Source of the DNA: Cladopsammia gracilis
Lineage: Eukaryota; Cnidaria; Anthozoa; Scleractinia; Dendrophylliidae
Length of the DNA: 64,000 nt
Direction: 5' to 3'
Assembly (NCBI GenBank): GCA_022457155.1
Contig: JAJGOT010000452.1
Location: 645,551-709,550 of the forward strand
Shown here in pieces: positions 1 through 64,000 of this stretch (position 1 is its first letter; each line of letters opens with the position of its first letter). The notes beneath the pieces were generated by a model. The model saw only the letters and a list, made by a program, of their open reading frames with translations, was not told where the DNA came from and ran no database searches. Position numbers and translations under genes: made by a program.

Positions 1-324
1 CTTTGCTGGGAAGACTCAGTTTCCCTTTAAACTGTCCCCCTCTGGCCTCCCTGCATCTTTTATCCAAGCATCCCCTTGTCCTTTTATCCGTGCATTTCTA
101 TATCAGTTTGTTTATTACAAGTCATACAGTTAATGAGTTCGTTTTTACGTGCTTTTCATCTGCTGGTAAATTTGACATTTGATATTTATCATTATTTATC
201 CGATTGCTTCTATTCATATCTCACTAATTATGAAAACAATCCGGTAGCAATACTAACAACTGAATATAGAAAGAAACACACAAATAAACAGCTCCAGTCT
301 TTTTAACCTTTTCCTTTTGTTTAG

Positions 325-2208
325 GTTGGTCTGGCGGTTGGAGATATCGATTCAATTAAGAAGACAGCGACTTTGCGAACTTTAATTGATCAAGCTTTGT
401 TGGTGGATAACATGCAGAGAAGGCATCCCAAATGGATCCTTAGATATGCTTACAAAGACTTCCTTGAAATAAAACCGAACCAGTATCGATTTGTACAAAA
501 GTAAGTATTTATTTAATGGTTTTTAACTCGTGATTACGTGAAGCGTAAAACGAGTTGAAGCATTTAAGGAAAAAAGTCACGTGATCGCTCGATCGCTCCA
601 CAGGGAACCCAAACGCTGTATTGGGGAATTGTTGGTAATTCCGCTGACCATTGTATTACGTCATCCAGGTTTCTCGTTTCACACAATGCACATTAATATC
701 ACGCTAAGATGTTTTCATCGTTTTAAATCTGTTAAATCTTCAGTTCTTTGACTTAGCGCTAACAAATACTCATTAAGAACTGGGTGACGTAATGTTTTAA
801 ATATGTTAATTCATCAATTCTTTGACTGCTCTGTGTAACAACAAAAAGCTTAGACCGTTCATAGCGAATCCACACGCTTATTTGTAAACTGAATACGATT
901 ATTTATAAACTGCACAGCCAAGAGGAATGGTCGTCGATGTCACTCACTTGTGAGATGTATTTTGCGATAGGACACAATGTTCGTCGCGCAGCTTTGACCG
1001 GTACAAGATACCTCTATGTGTTTATATTATACCGTGTTTCACCGCTGCTTATCAAGGGTCAAAGCAGTTCTCTCATCTCACACAATGCACATTTATATCA
1101 CCCTAAGTGATTTAATTTGTGATTTGGAAGATCTGTGGTAACCGCTGAAATATAAATGATTCGCTGTCTAAATGCTAGCATGACTTGTGAGATACAGTGA
1201 TAAAGTCTTTTTGAAAATGTACTTATCTCTGTTAGAATAATAGTTTCTTCCAATTGCTTTCAGTTCCTTAGAGTTTATTATGTGTTAAGGAACCTCCGTT
1301 ATTTTATTCAGCTAGCGTGAGTCATTTGAATCTCTAGCATGTTTTTAAATAGCTGCTGTTTTGTTATGTGTCTGATACTTATCTGGCAGTTTTTGGGGCA
1401 TGTGGAGGGCGAAAGAGCCAGAACGATAGTGTGTATACAGGCGCTTATTTTTCTCCTTTTTCATACGCGCGTTATTTTCGACGAAACCACAGTAAACAAC
1501 AGATAATACTCGAATATATGGTCGTTTCAAATTGTTTGCTTTGATAAGCGTGTGTAAGCCTTCAAATAAAGAACAAGCAAGTTTAGTTTGCTTAGCTAAG
1601 TTACCCGCCGTCACCTTACCGCAACTGGGATATAATGTCTATATGAAACAAGGACATACCAATTTGCCTCTGGCTTTTACAAACTCAAAATACTTTGCCT
1701 GTGACTTGCTGAAATGAGACGCAAAAAGAGTGAACATCTATTGGCGAACTTCAAAGAAGAAGACCATAACAAGGTCTCCCATTAACAATTAGACTTCAGA
1801 ACAGCATGTGTCCTCTCGGGATCGAGGGTCCCTTTCCGAGGGATCGGTGCTTCGCGCTCCCCTTCTACCCAGACTTCAGACGAGTTGTGTTCGCGTATTA
1901 TTGCAGCAATTGTTCCCTCAGTTATGTTTGTATGCCTTAAAATATATTGTTCTAGTTTCAACTACTTGTTGTCTTTTTTATTCAGTTTTGCCCTTTCCGG
2001 GCTTGGCCTCATCGATTGTGACTTCTTGGACGCTGTTCGCATACGAAAGTCCAATTTGGGAGACGATGGTGATGAAGATTTGTGTAACCGCGCTGACCGG
2101 CAACGGCTTGAAAGACAAGAGGCAAGGATCAAGGACCTACAAGCCAGTGTTGATGCACAGAGTGAACTACTCAGAGCAATAGCTGATAAACTACAAATAG
2201 ACACATAG
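325..2208 (+). CDS. TRPA-like channel paralog, last two coding exons (5' part outside window)
   Basis: The exons are 325-500 and 1986-2208, with acceptors TTTAG/GTTGG and TTCAG/TTTTG, donor AAAA/GTAAGT and stop TAG at 2206-2208. The phases join (176 nt leaves two bases, the next exon supplies one) to give 132 residues. The first exon covers the end of S6 and the helix after it, starting VGLAVGDIDSIKK; the second carries a charged C-terminal coiled coil (RQRLERQEARIKDL) and ends KLQIDT. It is closely similar to the C terminus of the complete minus-strand gene at 8426-11036, with the same penultimate exon length and one extra codon in the last. The copy looks functional here: both splice sites and the frame are intact. 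The ankyrin and pore exons must lie beyond the left edge if it is a whole gene; a partial duplicate is the alternative. Confidence 0.8.
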
Positions 2209-2528
2209 ACACGTAAATAGGAGATCGAAGGCTATGTTAAAAGGGGTGTGCTTTTTTGTTTGTTTGTTTTTGTTAAAACTGTGCTTATAACAAAGTCAAG
2301 TGCTTTGCTTGTTCATGAAATGTTCCACCATTAGTAAAATAATTCTTGAAGGATAAAAACCTAAAATACGTTTTTAGCGATTTTACAAAGCACCAAGCGC
2401 AAAGAAGAAGCGGCCTGAACGTTAAACTTTTTAAACTTTCTATTGTTTTAAATAATGTCAAAGAAAATTATTCGACATGCCTTTGTTTACAGTCAAAATC
2501 GGTTAAGCGTTCCTGCAAAGAGTGAATT

Positions 2529-2534
2529 AATAAA
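2529..2534 (+). promoter_or_regulatory. AATAAA polyadenylation signal of the left TRPA copy
   Basis: AATAAA lies about 320 bp after the stop codon and is conserved in the inverted copy at 8097-8102. The homology between the two arms ends about 20 bp further on, where cleavage would be expected. Confidence 0.5.
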
Positions 2535-2699
2535 ACAAGTGTTTATGTACTAAATTTATCGTACAACTCCTCTTGTAATGTGATTCGCGCCGTTCCCGTT
2601 TCTTGCGCAAAGTAATAAGCCAAACCAACTTTTGTTTCCGCGCTGAAAATGAAATAAAGTTGTGTTCCTCTGTTTCATGTTTATTCTTTATTTAAATGC

Positions 2700-3190
2700 A
2701 CATGTACAGTCAACTCTCTCTTAACGGACACTTAAACTCTCTATAAGATGGACACCTCTCTAAGATGGACAACGGTTTCAAAATTGCTAAGATCCCCCTA
2801 ATTGCTAAGATTTTTAAACCGTCAACAGGCATGTGAGGAGTGCAGTTTTAGCGGAACTCTCGCAGGCCGAAGGCTCGCTCGCAGAGCTTCATACTCATAG
2901 AACCTATGCCCGTCATTTATCATGGTCATGGTAAGCGGAATGTTTCGCGGGCGTGTCCGTGCGTGCGTCCGGGCTAGCTCGCGGGCGCGTATGACGTCAC
3001 GCATTATCCGGGATCTTAGTAATTTTGAAACCGAGGCTTTGTTCTTCGCGCGGCTTCACGGCCAATGTCACGTCAGCTGCAGTAAAAACTCTTATGTTTA
3101 GCGGAGAAAACCATTTGCAACGTGGTTTTTCGGTAAAAGAAATGATATTTTTCGATGGGAATTTATGTTGATATCAATTTGTGATTCCAC
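2700..3190. repeat. Dispersed repeat, GC-rich in the middle (copy 1)
   Basis: The region starts with short imperfect repeats of the type ctctctaagatggac (2715-2775). A GC-rich block (2860-3010) and a tail with ttatgttgatatcaa follow. The block and tail recur in opposite orientation at about 25425-26020, so this is an interspersed repeat. No coding capacity was recognised. Confidence 0.55.
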
Positions 3191-4906
3191 AGGTTATTCC
3201 CAGTTGAAGCTGAAACTTCTTCTTTGCAATCAACTACTTAGTTGATTTCGTGATATATTTACACGAAAAGTTGCGAAAACGTCAAGAATCCGCACGTGCA
3301 AGTTCACCGATCTTACCCGCCATATTGGCTTTGCCACTGACCATGCCCTCGCTTCGACGCCTCGCATATTTTTGGGATTGCCAGGGGGATGGGGAGGGAG
3401 GTTGTCTGTGTGTCCGGCAAATGTCTAGATAAACTGACAACATTGCCCACAGTAAACATTTACAGCATGTTTCTATCCCTGAATTATGACTCTATCATTC
3501 TTCGAAATTGCTATGTAAAATTCACACCCTCTCCCCCCAGCTGGAACATACATTTTTTTTACCCAAATCAAATGCCCTTTTCCTTCTGGGAAACTGATTC
3601 TGAGTTACATAGCCTATTAATAAACAAAAGCAAGAAGCTGGGGCACATGAACGTACAAATCCTATTAAACAATGAGTAACTACTATGCAAGATTCAGATG
3701 TTTTAGGACAAAAGTACAAGGAAACTTACATGCTCTGAAAAAAGACTGTAATACTTTCTGGTTCCAAAATAGGGCTTTGAACACTTAACTTTAACTTTAA
3801 TTAACATAATTGCCTTTAGCAAGCTAATCCGGCAATGGGCGGTCAGAACATGGAAGCTCATGACATTGACAGCGAAAAAAAAAAAACGTCAATACGTGAA
3901 ATTGTTACAAATACTTGAATGAAACGCAGCAACAGAGTCAGCACATACAAAAGCTGGAGACAAAGCGTTCCAAGCGGGAACAGTTCTTACAAAAAAAGAA
4001 AACTTGTGGGCGTTAACACTAGATGAATAACGTTGGTATTGGAATGGGTGCTGTACACTAGCTCGTGTCAAGTAGGGACAGACCACCGCGCGAAGATCAT
4101 CCGGGAAAGATATCCGTACATTTCCTGTCTTGATCTTAAAAAACAATGTCAAACCAATGATCTTCCTTCGTGTCTCAAGATCTTGCCACCCCAAGTTAGA
4201 TAACATTGTATTAACGCTGCTGGTACGACGGTAGTCGTTACAAACAATGCGCGCCGCCCGACGCTGAACAGATTCAATACACTTGATGTCTTTTTGTGTA
4301 TATGGACTCCAGGCGACGGAGCCGTACTCGCATACTGGACGGACCAGGGTCAAATAGGCCCGTTCCTTGACAACAGCGCTACGAGACGATAAGTTTCTTT
4401 GGAGTACGCCTAGAATCTTATTCGCTTTGTTTTTCACCTCCACGGCTTGCTTGGTCCAATTGAGGGAGTTGGTAATATAAACCCCTAAATATTTCTGAAA
4501 CGTAACTCCCTCCACGGGAGTGTTACACAGAGTATATGAGAATGACGATGGCTGTCTCTTAAGGGTGATGGACATGATGTAGCATTTACTAGGGGCAAAA
4601 TTCATCAAATGTTATTTTCTTAAACAAAGACAAAACGATTTCAAAGGATAGAAGAGATTGTAGCCTGATTTTAATTGCAAATGAATCACTCACCATCCCC
4701 ACCGATCTCCATGTTGCGAGGCATACTGGTCAGCGGCAAAACCAATATGGCGGCTCGGAACAAATTGGCGGTTAAGATCGGTGAACTTGTACGTGCGGAT
4801 TCTTGACGTTTTCGCAACTTTTCGCTTAAATATATCACGAAATTAACTAAGTAGTTGATTGCAAAGAAGGAGTTTCAGCTTCAACTGGCAACAGCCTGTG
4901 GAATTT
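3187..4906. repeat. Inverted repeat of about 165 bp flanking a LINE fragment
   Basis: The arm at 3187-3352 (from tccacaggttattcc) returns as its reverse complement at about 4736-4906. Both arms contain the block with gttgcgaaaacgtcaag. The enclosed 1.4 kb contains a jockey-like reverse-transcriptase fragment on the minus strand. It may be a non-autonomous DNA element carrying a nested LINE, or a local inverted duplication. No target-site duplication was identified. Confidence 0.6.
3889..4608 (-). pseudogene. 5'-truncated jockey/CR1-like LINE, C-terminal end of reverse transcriptase
   Basis: The 239-residue open frame matches what is typical of the part C-terminal to the RT palm of jockey-like non-LTR elements. 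Landmarks are YLGVYITNSLNW, a thumb with KANKILGVLQRN, then LVRPVCEYGSVAWSPY, the VQRRAARIV segment and NLGWQDLETRR. The catalytic palm with its DD motif and the endonuclease are absent, so this is a dead 5'-truncated insertion. The frame shown is uninterrupted and ends at TGA 3889-3891, which suggests moderate age. No poly(A) tail follows; the 3' side shows a T-run instead. Confidence 0.85.
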
Positions 4907-5028
4907 AGCCAGAAAATCGAACTCGCCGATCGAAGAATTTCAGGTGAGTTGCGTGCCCTGTTTAATTATTTATATTACTTTAATTTTTATTTTATTTAAT
5001 TTTAATTTTTTTGCACCGAAAAATTAAG

Positions 5029-5119
5029 GGGTCCAGAAAGGGGTCCAGATAGGGGTCCAGAAAGGGGTCCAGAAGGGGGGTCCAGAAGGATCCAGAAGGG
5101 GATCCAGAAAGGGGGGTCC
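5029..5119 (+). repeat. Minisatellite, unit about 12 bp (ggggtccagaaa)
   Basis: Seven to eight imperfect tandem copies of a ggggtccagaa-type unit occur, with spacers varying by one to three bases. No coding potential is seen. Confidence 0.85.
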
Positions 5120-5181
5120 ACGTTTTATGCATGAACATCCACATTTTGTAAACATATATTGTTCAAATTTTGACTTGACCA

Positions 5182-5513
5182 GGGGTGCTTACCATTTGTA
5201 GGAAAAAACCGGTTGGGATGACCGCTACATAATGGTAAGCGATTTTCCAAATTTACTGACCAACCGACGAGATTGCACTTACCATTTTCCATTTCTCCGT
5301 CCTAGTACCCAGACCGTTAACTCGATTTAGCGATTTGCATTTTTTCTAAATTCAAATGGTAAGGAAAATTCCAGTCCAATCGTCCCAACCGGAATCGCGG
5401 GACAGCCTCTGAAGGTTGTCCACTTGTTTCAACCGGAATTCTCGAAAAATCAACCGTACCATTTGCTTTCCAACCGAAAATACCGGTTTTCTTGGCTTAA
5501 TGGTAAGCACCCC
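5182..5513. mobile_element. MITE-like element with 15-bp terminal inverted repeats
   Basis: The element begins ggggtgcttaccatt and ends with its exact reverse complement aatggtaagcacccc. The atggtaag motif recurs internally in both orientations, as do ccaaccg motifs. It is about 330 bp with no reading frame of note. I could not settle a target-site duplication. Confidence 0.65.
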
Positions 5514-6940
5514 AGTACAAGTTTCAGACATGAAAAGTCCTACCGTTGGGCTCAAGAAAGGTTTTTCGAAAGTTTGCAGGACTATTAATGTATTTATTGT
5601 AATCTATGTAGTAGCTGTTTGTGTTGCATCGATCCCGGTTGCTGTAAACATTTGGAGTTGCACACCAGTTGAGTTTGCCAGATCATCCACTGAGACAGTT
5701 TTGGGCCAGCTTAGTTTTTTACTGCAAGTGTTGTACTATTAAGTTCAAAGGGACCAACAAATATGAGAGTAGAATATTTTCCTCAGACTGTGAAACAGTT
5801 TCTAGTAGTTAGTGTATGATAAAATAGACACAAGAAAACAATGGAAATACTGTAAGATCTACTAACCTCTGTTAGTGTACTTTTTCACGGTCTGAGTTAA
5901 ATCACTCTATATATACTAGCAGTAATCGGAGATTATGGAGGCGCGTTCGAAGGAACTTCCGGCGGAAATGAGCCCCTGAAAAAAGCAATAGGGGCGGCCA
6001 TTTGGAAAACCGTCTACCAAAAAATCTCAAATTTTACTGCATGTAAACCACAGGACAACCAACACGAACCAAATTAGAATTGCGTTCTTCGAACGCGATT
6101 ATTAGGCTCTTAATTAAAATCGCCTGAGAATCTGAAGCAACTGTGTTGACTTGACTTATACAAATATTTCCAATCTGTTTATAATGCTGAAAGCAATACA
6201 GGGATACAAAAAGTTAAAAATCTGCAATTACTTATTTCAATCTTGTTGTTAAAGTTTTGTTTAGGATTTCAAAGAATACAGTGAATATTTATGACGAGAG
6301 ATACTAGTCAAAAGTTCTGGTAGCAGGTGTGGTAATTTATCACAAATGCGACCTTTTTTTAAGGTTTCTAGTTATACAAAAACGTTGTTTTGTTTTTTGA
6401 AATGCTACCAAATCCTTGTGACCCTGTTATGAAACTTAGAGGCAATTTTCCATTTCACTAATTACTTATATTTATTTACTTGATTACTTGGGTCATTGGA
6501 GAGGGAGTGGGAGAGGAACTCACACATGGGCGGAATCACCCGTGTAAATATTACAGTGACTATTTTTTTTCTATTAATGTGGTTTATTATTTGTACAATA
6601 AAATGTCAGCTTTGTTTCACTTTGGCTGTTTTATTTTACTTCAAAGGAAAGAGTGGGAGATACCGTTATTTCCTAGTTTAGCTAGACACTTTCGGCTGGT
6701 TATTTAAACGAAGTTCACACGGTGTTTAGCAAAATCGCCGTCTAAACCAATTCCAATTCTGGCCAACCCTATAAACGATATTCACCTTAGCAGTGTCCGG
6801 AAGGCATATAACACACACTAGCAAAACACTTATTTACTTCAAATGACCTGCTTATAAACAGACATGGAGGTCCATTAATTGTCTTAAGTTAGATTTCGTT
6901 TAATTAACCGTCCCTTTGTTTCTTTCCTGTACACGTTAAG
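5514..6940. other. Spacer with no recognised gene
   Basis: This is AT-rich sequence with only short open frames. A GC-richer patch at about 5936-6090 resembles interspersed repeat DNA. Nothing here can be assigned. Confidence 0.5.
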
Positions 6941-8062
6941 ACATTTTGCGTCAACTCAATTGAACTTATGATGCGAGAGATTAGCCATGTTTTGAGTTCA
7001 TATCAAACACGTCCATCGGTGTATGCCACGTTTTGCGTCAACTCAATCTGTGGTATCGTAGACGTTGGCTATGACCTTGATGCCATAGATTGAGTTGACG
7101 CAAAATATGGTCTTAACTAGTAAGTCGTGTTCTGAGTTCAATTCCAATCATGGCATATCGGTGTATGCCATGTTTTGCGTCAACTCAATCTGTGGTATCG
7201 TCCATGACCGTGATGCCATAGATTGAGTTGACGCAAAATATGGTCTTAACCAGCAAGTCGTGTTGTGAGTTAAATTCCAATCATGTCATATCGGTGTGTG
7301 CCATGTTTTGCGTCAACTCAATCTGTGGTATCGTAGACGTGGACTATTAGCCTATGACCGTAATGCCATAGATTGAGTTGACGCAAAATATGGTCTTAAC
7401 CAGCAAGACTTATTTTGAGTTAAATTCAAATGTGGTGCGAACTTTTCTTGTGAACTTACGAAAAAGATGTTAGTCGGGCTACATAATTGAAATGGTTAGA
7501 TGTGATTGTTACGCGGCTTAACAAAATACCGAAAGAAGTCCAAGAAAACTACTTCTGTTGCTATTTGTCGGTTATCAATTGAATACGATACTTCGATGAC
7601 ACATTTTGAGATAGAAATAATCGATTCATATTCAAAATATGGCATTTTCATGGGGACGTGATTTGCGATAACTCAAACTATGTCATCATCAATAAAACAC
7701 AGTTTGAGATAGAAATAGTAACTCAAAATGCGTCATTCAGCGTGAACTCATAGTTAGCAATAACGTAAAACACGTCTAAATCCAGAAACCGCATTTTGCG
7801 ATAATTCATACTATGGTATTAATTCTTCGCGAAAGTTCATGATTCACCCCTCACTTAATACTATTAGTGGAAAGGGATGATACACAGGCTGATTTTACAA
7901 AAGTTCGCACCACATTTGAATTTAACTCAAAACACGTCTTGCTAGATATGACCATATTTTGCGTCAACTCAATCTATGATATCACGGTGTTGGGCAGCCC
8001 ACGTTCACGATACCACAATTTGAGTTGACGCAAAATATGGCAAACACCGATATGACATGATT
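6941..8062. mobile_element. Foldback-like element whose arms are built of hairpin subrepeats
   Basis: The left part (about 6941-7440) holds tandem units with the core ttttgcgtcaactcaatc at 6944, 7031, 7173 and 7306. Each of the last three is followed by an inverted core, gattgagttgacgcaaaa, so each unit can form a hairpin. The right part (about 7896-8062) carries one such unit and an inverted copy of the stretch at 7405-7455 (motif aatgtggtgcgaac). The middle has degenerate relatives such as gcgataactcaaac. TIRs made of tandem subrepeats resemble Foldback/Galileo-type elements. No transposase is visible. Confidence 0.65.
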
Positions 8063-8096
8063 TGAATTGAACTCAGTTTAGTACATAAACACTTGT

Positions 8097-8102
8097 TTTA
8101 TT
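8097..8102 (-). promoter_or_regulatory. AATAAA polyadenylation signal of the complete TRPA-like gene
   Basis: AATAAA on the minus strand lies about 325 bp downstream of the stop codon. It is at the same place relative to the gene as in the inverted copy at 2529-2534. Confidence 0.5.
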
Positions 8103-8425
8103 AATTCACTCTTGGCAAGAACGCTTAACCGATTTTAACTGTAAACAAATGTACCAGTACATGTATGTCGAATAATATTATTTGATATTATTTAAAACAA
8201 TAGAAAGTGGAAAAAGTTTAACGTTCGGGCCACTTCTTCTTTGTCCATTGTGACTCGGAAAATCGCTAAAAACGTATTTTGTTTTTTTATCCTTCAAGAT
8301 TATTTTACTCATGGTGGAACATTTCATGAACAAGCAAAACACTTGACTTTTTTATAAGCACAGCTTTAACAAAAACAAACAAACAAAAAAGCACACCCCT
8401 TATAACATAGCCTTCGATCTCCTAT

Positions 8426-11036
8426 TTACGTGTCTATTTGTAGTTTATTAGCTATAGCTCTGACTACTTCACTCAGTGCATCAACACTGGCTTGTAGGTT
8501 CTTGATCCTTTCCTCTTGTCTTTCAAGCCGTTGCCGGTCGTGGTTAGACAAATCCTTATCACCGTCGTCTCCCAAATTGGACTTTCGTGTGCGAACAGAC
8601 TCCAAGAAGTCGCTGTCGATGAAGCCAAGCCCAGAAAGGGCTAAGCTGAATAAAAAAGACAACTATAGTTGAAAGTAGAACAATGTATTATAAAGCAAAC
8701 AAATATAACTGCGGGATTAATTGCTACAATAATATGCGAACACAACTCGTCTGACGTCTGGCTCGAAGGGGGATGCGCGAAACACCGATACACGCGGGAC
8801 GGGACGCGAAGCGCCGACCTTCGGGCTCGAACCTCACGCTCCCGAGAGGACGCACGCTGTTCTGAAGTCTACTTGTAAATGGTAGACCTTGTAGGAACCA
8901 ATTTTTTTCCCTTCTATTTCACAGAGATGTGAGCGTTGGTTTCTTTCTAATAATGCATGATAAGACGGATCAGTGTAAAAGTAGTATGCATTAGAAACGT
9001 CTGAGATCTAAAAACGTAACCCATCTAAGTGCACTTTTCAACAACACCTGTCCAAAATTAAATGAGCGATATTATAATTTGTTCAGTCTTCGATATTGGC
9101 TTCTTCTTTGAAGTTCGCCAATAGATATTCATTCTTTTTGCGTCTCAGCCATTTCGGCAAGTCACAGGCAAATTATTTTGAGTTTTGTAAAAGCCAGAGT
9201 TAAATTGTTATGTCCTTGTTTTATATAGTCGTTATATCCCAGTTGCGGTACGGTGAAGGCGGGTAACTTAGCTAAACAAACCTTGCTAGTTCTTAGTTTG
9301 AAGGCTTACACACGCTTACCAAAGCAAACAATTTGAAATGACCATATATTCGAATTCTGCATTTCATATTGTTTTCTGTGGTTTCGTCGAAAATAACGCG
9401 CGTGTGAAAAAGAAGAAAAATAATCGCCTGCATACACACTATTGTTCCGGCTCTTTCGCCCTCCACACGCTCCCAAAAAACTGACAGCTCAGATAAGTAT
9501 CAGACACATAACAAAACAACAGCTTTTTCCATGACCGAAACACTGTATCTCACAAGTCATGCTAGCATTTCGACAGCGAATCATTAATATTTCAGCGGTT
9601 ACCATAGTTCTTCCAAATCACAAAAACATGTCTTAGCGTGACATAAACGTGCATTGTGTGAGATGAGAGAACTGTTGTGACCTTTGATAAGCAGCGGTGA
9701 AACGCGATATAGTATTAACACAAAGAGGCATTGTGTAATCTTTTACCGGTCAAAGCTACGCGACGAACATTGTTTCAATCGCAAAATACATCTCACAAGT
9801 AAGTGACAACGACGACCATTCCTCTTGGCTGTGCAGTTTATAAATAATTAATTAATAAGCGTGTGTATTCCCTATGATCAGTCTGTAAGCTTTTTGTTGC
9901 TACACAGAGCAGTCAATGAATTGATGAATTAACAAATTTAAAATATTACGTCACCCAGTTCTCAATGCGTGTTTGTGTCACGCTAAGACATGTTTTTTTT
10001 TTTTTGGTTTATGCCCCCAAGCCCGAGAGCTTGCTCGCAGTCTACACATTTTTAAAAAACATTTACCGTGCTGTAGTGTTTACCGAAGTCTTGAAAAATC
10101 CATTCGAAGTCCACAGATCGATTTCAATTTTCCATACCGAGTTTAAAGTCAACAAATTGAAGATTAAACATATTTAAAACGATGAAAACATCTTAGCGTG
10201 ACATAAACGTGCATTGAGTGAAACGAAAAAAACTGGATGACGTAATGCACTGGTCAGTGGAATTACCAACAAAAGTTTGCAGTCGAGTGAGCGATCACAG
10301 GGAGCCCAAACGCTGTATTCGCTATAACATAATCATTTAATAAAAATATTATTTACCTGTTTTCCTGTGTCTTTTTGAGTCGTTTTGGAAGCGATTTGAA
10401 TCAGAACGAAGAAGGTTGACCTTGCACGTTTCAAATATTATCTTGTCTGCCGCTTCGTAAATACGACGCGCCTATCACGTCTCAAGTTCCCATGTGCCAT
10501 TACCATTAACTATTAACTCTCCTTGGGGGAGAATCTCGGGTTTCAATTTAAAGGAGAGTTAATAGTTAATAATAATGGAAACTTGAGACGTAATAGGTGC
10601 GTCGGATTTATAAAGCGACAGACAAGATAACATTTGAAACGTGCAAGGTAAACCGTCTTCGCTCTGATTCAAATCGCTTCCCGAAAACGACTCAAAAAGA
10701 CACAGGAACACAGGTGAATAACAATATTTTATTAAATGATTATGTTACAGCTAATACAGTGGAGCGATCGAGCGATCACGTAACTTTTTTTCTCTAAATG
10801 CTTCAACTCGTTTTTCGCTTCCCGTATTCACGAGTTAAAAACCATTAAATAAATACTTACGTTTGTACAAATCGATTCTGGTTCGGTTTTATTTCAAGGA
10901 AGTCTTTGTAAGCATATCTAAGGATCCATTTGGGATACCTTCTCTGCATGTTATCCACCAACAAAGCTTGATCAATTAAAGTTCGCAAAGTCGCTGTCTT
11001 CTGAATAGAATCGATATCTCCAACCGCCAGACCAAC
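8426..11036 (-). CDS. TRPA exons 9-10: S6 end, TRP-like helix and C-terminal coiled coil (residues 942-1072)
   Basis: Exon 9 (10861-11036) completes S6 with VGLAVGDI and continues into the post-S6 helices (TLRTLIDQALLVDNM, PKWILRYAYKDF). Exon 10 (8426-8645) codes for an acidic linker (SNLGDDGDKDL) and a coiled coil (RQRLERQEERIKNLQ) and ends KLQIDT. Against the inverted copy at 325-2208 exon 9 differs at only a few residues, while exon 10 differs more and lacks one codon. The intervening intron (8646-10860) is 2.2 kb, against 1.5 kb in the copy. Confidence 0.88.
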
Positions 11037-14000
11037 CTAAACAAAACGAAAAGGTTAAAAAGACTGGAACTGTTTATTTGTGTGTTTATCTCTATATTCA
11101 GTTGTTAGTATTGTTACAGATTGTTTTCATAATTAGTGAGATATGAATAGAAGCAATCGGATAAATAATGATAAATATCAAATGTAAAATTTACCAGTAG
11201 ATGAAAAGCACGTAAAAACGAACTCATTAACTGTATAACTTGTAATAAACAAACTGATATAGAATTGTATGGATAAAAGATGGAGGGAGGCCAGAAGGGG
11301 AATAGTTTAAAGGAAAACTGAGTCTTCCCAGCAAAGAAACAGAGAAACAAACATAACGAAAACACTTCTGAATTCTGAAATAACAACTCTTTGGCGCTAC
11401 CCTTTTGAGAAAAAAAAACGTGACTCACCAAGAGATTCATTAGGATGATAGACACTGACAGTACAAACAGCAAGAACATGACGTATGACAGCTCTGGAAG
11501 AGGCACATACGGGATATCTGTTCCCGGCACCTTGACATCGCCCACCACATTGGTGGTCAACAAATCGGTGTAGTCCATTTCTCCAACCATCATCACAACT
11601 ACTTTAACTAAAGACAGCCACACTGAGGAAAAGTTCTCCTTAAAATAATAACAATAAAAAAGAAAATGGTCAAAGAACAAGCGGTACCGACATCGCAGTC
11701 TCCTGGCTGCACAGTACGAAAAACACTTTCAAAAACTTATAGATTTGGTACAAGATGACTGAGTCGTGTGATAAAAGATTTATTCAGCGGAATAAACTTG
11801 TGTAATACGGCTCGGTACTCTAACAGGACAGTTTTTAATTTTTCGAGCTTAAACGCCAAAAAAAATCTGACTCGTAAAAAATAGCCAGTCGTTAAATTAC
11901 ACAACAACAACTATGAGATGGTTAGGTATTTTGTAGGCTATTTACGTTACCACTCCGCCTAAATTAAAAGAAAAAATGATGAAACGGGCCACCGCTTTGT
12001 GCTGACACAGTCTAAATGTGAACGCGAGAATGTCTGGCCAAGCCCTAGTCATAGGTGATCTAATCTGAGAGTTCTAAATTGCCAGATGCAGTATTTCCCT
12101 TTTATTTTGATTTAAAGCAATCATTCCATTTAGATCATTATATCTAAGTAATGTTATGCCCGTATTGTGACTTTAATTTACTTACAAGACAGGACACAAA
12201 ATGAATACACGTCCCTCTAGGCACGACCGCCAGAGAATCAACGCGTTCGCAAACCGCTCGAAACCTCGGGTAGGAAAATCCGGACCCACGTGAGAAAAGC
12301 CGAGAGATCAAGTCCGCCAAATTATAAACGCAAAATGGCAAAAGGTCAACTCTCTTAAGGGGGACATCAACGGTTAGCTGGTCCCGTTTGACAGTAGCTT
12401 AACTCTTTAAAAGGCGAGCAGCTTAGCTGATCCCGAGGGTGTCTACCATTGAGAGAGTTCACTTTACTCCCTGTCTGTCATCATCACTTTACTTAAACCG
12501 TTGATGAGTGTTAAACCTAATGAGCCCGGGGGGGGCGGGGTACTTCCTAGTAATGGGCTAATGGGGATGTGCCGCTGGATGGGGTCGCATTTTCACGACT
12601 GGATTGACTATAATGGGGTTGAATTTTCAATAGAGTTACTAGAATGGGGTCGCAAATTGTCGGGATTTTTTGGGGTAAGAAAATTCTGGCAAGTATTTTT
12701 TTGGGTAGTTTTAGCTTGTAAATATTTTCGGTTAACAAATGTACCAGAAGGTTTGTAGGTGAAGAGTAAAGTCTTGTACATTTAATATATGTGTCAATCC
12801 ATTTGAGGATGACCTAGATAAAAGGGTTCCGAACTCAAGGTACATGGCTAAACAGAAAGTGACTAAGTTGGGATTGCCAAATTTACATTTACTCAGAAGT
12901 GACTAAGATGGGGTCTATAATTGGCCACAGAACAGACTATAATGGGGTAGGGGCTCTAAGAGGCCAGCGGCACATACCCAGCAAAAGTTGACCCAAGTAC
13001 CCCCCCCCCCCCCCCCCCCGGGGCTAATGAGCGCGGCAATAAGGTCGGAAACAAAATCAGCGATTACTACATAAACATTTGAAAACGTACCTCTTCTTTG
13101 AATAGAACGTGGAACAGCAACGCAAAACCGATAAGGACGATTGCAAATATGTTTATCACTTTAAGAAACGTTACCAATACTTCCACGTACATGGCCACGT
13201 AGATAGCCACTGAACTCACGCGACGGAGAGACAGACACAAGTTCACGTAACACAGCAGTAACGCGAATGTTCCTGCAATCCACTGCACTCTGGCGTCGCT
13301 GTAAAGGTCGTCTGTTGTCAAGTAAGGTAGGATATAAATCATTGAGGTTGAGTACAATAACAAGTCCAGAAAGTTTGTGTAATCTTTGAAGTAGGCAAGT
13401 CTTAGCGAACCCATCTGAACTAACTCTACCATAATTTTCACAATTATGAACGTAAAGATAACAGCTGGGATCGCCTTAGAATCTTCCCTGATCGTAGCCG
13501 ATGTAGTTTCAACTTCGCTATCAACTGAAAACCTCACTTTGCTCCTTTGATCGACAACGAAGAAAGAAAACAAGACGACAAAAACTAAAAAAAGAGCGAC
13601 GTTAAAGTAGTTGATAAACTTACCCAGAACCAGCCATTTCCATCTAAGCAACATTTGCGTGACACTGTGTTTTAAGAGGCTTTCTCTCTGGTTGGTCGCC
13701 ATGTTGGCGGGACCAAAAAAGTAGTAACTACCATTTGAAAAGGCACCGGGTGAGTCTAGTGGAGTGAAATTGAAGGTCACAGTAAAGTCAGGATGTTCGG
13801 TGGGATGGAAGCTGTAACTGATGCATTGATCCAAAACGATTTCTGCTACTTCAGGGAGCGTTTTTATCAGCTTTTCCATCGGTGGGACAGTAGATGCGTG
13901 GGGACAGAACACTTCGTTCCACCTGTAGTAACAAGATGGCAAATTAATTTAACAGATATCAAAGAGGCGTGGAAGTCTTAAAAGTGGGTTTAAAGACGAG

Positions 14001-17000
14001 AAAATGGGGCTCCGGGGGAATCGATGACATAAATCGAACAAATGCTCCAAGGAACATAAATCAGCATTTTTGCTACTTCGGGCTCCACAGCATAAATGTC
14101 TTGTAGAGTTGTATTGCTCCAAACAGATCCTCTTGGAGACCCTGAGGTGCTTTGTTCAGTTAGAATATTAGGATTCAAATTTTGTGAAATATTCTAGCCA
14201 TTCCAAAATCATCATGATAAAACATTAACTGTTGCAACAATTCCTCTCTTGAATTATGGAAAGTTGTAGCTTTATTGGCCATGTCTATCTAGAACATAAC
14301 TGGTCTCTGAGAATGTACAAATGTACAACACATAGATTTTTAGCGCATTCTGACTTTTGAAATTGTCAGATAGAGACCCTGAAAAACACGCCTTTGATTT
14401 CGGGAGGCTGGCTTCTAATGGGACGGGATGCTTCCTTGAGAAAGTTTCATTGTAAATATGGGCGGCACCAACGAATAAAGTTTATGAGCTTTTTGGCTTG
14501 AAATTAGCTCTCAATCTTTGCCGGTTATGTCTCATAATAAGAAGTTTTATGATCAGAAAACCACACATATCTTAAAATTAAATTAACGAAGGCGTTCAAG
14601 ATGGTCCCAACGAAACTCTACGTAAACATACCTCTTATGTTTCACAAGCGTCCTTGCCACTTCAACCGAGTCCCATTCGATTGCCAGATCCAAACCTGTT
14701 TTATTATTCTTGTTTTGTGATGTTACGTCAGCACCTTTGTCCAGTAGGAACTTAAGAACATCAAGGCGATTGTACGCGCATGCTAGATGAAGTGGCGTGT
14801 TCTCTCCAGCGTCCTTTATTTCCAGTGTATTCACCAGCATCGGGTTTAACAGACACTGCACAGTTTCCAGTGAACCTGCTTTGGTCGCTAAGTGAAGTGG
14901 AGTGCACCGATAGTTATCTTGAGCGGCAATATCAGCTCCTTTAGATATCAATAGTACGCAAGTCGCACTGAAAAGAACAGAACGGTGTCAACATCATTTG
15001 AGCGCATTATTTCACCACTATTTCAGAGTAAAATAGTTTCCAGGGAACAATAAAATACCCGGGATGGTATCAGTCCTTCGACGGCGTTTTCAAGAATGAG
15101 ATAAGCCAAACAAAAACCTGGCCTCCATTGTTAATTTCAACAATCTCAACAATAGCTGTCACCAAAATACAGTATTAAGAAATTCAACCTTAGTTTTTAT
15201 CACTTAATTATATGCCGACCTCACCTTAACACTTTTATCCTATCCTTTATCATAAAGAATCGACCACTTTGTTTCCCATAAGCAGCTGTCGTTTTTACAA
15301 TGAAATCTGCATTAGGCTGGTGGTTATACCCAATAAATCTGTTAATCTGTATTGATGGTGTAAAGACTATGTTGTGGTGCAATTTTGTCCTTGGTGCAAA
15401 TTTTATTTTCCTTTGTTTAAAACTCATTATCATACATAACCATAAATTTCCATACCCAAAAACAACCGAAAGTACAATTTGCACCAAGGACAACATTGCA
15501 CCACAACAACTACATACAAAATGGAATTTGCAGAGGAAATCCATTGAATACAATTCCATATTATTTTGAACTTAGAATATTTCTAAACTAAAGCTGTTTT
15601 CAAAGCCACAATTTCTATAGCAAATGTATTTCCTGTTAAAAAAGAAATAGATACTCACGTGTGTTTGTTTGATGCTGCAAGGTGAAGGGGGGTCATCCCA
15701 TGCTCATCTCTGGTGTCCACTGACATTAACAGTGTTGGGCATACCAACAGAGACTTGATGCACTCTAGAGACCCATTTTCTGCCGCATGATGAAGTGGTA
15801 TTCTCTCGTTGATGTCATGTGGTTCAGTTGAAAAGCTGTGCTTCAGAAGGATATCGAGAATCTGTTGAAGGAATGAAAAAAGGTGATAAAATATGGCTTA
15901 TCGTCCTGTAAATATACTCTTCCTTCGTCTTGAAATCAAAGTCTTTCACACAAACTGGGCGATAAAAGCCTTTTAAATCATCAGCCAAAGCGTGTTTGTT
16001 TTGTCAGTGACAAGAAAAAAGAAACATTCTGACTTCCAAAAGCAAGTACATACCTGATAATTCGTAACGATTAATACCCAGGTTTTAGGTATTGCAGATA
16101 CACGTGATAATGATAGTGTTACAGTTCAAGTATGATCACGCAAATTAAACTGCATGTGCTATCACGATTGTCGAATGGCTGCATAAATTATTAAAGAAAT
16201 TTATAGTCACTGTGTAATAACTGTCAAAAGACAAAACTAGCACATGCCATATACAGGGTGTTTCAAAAGTTCGTTCCGATTTGTTTTCTTCTATCGTTTC
16301 ATTATTTATTTAAACTACCTCTTTAAAAATTAGGTATATTGTTTTTTGCTTACTTTTCATTCGATCATTCAAATTATTAGTAGCCAGAATGCCCGCCTTT
16401 ATTTTTAATGACATTTTCTAAGCGCCTTGGCATAGAATGTGCGAGTTCTTTTAGCGTGTCAAGAGTCACATTTTTCCATGCAAAGCCGTAGTCGCCTTTT
16501 CAGCTCTTTCATCGTTTTGGGGGCTGGATCTTTGTACGTTGTCTGGTCAATGATACTCCAGATGTTCTTAATAAGATTGAGATCAGGAGAGTTCGCTGGC
16601 CAGCTATCCTTGGCTATAAAATTTGGCAAATTCTTTTGACACCATGTCTGAGTTGACTTTGAAGTGTGAGCCGGTGCTCCATCCTGAACGAATGTCATTT
16701 CTTTCTTTGAGCTATCTCCACACCGTTATGCTCGAAACTTCGATATTTTTCTGCTGAAGACTCTTGACAATCTTCCTTGTTGAATTGTTCCATTTGTACT
16801 TCGCTTTCTCGATTGATTTTCGAGCACAATTGGTCAAAACAGACGGTCGTCCGCTTCTTGGTTTGTCTTCGAAGCACTCTCTTTTCGACCACTTGTTCAC
16901 CCAACGTTCCGCCTTGTTAAAACATTTAGCAATTTCTTTGACTGAATGACCAGATGATCGTAATATGGCTGCTAGAGCTCTAGCATAAACAATGTCTGAC

Positions 17001-20000
17001 TTCATTTTCGTAACAGAGAAAACAGAAAGTTCAGGAAAAAATGAGAGAACAACAACAAATTCGGGAATGGAACAACATACACAAAGGGCGCGAAAAATTG
17101 GCTGAAAAACGCGCGTGTGCACATTTAGCGCGAAAATCGAAACAAAGGCATCTAGTAGACAATTAAAATTGCTATTGCCAGCTATTTTAATAAATTCTCT
17201 ACCGCAATTTATGGCAAAGTTCTAACAAACAATTGATTTGTTTAAAAAATTAACAACTTTAAATCGGAACGAACTTTTGAAACACCCTGTAGACAGCCGA
17301 GTTGGTATGGTGCAACGACGTCATACCGCGTCGCATGTTGCACAGCTGATGATTTGAGTCTTAATTTACCTCTGACTCCTCGTAACACGCAGCAAGGTGT
17401 ATTGCAGTCTTGTGATCGTATCTCATTAGCTCTATCAGTTTTTCTTTGCCTGTCTCAAGCAGCAACTGAACCATTTCGACTTGTCTATGTGTTACGGCTA
17501 AATGAAGGCAACTGCTTTGTGCAAAGTCGACCGCCATTAAATTGGCTCCATGTTCCAGCAGCATAGCGGCCGTTTCTTTGGCTCCGTTAACCACAGCAAT
17601 CAAAAATGGCGTCAAGTCCATCATGTTCTTAACTTCTATGTCAGCACCTTTCTCCAACAGGATCTCGGCTACTTTCGTTTGATTGTAAATAGCAGCCCTA
17701 AAAAATAACCCGAAATAAATTGTTTTAACTATTCACTATATCAGTTAACAGTTAAAACAACTTACTCGTGTTACAAATGCCTCGGTCATCCTAATTAGTC
17801 TGCACGCAGACGTGTCTTTTTTTTCTTTGCTTTACGTGTGAAGCAAAAGAAGGCACGTAGGCTAATTCAACTCGTTAATTATTTTTTCGACCTTTTTTTC
17901 TGCGCTTTTTACCTGAGCTGTTGCGTATGCGGTAGAAAAGGAGCAACACCAGCTGTTTTTACCGCGCGCTACTAATGCAAAGGACCGAACGTTCCAACCT
18001 TGCCCAATGTTGCCCAATATGTTTGACTTACGGCTAAACGAAATCCACCGTGTCAGTGACATGAAGCCAACATTCGACCATCAAAAATACTGGTTCAAAA
18101 TCTCCCAATATGGGGTGCTAAACAGTCCTATATTGTTTGACCAACAAATCAAGGTTTAATCGTAGCATAAATATGTAATAGAAAATGTAGTAAGTGTAGC
18201 CATGGCTTAACCCCTCTGAGGAAACACTCTTTTTTAACCAGTGGCAAAACCAAATGAAACAAATCTCATCTTGAATTATTCATTTTTTTTTAAATTGAAA
18301 CGTTTTTTCAAGTCAGTTCAACAAACTTGAGAGAATTTAATTGCGTTTGTTGTGACCCTAGTTTTATCGCTGTCATTATAAAAACTCCATTAGAAAATGT
18401 ATTCGTTCACTGACAAATGCAGAAGTCTGAAATGTACGTTACAAGCATTCAGCTTTTCCTGGGCGCGTCAGAAAGTGAAGGCGTTGTGATGGATGGCATT
18501 TAAATATACAAAAGCGGTTTCTGCAACTGCGATATAATAAATTCCAGTTACTTAAAAGGAATTGAGCTCTACAAACTTACAGATGCAATGGTGTCTGCAA
18601 ATGCCCATCTCTACTTTCAATCGCCACCCCACTAGAAATGAGCAGCCTTGTTGTCTTCTCGTGACCGTGTATCGCTGCCAAATGCAGGGGTGAGCTTAAG
18701 TCTACTCCTTTCACAGCCTCATAATCCGCTCCATGGCGTAATAACAACTCGGCTATTCGGCTGTAACCCTTGAGACAACTCATGTGCAGAGCGGTTGTGT
18801 CTTCCACATCCCTATCATCTAAGAAATCCTTTAATGATATGCACTGTTTCTTCGCTGGAAACAAACAAACAAAACAATCAGACAAAAAAGGACAGTTAGT
18901 GGTATTCCCGATCGTGGTCGAATATAATAGGCCATTTCCGAGTTGCTTTTTGTCTCGTTATCAAAGCGAGGCTTGGTCACAACCTTTCATATTAAAATTA
19001 GTTTTTTTTCATTCACATGTAAATAAAACTAATTTTCACATGAAAGGTTGTGTACCACGCCTCGCTTTTATAACGAGACAAAAAGCAACTCGGAAATGGC
19101 CTATTAGTTCCTTATCATTTTATTGTCTAATTCACAATAAGGAGTTTATAAACCTAAAGCTCATTCACAAGAGGTGTAAAACTAAATGGAGATTTATGGC
19201 TTACGTTTAAACTTTGTGCCTTGGGCTCTTACAAGAAATGTTAGAACATAATTAGGAAGAGTTTCAGAGAATTATCGCAAAAGAGGAGCAAAACTAGTTT
19301 CAAGCGGCTTTCCCTCAAAGCTGGTAAAGAAATCGAAGCGAACAAAAGTGGGTAGTTCATCTATATAACGTTAGAATATATGTACCTGTAGAGATTAATG
19401 TTTCAGAGATCTCCACGTTTCCATTAAGAGCAGCAAAATGGAGTGCCGTGGTCAGATTCGACGACTTTGAAGTCAGTTTCGCGCCACGAGCCAGTAGCAT
19501 TTCACACAGAGATCGGTCCCCGCCGGAGCAGGCTGCAAGAAACGGCGTTATTTCTTCTGAGTTGGCAGTATTCACATCCGTCCTTGGATCGCTGAGAAGA
19601 AGAGCTGCAATTTCTGAGTAGCCTTTCCGAGCAGCAAATAGAAGTGGCGTGGCATTTTCGTTGTCTGGAATACCAGGGTCCGCACCTCTTTGAAGTAAGA
19701 CTTTGACGACTTCAGTGTTTTTGTGCCTGGAGTAAAAACAGTTTAAAGTTTCATTAGTTTCTATCGTTGCTTGGTTGTTGTCGCAATAGCGAGACAACAT
19801 GACTTCATGACCAGGATGAAATTACAGCTTCTCAGTAAAATTCACCAACTTATTACCCTGGAAACGAGGTTGAGAGTGGATACCAATATCCACCGTATAC
19901 ATCACCATCCAGTGGATAAGCCTTAACAAAACCAATTGTGCTAGCCATTGGATAGATATTTAGCCGGCGGATATTTTTCACTACGAAACTAAAGTATTCA

Positions 20001-21082
20001 TATCAGGTGGCACATTACGCGAATCATGAGCAAAAAATGTTTATTGTGAGCATGATTGAAACTACCTCACGGAGTAGTTTCCATGAGTTTCGATCTAAGC
20101 CAGACGAAACACAAAAATCGTGATGTGGGATCATTTCCAGTTTTCTAGTATAAAGTATTAAATACTGCAAAAAAAAAAATTACAGACAACTTCGATGGAA
20201 ATCAAAGTTTTGACAAATGTCTTCGTTGAACCAAAAACGAGCAAAATCACCTTGCTTTAAAATGTGACATACATAAGCGCGTTGGCATCTAAACAATGTG
20301 AAACTTGATATGAATGCTGAGGTTCATGTTTGATAGATATTCCACTTGAGAAAAGGAAGCCGAAGATTACGTCATAATAGTCCTACCGCAGGATTTCCAG
20401 AACTTGAAGGGAATCCCGTATTATGATCATGACTGGCAAGAGCCAGTGTTGGAGAGAACAAAATACACAACGGCAGATACAGTTATTTTTTCGTCTATAA
20501 AAATGAAAAGTGAGACTTAAAGAAAGGCACCTTGGGGTTGGTCAATTTTTTTTTATGTTATGTAGTCTAAAAAGATCTTGAAAAGTGGCCGAGGAATGGT
20601 TTTCTATTTTTCAGATGACATGTACGTGTTTTTGTTTTGGTTTCGTAAGCTTTTTCCAGAAGGCGCAAGAAGAGTGAAATGGTGGGAAGCTCCTCCTTTA
20701 TTTTACTAACCCAGATATGGCAATATAACGCATATTGTCCCAAAAGGTTAATATATTTTAGCAACAATGTACTTGTTACGTACCTAACAGCAACATGAAG
20801 GGCGGTATATCCGTTATTTTCTACCAGGTCGATGTCTACATCGTTATCCACCAACACGTTAACCGTATCAACATGATTACATCGTGCAGCATGATGTAGT
20901 ATTGTACACCCGTCATTATCTTTAGCAGTCAATAATTGTTCGATTGCCGACGGCAATTCTGCTCCTCCTGTTTTCAAACGTTCTTGATTTAAGGCTTCGA
21001 AAATGCTAACGCCCTTTCCCTGTGACAACATCTGCTGAAGCTTTTCGCTCTTTTCTCGTGTCTTTTTCTTGCAAAGCTCCAT
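8426..21082 (-). CDS. TRPA-type ankyrin-repeat cation channel, complete, ten coding exons
   Basis: The exons in order are 20784-21082, 19386-19726, 18581-18854, 17370-17697, 15659-15861, 14632-14967, 13091-13922, 11429-11638, 10861-11036 and 8426-8645. All introns are GT-AG and all phases agree. The total is 3219 nt, or 1072 residues, close to the usual TRPA length of about 1,100. The ATG at 21080-21082 has an in-frame TAG upstream; the stop is TAA at 8426-8428. The protein has 16 ankyrin repeats (about residues 50-595), a linker, six transmembrane helices with a pore loop, and a C-terminal coiled coil. The family forms tetrameric non-selective cation channels in the plasma membrane that respond to chemicals or temperature; the stimulus here cannot be read from sequence. 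The introns hold a deleted mariner, a hAT-like MITE and several fold-back elements. An unseen 5' non-coding exon is possible. Confidence 0.92.
10313..10759. mobile_element. Fold-back element in the last TRPA intron
   Basis: Two long arms face each other across a short centre near 10530. The outer ends are ctgtattcgctataac and its imperfect complement gttacagctaatacag. Inner blocks such as aaaaagacacagga and ttaatagttaat also pair. The element is missing from the corresponding intron of the left copy, so insertion (or clean loss) happened after the duplication. Confidence 0.75.
11429..11638 (-). CDS. TRPA exon 8: pore helix, selectivity loop and start of S6 (residues 872-941)
   Basis: This 210-nt exon is in phase 0 at both ends. 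It codes for the pore helix and loop SLVKVVVMMVGEMDYTDLL (acidic residues at 891 and 893), an extended turret, and most of S6 (VMFLLFVLSVSIILMNLL). The GEMDY stretch sits where TRPA1 has its conserved acidic selectivity position. The acceptor is TTTTAAG/GAGAAC and the donor CTCTTG/GTGAGT. Confidence 0.88.
12525..13023. mobile_element. hAT-like MITE with G/C-run ends and 8-bp target-site duplication
   Basis: The element starts cccggggggggcggggtactt and ends with the reverse pattern, aagtac followed by a long C-run. It is flanked on both sides by CTAATGAG (12517-12524 and 13024-13031); eight bases is the duplication length of hAT elements. Inside, the phrase tataatggggt and variants recur. It sits in intron 7 of the TRPA gene. 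Confidence 0.7.
13091..13922 (-). CDS. TRPA exon 7: linker and transmembrane helices S1-S5 (residues 594-871)
   Basis: The exon opens with the linker RWNEVFCPHAS...MEKLIKTLPEVAEIVLDQC, which matches the pre-S1 segment of TRPA channels. Predicted helices are S1 about 698-717 (YFNVALFLVFVV), S2 744-764 (AVIFTFIIVKIM), S3 778-795 (FLDLLLYSTSMIY), S4 808-829 (GTFALLLCYVNLCLSLRR) and S5 839-868. The acceptor is CTACAG/GTGGAA and the donor GAAGAG/GTACGT. S4 carries only a terminal RR, in keeping with weak voltage dependence in TRP channels. Confidence 0.9.
14632..21082 (-). CDS. TRPA ankyrin-repeat exons 1-6 (residues 1-593)
   Basis: Exon 1 codes for a short charged N terminus (KKKTREKSEKLQQ) followed by the first repeats. 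Sixteen ankyrin units can be counted across exons 1-6 from their TPLHLA-type helices, for example CTILHHAAR, YTALHVAVR, SSPLHLAAI, QTPLHLAAI, MTPLHLAAS, CTPLHLATK and NTPLHLACA. The last unit (TGLDLAIEW) is degenerate. Some lack the canonical TPLH (ITPFLAAC, LTPFLIAV) but keep the spacing. Splice sites cut repeats at different points, so exons do not match repeat units one to one. Exon 5 (15659-15861) is supported by its acceptor TTCAACAG, donor GTGAGT and phase rather than by a start codon. Confidence 0.9.
15371..15507. repeat. Short inverted repeat in TRPA intron 5
   Basis: The arm gttgtggtgcaa...ccttggtgcaaatt is matched by its reverse complement at about 15476-15507, with a 70-bp centre. 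It is probably part of a MITE. Confidence 0.6.
16254..17289 (-). mobile_element. Internally deleted Tc1/mariner-type transposon
   Basis: Perfect 29-bp terminal inverted repeats begin cagggtgtttcaaaagttcg on each side, flanked by TA (16252-16253 and 17290-17291), the usual target duplication. Two minus-strand transposase pieces remain. An N-terminal helix-turn-helix part lies within 16712-17122 (HSVKEIAKCFNKAERWVNKW, GRPSVLT). A C-terminal DDE part is at 16459-16698 (FVQDGAPAHTSK, WPANSPDLNLIKNIWSIID). The segment with the first catalytic Asp is missing and a TAG lies at the junction, so this copy cannot code for an active enzyme. It lies in intron 4 of the TRPA gene. Confidence 0.9.
18926..19105. 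mobile_element. MITE, nearly perfect palindrome, in TRPA intron 2
   Basis: The arms start aataggccatttccgag and end with the exact complement ctcggaaatggcctatt. They pair along almost all of their roughly 80 bp, including gagacaaaaagcaa and gaaaggttgtg. The flanks read T and A, compatible with a TA target. Confidence 0.8.
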
Positions 21083-22629
21083 GGCTCCGTCGTCAGATTT
21101 TAGTTTAAGATCGAGGTGCTACTGTCGCTCCAGATAAACTTAGTTTTGACCTGGTTGAAGGACTTTCTGAGAACAGAAAGAGAATAATACAAAGTGTTCA
21201 TTAACAATGACGAATTTGAAATTAGGGACCAATACTTGCACTATAACCTGGATGAAGTTTGAAAAAAAAAAAAAGATTTTAATTAAAATCACCAGTGCAA
21301 GATTAAAAAAAGGTATTCTTGGTGTAAAGAACAATTTTATTCTCGGAAGCGAATTGACAAACGAAACAAAAATGTTGATATTATAGAAACAATATTCGGC
21401 GTTAAACGGTACTTATAATAAAAGCTTCAGTTTTATGTCCTCTGATGCCTCTATGTTGAATATTTGTACGAACATTTGTCATTGCAGTAATCAACTGAAG
21501 AAGTTCGACTGGTTCAATGTCCAGGCACAATATCCACTATAATTCAATTTTGAAAACTATTCTATGATCAGGCCCCGCTCACTGTTTTGTGCCATAAAAA
21601 GAACGTCTGATCGATGATGAGTTTGAAAATGTCCTATTTAGTATTTACATTTTTCTTCGTTTTAATGTACAGTCGAACGTCAGTACCAGCTTTACGGACT
21701 ACCGCTTTTAAATACCATGGACACCCCGTCATTACACACAGTTTTCCTGGTCCATCGGCATGCCGAAAGCCTATTCATTTTATCTAATACGGACACCAGT
21801 TAATACGGCAACAGACAGTTTTTCCTGTCCAGACTCTAAAACCATCTCATACAAAGTTAACGTCATCACTGATACGGACAAATTGACTAATTCTAAGGGT
21901 TTTAATTTTCTCAATTGCGTAAGCCCGATTATAAGCCCTTGGCTTCATACAACTTCGTAAGTGTTTTTTTGCTAGCAAGCAAAAAATATATTGTGATAAA
22001 TAAGACTTGTTGGCGCAAATGTTTGTAAAGACTTGCTGTTAAGGAACTGTGGTGTGCTTATGTATACGAGGGGTAATATATATAGATAGCCCAAGCCTAA
22101 CAGCGTCGCACTTTGAACAAGCTTAATTAAGGTGAAACTTAACCAAGGTGAAACTTAACTAAGGTGAAAGGTTGGAAGCACAAGAATTAAGATTGACGAA
22201 CGGGCTATTTTCAATTTTAGCAATTCTCAAAAACAGTATTACGCGACTGTCTGCACAGTACATTTTTATAGACCGTACAAAAGTTCACAAAAACAACTTT
22301 TCTCTGTCTAGAATAACTAGTGCCACTAGTTTCCGAATAAAATACAGTTTTTGTTTGTCAAAAATTGCCCGAGAAACTGATTTGAAAATCAAAAATTGCA
22401 AAAATACACAAACATATTTGCATAAGGCGATACGAGTGAAGATAGAACTGTACTATAAAATCAAAGTCTTGTTTTGTTTACATAAAATCGCTTTTCAAAC
22501 TATCTAATGAATGAACAAACACATTAAAATGGACAACACAATCTTATTTCGAAAAAATTTATTCAAATCTCCATTAGTTTACGTTTAAAAGCAAAACGCG
22601 TACCATTTAAGCTTAATTATAGCTCATCG
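21083..22629. other. TRPA 5' flank and spacer, no gene recognised
   Basis: The 5' UTR and promoter of the TRPA gene should lie here, but no core promoter element stands out. A short tandem of aaggtgaaacttaac (three copies, about 22129-22168) and AT-rich sequence precede the LINE. The 111-codon frame at 22172-22507 has no recognisable domain and is not called. Confidence 0.4.
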
Positions 22630-25315
22630 AGTTCAAGCTTTCTTCGATGAAATTCAAATTAATAACTTCACTTGATGTGAATCAATCTAAAACATGTGAA
22701 GGAAAATTGACGGTAGAAGAGTGCAGCAAAGCCTTAAAAGACATGAAACCCGGCAAAACACCTGGTTCGGATGGTTTTACCTGCGAATTTTATAAATGTT
22801 TCTGGGAGGATATTAAATATGAAGTCATAGAAAGTATTAATTACGGCTTCGATAAAGGAGAATTATCGATATGTCAAAGAAGAGGAATTATCTCGCTAGT
22901 TCCAAAGAAAGATAAACCAACAAATATACTCAATAATCTGAGACCAATCTCCTTACTAAATACTGATTATAAAATTGCAACAAAAGTAATTGCCAAGAGG
23001 CTTGAAAAGATTCTCCCACATATAATAAACCCCGACCAAACAGGATATGTTAAAGAACGTTACATCGGAGAAAATATAAGACTCATTAATGATATGATTA
23101 AGTACACATCGAACAAAAACATCCCTGGAGTTGCTATTTTTCTTGATTTTGAAAAAGCCTTCGATTCAATAGAGTGGAATTTTCTTTTCAAAGTCCTTGA
23201 CAGGTTTAATTTCGGACATGATTTTAAAAACTGGATTAAAGTATTCTACAGTAACATTTCCAGCTGTGTAACCAATAATGGTTATGCGTCAGAATTCTTT
23301 AATCTGCAACGGGGCGTAAGACAAGGATGCCCATTATCCGGCATGCTTTTTGTATTAAGCATCGAAATATTAGCTCTTGCAATTAAGAATAATCCCAACA
23401 TTGAAGGTATCAAAGTAGGAACACAGGAAATAAAAATTTCTCAGTATGCCGATGATACAACCTCATTTTTAAAAAATCTTAATTCAGTAAAGGAACTCTT
23501 AGGCATCTTAGGAAAATTCGAAAGATGTAGTGGTTTGAAAATTAACTCTTCTAAGTCGGAGGCATTGTGGTTGGGCAAATGGAAGAATAGAAAAGATACT
23601 CCTTTTAGTTTCAGATGGCCAGATGAATCTGTTTATGCTTTGGGAATACATTTTTCTAACAATGAAAAAGTGAGTGAGCAATTAAACTTCCTCAAAAAGC
23701 TCAACGACTTACAAAATACTTTAAGTAGCTGGAAAAGAAGAAAATTAACATTACTAGGTAAAATTAATATTGTTAAAACGTTAGGTCTTTCAAAACTCGT
23801 CTTCAATGCATCTGTTCTGCCTGTCCCAAATACTTTTTGTGAAGCAGTAAACAATATAACATTCAATTTTATTTGGGACAACAAGAAACCAAAGATTAAA
23901 AGAACTACAATTATCGGTGAAAAAGAAAATGGTGGTTTAAACATGATTGACTTTACGTTAATGAATAAAGCACTAAAATGCGCCTGGGTGAAACGTTTCA
24001 AATCAACGAGAAAAGCAGCATGGAGAATTATTCCTGATGCGGCCACTTCTCAAAAGGGAGGTTTCGATTTTCTACTGTCGTGTAAGTGCACTAGCAAAGA
24101 TGTTAATATCAGAGATTTACCGCATTTCTACGAAAAGATCTTACAATATTGGTATGAACTAAGAGAAGCCGAAAACACGTTTCAAGATAATGCTTTAAAA
24201 ACCGTAATTTGGAATAACCGCGATCTTAAAGTTAACAACAAGACTGTCTTCTGGCGTGCCTGGTTTGACAAAAACATTATTTGCTTAGACAGCCTGCTTG
24301 ACGAAAATCTAAACTTTTTAACGCATGAAACATTTCTCGCAACGTATCAAATACAAACAGATTTCTTGACTTATTACGGTCTAATTAACGCAATTCCTGC
24401 AGAGGCTAAAAAATCGATCAAGAAACTAAAAACTCAGCGAAATACTTCAAACCAAGTGTTTTTAGATGTCAAAAACTTCACAACCAAAGCCGTATACCAA
24501 AAACTTGTTAAACACACGTTCAAAGATCCTACGTCAAAGCAACGTATTTTAGATTATGGAATTGAATCAGAACAAACGACTGACTATTACAAACTTGCTT
24601 TCACTATTACAAAGGAAACTAAACTAGTAATGTTTCAATATAAGATCCTGCATAACATAGTTTTTACAAAAAGTAAGTTGTTCAAAACAAAGCTAGCAGA
24701 CAATAGCTTATGTTACTTATGCAAATCAGGAACCCAAGACCTTAAACACATGTTATTTCTCTGCCCTATTGTTGCTCAATTCTGGGACTCCTTTAGTGAG
24801 TTATACAAAGAGTATATGCCCTCAGCAATAGAGCTTTCTATTGTCAAAATCATGTTTGGAATTCTTAAAAGAGACAAGTTTGATAGACTTATCAATCATT
24901 TAATTCTTATCGCGAAATATTATATTTATTGCTGTAGTGTTAAAGAGGAGCCATTATCTATATCAACGTTCCAAGCCATAGTTGTAAGTAAAGCTGAAAT
25001 TGAAAAACGAATTGCAACTAGGTCTAACTCTCTGACAACTTTTTATCATAAATGGAAGCCCTTAATAGACGCAAAGATCATACAAAAGTAAAGATTGCTC
25101 TGTAAGCGAACATTTTTCTCTTGACCCCCTACTTGTTCTTTATCCTTCTTTGTTTGCTGTGTATCTGAGTTTTTAGAACTATAATATGTAATAAATAAGT
25201 ATATCCAAATAGCTTGTTTTAAGTTGTAACCTTGTATTGTTAGTTGTTTTGTATTTTTTTTTGTTTATTTATGTATTTTATAAATTGTAAAGAGTTGTTA
25301 ACACTAATAAAGTGC

Positions 25316-25348
<33 letters not shown>
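22630..25348 (+). mobile_element. L1/Tx1-like LINE, 5'-truncated, with poly(A) tail
   Basis: The element consists of one long reverse-transcriptase frame, a 225-bp 3' UTR, AATAAA at 25306-25311 and a 32-nt poly(A) run at 25317-25348. No apurinic endonuclease domain precedes the RT, so the 5' end is lost or was never copied; the 5' boundary is approximate. Flanking target-site duplications were not identified. Confidence 0.85.
22647..25091 (+). CDS. LINE reverse transcriptase (endonuclease part missing)
   Basis: The 814-residue frame is stop-free. Residues about 20-50 hold the entry motif LKDMKPGKTPGSDGFTCEF. Motif A is FLDFEKAFDSIEW (about 168-180), motif B is RGVRQGCPLSGMLF, and the catalytic YADDT lies at about 268-272. 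Leu- and Lys-rich thumb sequence follows. A Cys/His cluster, CYLCKSGTQDLKHMLFLC, near residue 690 resembles the zinc-finger-like C-terminal region of L1/Tx1-type RTs. All catalytic aspartates are present. The first ATG is probably not the native start, because the EN-RT polyprotein would begin upstream. On target-primed reverse transcription the enzyme copies its own mRNA into DNA. Confidence 0.9.
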   Translation: MKFKLITSLDVNQSKTCEGKLTVEECSKALKDMKPGKTPGSDGFTCEFYKCFWEDIKYEVIESINYGFDKGELSICQRRGIISLVPKKDKPTNILNNLRPISLLNTDYKIATKVIAKRLEKILPHIINPDQTGYVKERYIGENIRLINDMIKYTSNKNIPGVAIFLDFEKAFDSIEWNFLFKVLDRFNFGHDFKNWIKVFYSNISSCVTNNGYASEFFNLQRGVRQGCPLSGMLFVLSIEILALAIKNNPNIEGIKVGTQEIKISQYADDTTSFLKNLNSVKELLGILGKFERCSGLKINSSKSEALWLGKWKNRKDTPFSFRWPDESVYALGIHFSNNEKVSEQLNFLKKLNDLQNTLSSWKRRKLTLLGKINIVKTLGLSKLVFNASVLPVPNTFCEAVNNITFNFIWDNKKPKIKRTTIIGEKENGGLNMIDFTLMNKALKCAWVKRFKSTRKAAWRIIPDAATSQKGGFDFLLSCKCTSKDVNIRDLPHFYEKILQYWYELREAENTFQDNALKTVIWNNRDLKVNNKTVFWRAWFDKNIICLDSLLDENLNFLTHETFLATYQIQTDFLTYYGLINAIPAEAKKSIKKLKTQRNTSNQVFLDVKNFTTKAVYQKLVKHTFKDPTSKQRILDYGIESEQTTDYYKLAFTITKETKLVMFQYKILHNIVFTKSKLFKTKLADNSLCYLCKSGTQDLKHMLFLCPIVAQFWDSFSELYKEYMPSAIELSIVKIMFGILKRDKFDRLINHLILIAKYYIYCCSVKEEPLSISTFQAIVVSKAEIEKRIATRSNSLTTFYHKWKPLIDAKIIQK

Positions 25349-25351
<3 letters not shown>

Positions 25352-25424
25352 ATCGATACAACTGAATTTAAGCACGTTTTAAAATCAATTCTCCAAAACT
25401 AACAATAACACCAATAAAAAGTCA

Positions 25425-26020
25425 CTCACAGATTGATATCAACATAAATTCTCATCGAAAACTTAATCTGTTTTACCTTTAAGTCCCTCGCTTGCTTGGT
25501 TCTGAAATCCGTAGAAAACAAATATCTCCCGCATTGATAAAAACGTCTTTGATAAAGCTAAAGATAAAGCATTGATAAAGCTCGTCTTTTTCCACTAAAG
25601 CGGCTTCTGAGTATCCCTTAATTAGTATCCTTGTCTTGAGTAGCAAACCGCGAAACATTACGGGAAATAACGCCTTTAATTTCAACGGTTTTCTCCGCTT
25701 AGTAAATTCACAGCAAAACATCAGTGTTTTTCTAGCTGACGTGATATTCGGCCGTGTAACCGCGCGAAAAACAAAGCCTCGCTTTGGTTTCAACATGACG
25801 TCGTACGCGCATGTTTTGCGACGTCATACGCGCCCGCGAGCTAGTCCTGCGCGAAGGCAAGCTAGTCCTGCGCGACGGCGGCGGCGGAGGTCGGGCACAC
25901 GCGCGCCCGCGAAACATTCCGCTAGCCATGACCATGAAAAATGACGGGCATGGTTCTATGAGTATGGAGCTGCGCAGCCAGGCCTTCGGCCTGGCAAGTG
26001 CTCCGCTACAACCGGAATAG
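25425..26020. repeat. Dispersed repeat, GC-rich (copy 2, inverted relative to 2825-3190)
   Basis: Shared blocks include ttgatatcaacataaatt at the left end and, on the right, the gacgtcatacgcgcccgcgag and ccatgaccatgaaaaatgacg phrases, which appear as reverse complements at 2900-3000. The copy here is longer and has an internal duplication of gctagtcctgcgcga. Open frames across it on both strands are not conserved and are not called as genes. Confidence 0.6.
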
Positions 26021-26790
26021 TGTTTTGTTACTAAACTGATGGGCCTATAACCGGGGGAGGAGGACTGTATACGCAAAGCCTACTTTAAAGCAAAGGGTCT
26101 GATCGAGTGAACTAAGTCGATTTGTGTGTAAGGTTCTTATTAGTTTTATTGTCGGTAGCCTGAGAAAGATATTAGCCTGCGTCCAGGCTTATTTGCTTTG
26201 CATGAAGGCATAACAACTTCATATACATTATCTCTGTCATTTGTTTTCATACAATGTCTTTAATTACTCGAGAAATCGCTTATATAGTTTGATAACACGA
26301 AAATAAAGCAACGAATTTACTTTAACTAGTTACTAACGTAATGTATTGCGAAACGTAACACACATATAGCCGAAGAGACTCGACTGAGAAAATTGTTAAC
26401 ACCATTACATTACATTGCATTGCAATGCATTACATGACGAATAAATAACAGCACAGTAATGCTTGAAGCAACATAAACAGTCTCAATCAATGAAATCAAA
26501 CTTAATCATAAAATTACTCATACTATACTACCTTTCCCGTGCGCGAATCTCACATACTGCTCTTCTCAAATAATTGCTTTTCCATCTGCCATTAATTCAG
26601 CAACGTTCAATCGATCAACCTGAGTGCGGTCACAGGTAGCCCAAGCTCATGCAAGTGATGTTTACAGGTAACTGTTGCGTAATAGCGAATTTATAAGGAT
26701 TTGTATGGGGAAAATACACTTCGAATTTGAGCGTAAAATTAGGAACGATATTTGAATAAAACTGGCTCATCTGAAATTCTTTGTATGTTT
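26021..26790. other. Spacer with no recognised gene
   Basis: AT-rich DNA with a short ttacattacattgcattgcaatgc stretch (26403-26430). A phrase ggtcacaggtagcccaagctca near 26630 recurs with changes at about 27720 and 38280, marking another dispersed repeat family. Confidence 0.4.
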
Positions 26791-26794
26791 ACAT

Positions 26795-26846
26795 GTGTCT
26801 TGAGTGGTTTTGGGGTCGAATCGACCCCAAAACCACTGAAGACACA
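26795..26846. repeat. Near-perfect short palindrome
   Basis: The sequence agtggttttggggtcga is followed at once by its exact complement, with near-matching outer bases. It would form a hairpin with a loop of a few bases; possibly a MITE remnant. Confidence 0.7.
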
Positions 26847-26885
26847 CAGGCTTTTCTCCGATATTTTCAAGACCATTTAAGATTA

Positions 26886-27071
26886 GCATACAGCTATTTC
26901 AATTAACGTTGTCGGATGAAAGCTCAAAGCCTACAAGCCAAGACCGCAAGGTAGTGTGGATAGTTGTTAATAGCAGTTGTGGTGAATTTATGCATATAAA
27001 TCCCATACTACCTTGCGGTCTTGGCTTTGAGCCTTTTTCATCCGACAACGTTAATTGAAATAGCTGTATGC
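26886..27071. mobile_element. MITE-like inverted repeat
   Basis: The outer arms gcatacagctatttcaatt and complement run on into caagaccgcaaggtagt and its complement. The arms are about 70 bp with a 45-bp centre. Confidence 0.7.
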
Positions 27072-27493
27072 CGTTTTCAGTAGCTGTTCAATTATCCTTG
27101 AGACACATTTTGGTAAAGTTTGGCGACAACTGGTTACTATGGTAACGAGATAAGTAACATGTGGTCAACCTATTTTTGAAGAAAAAAGCGTGTTTTTCAC
27201 TTTTTTTCAGCGAAAAAAAACATATAAAATGCTAGCAAAAGCATCAAAATGTTTAATTGTATGTCATTTTGCAACTCTAGCAGACAATATTTGCAATTTC
27301 CGCATTTTTCTGATAAATTTGAATTTTTAGTAAAATCCAAGATGGCGGCCACCTTGGCGGCCATTTTGGATGACGTCACGGACCCCCAGCATCGCCCCAA
27401 CCCATAACATTTACCTTATCTTGTAGAGCATATCGCGGGCTATCTATTAGATGTAAAATATTTCCGAAATATTGCAACATCGCAAAAACCCAA

Positions 27494-27535
27494 GGGGGGG
27501 GGGATTGTTGCCCCCCTCCCTCCCCCCCCCCCCCT
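27494..27535. repeat. G-run and C-run pair
   Basis: A run of ten G is followed 30 bp later by long C-runs (cccccccccccccc). Together they can pair or form G-quadruplexes. It is probably related to the G-run-ended elements elsewhere in the window. Confidence 0.6.
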
Positions 27536-27887
27536 TGTACCACGGTTGGGGTATACGTTTGCGTGTACGTCCGAGGGTTAAGTTTACATACGCAAGGTTA
27601 ACTTCGGCTTATTTCGTCTTCGTTGGCTTGTCACTATTAAAACTGGGACTTTATCGGGATTTTAGAAGAATTGTACGAACTACCGGAATTATCTTTAATA
27701 GGAGAGTAGCATCACTGATCACAGGTGGCCCAAGCTCACTATCAGATAACCGGGACGTGACTCTTGCTTTATGAGCGGCATTGTGTTACAAAGATTCCGT
27801 GTATAACGGTTTGTATGGGAATGCAACGGTTTTGTTTCAAAACTTAAAAATTCAAATGTTCTGTGAATAAAATTGACTTACCCTGTT

Positions 27888-28032
27888 GCTGTGTTGTATT
27901 CTTTGTTATTTGCCTGCTCCTCGGGACGATTTAACGCGATCTTAGCAGTGGAACACCGAAATAACGATAATTCGCCGAAATCGCGTTAAATCGCTCCGAG
28001 GAGCAGGCAAATAACAAAGAATACAACACAGC
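27888..28032. mobile_element. MITE-like inverted repeat
   Basis: The arms (gctgtgttgtattctttg and complement) are about 50 bp and include cctgctcctcgg paired with ccgaggagcagg, around a 40-bp centre. Confidence 0.7.
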
Positions 28033-28158
28033 ACAGCGTGGTAGACGCGTGAAATCTCTTGGCATACATTCGTGGAATCAATAAACCTTTTCGCCATTCG
28101 AAAACAATACCGGCTTAATTAGAAGAAATATCCGTATTTGCTTGCCTTGACCTATTGA

Positions 28159-28185
28159 AAGGGGGGGGGGGGGGGGGGGGGGGGG
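28159..28185 (+). repeat. Poly(G) run
   Basis: A run of about 27 G lies 140 bp from the 3' end of the YR retrotransposon. It may mark the edge of a G-run-ended element interrupted by that insertion. Confidence 0.7.
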
Positions 28186-28323
28186 CATTGAAACATGCGC
28201 GAACAGAGCCTGTGAAATATTCCCCGCTCACAAAATCATAAAACCACAGCTTTTCAATTTCAAGTCAACTACAATCAAGGACAAAAGTTCTTGGGACAAA
28301 TTAAATTAGTGTGACTGACCAAT

Positions 28324-28803
28324 TAATCAACTTTCTCATGTTTGTAATCAGTCCCATAATTAATTGCGGAGTTACAATAAAACAACAACAACTTTGTGTG
28401 GCTGAAAATGGGGAAGTGGGTGACAAAATGCTCCATTAAAAAGTCAGCCCCATGTACTCCTGGATTGTCATTAGCTAACAAAACCTACTGCCAGGGTGGT
28501 ACACAGACCGGTATAGAGGAGGGAGTTGGGCCTCCTCTCAGGGCCGACTGTGACCATTCCTGGGTAGAGAGGAGGGAGTTGGGCCTTCTCTCTGATTGGA
28601 GGGAGTTGGGCCTCCACTAACCTAGATCTAAGGTACACAGACCGGTATAGAGGAGGGAGTTGGGCCTCCTCTCAGGGCCGACTGTGACCATTCCTGGGCC
28701 TATACTAACCTAGATCCAAGGAGTACAGAATGGAGGGAGTTGGGCCTCCAAAATGTCGAGTCTATGGGGGCAAAAGTGTGACAGGAGGATCACTTTATCC
28801 CCA
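28324..28803 (-). repeat. Split direct repeat B2 (3' terminus of the YR element)
   Basis: 480 bp, nearly identical to B1. It contains five short hairpins of the type ggagggagttgggcctcc and an internal partial duplication (gaccggtatagaggaggg at two places). Confidence 0.9.
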
Positions 28804-29103
28804 TTCCCAACTTTATTGAATAATCAGAAATGCTTTCAAACTACCATATTATTCTGAAGCCTTAATAACATAGATTTTATATCAGCTATAACAGTTTTCC
28901 AACTCTATAAAAATATAGTCGAGACAACATGTTGATATTGAGTTGGCTATGATTGTAATCATAATTATAGAACTGAGGTGATGACTTACAGTTAATTATT
29001 TGATAAAATGTTATTAGATAGCTTTTTAGAAGTCCTCTGTCCAGTGAAAGTGAATAGAAGTACAGGAACGAAAACATGCTGTCTATTGGGCGGGAAGGGA
29101 GGG

Positions 29104-29349
29104 AAATAAAAACTTACTGTTTGGAAAGTTGTGCCTTGTTGCTCGAGTGAAAGCAGAATGCAACAAGCACATGGAACGCGAACTGAGCGAGATGGCGAAG
29201 TGCCACATGATTGGACAATAAATAATAGAGGGTCCCTAGGGTTTGGCTCACGCAAGGTCACATGAGAAGGTCACTGGACAAAGTACAAAGCTCAAACAAG
29301 AGTTGTTGATTAACTGAAATTTATTTCCGGTGTTCAATAAATTGTAATT
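29104..29349 (-). repeat. Split direct repeat A2 of the YR element
   Basis: 246 bp, matching A1 at 33840-34085. It is directly joined to B1, reproducing the head-to-tail junction of the proposed circular DNA. It contains aataaa motifs and an atagagggtccc stretch. Confidence 0.9.
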
Positions 29350-29829
29350 TAATCAACTTTCTCATGTTTGTAATCAGTCCCATAATTAATTGCGGAGTTA
29401 CAATAAAACAACAACAACTTTGTGTGGCTGAAAATGGGGAAGTGGGTGACAAAATGCTCCATTAAAAAGTCAGCCCCATGTACTCCTGGATTGTCATTAG
29501 CTAACAAAACCTACTGCCAGGGTGGTACACAGACCGGTATAGAGGAGGGAGTTGGGCCTCCTCTCAGGGCCGACTGTGACCATTCCTGGGTAGAGAGGAG
29601 GGAGTTGGGCCTTCTCTCTGATTGGAGGGAGTTGGGCCTCCACTAACCTAGATCTAAGGTACACAGACCGGTATAGAGGAGGGAGTTGGGCCTCCTCTCA
29701 GGGCCGACTGTGACCATTCCTGGGCCTATACTAACCTAGATCCAAGGAGTACAGAATGGAGGGAGTTGGGCCTCCAAAATGTCGAGTCTATGGGGGCAAA
29801 AGTGTGACAGGAGGAGCACTTTATCCCCA
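29350..29829 (-). repeat. Split direct repeat B1 of the YR element
   Basis: 480 bp copy of B2 lying 60 bp after the recombinase stop codon. The same 74-codon plus-strand frame appears in B1 and B2 only because the DNA is duplicated; it is not called as a gene. Confidence 0.9.
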
Positions 29830-29889
29830 CAAAATGCGAAGCATTTCCCCCATTGACGAGCCACAAAATATAACAAAATGTAACCTACA

Positions 29890-30891
29890 TTACAAGAGGT
29901 TGACCAGTGTCTGGGGAACCTGTGCCAGAACTGAGGGTGGGGTTTTGATGTACCTCTCAAAACAGTCTGATGACCAGCGCCCTAAAACCTTAATAAGCCA
30001 TGGGGGTAAATTGGCTGAAGCCGCTGTTGTAGCTGCACCTATTCGAAAACTGTGGCCAGCAAATTCACTCGAATTCAGCCCTCCCTTTGAAAGTAAAAGC
30101 CTTGTCTCACTTGTTAATTTTTCCCGAGTAAGGAATGAGCCAGATTCATAAGAAAATAGGGGCCCTGTGGTGGGAAAGGGGGTCCTTGACTCTAGGTATG
30201 CCAACATGGCAGAAATAGGGCATAAATTAGAGTTTGTCCTCCCAATTACTATAGTCTGTCCTTGTCTAAAGGGGTCGGTTTTCGAAACTTTTAACTGAAC
30301 TAACATATATTTGGGGGAAGACTTTGGCATAAACACTAAGTCGGTTATTGTGAGGTGACGTTCGGGATTGAAGTTGGAGTCACAGGTTAGTTCACCAATA
30401 CGAAGAAAACCAAAAAAAGCAAGGGTCATAGCTGCCCAAACTATTAGGGAATCTTTGTTGTCAGTATATTTGACATTTAAAAGGTGGTAAAATAAATTTA
30501 ATAAGTGCAATGTGATAGGTCTGCGGACTGTGGAATGAACCCCTTGGGAACGTTTTATCCCATGGAGAATGAGCCGCAAGCGAAGGAAAGCCGAGAGGTT
30601 CAGCTCGTAACCACTGCTAGAATGGTAGTGTTTTACTGCAGATAAATAATTCTTGATAGTACTATGTTGTACTGAACGAGCCATGCAGACTGAAAAATTT
30701 ATCAGGGTGTCCTCATTGATGGGAAGAGTGGGCGTAATTTTCATTTGTGAGCAAAAGGAGTAAAATAGTCGCACACCAGAACTGTAGGTTTTCTTAGTAT
30801 TCTGTGAAAGGGCCATCCCTAGGTAATACTGAGCTTCTCCGCTTAGAGACTGTACACACAGGCTGGGATGGGGTCTGGAGTCACATTGCAC
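29890..30891 (-). CDS. Tyrosine recombinase of the YR retrotransposon
   Basis: The enzyme would integrate the circular DNA copy of the element. The frame is open from 30891 but its first real ATG is at 30814-30816 (MALSQNTKKTYSSGV), giving about 308 residues. The N-terminal SAM-like core-binding domain (TKKTYSSGVRLFYSFC, TIKNYLSAVKHYH) is followed by the catalytic domain. Catalytic residues seen are Arg in GFLRIGEL, the HxxR box in AGHSFRIGAA, and the nucleophile Tyr in RWSSDCFERYI. The frame is intact to the stop at 29890-29892. Its open region overlaps the RNase H frame by 49 bp, as is common in compact retroelements. Confidence 0.9.
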   Translation of the reverse strand: MQCDSRPHPSLCVQSLSGEAQYYLGMALSQNTKKTYSSGVRLFYSFCSQMKITPTLPINEDTLINFSVCMARSVQHSTIKNYLSAVKHYHSSSGYELNLSAFLRLRLILHGIKRSQGVHSTVRRPITLHLLNLFYHLLNVKYTDNKDSLIVWAAMTLAFFGFLRIGELTCDSNFNPERHLTITDLVFMPKSSPKYMLVQLKVSKTDPFRQGQTIVIGRTNSNLCPISAMLAYLESRTPFPTTGPLFSYESGSFLTREKLTSETRLLLSKGGLNSSEFAGHSFRIGAATTAASANLPPWLIKVLGRWSSDCFERYIKTPPSVLAQVPQTLVNLL

Positions 30892-32716
30892 TGAGGAGCT
30901 AGCTGGCGAAAGCGCTCCATCTGAAACCGAGAGAGAGAGTCCGCAATATTGTTATTTTTCCCAGGGACATGTACTGCACGAAAGTAGAAATTATGTCTTA
31001 GGGTACAAAGGGTAAGGTCCCTGACCAAGTCCATGACCCTGGGGACTTTGGATTTCCGGGAATTGATAACCTCGACCACACCCAAATTGTCACAATGGAA
31101 CTTAATGCGCTTGGACGTCCAATGGGGCCCCCACAGGTGGCAAGCAATATTGATTGCAAATAATTCTTGCCAGAGAATGCTCATGCCAGGTTGTCCTAAG
31201 TTCTGGTGGGGTAACCATTTTCCCTGAAACCAACTAGTTTGAAAAAAGCCCCCATAACCAACGGAGCCAGAGGCATCCGTAAATAGGGAGAGGGTCTCAG
31301 AGGTGTCCCACTTGGAAGACAGGAACAGCCCTACTCCATTCCACTGTTCAATGAACATGCTCCACATTTCAACGTCCTTGTAAAAACCAGTTGTGAGCTT
31401 AATGTGGTGATGGGGTTGTTTGACATCTCTGGTAAGGCCAATCATTCGTTGCAGAAAGGGGCGTCCGGGGGGAATGACCTTACATGCAAAATTTAGTGTA
31501 CCAATCAGTGATTGGAGCTCTTGCAGGGTTGTTGTTCGCTTTGATTGAAATGCATGTAGGGCGGTTTTGATTCGCTCAACCTTGTCCTCCGGCAGCCTTG
31601 CTTCCATTTTGTGGGAATCTAAAATAATTCCCATGAACTCAATGACTTTGCTAAGGCCCTCTGTTTTGGCTACCGAAATGGGGATATTGAGGTTTTTGAA
31701 GGAGAGGATCATGCTAGATAGACTTGCCTGACAAGGGGAATCGAAGGGCATGCTGGGAGCAGGTGGTTCAATTATAAGGAAATCATCCAATATGTGGCAG
31801 ACAAAGGAAATTGAACAATTATTTAGCAAAATTCACTCAATGGCATCAGACACTTGATTGAAAATAATGGTGCCGAACGGAGCCCAAAGGGGAGTACCTT
31901 GTCAAAATAATAGAACCCATTCCAGAACATTCCCAAAAGTTCCCAATCATCTGGATGGACGGGAAAAAGCCTAAATGCTGATTCTATGTCAGTTTTGGCC
32001 ATAAAGCAGTCGGAACCAAACCCTTGGATAGCCATAATGGCATTGTCGATGGTAATGTATTGAAGTGAGAAGTCATCCTTTTCAATGAAATGGTTAATAC
32101 TGGAGGTCCCGGATTTAGGGAAGGACAGATGAAATATTGTTCGAAACTTGTTGGAATGTTTCTTAGGAACAAGGCCAATTGGTGAAACTTGAAAATTCTC
32201 AAATGGGGCAGAACGAAAAGGGCCCGCAGTTCGTCCTTTGGCCACTTCCTCTGCTAAATTTGATGTGACCACCTCTGGGTTTAGAAATGCAGTAGGTAAA
32301 TTTTTTGAAAAACGGGAACATCTAGGACCAGAGTAGCCAATCCTAGCCCCCTCCCTCAGTTCCAAGCACAGTTTTTCAACAAATTTCCTATTAGGATGGT
32401 AAATCAGAGCCTGTTGTAAATTATGAATATTTACTGGGGTGACCACGCCCCCAAAACTACTTGTCACGGTGGCGGGCACTATGTTGCTGGGGGTGGGACT
32501 TCCCAACCCGTGGGGGTGGTTGCTTTGCAGATTCAGAGGGAGCGAGGCACTCGATCCCGGGGTGATCCCTTCCACACCCTGGCTTGTTGCACTTGTGTGC
32601 GTAGGGACAGGGGGTTCTGGCACAGGGAAAACCTTTGTTGTAGTTGTGGCAAGTACGGTTTTCGTTCCCTCTAAATGTACTTGGCACGGATGAGGGTCCT
32701 GATTGGAAAACACCAA
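30843..32716 (-). pseudogene. Reverse transcriptase-RNase H of the YR element, broken by frameshift and stop
   Basis: The first frame (32716-31823) carries the RT fingers and palm: VSPIGLVPKKHSNKFRTIF, motif A MAKTDIESAFRL, and VLPFGLRSAP. The second (31829-30843) has the catalytic ILDDFLI and an RNase H domain with LFTDASGSVGYGG, the WQELFAI Glu, HCDNLGVVEV and NNIADSLSRF. The frame is lost at about 31860-31870, just after motif B, and the matching frame then holds a TGA at 31833-31835 where a Trp codon is likely. Both lesions fall between motif B and the DD box, so no active RT is made by this copy. The upstream frame has no ATG and overlaps gag by about 260 bp, so translation would need frameshifting. 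Confidence 0.88.
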
Positions 32717-33764
32717 TCTCCTCCTTCATAAGTGAAGGTGCTACTGTAGAAGTGTTAAGCCATAATTGGCTATCTATGGCTGACCACTTAAGGGACCTAT
32801 TGGCAGCGGCCTTTTGGCGAAACTTTATGTCATAGACACACCAACCCAACCCCCTATGATATTTTGCTGCATAGCGAATTAAGGACAGGTATTCAAGCAA
32901 CTCTGCAGCACGAGGTGGGTATTTGCTAATAATAACACTCATGTATGCTGTAAAAGCCGAGGTCCATTCCTCGATATCAGTTATGGAAGTGGCTTTGGTC
33001 TTATTTACCCTTATTACAGAGTTCTCTAGAGTCAGGGTAAGAGGCTCATCATAGAAAGGCTGCAACGAGTTAAAGTTCTTCGGTAATAACTTTGAAAGTT
33101 CCATAAACTCACCAGAGAGGATTTCCTTCACTAGCTTGGCTGGGAGTTCGTGTACAGAATCAGAAGGCTGCTGCTGAGACGTAGAGGCAATGGCCACGTC
33201 GATCCGGCGAGTGTCATCCGGTGCAATGGAACGAAGGACTGGTGGGGTAATGGTGTCGTCGTTCGACGCGTTTCTGTTCGGGACGGTAGCAGCGGGAGGC
33301 GAAGCTCCATTGAAAGCGTTCTCTGCAGCTTGAGCAGCGGCGGTTGCTGTTCTTTCAATAGTGTCATTAATGGTGGCTTGGACGAGGGATTGTACCTGTG
33401 TAAGCTGGCTATCAGACAGCACTCTCTCATTGGAGGATTCGCGGTTCAGCAAGCCTTGAACTTGTTGTTGTAGCTGTTCAAATTGCTGTTGGAGATTGTC
33501 CGCGTGGTCGCCGCCATTCTGGTCAGTGGGCGGGACGCCATTTGCAGTTGCTGGAGTTATTGTGGTTGCAGTTGCTGGAGTTATTGCGTTTCGCCGAGCT
33601 TCTTCTATCCGTTGAACAAGTGTGGCGCGTACTCCGGTTGTAGGGAGCTTTAGCCGGTTGCACAGAGTTCTTAAGTCCTTGACATACATTCCCTCGAGGT
33701 CGAGATCGGCTGGGATATTCACTGGTTGGTCTGCTCCGCTCCGTTTCCGACGAGTAGGCGGCAT
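32457..33764 (-). CDS. Gag-like protein of the YR element, with SAP domain and Cys/His motif
   Basis: 435 residues from a genuine ATG. Residues about 15-58 form a SAP-like DNA-binding motif (LEGMYVKDLRTLCNRLKL, GVRATLVQRIEEAR). A Gln-rich coiled stretch (QQQFEQLQQQVQGLLN) follows, then a central domain, and near the C terminus a zinc-binding-like Cys/His cluster (CHNYNKGFPCARTPCPYAH then CNKPGCGRDHPGIEC). This layout matches ORF1 of DIRS/Ngaro-type elements. The protein presumably packages element RNA. The frame is intact. Confidence 0.85.
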   Translation of the reverse strand: MPPTRRKRSGADQPVNIPADLDLEGMYVKDLRTLCNRLKLPTTGVRATLVQRIEEARRNAITPATATTITPATANGVPPTDQNGGDHADNLQQQFEQLQQQVQGLLNRESSNERVLSDSQLTQVQSLVQATINDTIERTATAAAQAAENAFNGASPPAATVPNRNASNDDTITPPVLRSIAPDDTRRIDVAIASTSQQQPSDSVHELPAKLVKEILSGEFMELSKLLPKNFNSLQPFYDEPLTLTLENSVIRVNKTKATSITDIEEWTSAFTAYMSVIISKYPPRAAELLEYLSLIRYAAKYHRGLGWCVYDIKFRQKAAANRSLKWSAIDSQLWLNTSTVAPSLMKEEIGVFQSGPSSVPSTFRGNENRTCHNYNKGFPCARTPCPYAHKCNKPGCGRDHPGIECLAPSESAKQPPPRVGKSHPQQHSARHRDK

Positions 33765-33839
33765 TACGCATCCAGCAATTGACGCGGAGGAAAAGATCTT
33801 CGCCGCTAGAACTTACCGGCGAGAATAAAAACTTACTGT

Positions 33840-34085
33840 AAATAAAAACTTACTGTTTGGAAAGTTGTGCCTTGTTGCTCGAGTGAAAGCAGAATGCAAC
33901 AAGCACATGGAACGCGAACTAAGCGAGATGGCGAAGTGCCACATGATTGGACAATAAATAATAGAGGGTCCCTAGGGTTTGGCTCACGCGAGGTCACATG
34001 AGAAGGTCACTGGACAAAGTACAAAGCTCAAACAAGAGTTGTTGATTAACTGAAATTTATTTCCGGTGTTCAATAAATTGTAATT
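33840..34085 (-). repeat. Split direct repeat A1 (5' terminus of the YR element)
   Basis: 246 bp, matching A2. The gag ATG lies 76 bp downstream in the minus direction. A partial extra copy of aataaaaacttactgt sits just inside it (33824-33839). Confidence 0.9.
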
Positions 34086-34239
34086 GAACCCATCTTACCA
34101 ACCCCACCCCTCCCCCCGAGACAATGTTGAAATCCACAAATCATTTTTCTTACACGGGCTCAACATTGTAAGAGGGGTAGGGGTCGGGAAACGGGCACTC
34201 ATCGTCCTGAGGGGGGCCACACAACCTGTGTTATCGTTA

Positions 34240-34480
34240 TTTAGAGGAAATGTATGGGAATATCGAAAAGGTTCACTTTTTTAATATCGAAATATACCGT
34301 GATAAACATTATATAAAAAAATCAAAATAAACGTATTTTTACCTGAAATGTTGTGTGGTGTCGTTCTTGTAGCTGAAAACGGCGATTTTAAGCGATTTGA
34401 GGTTTTTAAGGGTTTTGCATCGGACGTTTACCTGAGCGGTAAGTGAACCTTTTCGATATTCCCATACATTTCCTCTAAAT
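34240..34480. mobile_element. MITE-like inverted repeat beside the YR element
   Basis: The arm tttagaggaaatgtatggga...ggttcactt is matched by its reverse complement at about 34440-34480. The arms are about 40 bp around 160 bp of sequence. Confidence 0.7.
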
Positions 34481-35120
34481 TTAAAAATACGAACGGTCAC
34501 ACAGTTGCGTTATCGATTGCGCGTATCGTGTTTCTGTCGATCGCGTGCGTAGGGAAACATCGTAAATGCAAATCGTCCCAACCCTTTTGTCCTTGATTGT
34601 AGGTCAACTCAGCACGCGACGGTCCTGCTGTGTCTGTTTACGGCTTTGTTTATATTCGCGGTATCTTTGAGGGTATTGAGCGAAAAACAAAATGACAAAA
34701 TTTGCCTTGTGTTGTTTAAAATTGGTTTCTCTTAGGTGTAAAAATATATTTGAGTCACGTCTATCGAACCCGATTCTGGTACCTTTGAGGGTGAGAAAAC
34801 TGTAGAGAAACTTATCACGGAGTCTGACAACTAAAGAAGTTCGGCCTAAGGTCCTTTACACTCTTAAAAGAGTTGTTTGTCGTTTGGAAAGGAAAGTGGG
34901 TGGATTTATTGCTTTAATTGTTTTGTTCACCTTTGTATTTTTTATTCAATAAACATGGTATATAGATGATTAAAAATGAAAAACAAGGAAGTTGCATAAA
35001 ATTTGCGTGTTTCATGATTTCAGCGGTGTAAAACCAAAGAAGAAAAGGCAATGTTTCCAAGAAGATTTAACAAGAATTTTTTAATTGATTGTTCAAACAA
35101 GAAAAATACATATCTATCTA
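34481..35120. other. Spacer with no recognised gene
   Basis: AT-rich sequence with no long open frame and no recognised motif. Confidence 0.4.
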
Positions 35121-35624
35121 ATGTTTATTCAAAAATCAGACTGCTATAAATATGCAATGATATGTCAAACACACACCGTGGACATCGACGTCTGTCTATA
35201 ACACAAGAACTCTACGAGTAGTGAAACCGGGCTTTAAGCGTACATATGAAAATTAAGAGATCGAGGGTTTACCTCGGTGTAAAAACCTGTGACTTTTTTC
35301 TTTGTTTTCTACCTTTGTTGTCTTGCACTCTATTGTTTCAGTACCTTTTGTTTTCTTTGTTTTACGTCACTCGTGAGTTGGCAGGTTTTTACACCGAGGA
35401 TGAGCCGAAGCAAAGCCAGAAGTGTAACCACTCCACAATCGAAGTTTCACTGTGACACTGTAGAATCCATGTATTAATTGATTATGTTTATTCAAAAATC
35501 AGACTGCTATAAATTTGCAATAACATGTCAAGCACACACCGTGGACGTCAACAATTGTTTATAAAACAATAACTCTACGAGTGGTGAAACCGGGCTTTAA
35601 GCGCAGATAAGAAAATTAAGAGAT
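35121..35624 (+). repeat. Two direct copies of a 140-bp repeat
   Basis: 35121-35262 and 35484-35624 share atgtttattcaaaaatcag, cacacaccgtggac and gtgaaaccgggctttaagcg. Between them a smaller inverted pair (cctcggtgtaaaaacctg near 35272 and its complement near 35382) occurs. Confidence 0.75.
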
Positions 35625-35718
35625 GGAAGCAAAGCCAGTAGTGTAACTACTCCACAATCGACGATTCAATACGGACACCCCGTTATTACCAGACAGTTGT
35701 CTTGGTCCCGGCCGAAAG

Positions 35719-36063
35719 CCGGGGGGGGGGGGGGGGGGGGGGACTCCCATATGAAAAGGGCGGGGTGCTCGTCGTCTCGCTTAGGGGTGTAAATTTCGGA
35801 TTTTGGTCTCACTTAGGGTGTTCTGGGAAAAACGCCATTATATTTAGCCGTCAAGGTCTCGTTTAGGGTTGTACGCGAAGAAATATAATATAACATAATA
35901 TATTTGTGTGTGTTTTAAAATGGTCTCTTTTAGGGGTAAAAAAAAACTTGAGCCACGCCCAGATTGGTCTCATCTAGGGCTTTAATGAAAATTTTCCGAC
36001 GAGCATCCCCACCCCTTGATATGGAAAAACCCACTCCCCCTGCCCCCCCCCCCCACCCCCCAG
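35719..36063. mobile_element. Element bounded by a G-run and a C-run
   Basis: A run of 24 G opens the element and C-runs close it. Inside are ggggtgctcgtcg and its counterpart cgacgagcatcccc, and repeated ggtctc(a/g)cttaggg phrases. It resembles the element at 54867-55297 in its terminal organisation. Confidence 0.6.
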
Positions 36064-37620
36064 GGTTTAATCGTAATTTTGAAGTGTTTTAGTAAAGCTT
36101 TATGCGGTAATTTACTGTATTTTACCTTTAAAAACATCAAATGAAATACTTAAATTACGTTGTGCACATGAACCCTATCGAGTCTATCGAAGTCGAAGAC
36201 GAGCGTGTATGTTCCGGCAGTATTTGGGTTTTAAAACCAATAGGTGGGTTTATACTAGCGAAATAAATATACCTCAAGCATACTTGCGGCGTACTTCAGA
36301 TGTGAACGGGTCTAATTTCAGCGTAAGTAGGCTACTTTGTAGCCGTGGTTGCGCGTGTTCTTCGATCAAATTGTAATGAAATATGCCTTTTACATCTGGC
36401 AGGAAATGGAAGACACGCACAGCTCACTCGATTGCTTACTTCAGGGCTGAGGTTTACCAACAAAGAAAAAAAACTTAAACTTTCATCAGCGTAGACCTTA
36501 TTTCCGCGTTTTGGACGATGAAGACGACTATCTCGATCAAGGACTCATGTAAGTATACCAGACCTCAAACCTCCGATCTAAAAAAAAATCATTCACTCAT
36601 GTAATTTATGCTTTTGTTCATTCAGCAATAACTTAAATCGACAGTTTGCGAGAGAAAATTCAGGGCAGTCGACGATCAGTGGGCAATATTGGCCTTTCCC
36701 AGCTGCAAGCGCCTCATTTTACCGTCCCTCTAACTTGCGATCAGGCGCTCTTTTTTTTACGGAGATTCGTGCGTTCGTGCTCCCCCGCTCCGAAAATAGA
36801 GCGTCTGATCGCAGATTACCGTCCCTCTGAACTTCCCACTCAGCAAGCAGATCCAGCAACAAAACAGTTTACAACCCAGATAGTGCCTGTTGAACACAAT
36901 CAGTGATTCCACTTGTAGCGAGCACACCATCCCCTCGTTCTGCTGCCTCAGGTAACCAACACCGCCAAAGGAAAGAAATCGCGTGTGCAACCGCGTAACT
37001 TGATTGACAACCTTGATTGCTTCAAGCATACTTTGAATTCTAAAAGCGAACGCTTATCACAGTAAGTGGGCATTCATGCTTTCAAGTGTACTTGAACCGC
37101 CTGCCAAACTTTAGGTCTACTTACTTCGCTAGTATGAGCGAAACACTCGGACAATCAATCTATGTAGTTTTACTCAGTGATAACAAAACGGGTTGTGACA
37201 GATTAACAGGAAATTGATATATCTTGATGACCTTGAATTTTTTCAGCGTGAATTTATTTTCGCAACCAAATAATGTGCAGCAATTGTATTTTACCGGTTT
37301 GCAATAGATTTTTTTAAATTCTCTTCATTGTGCACCATGCATCTACATTCGTGATTTTACAATTGTTTTGATGATTTTGTCGGTTTTCTTATCGTCAACA
37401 TCTCGCTCAGGAAAATATGCATTTTACAAAACCACGCTGGCTATGTGCCAGCCCGGTTTAATAAATGGATCATTTTAAGTAGATAAATGTTTTCTAAGCC
37501 TGTGCTATATGCCTTCTGGGCACTGTTTACAGCTAACAAGTTTAAATGTTAGGATTGGCCAGATTGAATTTGGTTAAGACCCCGTCAAAACTTTGCTTAA
37601 ATAAGCGGCCTAGTGTCCGG
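36064..37620. other. Spacer, repeat-derived, no gene
   Basis: The stretch 36650-36910 contains repeated gcgatcaggcgctc/gcgtctgatcgcag and ttaccgtccctct phrases in both orientations, typical of interspersed repeat DNA. Its 86-codon frame is not called. Confidence 0.4.
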
Positions 37621-38094
37621 CTTTAAGCGAATATTTTATTTATAACTGCCTTTCAAAATACGAGCCGTCGTTTTAGCGTAACGTAAATACAATAGGCGCA
37701 AAACTGTGTAGAAAAAGACCGATAAGGCAGATGCAGAGCCCCAAATGAACGCCACTTTCACACGCTAGCAACCGATAGTGGGCCAGGTGTTGGCCAAAAC
37801 GAATCTTTATACCTGGTGTAACATGCTATCAAATGCATAAGCTCTGCCGGCCTAGTGTCTTTAAGCGAATATTTTATTTATAACTGCCTTTCAAAATACG
37901 AGCCGTCGTTATAGCGTAATTAAACACAGTAGACGCAAAACTGTGTAGGAAAAGACCGATAAGGCAGATGCAGAGCCCCAAATGAACGCCACTTTTACAC
38001 GCTAGCGACCGATAGTGGGCCAGATGTTGGCCACAATCAAATGCATAAGCTTTGCCGATTGCACTGAGTCTTTCTCACTTAGGACTTATCTATC
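37621..38094 (+). repeat. Tandem duplication, period 238 bp
   Basis: The block beginning ctttaagcgaatatttta at 37621 returns at 37859 with few changes (shared: aagaccgataaggcagatgc, gaacgccactttyacacgc). The second copy lacks a segment near its end. Confidence 0.85.
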
Positions 38095-39449
38095 ATGATG
38101 AAAAAGACAATACAACGGACAATGTTAACTTACCAGCCTACACGAATTCAGTCCACAGCTACTTGACAATGCAAGAGTATAAAGAAATTCAAATTCACCA
38201 AAAGAGCATTCTTCGTCTTACATAACGACCATACCGTTGCTATGAAAGTGAACTCCAGTAGGGAGCTTATTAAAGACCCAGGACGCGACACAGGCAGCCC
38301 AAGCTCACTATTAGATAATCGGGACGTGATGTGTGGAGGACGGAAGAAACGCTGTCAAAAAATCTCGCAAGGTCAGTCTGCACTAGAACGAGAGGCTGTA
38401 GCTGGGCCCGAGCAACAAATAAGAGCAAAAACGTTCGCTGCTAAGCTAGGACTAGGACTCAATTTTGCTGTGAATGTTGACTTTTGGGTTTGCCACGATG
38501 ATTTGAATAAAAAAAAGCTGAAGGTAAAAACGTGATTTTTGTTGTTTTTCTATGACGTTAAAAACGGTCATTTTTGTTATTATCCAAATTCAAACGCTGA
38601 TTCTGCAAAAATCGCTGACTTTTTTGTGTTTATTGGGTAACTCAATTTGAGGGACTTTCTAGTCAATGCTCACAACTGCTAGTTCAGGGGCAATGTTCGC
38701 GCGATTGAGAAAGTTGCAATTTTTTAAAGCAGTGGAGTCTTGTACGGCCGGTTTTGGCCGGTGTATGAGCGAATGGGTTAAAATAATAAAATTTAGCTCA
38801 AATGGCTAAGCGTTTCCCTTTTAGTAAGATTCTAATCCTGGTTCTAATCCTGGCGGGGACGTTGTACTTTTTTTTCTCTTTTTTTTTTCCGAACTGGACA
38901 TTGTAAAAGTGATATATTGTTTTTTTCTTTGCGTTTGAAGTCGACCAATTCAAAAAAGTATTATATCGAACCGTGTTTATAAAAACATAAGCTACTGCAA
39001 TATTGCGTTACTCATCAGCTCGCCATAGATAGTAAGTAGCAATTACGGCTACAGCAAAGTAAAGATTCTTTTCCCATCATGACAGTCTCGAGACTTGACT
39101 CGATGAAATATTCAACTTACATTCGCGATCGGGTAACGCAAAATCCTTTGATACTCCTTTACGGAATTTATTTTCTATTCACAAAATAAACACCGAAGTG
39201 TTGCTCTCGGATGTACTTATGGTCTCTGCAAGTTTGGTGTAGAAGCTTTCATTTAGAGTGCTATATTCACGAGTTAGCTCACCCAGGAGCCTTTGATGAT
39301 TGTAAGGAAGGGTTGCTCAAATATGAGCCAGCGAAGTTTACAGCATTTCTTATTCACGGGTTGGCCCACAAGCGCCTTTGATACGGTATTAAATTCGCTA
39401 GCAGACACGCACGAGAACCACGCTTCAACATGCTTGTTCATGCCTTTGC
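38095..39449. other. Spacer with a possible tRNA-derived SINE fragment
   Basis: No gene is seen. At about 38807-38870, tagctcaaatggctaagcg resembles a Pol III A box and ggttctaatcctg a B box, followed by a T-rich tract. This could be a decayed tRNA-derived SINE; the match is weak. Confidence 0.3.
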
Positions 39450-39546
39450 GAGTGAGTGAGTAAGTGAGTGAGTGTGTGAGTGCGCGAATGAGTGTGTGAG
39501 TGAGTGCGTAAGTGAGTGAGTGAGTGAGTAAGTGAGTGAGTGAGTG
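39450..39546 (+). repeat. Microsatellite (GTGA)n, imperfect
   Basis: About 97 bp of gagtgagtg-type repeats with occasional gtgtgag or gcga interruptions. Confidence 0.9.
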
Positions 39547-39841
39547 TTATAGACGAGTTTGTTTTGATGTTCGCACTGACACGAAGGCTGGTAATTCAGT
39601 GAAGCAAACACCGTCAGTTTTGCGTTTCAATTGTTGCACGCCCTTACCTAAACAAGAAAATAAAAGTTATTGTTATTTTCTGTATCTACAATTTTTTCTT
39701 TCTGGGATTTCATAGCCTGATCGCAGACGTATCCGTATCGGATACGTCTGCGTGCAGGCTTGGATTTCATTGAAAATAGTGCGCGCTGATTAATTAGCTT
39801 GAAACAAACTGCGTTACAAGCTTTAGCTTTAAAGCTATAAT

Positions 39842-40172
39842 TTGTCTCACAATAATCTAAAAATTCTGAAGAATTCGAAGCATTCATGGATAGAATTTTC
39901 AGTGTTGCCAGTTCACAACTGCATAATGACAGATACAAAAAAATTATATTCGCCGTACATCGCAGTTTGCGTCTTTGGCGCTTTCTTGTGTTTTACAGCC
40001 ATCATGCTGAACAGTCTCACGATCCACGATAAGTAACTGACTTCGTCGTTGCCAAACCCCGGGCTCTAAAAATAGCGTTGCTGAGTTTAGCCGCCTCTGA
40101 TATTAGTGTTGGTTTACTAGTGCAGCCTCTGGGCAATGCAGATTTTGTCATGGAGATGAAACCAAACGCTGC
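39842..40172 (+). pseudogene. Rhodopsin-family GPCR fragment (TM1-TM2), disabled
   Basis: One frame reads SPYIAVCVFGAFLCFTAIML then NSLTIHDK and a TAA, a typical TM1 with its Asn. The next frame reads LLSLAASDISVGLLVQPLG, a typical TM2 with the conserved Asp, up to MEMKPNA. A stop and a frameshift (near 40060) separate the two halves, and an A-rich tract at 40171-40220 replaces everything after TM2. The style matches the large intronless amine/peptide-like GPCR families of cnidarians. It may be a truncated retrocopy or a decayed tandem member. Confidence 0.65.
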
Positions 40173-40220
40173 AAAAAAAAAAAAAAAAAAAAAAAAGAAA
40201 AAGAAAAAGAAAGAAAACAA

Positions 40221-42002
40221 TAACATCACTCCGGCTATAACATTATCTATAACATTGCGCACTCCTCGTCTACCTGTACCTCTCCCTCTCGTGTTTCTGG
40301 TTGGTTATTTACCAGAAAAATTCTTCATATGTTGCTTTGACTATAACTGGACCTTAAAAGTTGGATGGTTTGATAATGCATTTAGACAAGAGAAAATAAT
40401 CTGTGAAAGCAGAGGGGCATTTTGTCTGCGCATGCTCCATAAAGAGTATTTTAAAGAACGTAACCGCTGGTATGCGCCTGCTCCGCGTGCACACCAAAAA
40501 AAAAATGGCGGTGTACGCAACAAAATGTTTGATCGTCTTTCTTCTTTTTGTTTGGTTACGTGTTAGAGACTGCTGTTAAAAAATCGAAAAATGGTTGTGT
40601 AGTTTGTGAGAGAAAGTCCCTACAGAGCCCTTGGCAAAATGCTAGCCGCGTACAGTGATGATTTCGAGGGTTGTTTTGGAACAAATTCGACAAGTGAAAT
40701 AAAGGACGGAGATATTTTTGTGAACGCTGCAGACGAGCTGTTCAAGAGTATCGTCGCTCTGAAAAGTCCTTCCATCACATAAGTACTGTCTGTAAGTCAT
40801 TATTGAATATTTCAAGTGCCTCTTTTTCCGAGGACAATAAATTCTTTAACTCAATCGACAGCGAGTAGGAGTACCGAAAAAACGAGGGTCACTGATTTAC
40901 ACTGTATAAGGTGTAGCTTTACCTTAGGAAACATTCTTAGAAACGGAAGAAAAATTAAAGATATTATCAGCGAGTAAGAAACCTTGTTTGCATAATTTGT
41001 TGGGTTAAATAGTTTACTGGAAGCTGTGATTATCTTCATTTGGCAGTTAGAAAACATTTTAGTGGCACAATTTTAAGGACATCTCAAATTGAAGAGTATA
41101 ATAACCTCAAGCAATGTTGTCCTGATTTAACCACCTCTTAACTGCTGCGACCTGCAATGTTTTTAAGGGGGTAGCTAATAGCCTGATTGAATTTACCAAG
41201 ACAAAAGAAGAATATCCCTGGCCATGCTCACCCCACTAATTCCTTAATTAAGTAGTAATAATAATATGTGAGTTGCATGGTGACCAATGGGATGGGAGAA
41301 CAATCTGCAATAACAATATTAATGCTGGGATTTGTAGTTTATTCCTCTTACAACTGATTGGTTTCACCTCAATATATTTAAAAAATAATGCTAGTGTTCA
41401 TGCTTTTTTGATCAGCTATTTAAAACACAGGAGCATCTCCCATGAGAGATAACAGTTACTGATCTTAAGACTGCTAGGTTATGAGACAATCACTTTTAAC
41501 TTGAAAAACTGAAAATTTTACAGAGGGAAATATTTTCAGCTAAATCTAACATTGACACCCTGCACTTTTATTGAAAAATCTCCATTATCTCAGATGCTGA
41601 TATGAGATTAATAATAACGTGATTATTTTTAAAGCCTGGTTCATGCACCAAACTTTTCATGAGCTTAACTTAATTCATATTTAGGTTGACCCAAATCATT
41701 AAAATACTATCTAATAAAAAAATCGATCCTTGCCTCAAATTACATTTAATAATTTATGCAGTCGATTCAGGTCATGTGAAATTTGGTTTCTGACTCAAAC
41801 CTGGTCCACAGTCAAATATTCAATCAAACAGTTGATTCAGATGCCATTTGCTTTGACTTATGAGAAGTCTGGCATCTTAACCGGGCCTAATAGTACTTTA
41901 TTTTAAACTTTGGTTGACTATGGGTGTTAGACACCCTTTTAATTTTCAAGTGATCAGCATTTAAATTCTCCACGCTGGGACACAGTATATATTACATATT
42001 AT
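40221..42002. other. Spacer with no firmly supported gene
   Basis: Small open stretches near 40505 (a hydrophobic 24-codon frame after an ATGGCG) and 40640-40780 (47 codons, start MLAAYSDDFEGC) could be exon pieces, but no splice-consistent model joins them and no homology is recognised. The rest is AT-rich. Confidence 0.3.
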
Positions 42003-42123
42003 AAAATGCTCAAGGAATTGCGTGCGCTATGATTGGTTGAACCGAGTTCATTATAACTCGTTATGAAATGCTCAAGGAAATGCGTGCGCTATGATTGGTT
42101 AAACCGAGTTCATTATAACTCGA
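42003..42123 (+). repeat. Tandem duplication, period about 61 bp
   Basis: Two copies of aaatgctcaaggaa(t/a)tgcgtgcgctatgattgg and gttcattataactcg lie head to tail. Confidence 0.9.
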
Positions 42124-44694
42124 TAACAACAACAACAACAAAAATCTTTATTAGTTGGTTATTATAGAATTTATAATACTGGCCTGCAGGTAGCAAAAGC
42201 TAATCTTGGCAGGCCAGTGAAATTAATTACATGATTAAAAATCGCTACACACACCAATTTGTTGAAATAAAAAGAAAGGATCAAACAATAGAAGAAAAAA
42301 AAGGGGGGAAAAAAGAATAAACAAGTGATTGAAATAAAAAAAGAGAATTGTGAAAATATTAATTAATTACTTTTTGATTTAACTTAAGAGATAATCTCGT
42401 CAATATTGATATAGGAATCTGCTTCTTTAAGTATAGTCAAAAGTATATTCTTAATTTTGTTTTTAAATTAACTCTTTGGTAATTCTCTCAGAAATAAAGC
42501 ATGCGCGTGACATAAGGTTTATTATAACCGTTTTTATTTTATAAAAGAAATAAAAAACCTTGTTCCTTGTGCATTGTTGAGTTATATAAGCACTTGGGAA
42601 TTTTAAGAACACTTGGCTCATGCTTCTCTGCACTTCTCTTGTGTTCTTAAAAATTCCTGCATGCTTAATAACTCAATAATGCACTCAGCGCATTTTTTTA
42701 TTTCTTTAGTATACAATGTCAAACAGACAGGTTATTAGAGCAAAGAAAAATAATCATGCATCATTTTGTACATGTATGTAATTATTACATCTGCATCTTG
42801 CATGCATAATATCAGTAACACATATGCATCTGTGATGCCGACTGGTTCACAGCAGAATTTTGTTACCCCTGAACTTGAAAGACACAGAATCAACACACAT
42901 CAACATTGTGATGTGGCAATGTTAGAACAATGTGGGAAACAGGCACTTTGCATCAATTGGATTTTGTCGAGCTACAGTGTACAGACTGAAGTCAAAGAAG
43001 GACTTTGATACTGCATATGATAATTATAGTAATGAGCACAGGTTTGGCTTTCTTTTGAGGCCAATTCTATTGTAGGGAGATCATATATCCTGGGTTGACC
43101 AATACTCTTCAGCAGGAACATTCTCATATTTCAAATGATCACTCTTCGTATTCATATCCATTGTCCTCTAAGGCTGGTGACAGTCACATCAATGACAGCC
43201 TGCCTGAGAATATTACTGGACAGCCATCCATTTTGTCCATTGTCCAACTATCGGGCCACTTCACATCTCTCTAAATAGCAGAGAACATGTTTTTAATTCA
43301 TTTCATCCAATTTTTAAATCAATATATGAAACAATTTTCCCCAGAAGTAGATTGGCAGATACTCTTAAGCCCTGGTGGGTAAGCCTAATCTTGGAAGTTG
43401 TCTATGGGGGCTGGACACTGATACTGTCATTAAGAAGTGTTCAAGATTCAAAGACCTTCAGTATGGAACTTGTTTAATCTGTTGGACAACTATATTCCTT
43501 TAATCTGGCCTCTCAATTTACAGCATTTCCTTTAAACTAAATAATTTCTTAGAATACTGTAGAGCAATACTTAGAATTTGGATTATGTTCAGCTGCCTGA
43601 AATGCTGCTACTTCGGCCAAAGTACACTGTGCCAAAAATTGTCACTGTATCTGATTTACAGATGTTGCTTAACATTCATTTCTTTTAAATACAACTGACA
43701 GTACAGTTCATCTTACATCAAGACAGCAAATATGATATTTCTGCAGGGTCTGTTCTAAGAGTTGTTGTTCTGATAATAACATTTTGAGGTACACCATATA
43801 AATAAAATTAATCACACTGATGGAAACAGAAGCCCATCTCTGGTAAATGCCATATCATAATCATAAATTATTGACCTTGCTCATAAAAAACACAAACACA
43901 GAAGTTCTTTAAGAAATTAATGGCACCACTAACATATTGGGAAGCAGCAAGCCTAAACTAAATAGCATAATTTATATTTTTTTAACAAATTCTACAAAGC
44001 GTAAAAGATCAATTATTTTGTGCGACTGCATCTTTCAGTGCTGGCAAACACATTGAGACTGTGTGTATGTCAAAGGATGATCTTTAGTTTTCAGTTCATA
44101 ATAAACTTTATCTTATAACAGAAATATTGCATTTCCATAGTATGTACTGCAGTATATGGAGTTGTTGCAAGAGTAAATCACAAATCTGAATATTGTAATA
44201 TTTTGAAGAATTATAAACAAGACATTACCAATGCAACAAAAAGGACCAAAAAGTGTTCCAGTTTTCATTAAGGTAAAAATGTCAAACAGACAGTCAGCAT
44301 CACAAGCAGCGCATTCTCCTAAAAAAATTTTCATTCAGAGAATGAGTACCGTGTCAGAGTTCGTGAAAAGTACCACAACACAACTGAGCTTCGAAGGCCA
44401 ACTTTAACTAAAATTACCAGCACTTTGAACTCGTAAAGTAAAAAGCACGCATTTTTTTTACGTAAACAAATTAAACAAAGCGAAAAAGAAATAAATAAAT
44501 AAGTCGTCGACAGATTTTGGGACTGGGGGGACAGGTGAAATGAAAAGATATATCCATTTTTTTCTCAAGCTTGCACTTCCAAAAAGAAAATTATTGACAC
44601 CACACTTATCAAAAAAGGATAAAAAAAATTCATTGCCTACTAAATATTTGCAGTGATGTAATTGCAGCAGCCGCATAGGAATATAGTTGCTTAC
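42124..44694. other. Spacer, no recognised gene
   Basis: The region around 42480-42710 has repeated acttgg, cttctctgcacttctc and ttcttaaaaattcc motifs suggestive of a decayed palindromic element. Elsewhere there is AT-rich sequence with short frames only. Confidence 0.4.
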
Positions 44695-45088
44695 CTTTCA
44701 CAGCAGACTTCAGCAACAAGATGGTCAACCAACTCTTTGATCGACGACCGAGAAAATCTACGAAATCTTGTCGTATGCAAATGCACCAGAGGTGCTGTGA
44801 AGGAAAACGTACATGTTGAACGCCACGCATTTTTTAAGGTCTCATTTTCTGCACTGTAAAACAGATAAAGTAATAATAAAGTTATCTCCGATAATTACAA
44901 TTTGGGGGGACGGTAAAAAAATTAAGCAAATTGACACTGAAACTGAAGGAAAATCGAGTGGAAATCAAAATTTAGCACTATAAAAGAACCGTGTAACTTA
45001 CTCACGCATTGATATAAAGACTTAAATTTTTAAATAACGAAACTTCAATTCCTTGACACTAACCTGAATTGATTGCTTGTTCGTCCAT
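44695..45088 (-). CDS. Candidate small gene, first two exons (unrecognised)
   Basis: ATG at 45086-45088 opens a 25-nt coding piece (45064-45088, MDEQAINS) with donor GTTAGT. An acceptor GTGCAG at 44849-44854 leads into 44695-44848, in matching phase, ending at donor GTAAGC. The joined 59 residues (including ENETLKNAWRSTCTFSF and SSIKELVDHLVAEVCCE) look protein-like, but I recognise no family. A next exon could start at 44319 after TTTTTAG, where the frame would close within a few codons. A false model is quite possible. Confidence 0.3.
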
Positions 45089-47142
45089 ATTTTTTGAACA
45101 CGAGTAGATCTAGTGTCAAACTCCCGTGCATTGCCCATTTATACAATTCATGTTCGCACTTTGATCGATGATAACTCGCCAACCAAGCATTCAACAAACA
45201 CCACGAGTGTCCACAGGGTTAGTATTGTATGTAAACTCATCACATTCTTTCAATTTTCTCAATAGATACTTTTCTAAAGCATCGATCACTCGCCTGAAAA
45301 CCTGCCCAACAGCCCCCTCGAAACAAAATGGCGGCAATCATGTGTTCGATTCACATTTTCCGGAGCATGCGCAGTCAAAATGCCTATGTGCTATCTGTGA
45401 ATAGAAAAGTGAATAGAAACCCATGCCCCATGATGATTATTTTCAATGTCATATTACCAGTGAAGATTACAGTTAAGATTATTTGCATAATCAATAACAT
45501 GCATGACCGCACGTTTTCTATTCCACAGAGATCTAATATCATATAGCACACAGCTCTCTTCATTGCTGGATGTATTTTGCACAGCGAAGGGAAATCATGT
45601 GTTGTAAGAGACTGTGAAAATCAACAAATCCGCCAACTCTAAAATTACATGACATCATTCAAACTGACCAACCAGGTGTCGGCATTAAAATAACCACGTG
45701 CTATACCTCACGCAGTATGATACCGAACTAATAATAAATTAAACTAAATTATCACTGGAAGAGAGATCTGTATCTCTGTATCGGAGATCTGTTCTTCCTA
45801 GATTACTTTTTCTTGATTTGAAACGCTGCACTTTGACGCTGACATAGTTCAATTTATCTCCAAAATCCTTTGATTTATTGCTGGAAGATGAGACAAATTC
45901 GACACGCAATCAAGAACACTGCGAAATATTCATTTCCAGGGTACCACTGAGAAAACAATTGGCGCAGTAAAACATTTTCATAAATTAATTGTCCATTTTG
46001 TTGACTTTTGTAATATTGAACTGTTTTCGATTTGGCCTTTCATTGATGTAAAACATATAAGGTAGCTTGTCAGTAAAAAAAATCGTCTACATAGACGTTT
46101 AACATTAAAACTTGAATTTTTCTGTCATGGGTATAATACCAAATTTCATTAGTTGACCTAAAGTACCACCTCTTGAGAAAAGTTTGGTTTTCTTAGTAAG
46201 CATGATGTTTCGAAGTTATTGGCGAAAACCCAAAATAGGATCGGGAAGAAAATCGTCAGTTATTACCTTCAAATCTCTTTTATTCAGTTGTTTTAAAAAT
46301 AGATGTCCAAATTCCCCGACGTTATTTTGGAGGAAAATGCTACTCGCATCATGAAACTATCGGACGCTTCGTAGAGTGATATGGTGGCGCAGATAATTAG
46401 CGTTTCAGTAAGCATCGGTTATCATGTGTTCATAGGATTACATCGGATCACACTTTTGTCTATGGCCAAAAATATTATTTCATGTGTTCCTCCATTATAT
46501 AGCCTCTAAATTTCGGGTAGTTTATTTTAAAACGGAGTGCTCTAGGCGCATAACAAGGTTCAACTCACCCCATGAATGTAACTTCAAAGCCGTTTCCTTC
46601 TACTGTTGATCTACAAAGACTGTTACGCTATCTGTTAGCAGTTAGTCTCAGAGCAAGTAAAAAAGGCCAGAACCCTTGATCTTGAAAGCTAATTATAGCC
46701 AATAAGTTGATTTTTGTATACCACAGAGAGTAAAGCGGATTACAGTTGGCCAAATTTACTCTGATAAACAAAGAAACTGAATTGCTACACCATGGCAACG
46801 AGCATAATAAATATCACAACAGTACTTAATTATATTGTAAACTATTCAGTTTAACTAATACAAGTCGATTCTATGGCGAAGACTAATACATGAGAGTAAA
46901 AGAAAAGAAAAACATTGTTGAAATTAACGTCCAGTGATGTATAAATTTCGCTGAAACCGATTTTTTTTATCCTCTTCCTCTACTGCCTTCCCTTACGTTT
47001 TAAGAGTCATGCACTAAAAAGCCTAAATTATCCATTTTCCCCAGTGATATTAGACGCTATTCTTAATTGAAAACATTTTAATTGCCAATTAGATTCGACC
47101 CTATTCTAAGCAAACATTGCAATATCGTTGGTTTCAATGTCA
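45089..47142. other. Spacer upstream of the first acidic-protein gene
   Basis: No supported gene. Short frames at 45168-45546 lack a recognisable domain. Confidence 0.4.
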
Positions 47143-47151
47143 TATATATAA
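47143..47151 (+). promoter_or_regulatory. Likely TATA box of acidic-protein gene 1
   Basis: TATATATAA lies 92 bp before the ATG. The paralog has TATAAA at 56686-56691, 78 bp before its ATG, so a TATA element at similar distance is conserved. Confidence 0.45.
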
Positions 47152-47242
47152 CTGCTTTGACCGGGACATCAAACCCTTATATTTTTTATTCAAGAAAGTA
47201 AGACACCAACCGTGGAGAAGGCATCACCGAACTCGAACAAAA

Positions 47243-49731
47243 ATGGTTTCAAAGACGTTGCTTCTTATTTGTCTAATGGCGCTCCTGACATCGCTCTGGG
47301 GTTTTCCTTTACCAATTCATGATGGTGAGAACAACTTTATTTTGCCTTCTGTTTTAACTCCAAGTATTGGATTGATTTAAAATTGCGTTGGATTGCGTTG
47401 GTATCATCGATCTTTCTAAAGTACTTCAGATGATGGTGCCCTTTAAAAAAGCCACTTTGAATGATTGAGTCGGGATTGAGTGAACCAACGTTTATTTTCT
47501 TTAATAGCTTTCTGCGTAGTTCTAGAAACATTGATTTTGTCATTTGCTCAATTCTAAAATTAACAGTTTGCATGTCTAATACAACATACGATAAAGCGCT
47601 CCTAAGAGTATAATTGATAGCACGTTTCTTGTTCAAGTCATTTGTGACACAAATTATTTCTGATCGCCTTTCTGTCCTCCAAGCGTTCAATCGATAAATT
47701 CCAGCGTACACAAATTACGGTTTACATGTACGTTTTTTTAATTCAACCAAAAGATGACGGAGGGGATAAACACCCAACCAAAGACGAGTCGTTGGACGTT
47801 GAAAATACCGTGCGAGGTGATCCTGGTACAACCGACAGAAATGACGACAAAAATGAAAATGTCGAAGACCCGATAACAGAAGGCGATGGTAAGAGATTTA
47901 GATGTTTTTATTTACCTCTACGATATTTAAAGCAAGCAAGAATATTTCGTTCATTAAAAAGTAGATTTAGGTTATTCAGTTCTAATTGCCCTGTCACACT
48001 ATTGCGTATCCATACTAGCGTATGCCAGCGTATGAAAAATGTCACTCATACGCTGGTATACGCTGACATACGCTAGGGGTACGTTAGGCATAGGTTGTAT
48101 ACGTTTCAAGCACGGTCGCATACGGTGGCATACGCTGGCATACGGCGAGGCAGAAAACATTTTTTAAGCATGCATACGGCTTAAAAACTTTGTGCGTATT
48201 CGGACGTATGGTTTATACGCTAAGCATACGCTAGGCATACGCTGAATACGCGAGAGTTATGCTAGAGGTACGTTACCCATACGTCAAGTACGCTGGTCAA
48301 ACGCTGTATTTTCAAGAGCATTTTGTGCGTATGAAAATTGTTTTATGAATTTTCATACGCAACTCATACGTTTCTCTCATACGCAATAGATAGTGTGACA
48401 GGGCCTTAAAGAATCTGACCCACCCAGTTTGCATTGCGCGCCTACGTTGGTTCATCCGCCATTTTCAGGGCCCCCGAAAGTCCATACTGTATTGTAGATG
48501 AGAAATTTACTCGTGCAAGAGGTGATATGCATGCCCAAATATGGAATAGAGCCGTATCATAACAATAATAGAAGCGCGCAATGCAAACTGGGTGGGTCAG
48601 ACTCTTAAACGTTTAATATCTCAGTCCTTGGTTGTGGCATAAACAAACGCGTTTGATTGACATATTAAACTGAACATTTTTACTCGGCGACAGCTAACAG
48701 ATTCACGCCCAATAACGCTTTAGCGGCTTGAAATTGCGGAAGCCGGGTGGAGACGACATCTAAACTTATCGAACCTAATTATTTATAAGTTGTTTGAAAA
48801 CGCCAAGTCAAGCTAATACTCATGATTTATGAGTTTCTATGCGGTGCCTTGTCGACAATTTCTCAGTCATTTTTCGTGATATGCGATCCTATCGCTTAAT
48901 TAGTAGGGAATGAAATTAGGTATCGTGTCACATACTCCGTCACTTTGTGATAGGTCAGTGAAAATTTGGTGGTGCTATTTACCCCGTTTAATGTTCTACC
49001 CATTAAATTAATATTTAACAGAAAATGGCAAACAGAATGAAGAGGAAAGTGATGAAAAAGAAGGTTCATTCCAGAAAAAAGATTCTGACACGAAAACACA
49101 CAAATGGGTAGATGATAAGGACAGTAAGGACGAAACTGCAATCGATGACAAAAGAGAAGTCAAAGCAAAGAATGATGAGAACGACGTTGGAAATAAGAAT
49201 AAAGGGCAGCAAGGTTATGAAAAAGGTAATGAAGATGGCAGTGATGATAAAGCTGGTCAAAACAAAAAAGACGATGGAGAAAAAGGAGTCGAAGGCGATC
49301 ACTATGCTGACAAAGATGATGATGATAGTGGCATCGACAGTGGTGACGACAGTGGTGATGACAGTGGTGATGACAGTGGTGATGACAGTGGTGACGACAG
49401 TGGTGATGACAGTGGTGATGACAGTGGTGATGATAATGGTGATGACAGTGGTGATGACAGTGGTGACAACAGCAATGATGACAGCAGTGATGACAGTGGT
49501 GATAACAGCGGTGATGATAACGGTGATGACAATGGTGATGACAGCGGTGATGACAGTCGCGATAAGAGTGGTAATGACAATGATGATCAAAATCATGGTG
49601 ACAAAAAAGATAAAGACGACGACGATGATGATAACGAAGATGATGACGATGATGAGAATAAGTATGAGGATGATGACGATGATGACGATGATGACGATGA
49701 CGAAGACGATAACGATGACGATGATGATGAC

Positions 49732-49776
<45 letters not shown>

Positions 49777-50025
49777 AATGATGACGACGACGATGATGAT
49801 GATGACGATGACGATAATGACGACGACGATGATGACGATGGTGATGGTGATGATGATGATCGTGATGACTATCAGTACAACAGCAACAAAGAGAAAAATG
49901 CCGAAGACGCAGAAAGTGCTGCAGTGGATAATTTTTTTATGTCTGGTGGGCTTTCATCAAGTGGAGGAGTTGCTTGTATCTTTGTATCTACCATAACTTG
50001 CTTAATTCTTAGCATAATTTATTAG
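47243..50025 (+). CDS. Secreted Asp/Ser/Gly-repeat acidic protein 1, with GPI-like tail
   Basis: The exons are 47243-47324, 47754-47888 and 49022-50025. Phases agree (82 + 135 + 1004 = 1221 nt) and give 406 residues. Exon 1 is a signal peptide (MVSKTLLLICLMALLTSLWG) plus FPLPIHD. Exon 2 is acidic (GDKHPTKDESLDVENT). Exon 3 begins with a Lys/Asp/Glu-rich stretch, has about 20 DDSG-type tetrads (49320-49560), then a nearly pure Asp tract, and ends NFFMSGGLSSSGG plus VACIFVSTITCLILSIIY, a likely GPI-attachment signal. Exon 3 has no useful ATG, so it is visible only through splicing. The composition resembles dentin-phosphoprotein-like and coral secreted acidic proteins thought to bind Ca2+; that role is inferred. 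It is paralogous to the gene at 56769-62186. Confidence 0.85.
47988..48404. mobile_element. MITE in intron 2 of acidic-protein gene 1, rich in catacgc
   Basis: The ends gccctgtcacacta and tagtgtgacagggc are inverted repeats. The interior is packed with catacgc and gcgtatg words in both orientations (at least a dozen), giving many possible foldings. Confidence 0.8.
48406..48608. mobile_element. Second MITE, adjoining the first
   Basis: The arms ttaaagaatctgaccc...gcattgcgcg and complement (about 35 bp) enclose 130 bp. Only one base separates it from the preceding MITE. Confidence 0.8.
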
Positions 50026-50376
50026 TTCACAAAATTATTCTACTCAGCCAACCTAATGCTTGCAATGCACTTATCACACTCAAGTAATTTAAGGTCGTGG
50101 GGGACAGGTTCCGCTCATCAGTTTGCATTTATGAAAAGAGTATACACGAAGTTGCGACGGCTTGTACCGAAAATGCGCGAAATATTCACGAAATATTCGC
50201 TTTGTTACTAATTTCATCGGTTAAAAACCCACTCATATTTACTTCAATAATCACATACTATAATTAGTCCAAACAAAGCGAAAGATGACCAAAATTCACA
50301 GAAAATTTCAACGGATTACACCGATAAAGTCAACACTGAATAAAACCTTTGACCTGAAGGATTTATTGGGTATGTA
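50026..50376. other. 3' flank of acidic-protein gene 1
   Basis: This should contain the 3' UTR. The first AATAAA is at about 50338 (gaataaaacc). Confidence 0.4.
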
Positions 50377-50679
50377 TACAGCTGTTTGATTAAACGTTGT
50401 CATTGATCGGTCTCATCCCTACGCGACCAGACCGAAAAGGATTATGGGGAGAAATCAATTCACATTCAATAACTGCACATTATCAAAATACGGAACGTCC
50501 TTATCGAAGCGACTCTGGTTGTCTTTGCGTAACACGCGAAGACAAACATGAGTTTTGTTCTCCGTTGTAAACGCGATATAGAATAATTAATCATGCATTT
50601 TAATTCACCCATACTCCCTTTCGGTCTGGTCGCGTAGGGGTAAGACCGATCAGTGACAAAGTTTAATCAAACAGCTGTA
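50377..50679. mobile_element. MITE-like element, 70-bp arms
   Basis: The arm tacagctgtttgattaaac...gatcggtctc...ctacgcgaccagaccg is matched by its complement at 50612-50679 around 160 bp of other sequence. Confidence 0.8.
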
Positions 50680-51343
50680 ATCATCTATTCAATCAGCTAA
50701 CTGACCGCGACATTTTCACGGGCAAATTTCCGCCAGAGTTATCTACTCGCTTCCGATTGGTCTAAACAATGAAATTGAATGGGTTACGTCATAGCTTTCA
50801 CATGCGCCGAACCTTGAAACCCTCCCTTTAAGGACGGTAATTTTTTAATGTACAATTACACAAGCTACGTAGGCTGCATGCATCATTTCGGATAATTCTT
50901 ACCGCATTACTGGCAATTTCTTTTTTGGCTCAACAACATTTTGGATTTTACTTACAAAGCCTAATAGGTCCGTAACAGCATTGGGCAAATAAGAGTTGAT
51001 TTGTAACAGCGATTAATGCTATATAACATAACAAAAGTTTTCCTCAAATGTTAAGTACATACCTCGCATACCTCGTAAGTAGTTGAGAAGCAAATAACTA
51101 GAGCGTAAGATACTGTTTTTATCGTCTTTTTGATTAAAGATGAAAAAAGAAACCGATATGCTGTAGTCTTAGCCCTATTGCTATAAAAATTCAGTTACAT
51201 ATTATATACTGGTCTCGCGGTTGTTTAAAAGAGAATGACGCTCAACTAAACTGCAGGAATCCTATAACACACCAACTTCGTTCAGCACAACTTAATCTTG
51301 ATTAATATTGAAACCCAGTACCTTTATCTCTTTGCAGATAAAC

Positions 51344-51533
51344 AAGTTTTTCTAACAGGATGTTTTATCTTAATTTCTAAACATCCTGTTAAACAAGTTT
51401 TTCTAACAGGATGTTTTATCTTAATTTCTATATAACAGGATGTTTAGAAATTAAGTTAGAAATTAAGTTAGAAATTAAGTTAGCAAAACTTGTTTTTCTA
51501 ACAGGATGTTTTATCTTAATTTCAAAACAAAAA
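51344..51533. repeat. Cluster of direct and inverted 30-bp repeats
   Basis: The phrase tttttctaacaggatgtttt with atcttaatttc occurs three times direct and in part inverted (aacaggatgtttagaaattaag), with a small tandem of aaattaagttag inside. Confidence 0.8.
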
Positions 51534-51701
51534 AATAGAAAACATTGAAGATGTAATGAAGGTTTAATTTAAAATTAGAGTTGTAGTTAAAGGGAACCTC
51601 CATTGTTATAAGAAATTGATGTTAAATTGTTGGAAAAGAAGCGTAAATTTAAATTTTTGAAAAGACGAGTGCAAAAATAATTTTAGTGTACAAAAAATGA
51701 A

Positions 51702-51870
51702 TATACCTATTTCAATAAAGGTTGCTTTGGTCATTGGTAATTGGGCATTGGGAAGCTATTGTTTGGCGGTCACTCAAGCGAAACATTGCATTGTGTTCCG
51801 TATGCCAAATGCCAATTCTCAATTACCAATGACCAACTGCCAAAGCAACCTTTATTGAATTAGGTGTATA
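51702..51870. mobile_element. MITE-like inverted repeat
   Basis: The arms ttcaataaaggttgctttgg and complement continue into tcattggtaattg and its complement, with an 80-bp centre. Confidence 0.75.
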
Positions 51871-53138
51871 AATATCGCCTATTTTCGCTTTTGAATTTCC
51901 CGTGCGCCACCATTTTGAATATTTATGACGTCATATGTTGCCTAATTGTTGCAAACAAAAGAGCGTCGATTCTTAACAATAGCGGCAACCATATGGCGAC
52001 ATATGGCGGCGAAAATAGGCGATATTCATATCAATTATTTTGCACACTGAAAAGATATTTCCAATTGTTATTAAAATAACCGAAAGTTCGACTTAATTTC
52101 CAACAATTTTACGCCAATTTGTTATGACAATGGAGGTTCCTTTTGAGAATTAGTAGATAAACACCCACTTGCCCACTATAAACCTTGCGTTCTCATCGGT
52201 ATCGACTGTTTGTCGGTGTTTCAGAAATAATTTTTGGTCTTCTATCCCTTCTTTAAATCTCTTACTATTTCATCAAAATTTATGCGCTCTTACAACTAGG
52301 CTGGATCCCAGTAGAAAAATTCGAAGCCCAAACGCACATACCTTTTTCCCCTCTCAGGCAAAAGCAAAATTTTTTTGACCCTTTTTACCATTAAGTGGGA
52401 GTATTATACATTAAAAGTAGTGTAGTTTTATCAGTTTGCATAGGTATAGCAAAACAAATACCGAGGCTATTATTTTCTCCGTAAATTATAGCAATCCATT
52501 GTTATTATCACACAAAGAGGGCTTGAAATAATAAGCTAACATCAGTATTAAAAGGGTGTATCGCAAATTGAGTTTGTGTCTTGGTTATATTCACCATCAC
52601 GGAACGAGCACTTCTAGTTACAAAGTGAACAAAGGGTATTTATAGAGGTGTTTTTAATTGTTATTGTCTTTCTTTTCTCTTTTCTTACATTACACAATTC
52701 AAATCGTTGTGTTCTGCAGTAAAATTTGGCGCTCAAGTGAGATAACACTGAAATCTTTCTTTCAGGCACTTTTTAATCATCAATTTTTCCTGTTTCATTC
52801 ATATCATTAAATTTTTATGACGACATAATACTATAATTCGGCAATATGACCAAATTGAGGTATAAAGAAAGATTAACTGCCCCCAATGTGTCCTTTATCT
52901 CCCGAAATTAAAAGAAACATGGTGCTTTAAAATGTGACAGCGAACATGCATTGATTATTTCAGATCCTTTAATTAATTTATTGTAAGGGTCTCAATCCGT
53001 CATTGTCCGCAATTGCAAATTCTTCTTACTGGTGTACTTACATTTCTTAAAAAGCTATAAGGAGAAGTTTAAATATTAAGGCATTTTAAGTTTGATGTAT
53101 AACAGTCTCATGATCTGTATAATTGATTATACATTAAT
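51871..53138. other. Spacer with no recognised gene
   Basis: AT-rich sequence with short frames only; 51950-52025 contains two copies of atatggcg-like words. Confidence 0.4.
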
Positions 53139-53425
53139 GTTAAGCCTGGTTTTCATATCTCGGGAAAATCCCAGACGATCGAGGATTTCGCTGTTTCCCG
53201 ACTGCCCCAGATTTTGGCCGACTTATGAAAACACTCAATCGTAGACATCTCCGATCATCTGGCATGGTCGGGGACAAATCGGGAAAATCGGGATCGTTTC
53301 TATTTTCCCGGCGCGTCCCAGATTTCTGCAATGATCGGCGATTTTCCCTAAATATCGGCAAAATCTGGGACGATTGCGAACAGCAAAATCCCCGATCGTC
53401 TGGGATTTTCACGACCAGGCTTAAC
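53139..53425. mobile_element. MITE with long imperfect arms
   Basis: The ends gttaagcctgg and ccaggcttaac are exact complements. Inside, gggaaaatcccagacgatcg pairs with cgatcgtctgggattttc, and further (g)ggaaaatcgg blocks repeat in both orientations. Confidence 0.8.
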
Positions 53426-54866
53426 AAGGACTGAAATATGATGCTGGTCATTATTGCAACTGAAGAGTCTGAAGTCAACTGAAAATATTTGGGTTCGCTT
53501 GCATTTGATGAAACTATTTAAAAATCATGGTAGTCAATTTTAAACTATTGTATGAACAGTGGTAAGGAATACCTTCGAATTGAGAACATTCCTTTTTAAT
53601 ACTCCTGATACCTTGCTGTTACATTTATGTTCCTTGGTTTACACTTTTTGCTGCCACTATTAAATGGCGATACCATTTCAATCGTGGTGAACTGAAACTA
53701 GCAATTTCGATTCCATGTCTCTTCATATTTCATAATCGTGATGTATTTCAAAACATCAAAAATGCAATCATAAAGTACATGTGGCCTTTAATTTGAATTG
53801 TTCACTAATACACGAGGCTGGATGTCGTCTGTCTTCAGATTTGTTTATCGTCCCGTCTGACCCAGAACTTATCCCGTGTTAGAAGAGTATCTAAGAAACA
53901 GGAAAAAAACATATCTTAGAAACGAGGGATATGGGACTTTCTTAGTTTATATTTTAATTTACACTATATCAATCACTGGAAGTTAAGTGTTCCTTGTATT
54001 AGCATTCTGTCAGCATATATTTAATTCGTTAAGTGTATCTTTGGTTATCTTTACCGAATTAATTCCCAGTAATTGACAATAAAACAATACGAGCATCATA
54101 AATGAAATACATCACGATGAACCACATTTTAGTGTCATCGTAAAACACTCGGATTTACTTTCGTGATGACTAATTCAAGTCTTCTCTTCGGAAATTAAAA
54201 ATATTGGAAATACTAGATTGCATTATCATGGCCACTTTTTTGTGTACCTAGCAACAAATTTGTGCATTAAAAAGAAACAAAATCTTGTCTAAAAATACCA
54301 CGTCGAGAAACATAAATAGCGTTTCAGGAATAAAAATATGATAAACATTTCTTCATTTCTGGGAAAAGTATCGAAGAGTAAAAAATGATTGACTCAGAGT
54401 AAAATATATTCCGTGGTTAAAACTAGTTTTTGTTGGCATTTCTTAAACTTTGATCGCCATACTGAATTACCGATTATATGTAGAAAATTATTTCCTCCGG
54501 GGATGAAAATAAAGGTTAACTTGAAGCTTTCTCTGCTATCACAGGATTCTCATCAGCAATTGATATTCCACTGTTTCGTCGTAACGTTTTCCTTTCGAAT
54601 TAAGTACACCTAGAATGGATTTTGAGACCGCTAAAAGGTCCTTTTCCCCGTTTCTGTCGGCTTTGGTTGTCTTCTATAGGCCTCACGCTTCAATGCCAAT
54701 GGTTCCTTTAACTGATCCAGGAATGGTGTTTTTATTCAACTGAAGAAAGTGGCCCTCTCATCCAGATGTTTTTGGAAATGCAGGCGTCGGCTGCTTGCGG
54801 TACACAGCAAGTCTCTTGCCCAAGTCTCTAGCTGTTTCTTCGATACATTTTAATTATCCATAACTT
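53426..54866. other. Spacer with no recognised gene
   Basis: AT-rich sequence with no recognisable coding or RNA feature. Confidence 0.4.
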
Positions 54867-55297
54867 TAGGGTGGGGGGGAGTTCTCAACAAAGTTTTGCA
54901 CGGGGATGCTCCGCCCCAAGGTCCAAACTCTTTCCCTTTCATATACCGTTTTTGGCAGAAAAGGTACCCCTTTCATATACCTTTCATTGAAAATGGTACC
55001 CCTTTCATATACCTTTCATTGACAATGGTTCCCCTTTCATATCGCCTTTACGTGCATCTGTTTGATACAGCTTGAAAGGCCCTTTTTATAATACTTAAAT
55101 GACAGTTTTCTTACCCTTTTTAATACATCAACTCGTGTTTCCCTACCCTTTCCTATACTTCGTGAAATCCCTACCCTTTCATATTCTCCAACTCGTGAAA
55201 TCCTTACCCTTTCATATACCTCCAGCCTCAAAAAGGTGTCCCTTTCTGGCGGAGCATCCCCGTATAGCACATTATAGGGTGTACCCCCCCGGGTACA
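54867..55297. mobile_element. G-run-ended element with internal ccctttcatatacc repeats
   Basis: It opens agggtgggggggag and closes with accccccc. Next come cggggatgctccgcc (left) and its complement ggcggagcatccccg (right), a clear inverted pair. Inside, ccctttcatatacc recurs six or more times in imperfect tandem. Confidence 0.7.
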
Positions 55298-56685
55298 TAA
55301 CATTATCAACTTGAAGTTTATACAAACAGATCCAATATATTTTGACATGCTTGACTGGATAAAATATGCATAGATTGTCACGAAACCCCGCGATACATTT
55401 CCCTTTCACAAACCGGTCAGCTCGGCCCAGTTTTTTCAGTGCACCGACAAGTGTGAACAGTGTAATTTGGTTTAAAAAATAGTAGTAGATAAAAGTAGAT
55501 AAAATACTTTTTTATTCCGTGCTATATGTCATCTTGACATGCACTGTTTTTGATGTATTAAAACGACGTTTAAATGTTCGGTTTTACAAGATTGGACTCG
55601 GTTTAGACCGCAGTCTTGTTGAATCCCGTAAAAATTTTTTAAAAAAAATCAGTGCGCAGTATTTAATGAAATCAGATATGACTGTTGTCGATTTCACCTA
55701 TTCAGTATAACAGTAGGCTTGTATTTTGTATACTACAATCTTTGACCTTGATGAAAACAGAGGTATGTCAATTAAAAACGGTTTTGCGTAAAAATCTAAT
55801 TTTTCCATTTTTCATAGCTTGATTGTTTGAAATGCAGTTATGCGGCTTTTACAAAAAAATGACTTTCCATTAAAACTATTCTCAATTTCAATAAATGTGT
55901 AAAAACACCAATAATTTATTGGTATTATGTCTCAGTGGAGGAAAACGCTAGAAATAATAAAGTATCGTGTTTTGTTTTGGAAAGTTTACCCAGCAACGTA
56001 ACCTTTACTAAAAGAAATCCACTCTCCTTAAAAAAGAGAATAGTCATTTATTATTTGTTTTAAATTTAGATTATCCCTAAATTAACGTTACATTGTTTTA
56101 AGGATAAAGATATGAATTTGTTCATTTCTGAATTACACATGGAAGAGTAAGAACTGACAAAAATATTCTTTTTCGAAAAACTAGCTGTTGTTGACATTTC
56201 TGACCATAAAAGCAAATTTAATTTAATTAGCGATGTTTTGCGATTAAAATGTGCATCGATAAACAAAAACAATAATCTTAGTAACAACAATCACCATGGC
56301 TGCGAGCACCAAAATATTTCCCTAATGTATCGCATATTGCCAAGCTGATATATTACTAGTTTCATCAGAAACATAGACAGCGCTTGTATATAAATGTAAT
56401 AAAGAAGATTTCAACTTAAAACTTCTGATAATTATGCACAAGTATAACAATGCCACTCTTGTCCACGTTATCCAAGAATTTAAAGTGATCTGTAATGCTA
56501 AAACTCTTCCCCCCGTTTGAATTGGACTTTGGAAACGTTTCTAAAATGGTAGCGATTATGCTCAAAATATCTCTGCATTAAAACGTATCGCAAAGTGTTC
56601 TTTTGTGTTTAACAATGAAAATGTCCAAAAGCCAGTATCTGGGGTCGAAGTGTATCATAATTGTTTTGCAGCCACACTGAAAACA
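55298..56685. other. Spacer upstream of acidic-protein gene 2
   Basis: No supported gene; AT-rich sequence with short frames. Confidence 0.4.
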
Positions 56686-56691
56686 TATAAA
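56686..56691 (+). promoter_or_regulatory. Likely TATA box of acidic-protein gene 2
   Basis: TATAAA lies 78 bp before the ATG. A second A-rich candidate (cataaaaag) follows at about 56713. Confidence 0.4.
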
Positions 56692-56768
56692 TTGCGAAGT
56701 AGAAGAAGGGCGCACCATAAAAAGCCTAGATAGCATCGCAGAGGTAGTCTTCACTGCACTCACAAGAA

Positions 56769-59700
56769 ATGGCTTCCAAGATTTTGCTTCTTCTCTGTCT
56801 AGTGGCTCTGTTGAGACCGCTTTGGGGTTTGCCTCTGCCGGTTTCAGATGGTAAGACCTGTTCATACTTTTAATAATTTTGATTTCCTTTTTTCTAATGT
56901 TCGTTTTGGTTCTAATTAATTAATGAATAACTGATATCGACTTAGGTATTATTTTAACTCTGTTAAGCTGGACTTAATTGCAGCGAATAATTTTTTACGG
57001 AACTACGCTTTAAGTTTTACTCACCAATTATCACTCTTATTTTAGATATTTATTAATTTCTGTAAAACTGTCAGGTCGGGGAAATTTGTGGCTTATATTT
57101 CTTTCAAACAGTAATGCCTTGAATCGTTTCTGTTCAATGTAGTGTTTTAGTTTTACAATGGATTAATAGGTCAGGGGTCTTATATTCACAATATGCCCAT
57201 TATGCACTCTTCAAGACAGCTTTTATGAATGTCTCGTAAATTTCTGGGAAAATTTTTACTGCATTATGTTGAAGTTCAAATGACCGAAGCTGCCAAATGT
57301 TTGTGTTAAATGTTTTACAAAGCAATATTGATGAACATGTTTGACAGCCTTTAGTTTAAAAAAATAATAACAACTTATCTCTCTTAGATGTTAAAAAGGA
57401 CGACGAAACTCCGACTTTTGGCAACAAAGTCGTAAATGATGATACTAAACAAATGGAGATCGACATGAACAACAGCAGAGATGTTAAAAAGACAGATGTA
57501 CACGTCCTCGATTCGGAACGCCACGGAGATAACGAAAAAACAAGTGGTGGGAAATTTGTTTTACAATCAATGTATTGCCAGTAACTCGGCTATTTAAGCT
57601 ACAGTAAGCCATAAGTTGACGTTATTTTAGCCTGATGTAGCCAGTGAATACTAATTAAGCCCTATAGACATCTGCATTTCTAAAACTGTATTGAAGTATA
57701 ATTAACTTTAACACTTCACCATCCTATTAAACTAAGCCATCGTGTTCATGATTATCACTACAAGCATTTGTAACGAATTCAATATCACTTTAAACTAAAA
57801 AAAAAGGCTTTATTTTGGTATCACTATAGCTAGACGTGCTTTTTCAAAGAATTTCTTAACGAAATTCGTCTACAAATTTAATCTATAGTGGTTCTTGCGG
57901 AATATGAAGTGGAATTGCAAGTGGTCCTCGTACGCTTTCTGGAATAGAAAAAACGTATTTCCTTATTAATTACAACTAAACCTACCTCTTCGACTACAGT
58001 AAAGTTCACTTCCAATTCTATATCAATCATATATCAACAGAGAAAGACAAAATCAAAGGCAATGACAACAATAACAAGAATCATAACGACCACCAAGATG
58101 ATAACAGTGGTGAAGAAAGAGGTAATGACAATAGTGATGACACTGGTGATTACAACAGTCATAGCAGTGGTGATAGCAGTGGTGATAACAGTGGTGATAG
58201 CAGTGGTGATAGCAGTGGTGATGACAGTGGTGATAGCAGTGGTGATGACAGTGGCGATGACAGTGGTGATGACAGTGGCGATGACAGTGGTGATGACAAT
58301 GGTGATGACAGTGGTGATGACAGTGGTGATGACAGTGGTGATGATAGTGGTGATCACAGCAGTGATAGCAGTGGTGATAGCAGTGGTGATAGCAGTGGTG
58401 ATGACAATGGTGATGACAGTGGTGATGACGGTGGTGATGACAGTGGTGACGACAATGATGATGACAGTGGTGATGACAGTGGTGATGACAGTGGTGATGA
58501 CAGTGGTGATGACAGTGGTGATGACAGTGGTGATGACAGTGGTGATGACAATGCTGATGACAGTGGTGATGACAGCGGCGATGACAGTGGTGATGACAGT
58601 GGTGATGACAATGCTGATGACAGTGGTGATGACAGCGGCGATGACAATGGTGATGACAGTGGTGATGACAGTGGTGATGACAGTGGTGATGACAGTGGTG
58701 ATGACAGTGGTGATCACAGCAGTGATAGCAGTGGTGATAGCAGTGGTGATAGCAGTGGTGATGACAGTGGTGATGACAATGGTGATGACAGTGGTAATGA
58801 CAGTGGTGATGACAGTGGTGATGACAATGATGATGACAGTGGTGATGACAGTGGTGATGACAGTGGTGATGACAGTGGTGATGACAATGGTGATAGCAGT
58901 GGTGATGACAGTGGTGACGACAGTGGTGACGACAGTGGTGATGACAGCGGTGATGACAATGGTGATGACACTGGTGATGACAATGGTGATGACAGTGGTG
59001 ATGACAGTGGTGACGACAGTGGTGACGACAGTGGTGATGACAGTGGTGACGACAGTGGTGATGACAGTGGTGACGACAATGGTGACGACAATGGTGATGA
59101 CAGTGGTGATGACAGTGGTGACGACAATGGTGACGACAGTGGTGATGACAGTGGTGATGACATCGGTGATGACAGTGGCGACGACAATGGTGATGACAGT
59201 GGCGATGACAGTGGTGATGACAATGATGATGACAGTGGAGATGACAGCGGTGATGACGGTGGTGATGACAGTGGTGATGACAATGGTGATGACAATGATG
59301 ATGACAGTGGTGATGACAGTGGTGATGACAGTGGCGATGACAGTGGTGATGACAATGGTGATGACAGCGGTGATGACAGTGGTGATGACAGTGGTGATGA
59401 CAATGGTGATGACAATGATGATGACAGTGGTGATGACAGTGGTGATGACAGTGGTGATGACAGCGGTGATGACAGCGGTGATGACAGTGTTGATGACAAT
59501 GGTGATGACAATGGTGATGACAATGGTGATGACAGTGGTGATGACAGTGGTGATGACAGCGGTGATGACAGCGGTGATGACAGTGTTGATGACAGTGGTG
59601 ATGACAGCGGCGATGACAGTGGTGATGACAATGGTGATGACAGTGGTGATGACAATGGTGATGACAGTGGTGATGACAGTGGTGATGACAATGATGATGA

Positions 59701-62186
59701 CAGTGGTGATGACAGTGGTGATGACAGTGGTGACGACAATGGTGATGACAGTGGTGATGACAGTGGTGACGACAGTGGTGATGACAGTGGTGATGACAGT
59801 GGTGATGACAGTGGTGATGACAGTGGTGACGACAGTGGTGATGACAATGGTGATGACAATGGTGATGACAGTGGTGACGACAGTGGTGATGACAATGATG
59901 ATGACAGTGGTGATGACAGTGGTGATGACAGCGGTGATGACAATGGTGATGACGGTGGTGATGACAGTGGTGATGACAATGATGATGACAGTGGTGATAG
60001 CAGTGGTGATGACAGTGGTGACGACAGTGGTGACCACAGTGGTGATGACAGCGGTGATGACAAAGGTGATGACACTGGTGACGATAATGGTGATGACAGT
60101 GGTGATGACAGTGGTGATTACAGCAGTGATAGCAGTGGTGATAGCACTGGTCATAGCAATAGTGATAGCAGTGGTGATAGCAATGGTGATAGCAGTGGTG
60201 ATAGCAGTGGTGATAGCAGTGATTATGGCAATGGTAATGACAGTAGTGATAGCAGTGGTGATGACAGTGGTGATGACAATGGTGATGACAGTGGTGATGA
60301 CACTGCTGACGACAGTGGTGATGACAATAGTGATGACAGCGTTGATGACAGTGGCGATGATAATGGTGACGACAATGGTGACAACAGTTGTGATGACAGA
60401 GGTGATGAGAGTGGCGATGACAGTGGTGATGACAGTGGTGACGACAGTGGTGATGACAGTGGTGATGACAGCGGTGAGGACAGTGGTGACGACAATGGTG
60501 ACGACAATGGTGATGACAGCGGTGATGACAGTGGTGAGGACAATAGTGACGACAATGGTGATGACAGTGGTGATGACAGTGGTGATGACAATGGTGATGA
60601 CAGTGGTGATGACAGTGGTGATGACAGTGATGATGACAATGATGATGACAGTGGTGATGACAGCGGTGATGACAGTGGTGACGACAATGGTAATGACAGT
60701 GGTGATGACAGTGGTGACGACAGTGGTGATGACAGCATTGATGACAATGGTGATGACAGTGGTGATGACAGTGGTGACGACAGTGGTGATGACGGTGGTG
60801 ATGACAGTGGTGATGACAGCGGTGATGACAGTGGTGATGATAGCAGTGATGACAGTGGTGATGACAATGGTGACGACAATGGTGACGACAGTGGTGATGA
60901 CAGTGATGACGACAATGGTGATGACAGTGGTGATGACAATGATGATGACAGTGGCGATGACAATGATGATGACAGTGGTGATGGCAGTGGTGACGACAAT
61001 GGTGATGACAGTGGTGACGACAATGGTGATGACAGTGGTGATGACAGTGGTGATGACAATGATGATGACAGTGGCGATGACAGTGGTGATGATAATGGTG
61101 ACGACAATGGTGACAACAGTTGTGATGACAGAGGTGATGACAGTGGTGATGACAGTGGTGATAACAGTGGTGACGACAGTGGTGATGACAATGATGATGA
61201 CAGTGGTGATGTCAGTGGTGAAGACAGTGGTGATGACAGTGGTAATAACAGTGGTGATTACAGTGGTGATGACAGTGGTGGAGACAGTAGTGATGACAGT
61301 GGTTATGACAATGGTAATGACAGTGGTGATGACAATGGTGATGACGGCGGTGATGATAGTGGCGATGATAGCGGTGATTACCTTTGGTGATGGCAGTGCT
61401 GTTGACCATGGCGATGACGGTGGCGATGACAGTGGTGATAACAATGGTGATGACAGCGGTGATGACACTAGTGATGACAGTGGTGAAGAAAGTGGTGACG
61501 GAAGCGTTGATGACAGCGGTGATGACAGTGGTGATGACAATGGCGATAACAGTGGTGAAGACAATGATGACGACAGTGGTGATGATAGATTTGATGGCAG
61601 TGGTGACGACAATGATGAAGACAGCAGTGATGATAGTGGTGATGGCAGTGGTAACAACAATGTTGAGGACAGTGGCGATGACAGTGGTAACGACAGTGGT
61701 GATGACAGTGGAGATGATAGCGGTGAAAGCAACGGTGATGACAGTGATGAAAACAGTGGTGATGACAGCAGTGATGACAGTGGTGATGACAGTGTTGATG
61801 ACAGCGGTCACGACGGTGGTGATGACAGTGGTGATGACAGCGATGATGACAGCGGTGATGACACTGGTGATGACAGTGGTGAAGAAAGTGGTGACGGAAG
61901 CGTTGATGAAAGCGGTGATGACAGTGGTGATGACAGCGGTGATGACAGTGGTGATGACAATGGTGATGACAGCGGTGAAGACAATGGTGATGACAGTGGT
62001 GATGACAGTGGTGAAGACAATGGTGATGACAGTGGTGATGACAGTAGTGGTGACAAAGAGCAAGGGGAAAACAAGGATAACACAGAAGGAGACAATATGA
62101 TAACGTCTGGAGTGTCTTCGCTTTGTGTTGGATTTTCTTGCGTGTTTTTAAGCATCATGACTTGGTTTTTATTAACGGTCTGTTAA
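56769..62186 (+). CDS. Secreted Asp/Ser/Gly-repeat acidic protein 2, very long repeat exon, one frameshift
   Basis: The exons are 56769-56850, 57388-57546 and 58041 onward, with the same phases as the paralog at 47243-50025. Exon 1 is a signal peptide (MASKILLLLCLVALLRPLWG) plus LPLPVSD, exactly as long (82 nt) as in the paralog. Exon 2 is charged (VKKDDETPTFGNK). Exon 3 is some 3.9 kb of a 12-nt unit, gatgacagtggt, coding for DDSG with DDNG, DSSG and DDDD variants. The frame set by splicing runs to a TGA at 61388-61390 (1196 residues). From about 61383 the same repeat continues in the +1 frame to TAA 62184-62186 and ends NMITSGVSSLCVGFSCVF plus LSIMTWFLL, matching the GPI-like tail of gene 1. 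So one extra base (or two missing) near 61382 splits the gene, either truly or by assembly error. Ca2+ binding is inferred from composition. Confidence 0.82.
58130..62050 (+). repeat. Coding minisatellite, 12-nt unit gatgacagtggt
   Basis: About 320 units lie in tandem with third-position changes, agt/aat (Ser/Asn) swaps and gatagc variants. Higher-order copies are visible, for example the block with gatcacagcagtgatagc near 58352 and again near 58712, and the gacaacagttgtgatgac block near 60372 and 61110. Period-3 purity makes both strands stop-free in several frames. Confidence 0.95.
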
Positions 62187-62521
62187 CTTTTTCATATTTT
62201 AATGAGTCAGAAGAGGTACATAAGAAACATTGAAATGATAATAAACGATATGTTTTCTATTGTATATTTTTGTATTTGCTTATATTTGAAGAGGAGATGT
62301 GATATATCGCAGTTTTTGAGCTGGACTCAAATTCAGTTTTGGTTAATGTATATTAAGATTAATTTGATCTGTCGTTTTATTATATCGTTTATTACGGCAC
62401 GAGTCTTAAAGCCCATCATTTTTCAATGCAGAGAATTAATATATTTCTATGATTAAAACATTTAATTAATATTTTTTTTTTAATTTTTTAGAACAACATT
62501 GTTCTTTTTTTCAAAAATATT

Positions 62522-62527
62522 AATAAA
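62522..62527 (+). promoter_or_regulatory. AATAAA polyadenylation signal of acidic-protein gene 2
   Basis: AATAAA lies about 335 bp after the terminal TAA and is the first canonical signal downstream that I noticed. Confidence 0.4.
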
Positions 62528-62734
62528 CGAGAAATTTTGTTTTACTATTCTGTGTTCCAAAGGTGGTCGCGATCGCTATAAGGGGCTTTCAGTTACTGAA
62601 TGTATTACTGAGGGGAACTGATTGCGAACGAAAGTGGTCAACTCTAGTTTCTGGTCAAACGGTTTCTTTTGAAAACTACTGATTATTCAAGTTGACAAAT
62701 TCCGAAATAACATATTTGCTTCGCTGAGCCAAAT

Positions 62735-63195
62735 AAAAAATTGACAGTTAGGGCTACAATTTGAACTAACAAACCGATAAATCAGTATGTCTTCTCTCGT
62801 CAACTATCGCATGGCATAAAATATTTGCGTTTTAATCAATTTGCCATTTGTTTTCGATCATTTCAACAATCGTGAAAATATTTTCCTGCCGGAAAATTTT
62901 CCCGCAAAACCTTTTCTCCTTACAAAATTTGCTCCAGAACGTGAGACACGTTTATGATGCATCAGAAAACAAAAATTGACAATTAGGGCTACAATTTGTA
63001 CTAACAAACTAATAAATCAGTATTTCTTCTCGTCAACTATCGCATGGCATAAAATATTTGCGTTTTAATCAATTTGTCAAAATTGATTAAAATAAAAAAA
63101 TATTATTAAAAATATTATTAAAAATATTATTAAATATTATTAAAATAATAAAATATTTGCGTTTTAAAATATTTGCGTTTTAAAATATTTGCGTT
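62735..63195 (+). repeat. Tandem duplication (period 236 bp) followed by AT-rich short repeats
   Basis: Copies starting at tgacagttagggctac (62741) and tgacaattagggctac (62977) share about 110 bp, including ctatcgcatggcataaaa. After the second copy come runs of aaatattatt and aaaatatttgcgttt. Confidence 0.8.
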
Positions 63196-63536
63196 TAATC
63201 AATTTGTTTTAATCACTGCTGAAGAGGAATATTTGCGTTTTCATCTATTTGCCATTTGCCATTTTAATCAATTTGCCATTTCGTAATTTGCCATTTTCTT
63301 CAAATTACAAAATAGTAGGAAATGAGATATTGTGCTAATGCTTTACCAAATTACAAAATAGTAAGAAATGAGATATTGTTTTTTCCTTCTAATAATATGG
63401 CTACATTACAGTTCTGTTATGATTTGCACAGACTTTGCTATGGTATTTTTTGTTCTTCGAAATTTTTTCTTAGTAAGCAATTCGACGGCTTGTAGACACA
63501 AAATAGATGACACACTATTTCTAAATACATCATGCA

Positions 63537-63622
63537 GGTAGCATGGCCGAATGCTCTAATCAAGGCGCTGGTTTAAGGCACCAGTCTCTTCGGAGGCGCG
63601 GGTGCAAATTCAACCGCTGCTA
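63537..63622 (+). tRNA. tRNA-Leu(AAG)-like sequence, degenerate, probable pseudogene
   Basis: It starts GGTAGCATGGCCGA and keeps the type-II layout: anticodon arm CTGGT-TTAAGGC-ACCAG with anticodon AAG, long variable arm CTCTTCGGAGG, and 3' end CGCTGCTA. The D loop has about three extra bases (CTAATCAAGG) and the T-loop reads GTGCAAATT instead of GTTCGAATC, with a weak T stem. The acceptor stem has wobble pairs and one mismatch. It may be inactive or the head of a tRNA-derived SINE. Confidence 0.6.
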
Positions 63623-64000
63623 TTAACTTTGTGGCTCAATGCAGCTTCCGATGCTGTCAGTCTTTTAGTTTAAAAACTGTGTATAATAAATAAATGCATC
63701 TTTTGGATACAGTAACATACACATGCCTGTCACTATCGACTCATTTTTCTTCACATGTTCAACTTCCTATATTGTCTCAACACCCAATAAAATTAAACTT
63801 TGCCAAAACAGTGATATATCATAACTTACCATTGCATTTACAGTTGCCGAATCGATGGCTAGCTGAGTCAAAATAATTGTGGATTTTGCCAAAGAAATCG
63901 AACATACCAAAAACAAAAAGGTTGTCAGAATCATCAACAACGTACCACTTCGTGATCATATTACTCCCCTGCATATATGTAAACCTTAACCTTATTCGAA
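63623..64000. other. Right edge, no recognised gene
   Basis: AT-rich DNA. The 60-codon frame at 63694-63876 has no recognisable feature. Confidence 0.4.

Follow-up and report, generated by a model that had tools for sequence, protein, structure and literature searches.

The closest described counterparts of the genes reported here are the secreted acidic proteins (SAPs) of stony corals, skeletal-matrix proteins which have been reported as restricted to complex corals; against that restriction, one paper lists SAP with the genes it followed in a robust coral, Pocillopora damicornis. SAPs are described as being among the most abundant proteins of the coral skeleton, with 4,703 spectral counts given for Adi-SAP2. 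The Acropora millepora entries, Amil-SAP1 (B3EWZ0 and B3EWZ1) and Amil-SAP2 (B3EWZ4), are fragments of 168, 142 and 168 aa, and the repeats given for this species are G[D7]S and SG[D6]GD. The published feature table lists for Amil-SAP1 a signal peptide (residues 1-20), an RGD motif and Asp/Ser/Gly repeats, and for its 142-aa C-terminal fragment a hydrophobic segment (124-141) and a predicted GPI site at G119; the rows of that table run together, and features were allotted to fragments by length.

Two further groups invite comparison. The SAARPs, CARPs and acidic SOMPs are likewise skeletal proteins of corals, secreted and rich in Asp, and for some of them a GPI or transmembrane anchor is predicted, but they are described as holding conserved non-acidic regions in common with other cnidarians and bivalves. 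Vertebrate dentin phosphoprotein (DSPP) contains a long Asp/Ser repeat, of which one shifted frame is reported to be rich in Val, Ala, Ile and Thr and the other to truncate early.

The window analysed here, 64,000 nucleotides of contig JAJGOT010000452.1 of Cladopsammia gracilis, contains two neighbouring paralogs, A and B, dominated by Asp-rich Ser/Gly repeats and extremely acidic (B as read to its TGA). Gene A (47243-50025) is whole: three exons join in frame into a protein of 406 aa, and both introns are GT-AG and in phase 1.

47243..47324, + strand: first exon of gene A (82 nt), with the start codon and the leader MVSKTLLLICLMALLTSLWG followed by FPLP; donor ranked 1 of 30
47754..47888, + strand: second exon of gene A (135 nt, phase 1-1), acidic and containing VRGDPG
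47988..48404, unstranded: MITE-like insertion in gene A intron 2, with 15-bp perfect terminal inverted repeats
48406..48609, unstranded: second MITE-like insertion, abutting the first in the same intron, with 36-nt inverted repeats (94%)
49022..50025, + strand: gene A exon 3 (1004 nt including the stop), with linker, DDSG array, poly-Asp stretch and C-terminal tail
49320..49587, + strand: array in gene A in which the 12-nt (DDSG) unit recurs about 22 times
49624..49868, + strand: gene A poly-Asp stretch
49927..50022, + strand: gene A C-terminal GPI-type tail DNFFMSGGLSSSGG and hydrophobic end

A TATA-like box lies at 47143 and an AATAAA 3' of the gene at 50339. Splice sites were scored with weights not fitted to corals; on this scale the exon 2 donor ranked first of 80 and its acceptor was weak (12 of 26), while the exon 3 acceptor ranked 7 of 67 across the entire intron. 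Exon 2 is identical at 39 of 44 residues to P0008, an ORF of an ENA contig 995 bp long. Asp makes up 38% of the protein, the net charge of which is -139.

Gene B follows the same plan on a larger scale, as far as a break near its 3' end.

56769..56850, + strand: gene B exon 1 (82 nt), leader MASKILLLLCLVALLRPLWG; donor ranked 1 of 36
57388..57546, + strand: gene B exon 2 (159 nt, phase 1-1), charged and acidic; donor ranked 2 of 32, acceptor 4 of 28
58041..61390, + strand: third exon of gene B, read in the DSG frame to the TGA at 61388-61390; acceptor ranked 2 of 28
58099..62055, + strand: array in gene B in which the 12-nt unit TGATGACAGTGG recurs about 330 times
61376..61386, + strand: one-base register change in gene B, which throws the tail out of frame
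61383..62186, + strand: resumed DSG frame of gene B, open for 267 codons up to its stop and not in register with the exon 5' of it
62091..62183, + strand: gene B tail, homologous to that of gene A, out of frame

A TATA-like box and an AATAAA are again found, at 56686 and 62240. As assembled, and read to the TGA, gene B encodes a tail-less protein of 1196 aa with 45% Asp and a net charge of about -517. In the translations of both genes the signal peptide is of about 20 residues, cleavage after residue 20 being assumed by eye, and both proteins are expected to be disordered. The extreme acidity stated in a preliminary description of the locus is thus borne out, as are its phases, which are 1 in both genes with junctions that join in frame; its three-exon plan holds for the whole of A, and in B for exons 1 and 2 and for exon 3 to 61390, but not to 62186. 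By eye and by hydropathy, the hydrophobic tail after a small-residue site is in frame in A and in several relatives, and out of frame in B.

The signal exons, described earlier as identical, are so in length and phase but not in sequence (61/82 nt and 18/27 aa identical between A and B). Their similarity and that of the tails both exceed chance, the score being reached by 0 of 2000 shuffles in each case. The middle exons are acidic, as proposed, yet show no detectable similarity: 1939 of 2000 shuffles scored as high as the A-B comparison.

The break in gene B has consequences for annotation. Because the register shifts by one base between 61376 and 61386, the DSG frame ends at the TGA at 61388-61390 and the tail falls in the frame which upstream reads Val/Met/Thr. 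An ATG-started Val/Met/Thr frame of 1374 aa (58062-62186) consequently closes on the genuine tail, so that a gene finder could pick the wrong frame; a TTG-started frame of 1232 aa (58034-61732) is open on the opposite strand. In the DSG frame, exon 3 of gene A has a single Met, within the tail, and that of gene B has none upstream of the TGA. The earlier warning that the repeat exons offer no useful ATG and that long frames compete with them is therefore a concrete one. No frame-restoring short intron with a donor score of at least 4 and a length of at least 50 bases was found between 61100 and 61800.

We judge that the break is somewhat more probably an error of the assembly, or recent and specific to one allele, than fixed. 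Past the break 267 codons stay open, including a tail that resembles that of A, and the array of a relative, G1, similar in length to that of gene B, runs unbroken into its own tail. The openness of the array is weak evidence, since no single substitution turns any of the usual DDSG/N codons into a stop. That the change is real in the living genome, and gene B a tail-less variant or a decaying copy, falls somewhat short of an even chance in our estimate. Its product would then be a released protein of 1196 aa, or nothing, as at other tail-less family loci, and the remainder of our explanation would be compatible with either. The register change and the stop are both clear, and tail-less ends occur elsewhere: G2 has a stop immediately 5' of a hydrophobic stretch, and G8a, G8b and G9 have a common stop and no tail. 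Constraint persists at G8 (dN/dS-like ratio 0.16), and tail-less forms may therefore be functional.

The description of A and B as a tandem pair is right in that they are neighbouring paralogs, and too narrow. The signal exon was found at 14 places in the assembly, nine of them on this contig across about 287 kb. Across the 14 aligned leader exons M1, S3 and C10 are invariant, and the phase-1 donor ATG|GT is present in all. No internal stop interrupts the reading across the junctions in A, in B as far as its TGA, or in nine additional gene models. The best acceptor near the start of the acidic frame was phase-1 compatible in 8 of 9 non-allelic family loci (expectation 1/3; binomial P about 0.001), or in 10 of 11 if both versions of two loci are counted, the exception being gene B, whose proposed acceptor ranks second. 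All modelled introns are in phase 1, and exons can thus be gained or lost while the frame is kept. The leader exon and an acidic repeat exon are common to every modelled gene. A short acidic second exon was found in some of them and not in others, though the scan covered only exons of 45-420 nt with a donor score of at least 0.5, and a gene in which none was seen may still have one. At 6 of 9 modelled loci the end of the repeat exon encodes, in frame, a small-residue site and a hydrophobic stretch reaching the C-terminus, a putative GPI-type anchor signal; an in-frame tail is lacking at the modelled loci G2 and G8, and also at G9. Tails of eight sequences from seven loci (that of B out of frame) have a common [SAD]-G-[GAV] site and hydrophobic end.

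In our view, with a probability of roughly three in four, A and B belong to a family of secreted repeat proteins, rich in Asp and encoded in a cluster, that is of the same kind as the coral SAPs. The family agrees with the published descriptions of SAP1 and SAP2 in its signal peptide of about 20 residues, its Asp-rich Ser/Gly repeats, the RGD of gene A and a coral setting; the published hydrophobic segment, which reaches the penultimate residue, and predicted GPI site may have their counterpart in the C-terminal tail, in frame in A and out of frame in B. It differs in that the A. millepora entries are fragments, whereas the genes are seen whole here, with as many as about 330 DDSG units in an array, in a multi-gene cluster with a second exon in some members; RGD positions also differ. 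SAPs are not among the tandem genes listed for A. digitifera. By eye, no non-acidic domain of the SAARP/CARP type was recognised in A or B, which comprise leader, acidic and repeat parts, and tail only.

It is unlikely, in our judgement, that these are acidic repeat proteins unrelated to SAPs, serving for example in mucus, stinging capsules or Ca2+ storage and alike through convergent composition. The likeness is one of layout and composition, compared by published description, and two relatives (e439 and G3) carry Glu/Asp-rich and mucin-like ORFs downstream of the leader. The length of the leader, the place of the tail, the RGD and the kind of repeat nonetheless all agree with the published SAP1, and the organism is a stony coral. 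The earlier caution that the likeness to SAPs is compositional alone may accordingly be too strong. The same caution stands for dentin phosphoprotein: the way in which shifted frames truncate or change composition recalls gene B at 61388, but Gly in most units, a GPI-type tail and phase-1 introns set the present genes apart, and relatedness is not expected. SIBLING genes, too, have a clustered layout.

Protein searches returned no named SAP among their matches. Searching with the whole gene A protein gave seven hits among 7,988 candidates scored (those sharing most words), all of which were dismissed: four had no local alignment to A and three covered 7-19%. A text search of the literature for peptide strings found no papers, and Rfam (at the gathering threshold) and tRNA scans gave no matches. 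In a Pfam search of ten ORFs other than A and B, two had no match and the others matched ankyrin, reverse-transcriptase, integrase, SAP DNA-binding or helix-turn-helix models, with ion-channel and RNase H-like models below the cut-off; the Pfam SAP DNA-binding domain is unrelated to coral SAPs. Two GFP-like exons have PDB hits to Azami Green and further proteins of corals, and the expanded GFP-like genes are nearest to coral proteins.

Two family loci present in two versions (C391/C720) show DSG to be the coding frame. All eight exon indels between versions are multiples of three, seven of them not multiples of 12, and the dN/dS-like ratios in the DSG frame are 0.20 and 0.16; for G7, the corresponding counts of indels in multiples of three are 0 of 3 within the intron and 3 of 13 in the flanks. 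Over the final 60 codons, G4 and G5 show no constraint (ratio 1.08). Per-site change rates in the gene B array do not favour the DSG frame (for transitions, 20.25 synonymous and 18.75 non-synonymous); homogenisation between units makes such per-frame counts dependent. The notion that the arrays are non-coding simple-repeat DNA, with long frames as a by-product of a stop-poor 12-base unit, draws on the several open frames of that unit and on the many weaker arrays (about 64-71% identity) elsewhere in the genome, but is very improbable given the frame-keeping indels and low ratios, the non-repeat exons, phases and tails common to the family, and the conserved exon 2.

Considering the family as SAP-like, we infer that its likeliest function is in calcification, as Ca2+-binding proteins which would be expressed by and anchored on the calcifying epithelium and then occluded in the skeleton. 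The epithelium would secrete the protein and a GPI-type anchor keep it on the outer face, where the dense Asp array may bind Ca2+ and stabilise or nucleate calcium carbonate; once released, the protein would become enclosed in the skeleton. Where the tail is absent or out of frame, the product would be secreted directly. Less likely than not, the locus may be a modular source of skeletal acidic proteins, in which a secretory exon present nine times on the contig and an anchor-tail module are combined with fast-diverging, expanding phase-1 repeat exons, and in which stops or frameshifts close to the C-terminus have repeatedly switched products between anchored and freely secreted forms, gene B being one such switch. 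Complete genes with a defined frame, together with the cluster of their relatives, would allow skeleton proteomes to be searched properly and the question of anchored against released forms to be put to the test.

Gene A and gene B are neighbouring acidic DSG-repeat genes (47243-50025 and 56769-62186). As the preliminary description had proposed, gene A translates as a single reading frame of 406 residues over three joined exons, both introns being GT-AG and in phase 1. The protein begins with a hydrophobic leader of ~20 residues, carries VRGDPG in its acidic exon and a lysine/glutamate-rich linker before the array, and closes with FMSGGLSSSGG and a hydrophobic end. Intron 2 also holds two adjoining MITE-like elements.

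Features of genes A and B (gene A exons by in-frame joining; array and poly-Asp by repeat analysis and translation)
47243-47324, 47754-47888, 49022-50025, + strand: gene A exons 1, 2 and 3
49320-49587, + strand: gene A DDSG array
49624-49868, + strand: gene A poly-Asp stretch
47988-48404: first MITE-like element, 15-bp perfect terminal inverted repeats
48406-48609: second MITE-like element, 36-nt terminal inverted repeats, 94%
56769-56850, 57388-57546, from 58041, + strand: gene B exons 1 and 2 and repeat exon

Of the 23 candidates from a search with gene A residues 1-170, a single protein, P0008, matched. It is an ORF of a 995-bp contig in ENA that reads through the equivalent of exon 2 and is identical at 39 of 44 residues, RGD among them; the ends of gene B matched none of 23 candidates.

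The two genes had been taken for a tandem pair, but they belong to a larger family. In the assembly, which totals 878 Mb, the window spans C1111:645551-709550 and stops where the contig does. A protein search with gene B exons 1 and 2 as sole query returned 15 matches, namely gene B exon 2 and 14 leader (signal) exons, so that the assembly holds at least 14 of the latter. Nine lie on C1111 (~415.7-702.4 kb), one on C1120, and four on C391 and C720, which represent two loci each held twice in blocks 90-97% identical. E was <0.1 in 12 of the 14, and the two weaker matches (0.98 and 4.0) share the donor of the rest and are followed by an acidic ORF. All 14 end in a phase-1 ATG|GT, and M1, S3 and C10 are kept throughout the alignment.

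Eleven gene models, covering nine loci, run across their junctions without an internal stop.

Model lengths (aa)
G1 1500; G2 1067; G4 205; G5 585; e547 136; A 406
B 1196 (up to its TGA); G7a 303; G7b 288; G8a 158; G8b 172

These models leave out three leader-exon loci, C1111:439565, C1111:465606 and C1120:177649, whose following ORFs are, on inspection, Glu/Asp-rich, mucin-like and Asp/His-rich, respectively. At a further locus, G9 (C391:37090), the array is interrupted by an in-frame stop, and the searches found no leader exon. The scan for a second small acidic exon found one in A, B, G1 and G5 and, within the range it covered, none in the remaining seven models. G2 (L011/L012, C1111:453150-459406) is 57% Asp. 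With any phase allowed, the top-scoring acceptor around the point where the acidic open frame begins was phase-1 compatible in eight of nine non-allelic loci (P ~0.001); in gene B the phase-1 acceptor was second best. Splice weights not fitted to corals ranked the donors 1/30 and 1/80 (A) and 1/36 and 2/32 (B), and the acceptors 12/26 and 7/67 (A) and 4/28 and 2/28 (B). Acceptor scores support the A and B junctions weakly, and the family comparison gives the stronger evidence.

Between A and B, leader exons described as identical match at 61/82 nt and 18/27 aa, a similarity equalled in 0/2000 shuffles. The proposed likeness of the tails was likewise equalled in 0/2000, gene B's lying beyond a register change. 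The acidic middle exons, presented as part of the paralogy, have no similarity (1939/2000 shuffles equally good), and that of the non-repeat start of exon 3 is not significant (291/2000). The upstream 300 bases have one short stretch in common (1/500).

The coding frame may be judged from G7 and G8, the loci held twice, whose versions are alleles or recent duplicates. Acidic-exon indels between versions measure 12, 9, 33 and 15 bases in G7 and 6, 18, 3 and 27 in G8: all eight are multiples of three, and seven are not multiples of the 12-base unit. The intron comparison is confined to G7 (1, 13 and 14 bases; 0/3 multiples of three), the G8 introns differing by 660 bases in length; in the G7 flanks 1/9 and 2/4 were multiples of three. 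A dN/dS-like ratio was 0.20 (G7) and 0.16 (G8) in the DSG frame, and 0.26-5.52 and 0.25-1.68 in the other five; stops interrupt those that fall below 0.6, namely antisense frame 1 at both loci and, in G7, also sense frame 2. As evidence against this reading, per-frame change counts in the gene B array alone gave no preference for the DSG frame; the first Asp codon of its unit (n=272 units) had 10 changes at position 1, one at position 2 and 41 at position 3. The last 60 codons of G4/G5 gave 1.08, which counts against constraint there. At the level of sequence, we regard the genes, DSG as the family's coding frame (from two of its loci) and the cluster as established.

The gene B repeat exon comprises ~330 copies of the 12-base unit. 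Its DSG frame had been expected to reach 62186; read from the gene's own splice junctions, it closes at a TGA (61388-61390), a one-base register change having been missed. The register is constant across the upstream array and shifts between 61376 and 61386, and downstream the DSG frame is open for 267 codons into an A-like tail; upstream, that same frame reads Val/Met/Thr. The wrong-frame alternative foreseen for this gene does exist: because of the shift, an ATG-started Val/Met/Thr ORF (58062-62186, 1374 aa) enters the genuine tail. A search for a short intron (donor score ≥4) that would excise the break found none; the break may be an assembly error, an allele or a fixed change. Dentin phosphoprotein offers a parallel, since there too a shift into one frame yields a long product rich in Val/Ala/Ile/Thr, and a shift into the other ends the protein early (PMC4707025).

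An in-frame tail occurs at six of nine modelled loci (A, G1, G4, G5, G7a/G7b, e547). That of G2 lies beyond a stop codon immediately preceding the hydrophobic stretch in the same frame. G8a, G8b and G9 have no tail and, by eye, a common stop. Eight aligned tails keep one invariant glycine, within a [SAD]-G-[GAV] site after which the hydrophobic end extends to the C-terminus, and look like GPI signals. The G8 versions (L017 3063-4281; L022 3599-5519) share a stop and are tail-less, yet constrained (ratio 0.16), which suggests that tail-less members may be functional.

Elsewhere in the window, ankyrin-repeat ORFs (two of those scanned) with a weak Ion_trans match below cut-off lie on the minus strand at 13067-19800; we take these to be possible TRP-type channel exons. 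A LINE-type reverse transcriptase ORF (22647-25091, 814 aa) has RVT_1 and zf-RVT, and a 134-base tandem repeat pair occurs in two copies ~1 kb apart (28498-28750 and 29524-29776). Adjoining minus-strand ORFs (29890-33764), with an integrase N-terminal domain, a SAP DNA-binding domain and an RNase H-like match slightly under cut-off, may form a DIRS/Ngaro-type element. The genome has 39 GFP-family matches, with clusters on C1227, C1408, C580 and C1127; two GFP-like exons best matched Azami Green (from Galaxea) among PDB chains, the second also matching amilCP (from Acropora millepora). The host is accordingly likely to be a stony coral.

Among published proteins, the likeness is to the coral secreted acidic proteins (SAPs). 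Amil-SAP1 is represented by fragments of 168 and 142 aa, for which the source table gives a signal peptide (1-20), a transmembrane segment (124-141), a predicted GPI anchor (G119), an RGD (119-121) and the repeat G[D7]S; as the rows of that table run together, features were assigned to fragments by length. For Amil-SAP2 the entry is one fragment of 168 aa, its repeat being SG[D6]GD (PMC4043741). For A. digitifera skeleton, SAP2 has the highest count given, and the genes named there as tandem are laminin G/EGF and USOMP-1. SAP detection is described as restricted to complex corals, extending beyond acroporids (PMC6824150), which conflicts with the inclusion of a SAP among genes followed in the robust coral P. 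damicornis (PMC12152308). Transcript values appear for SAP1/SAP2 in two of four corals (PMC9570262), and SAP 1B/2 is mentioned for Montipora foliosa (PMC10662330). A partial search of the coral SAP literature found no description of a SAP gene cluster, and we claim no priority.

Proteins of the A/B type would, judging by their ends, be secreted and anchored, and their net charge, which is -139 in A and -517 in the assembled form of B, suggests that they may bind Ca2+. In the scheme proposed by the authors of the Amil-SAP study, matrix proteins are at first anchored, then released and finally occluded (PMC4043741). Because of their likeness to SAPs, the A/B-type proteins may take part in skeleton formation.
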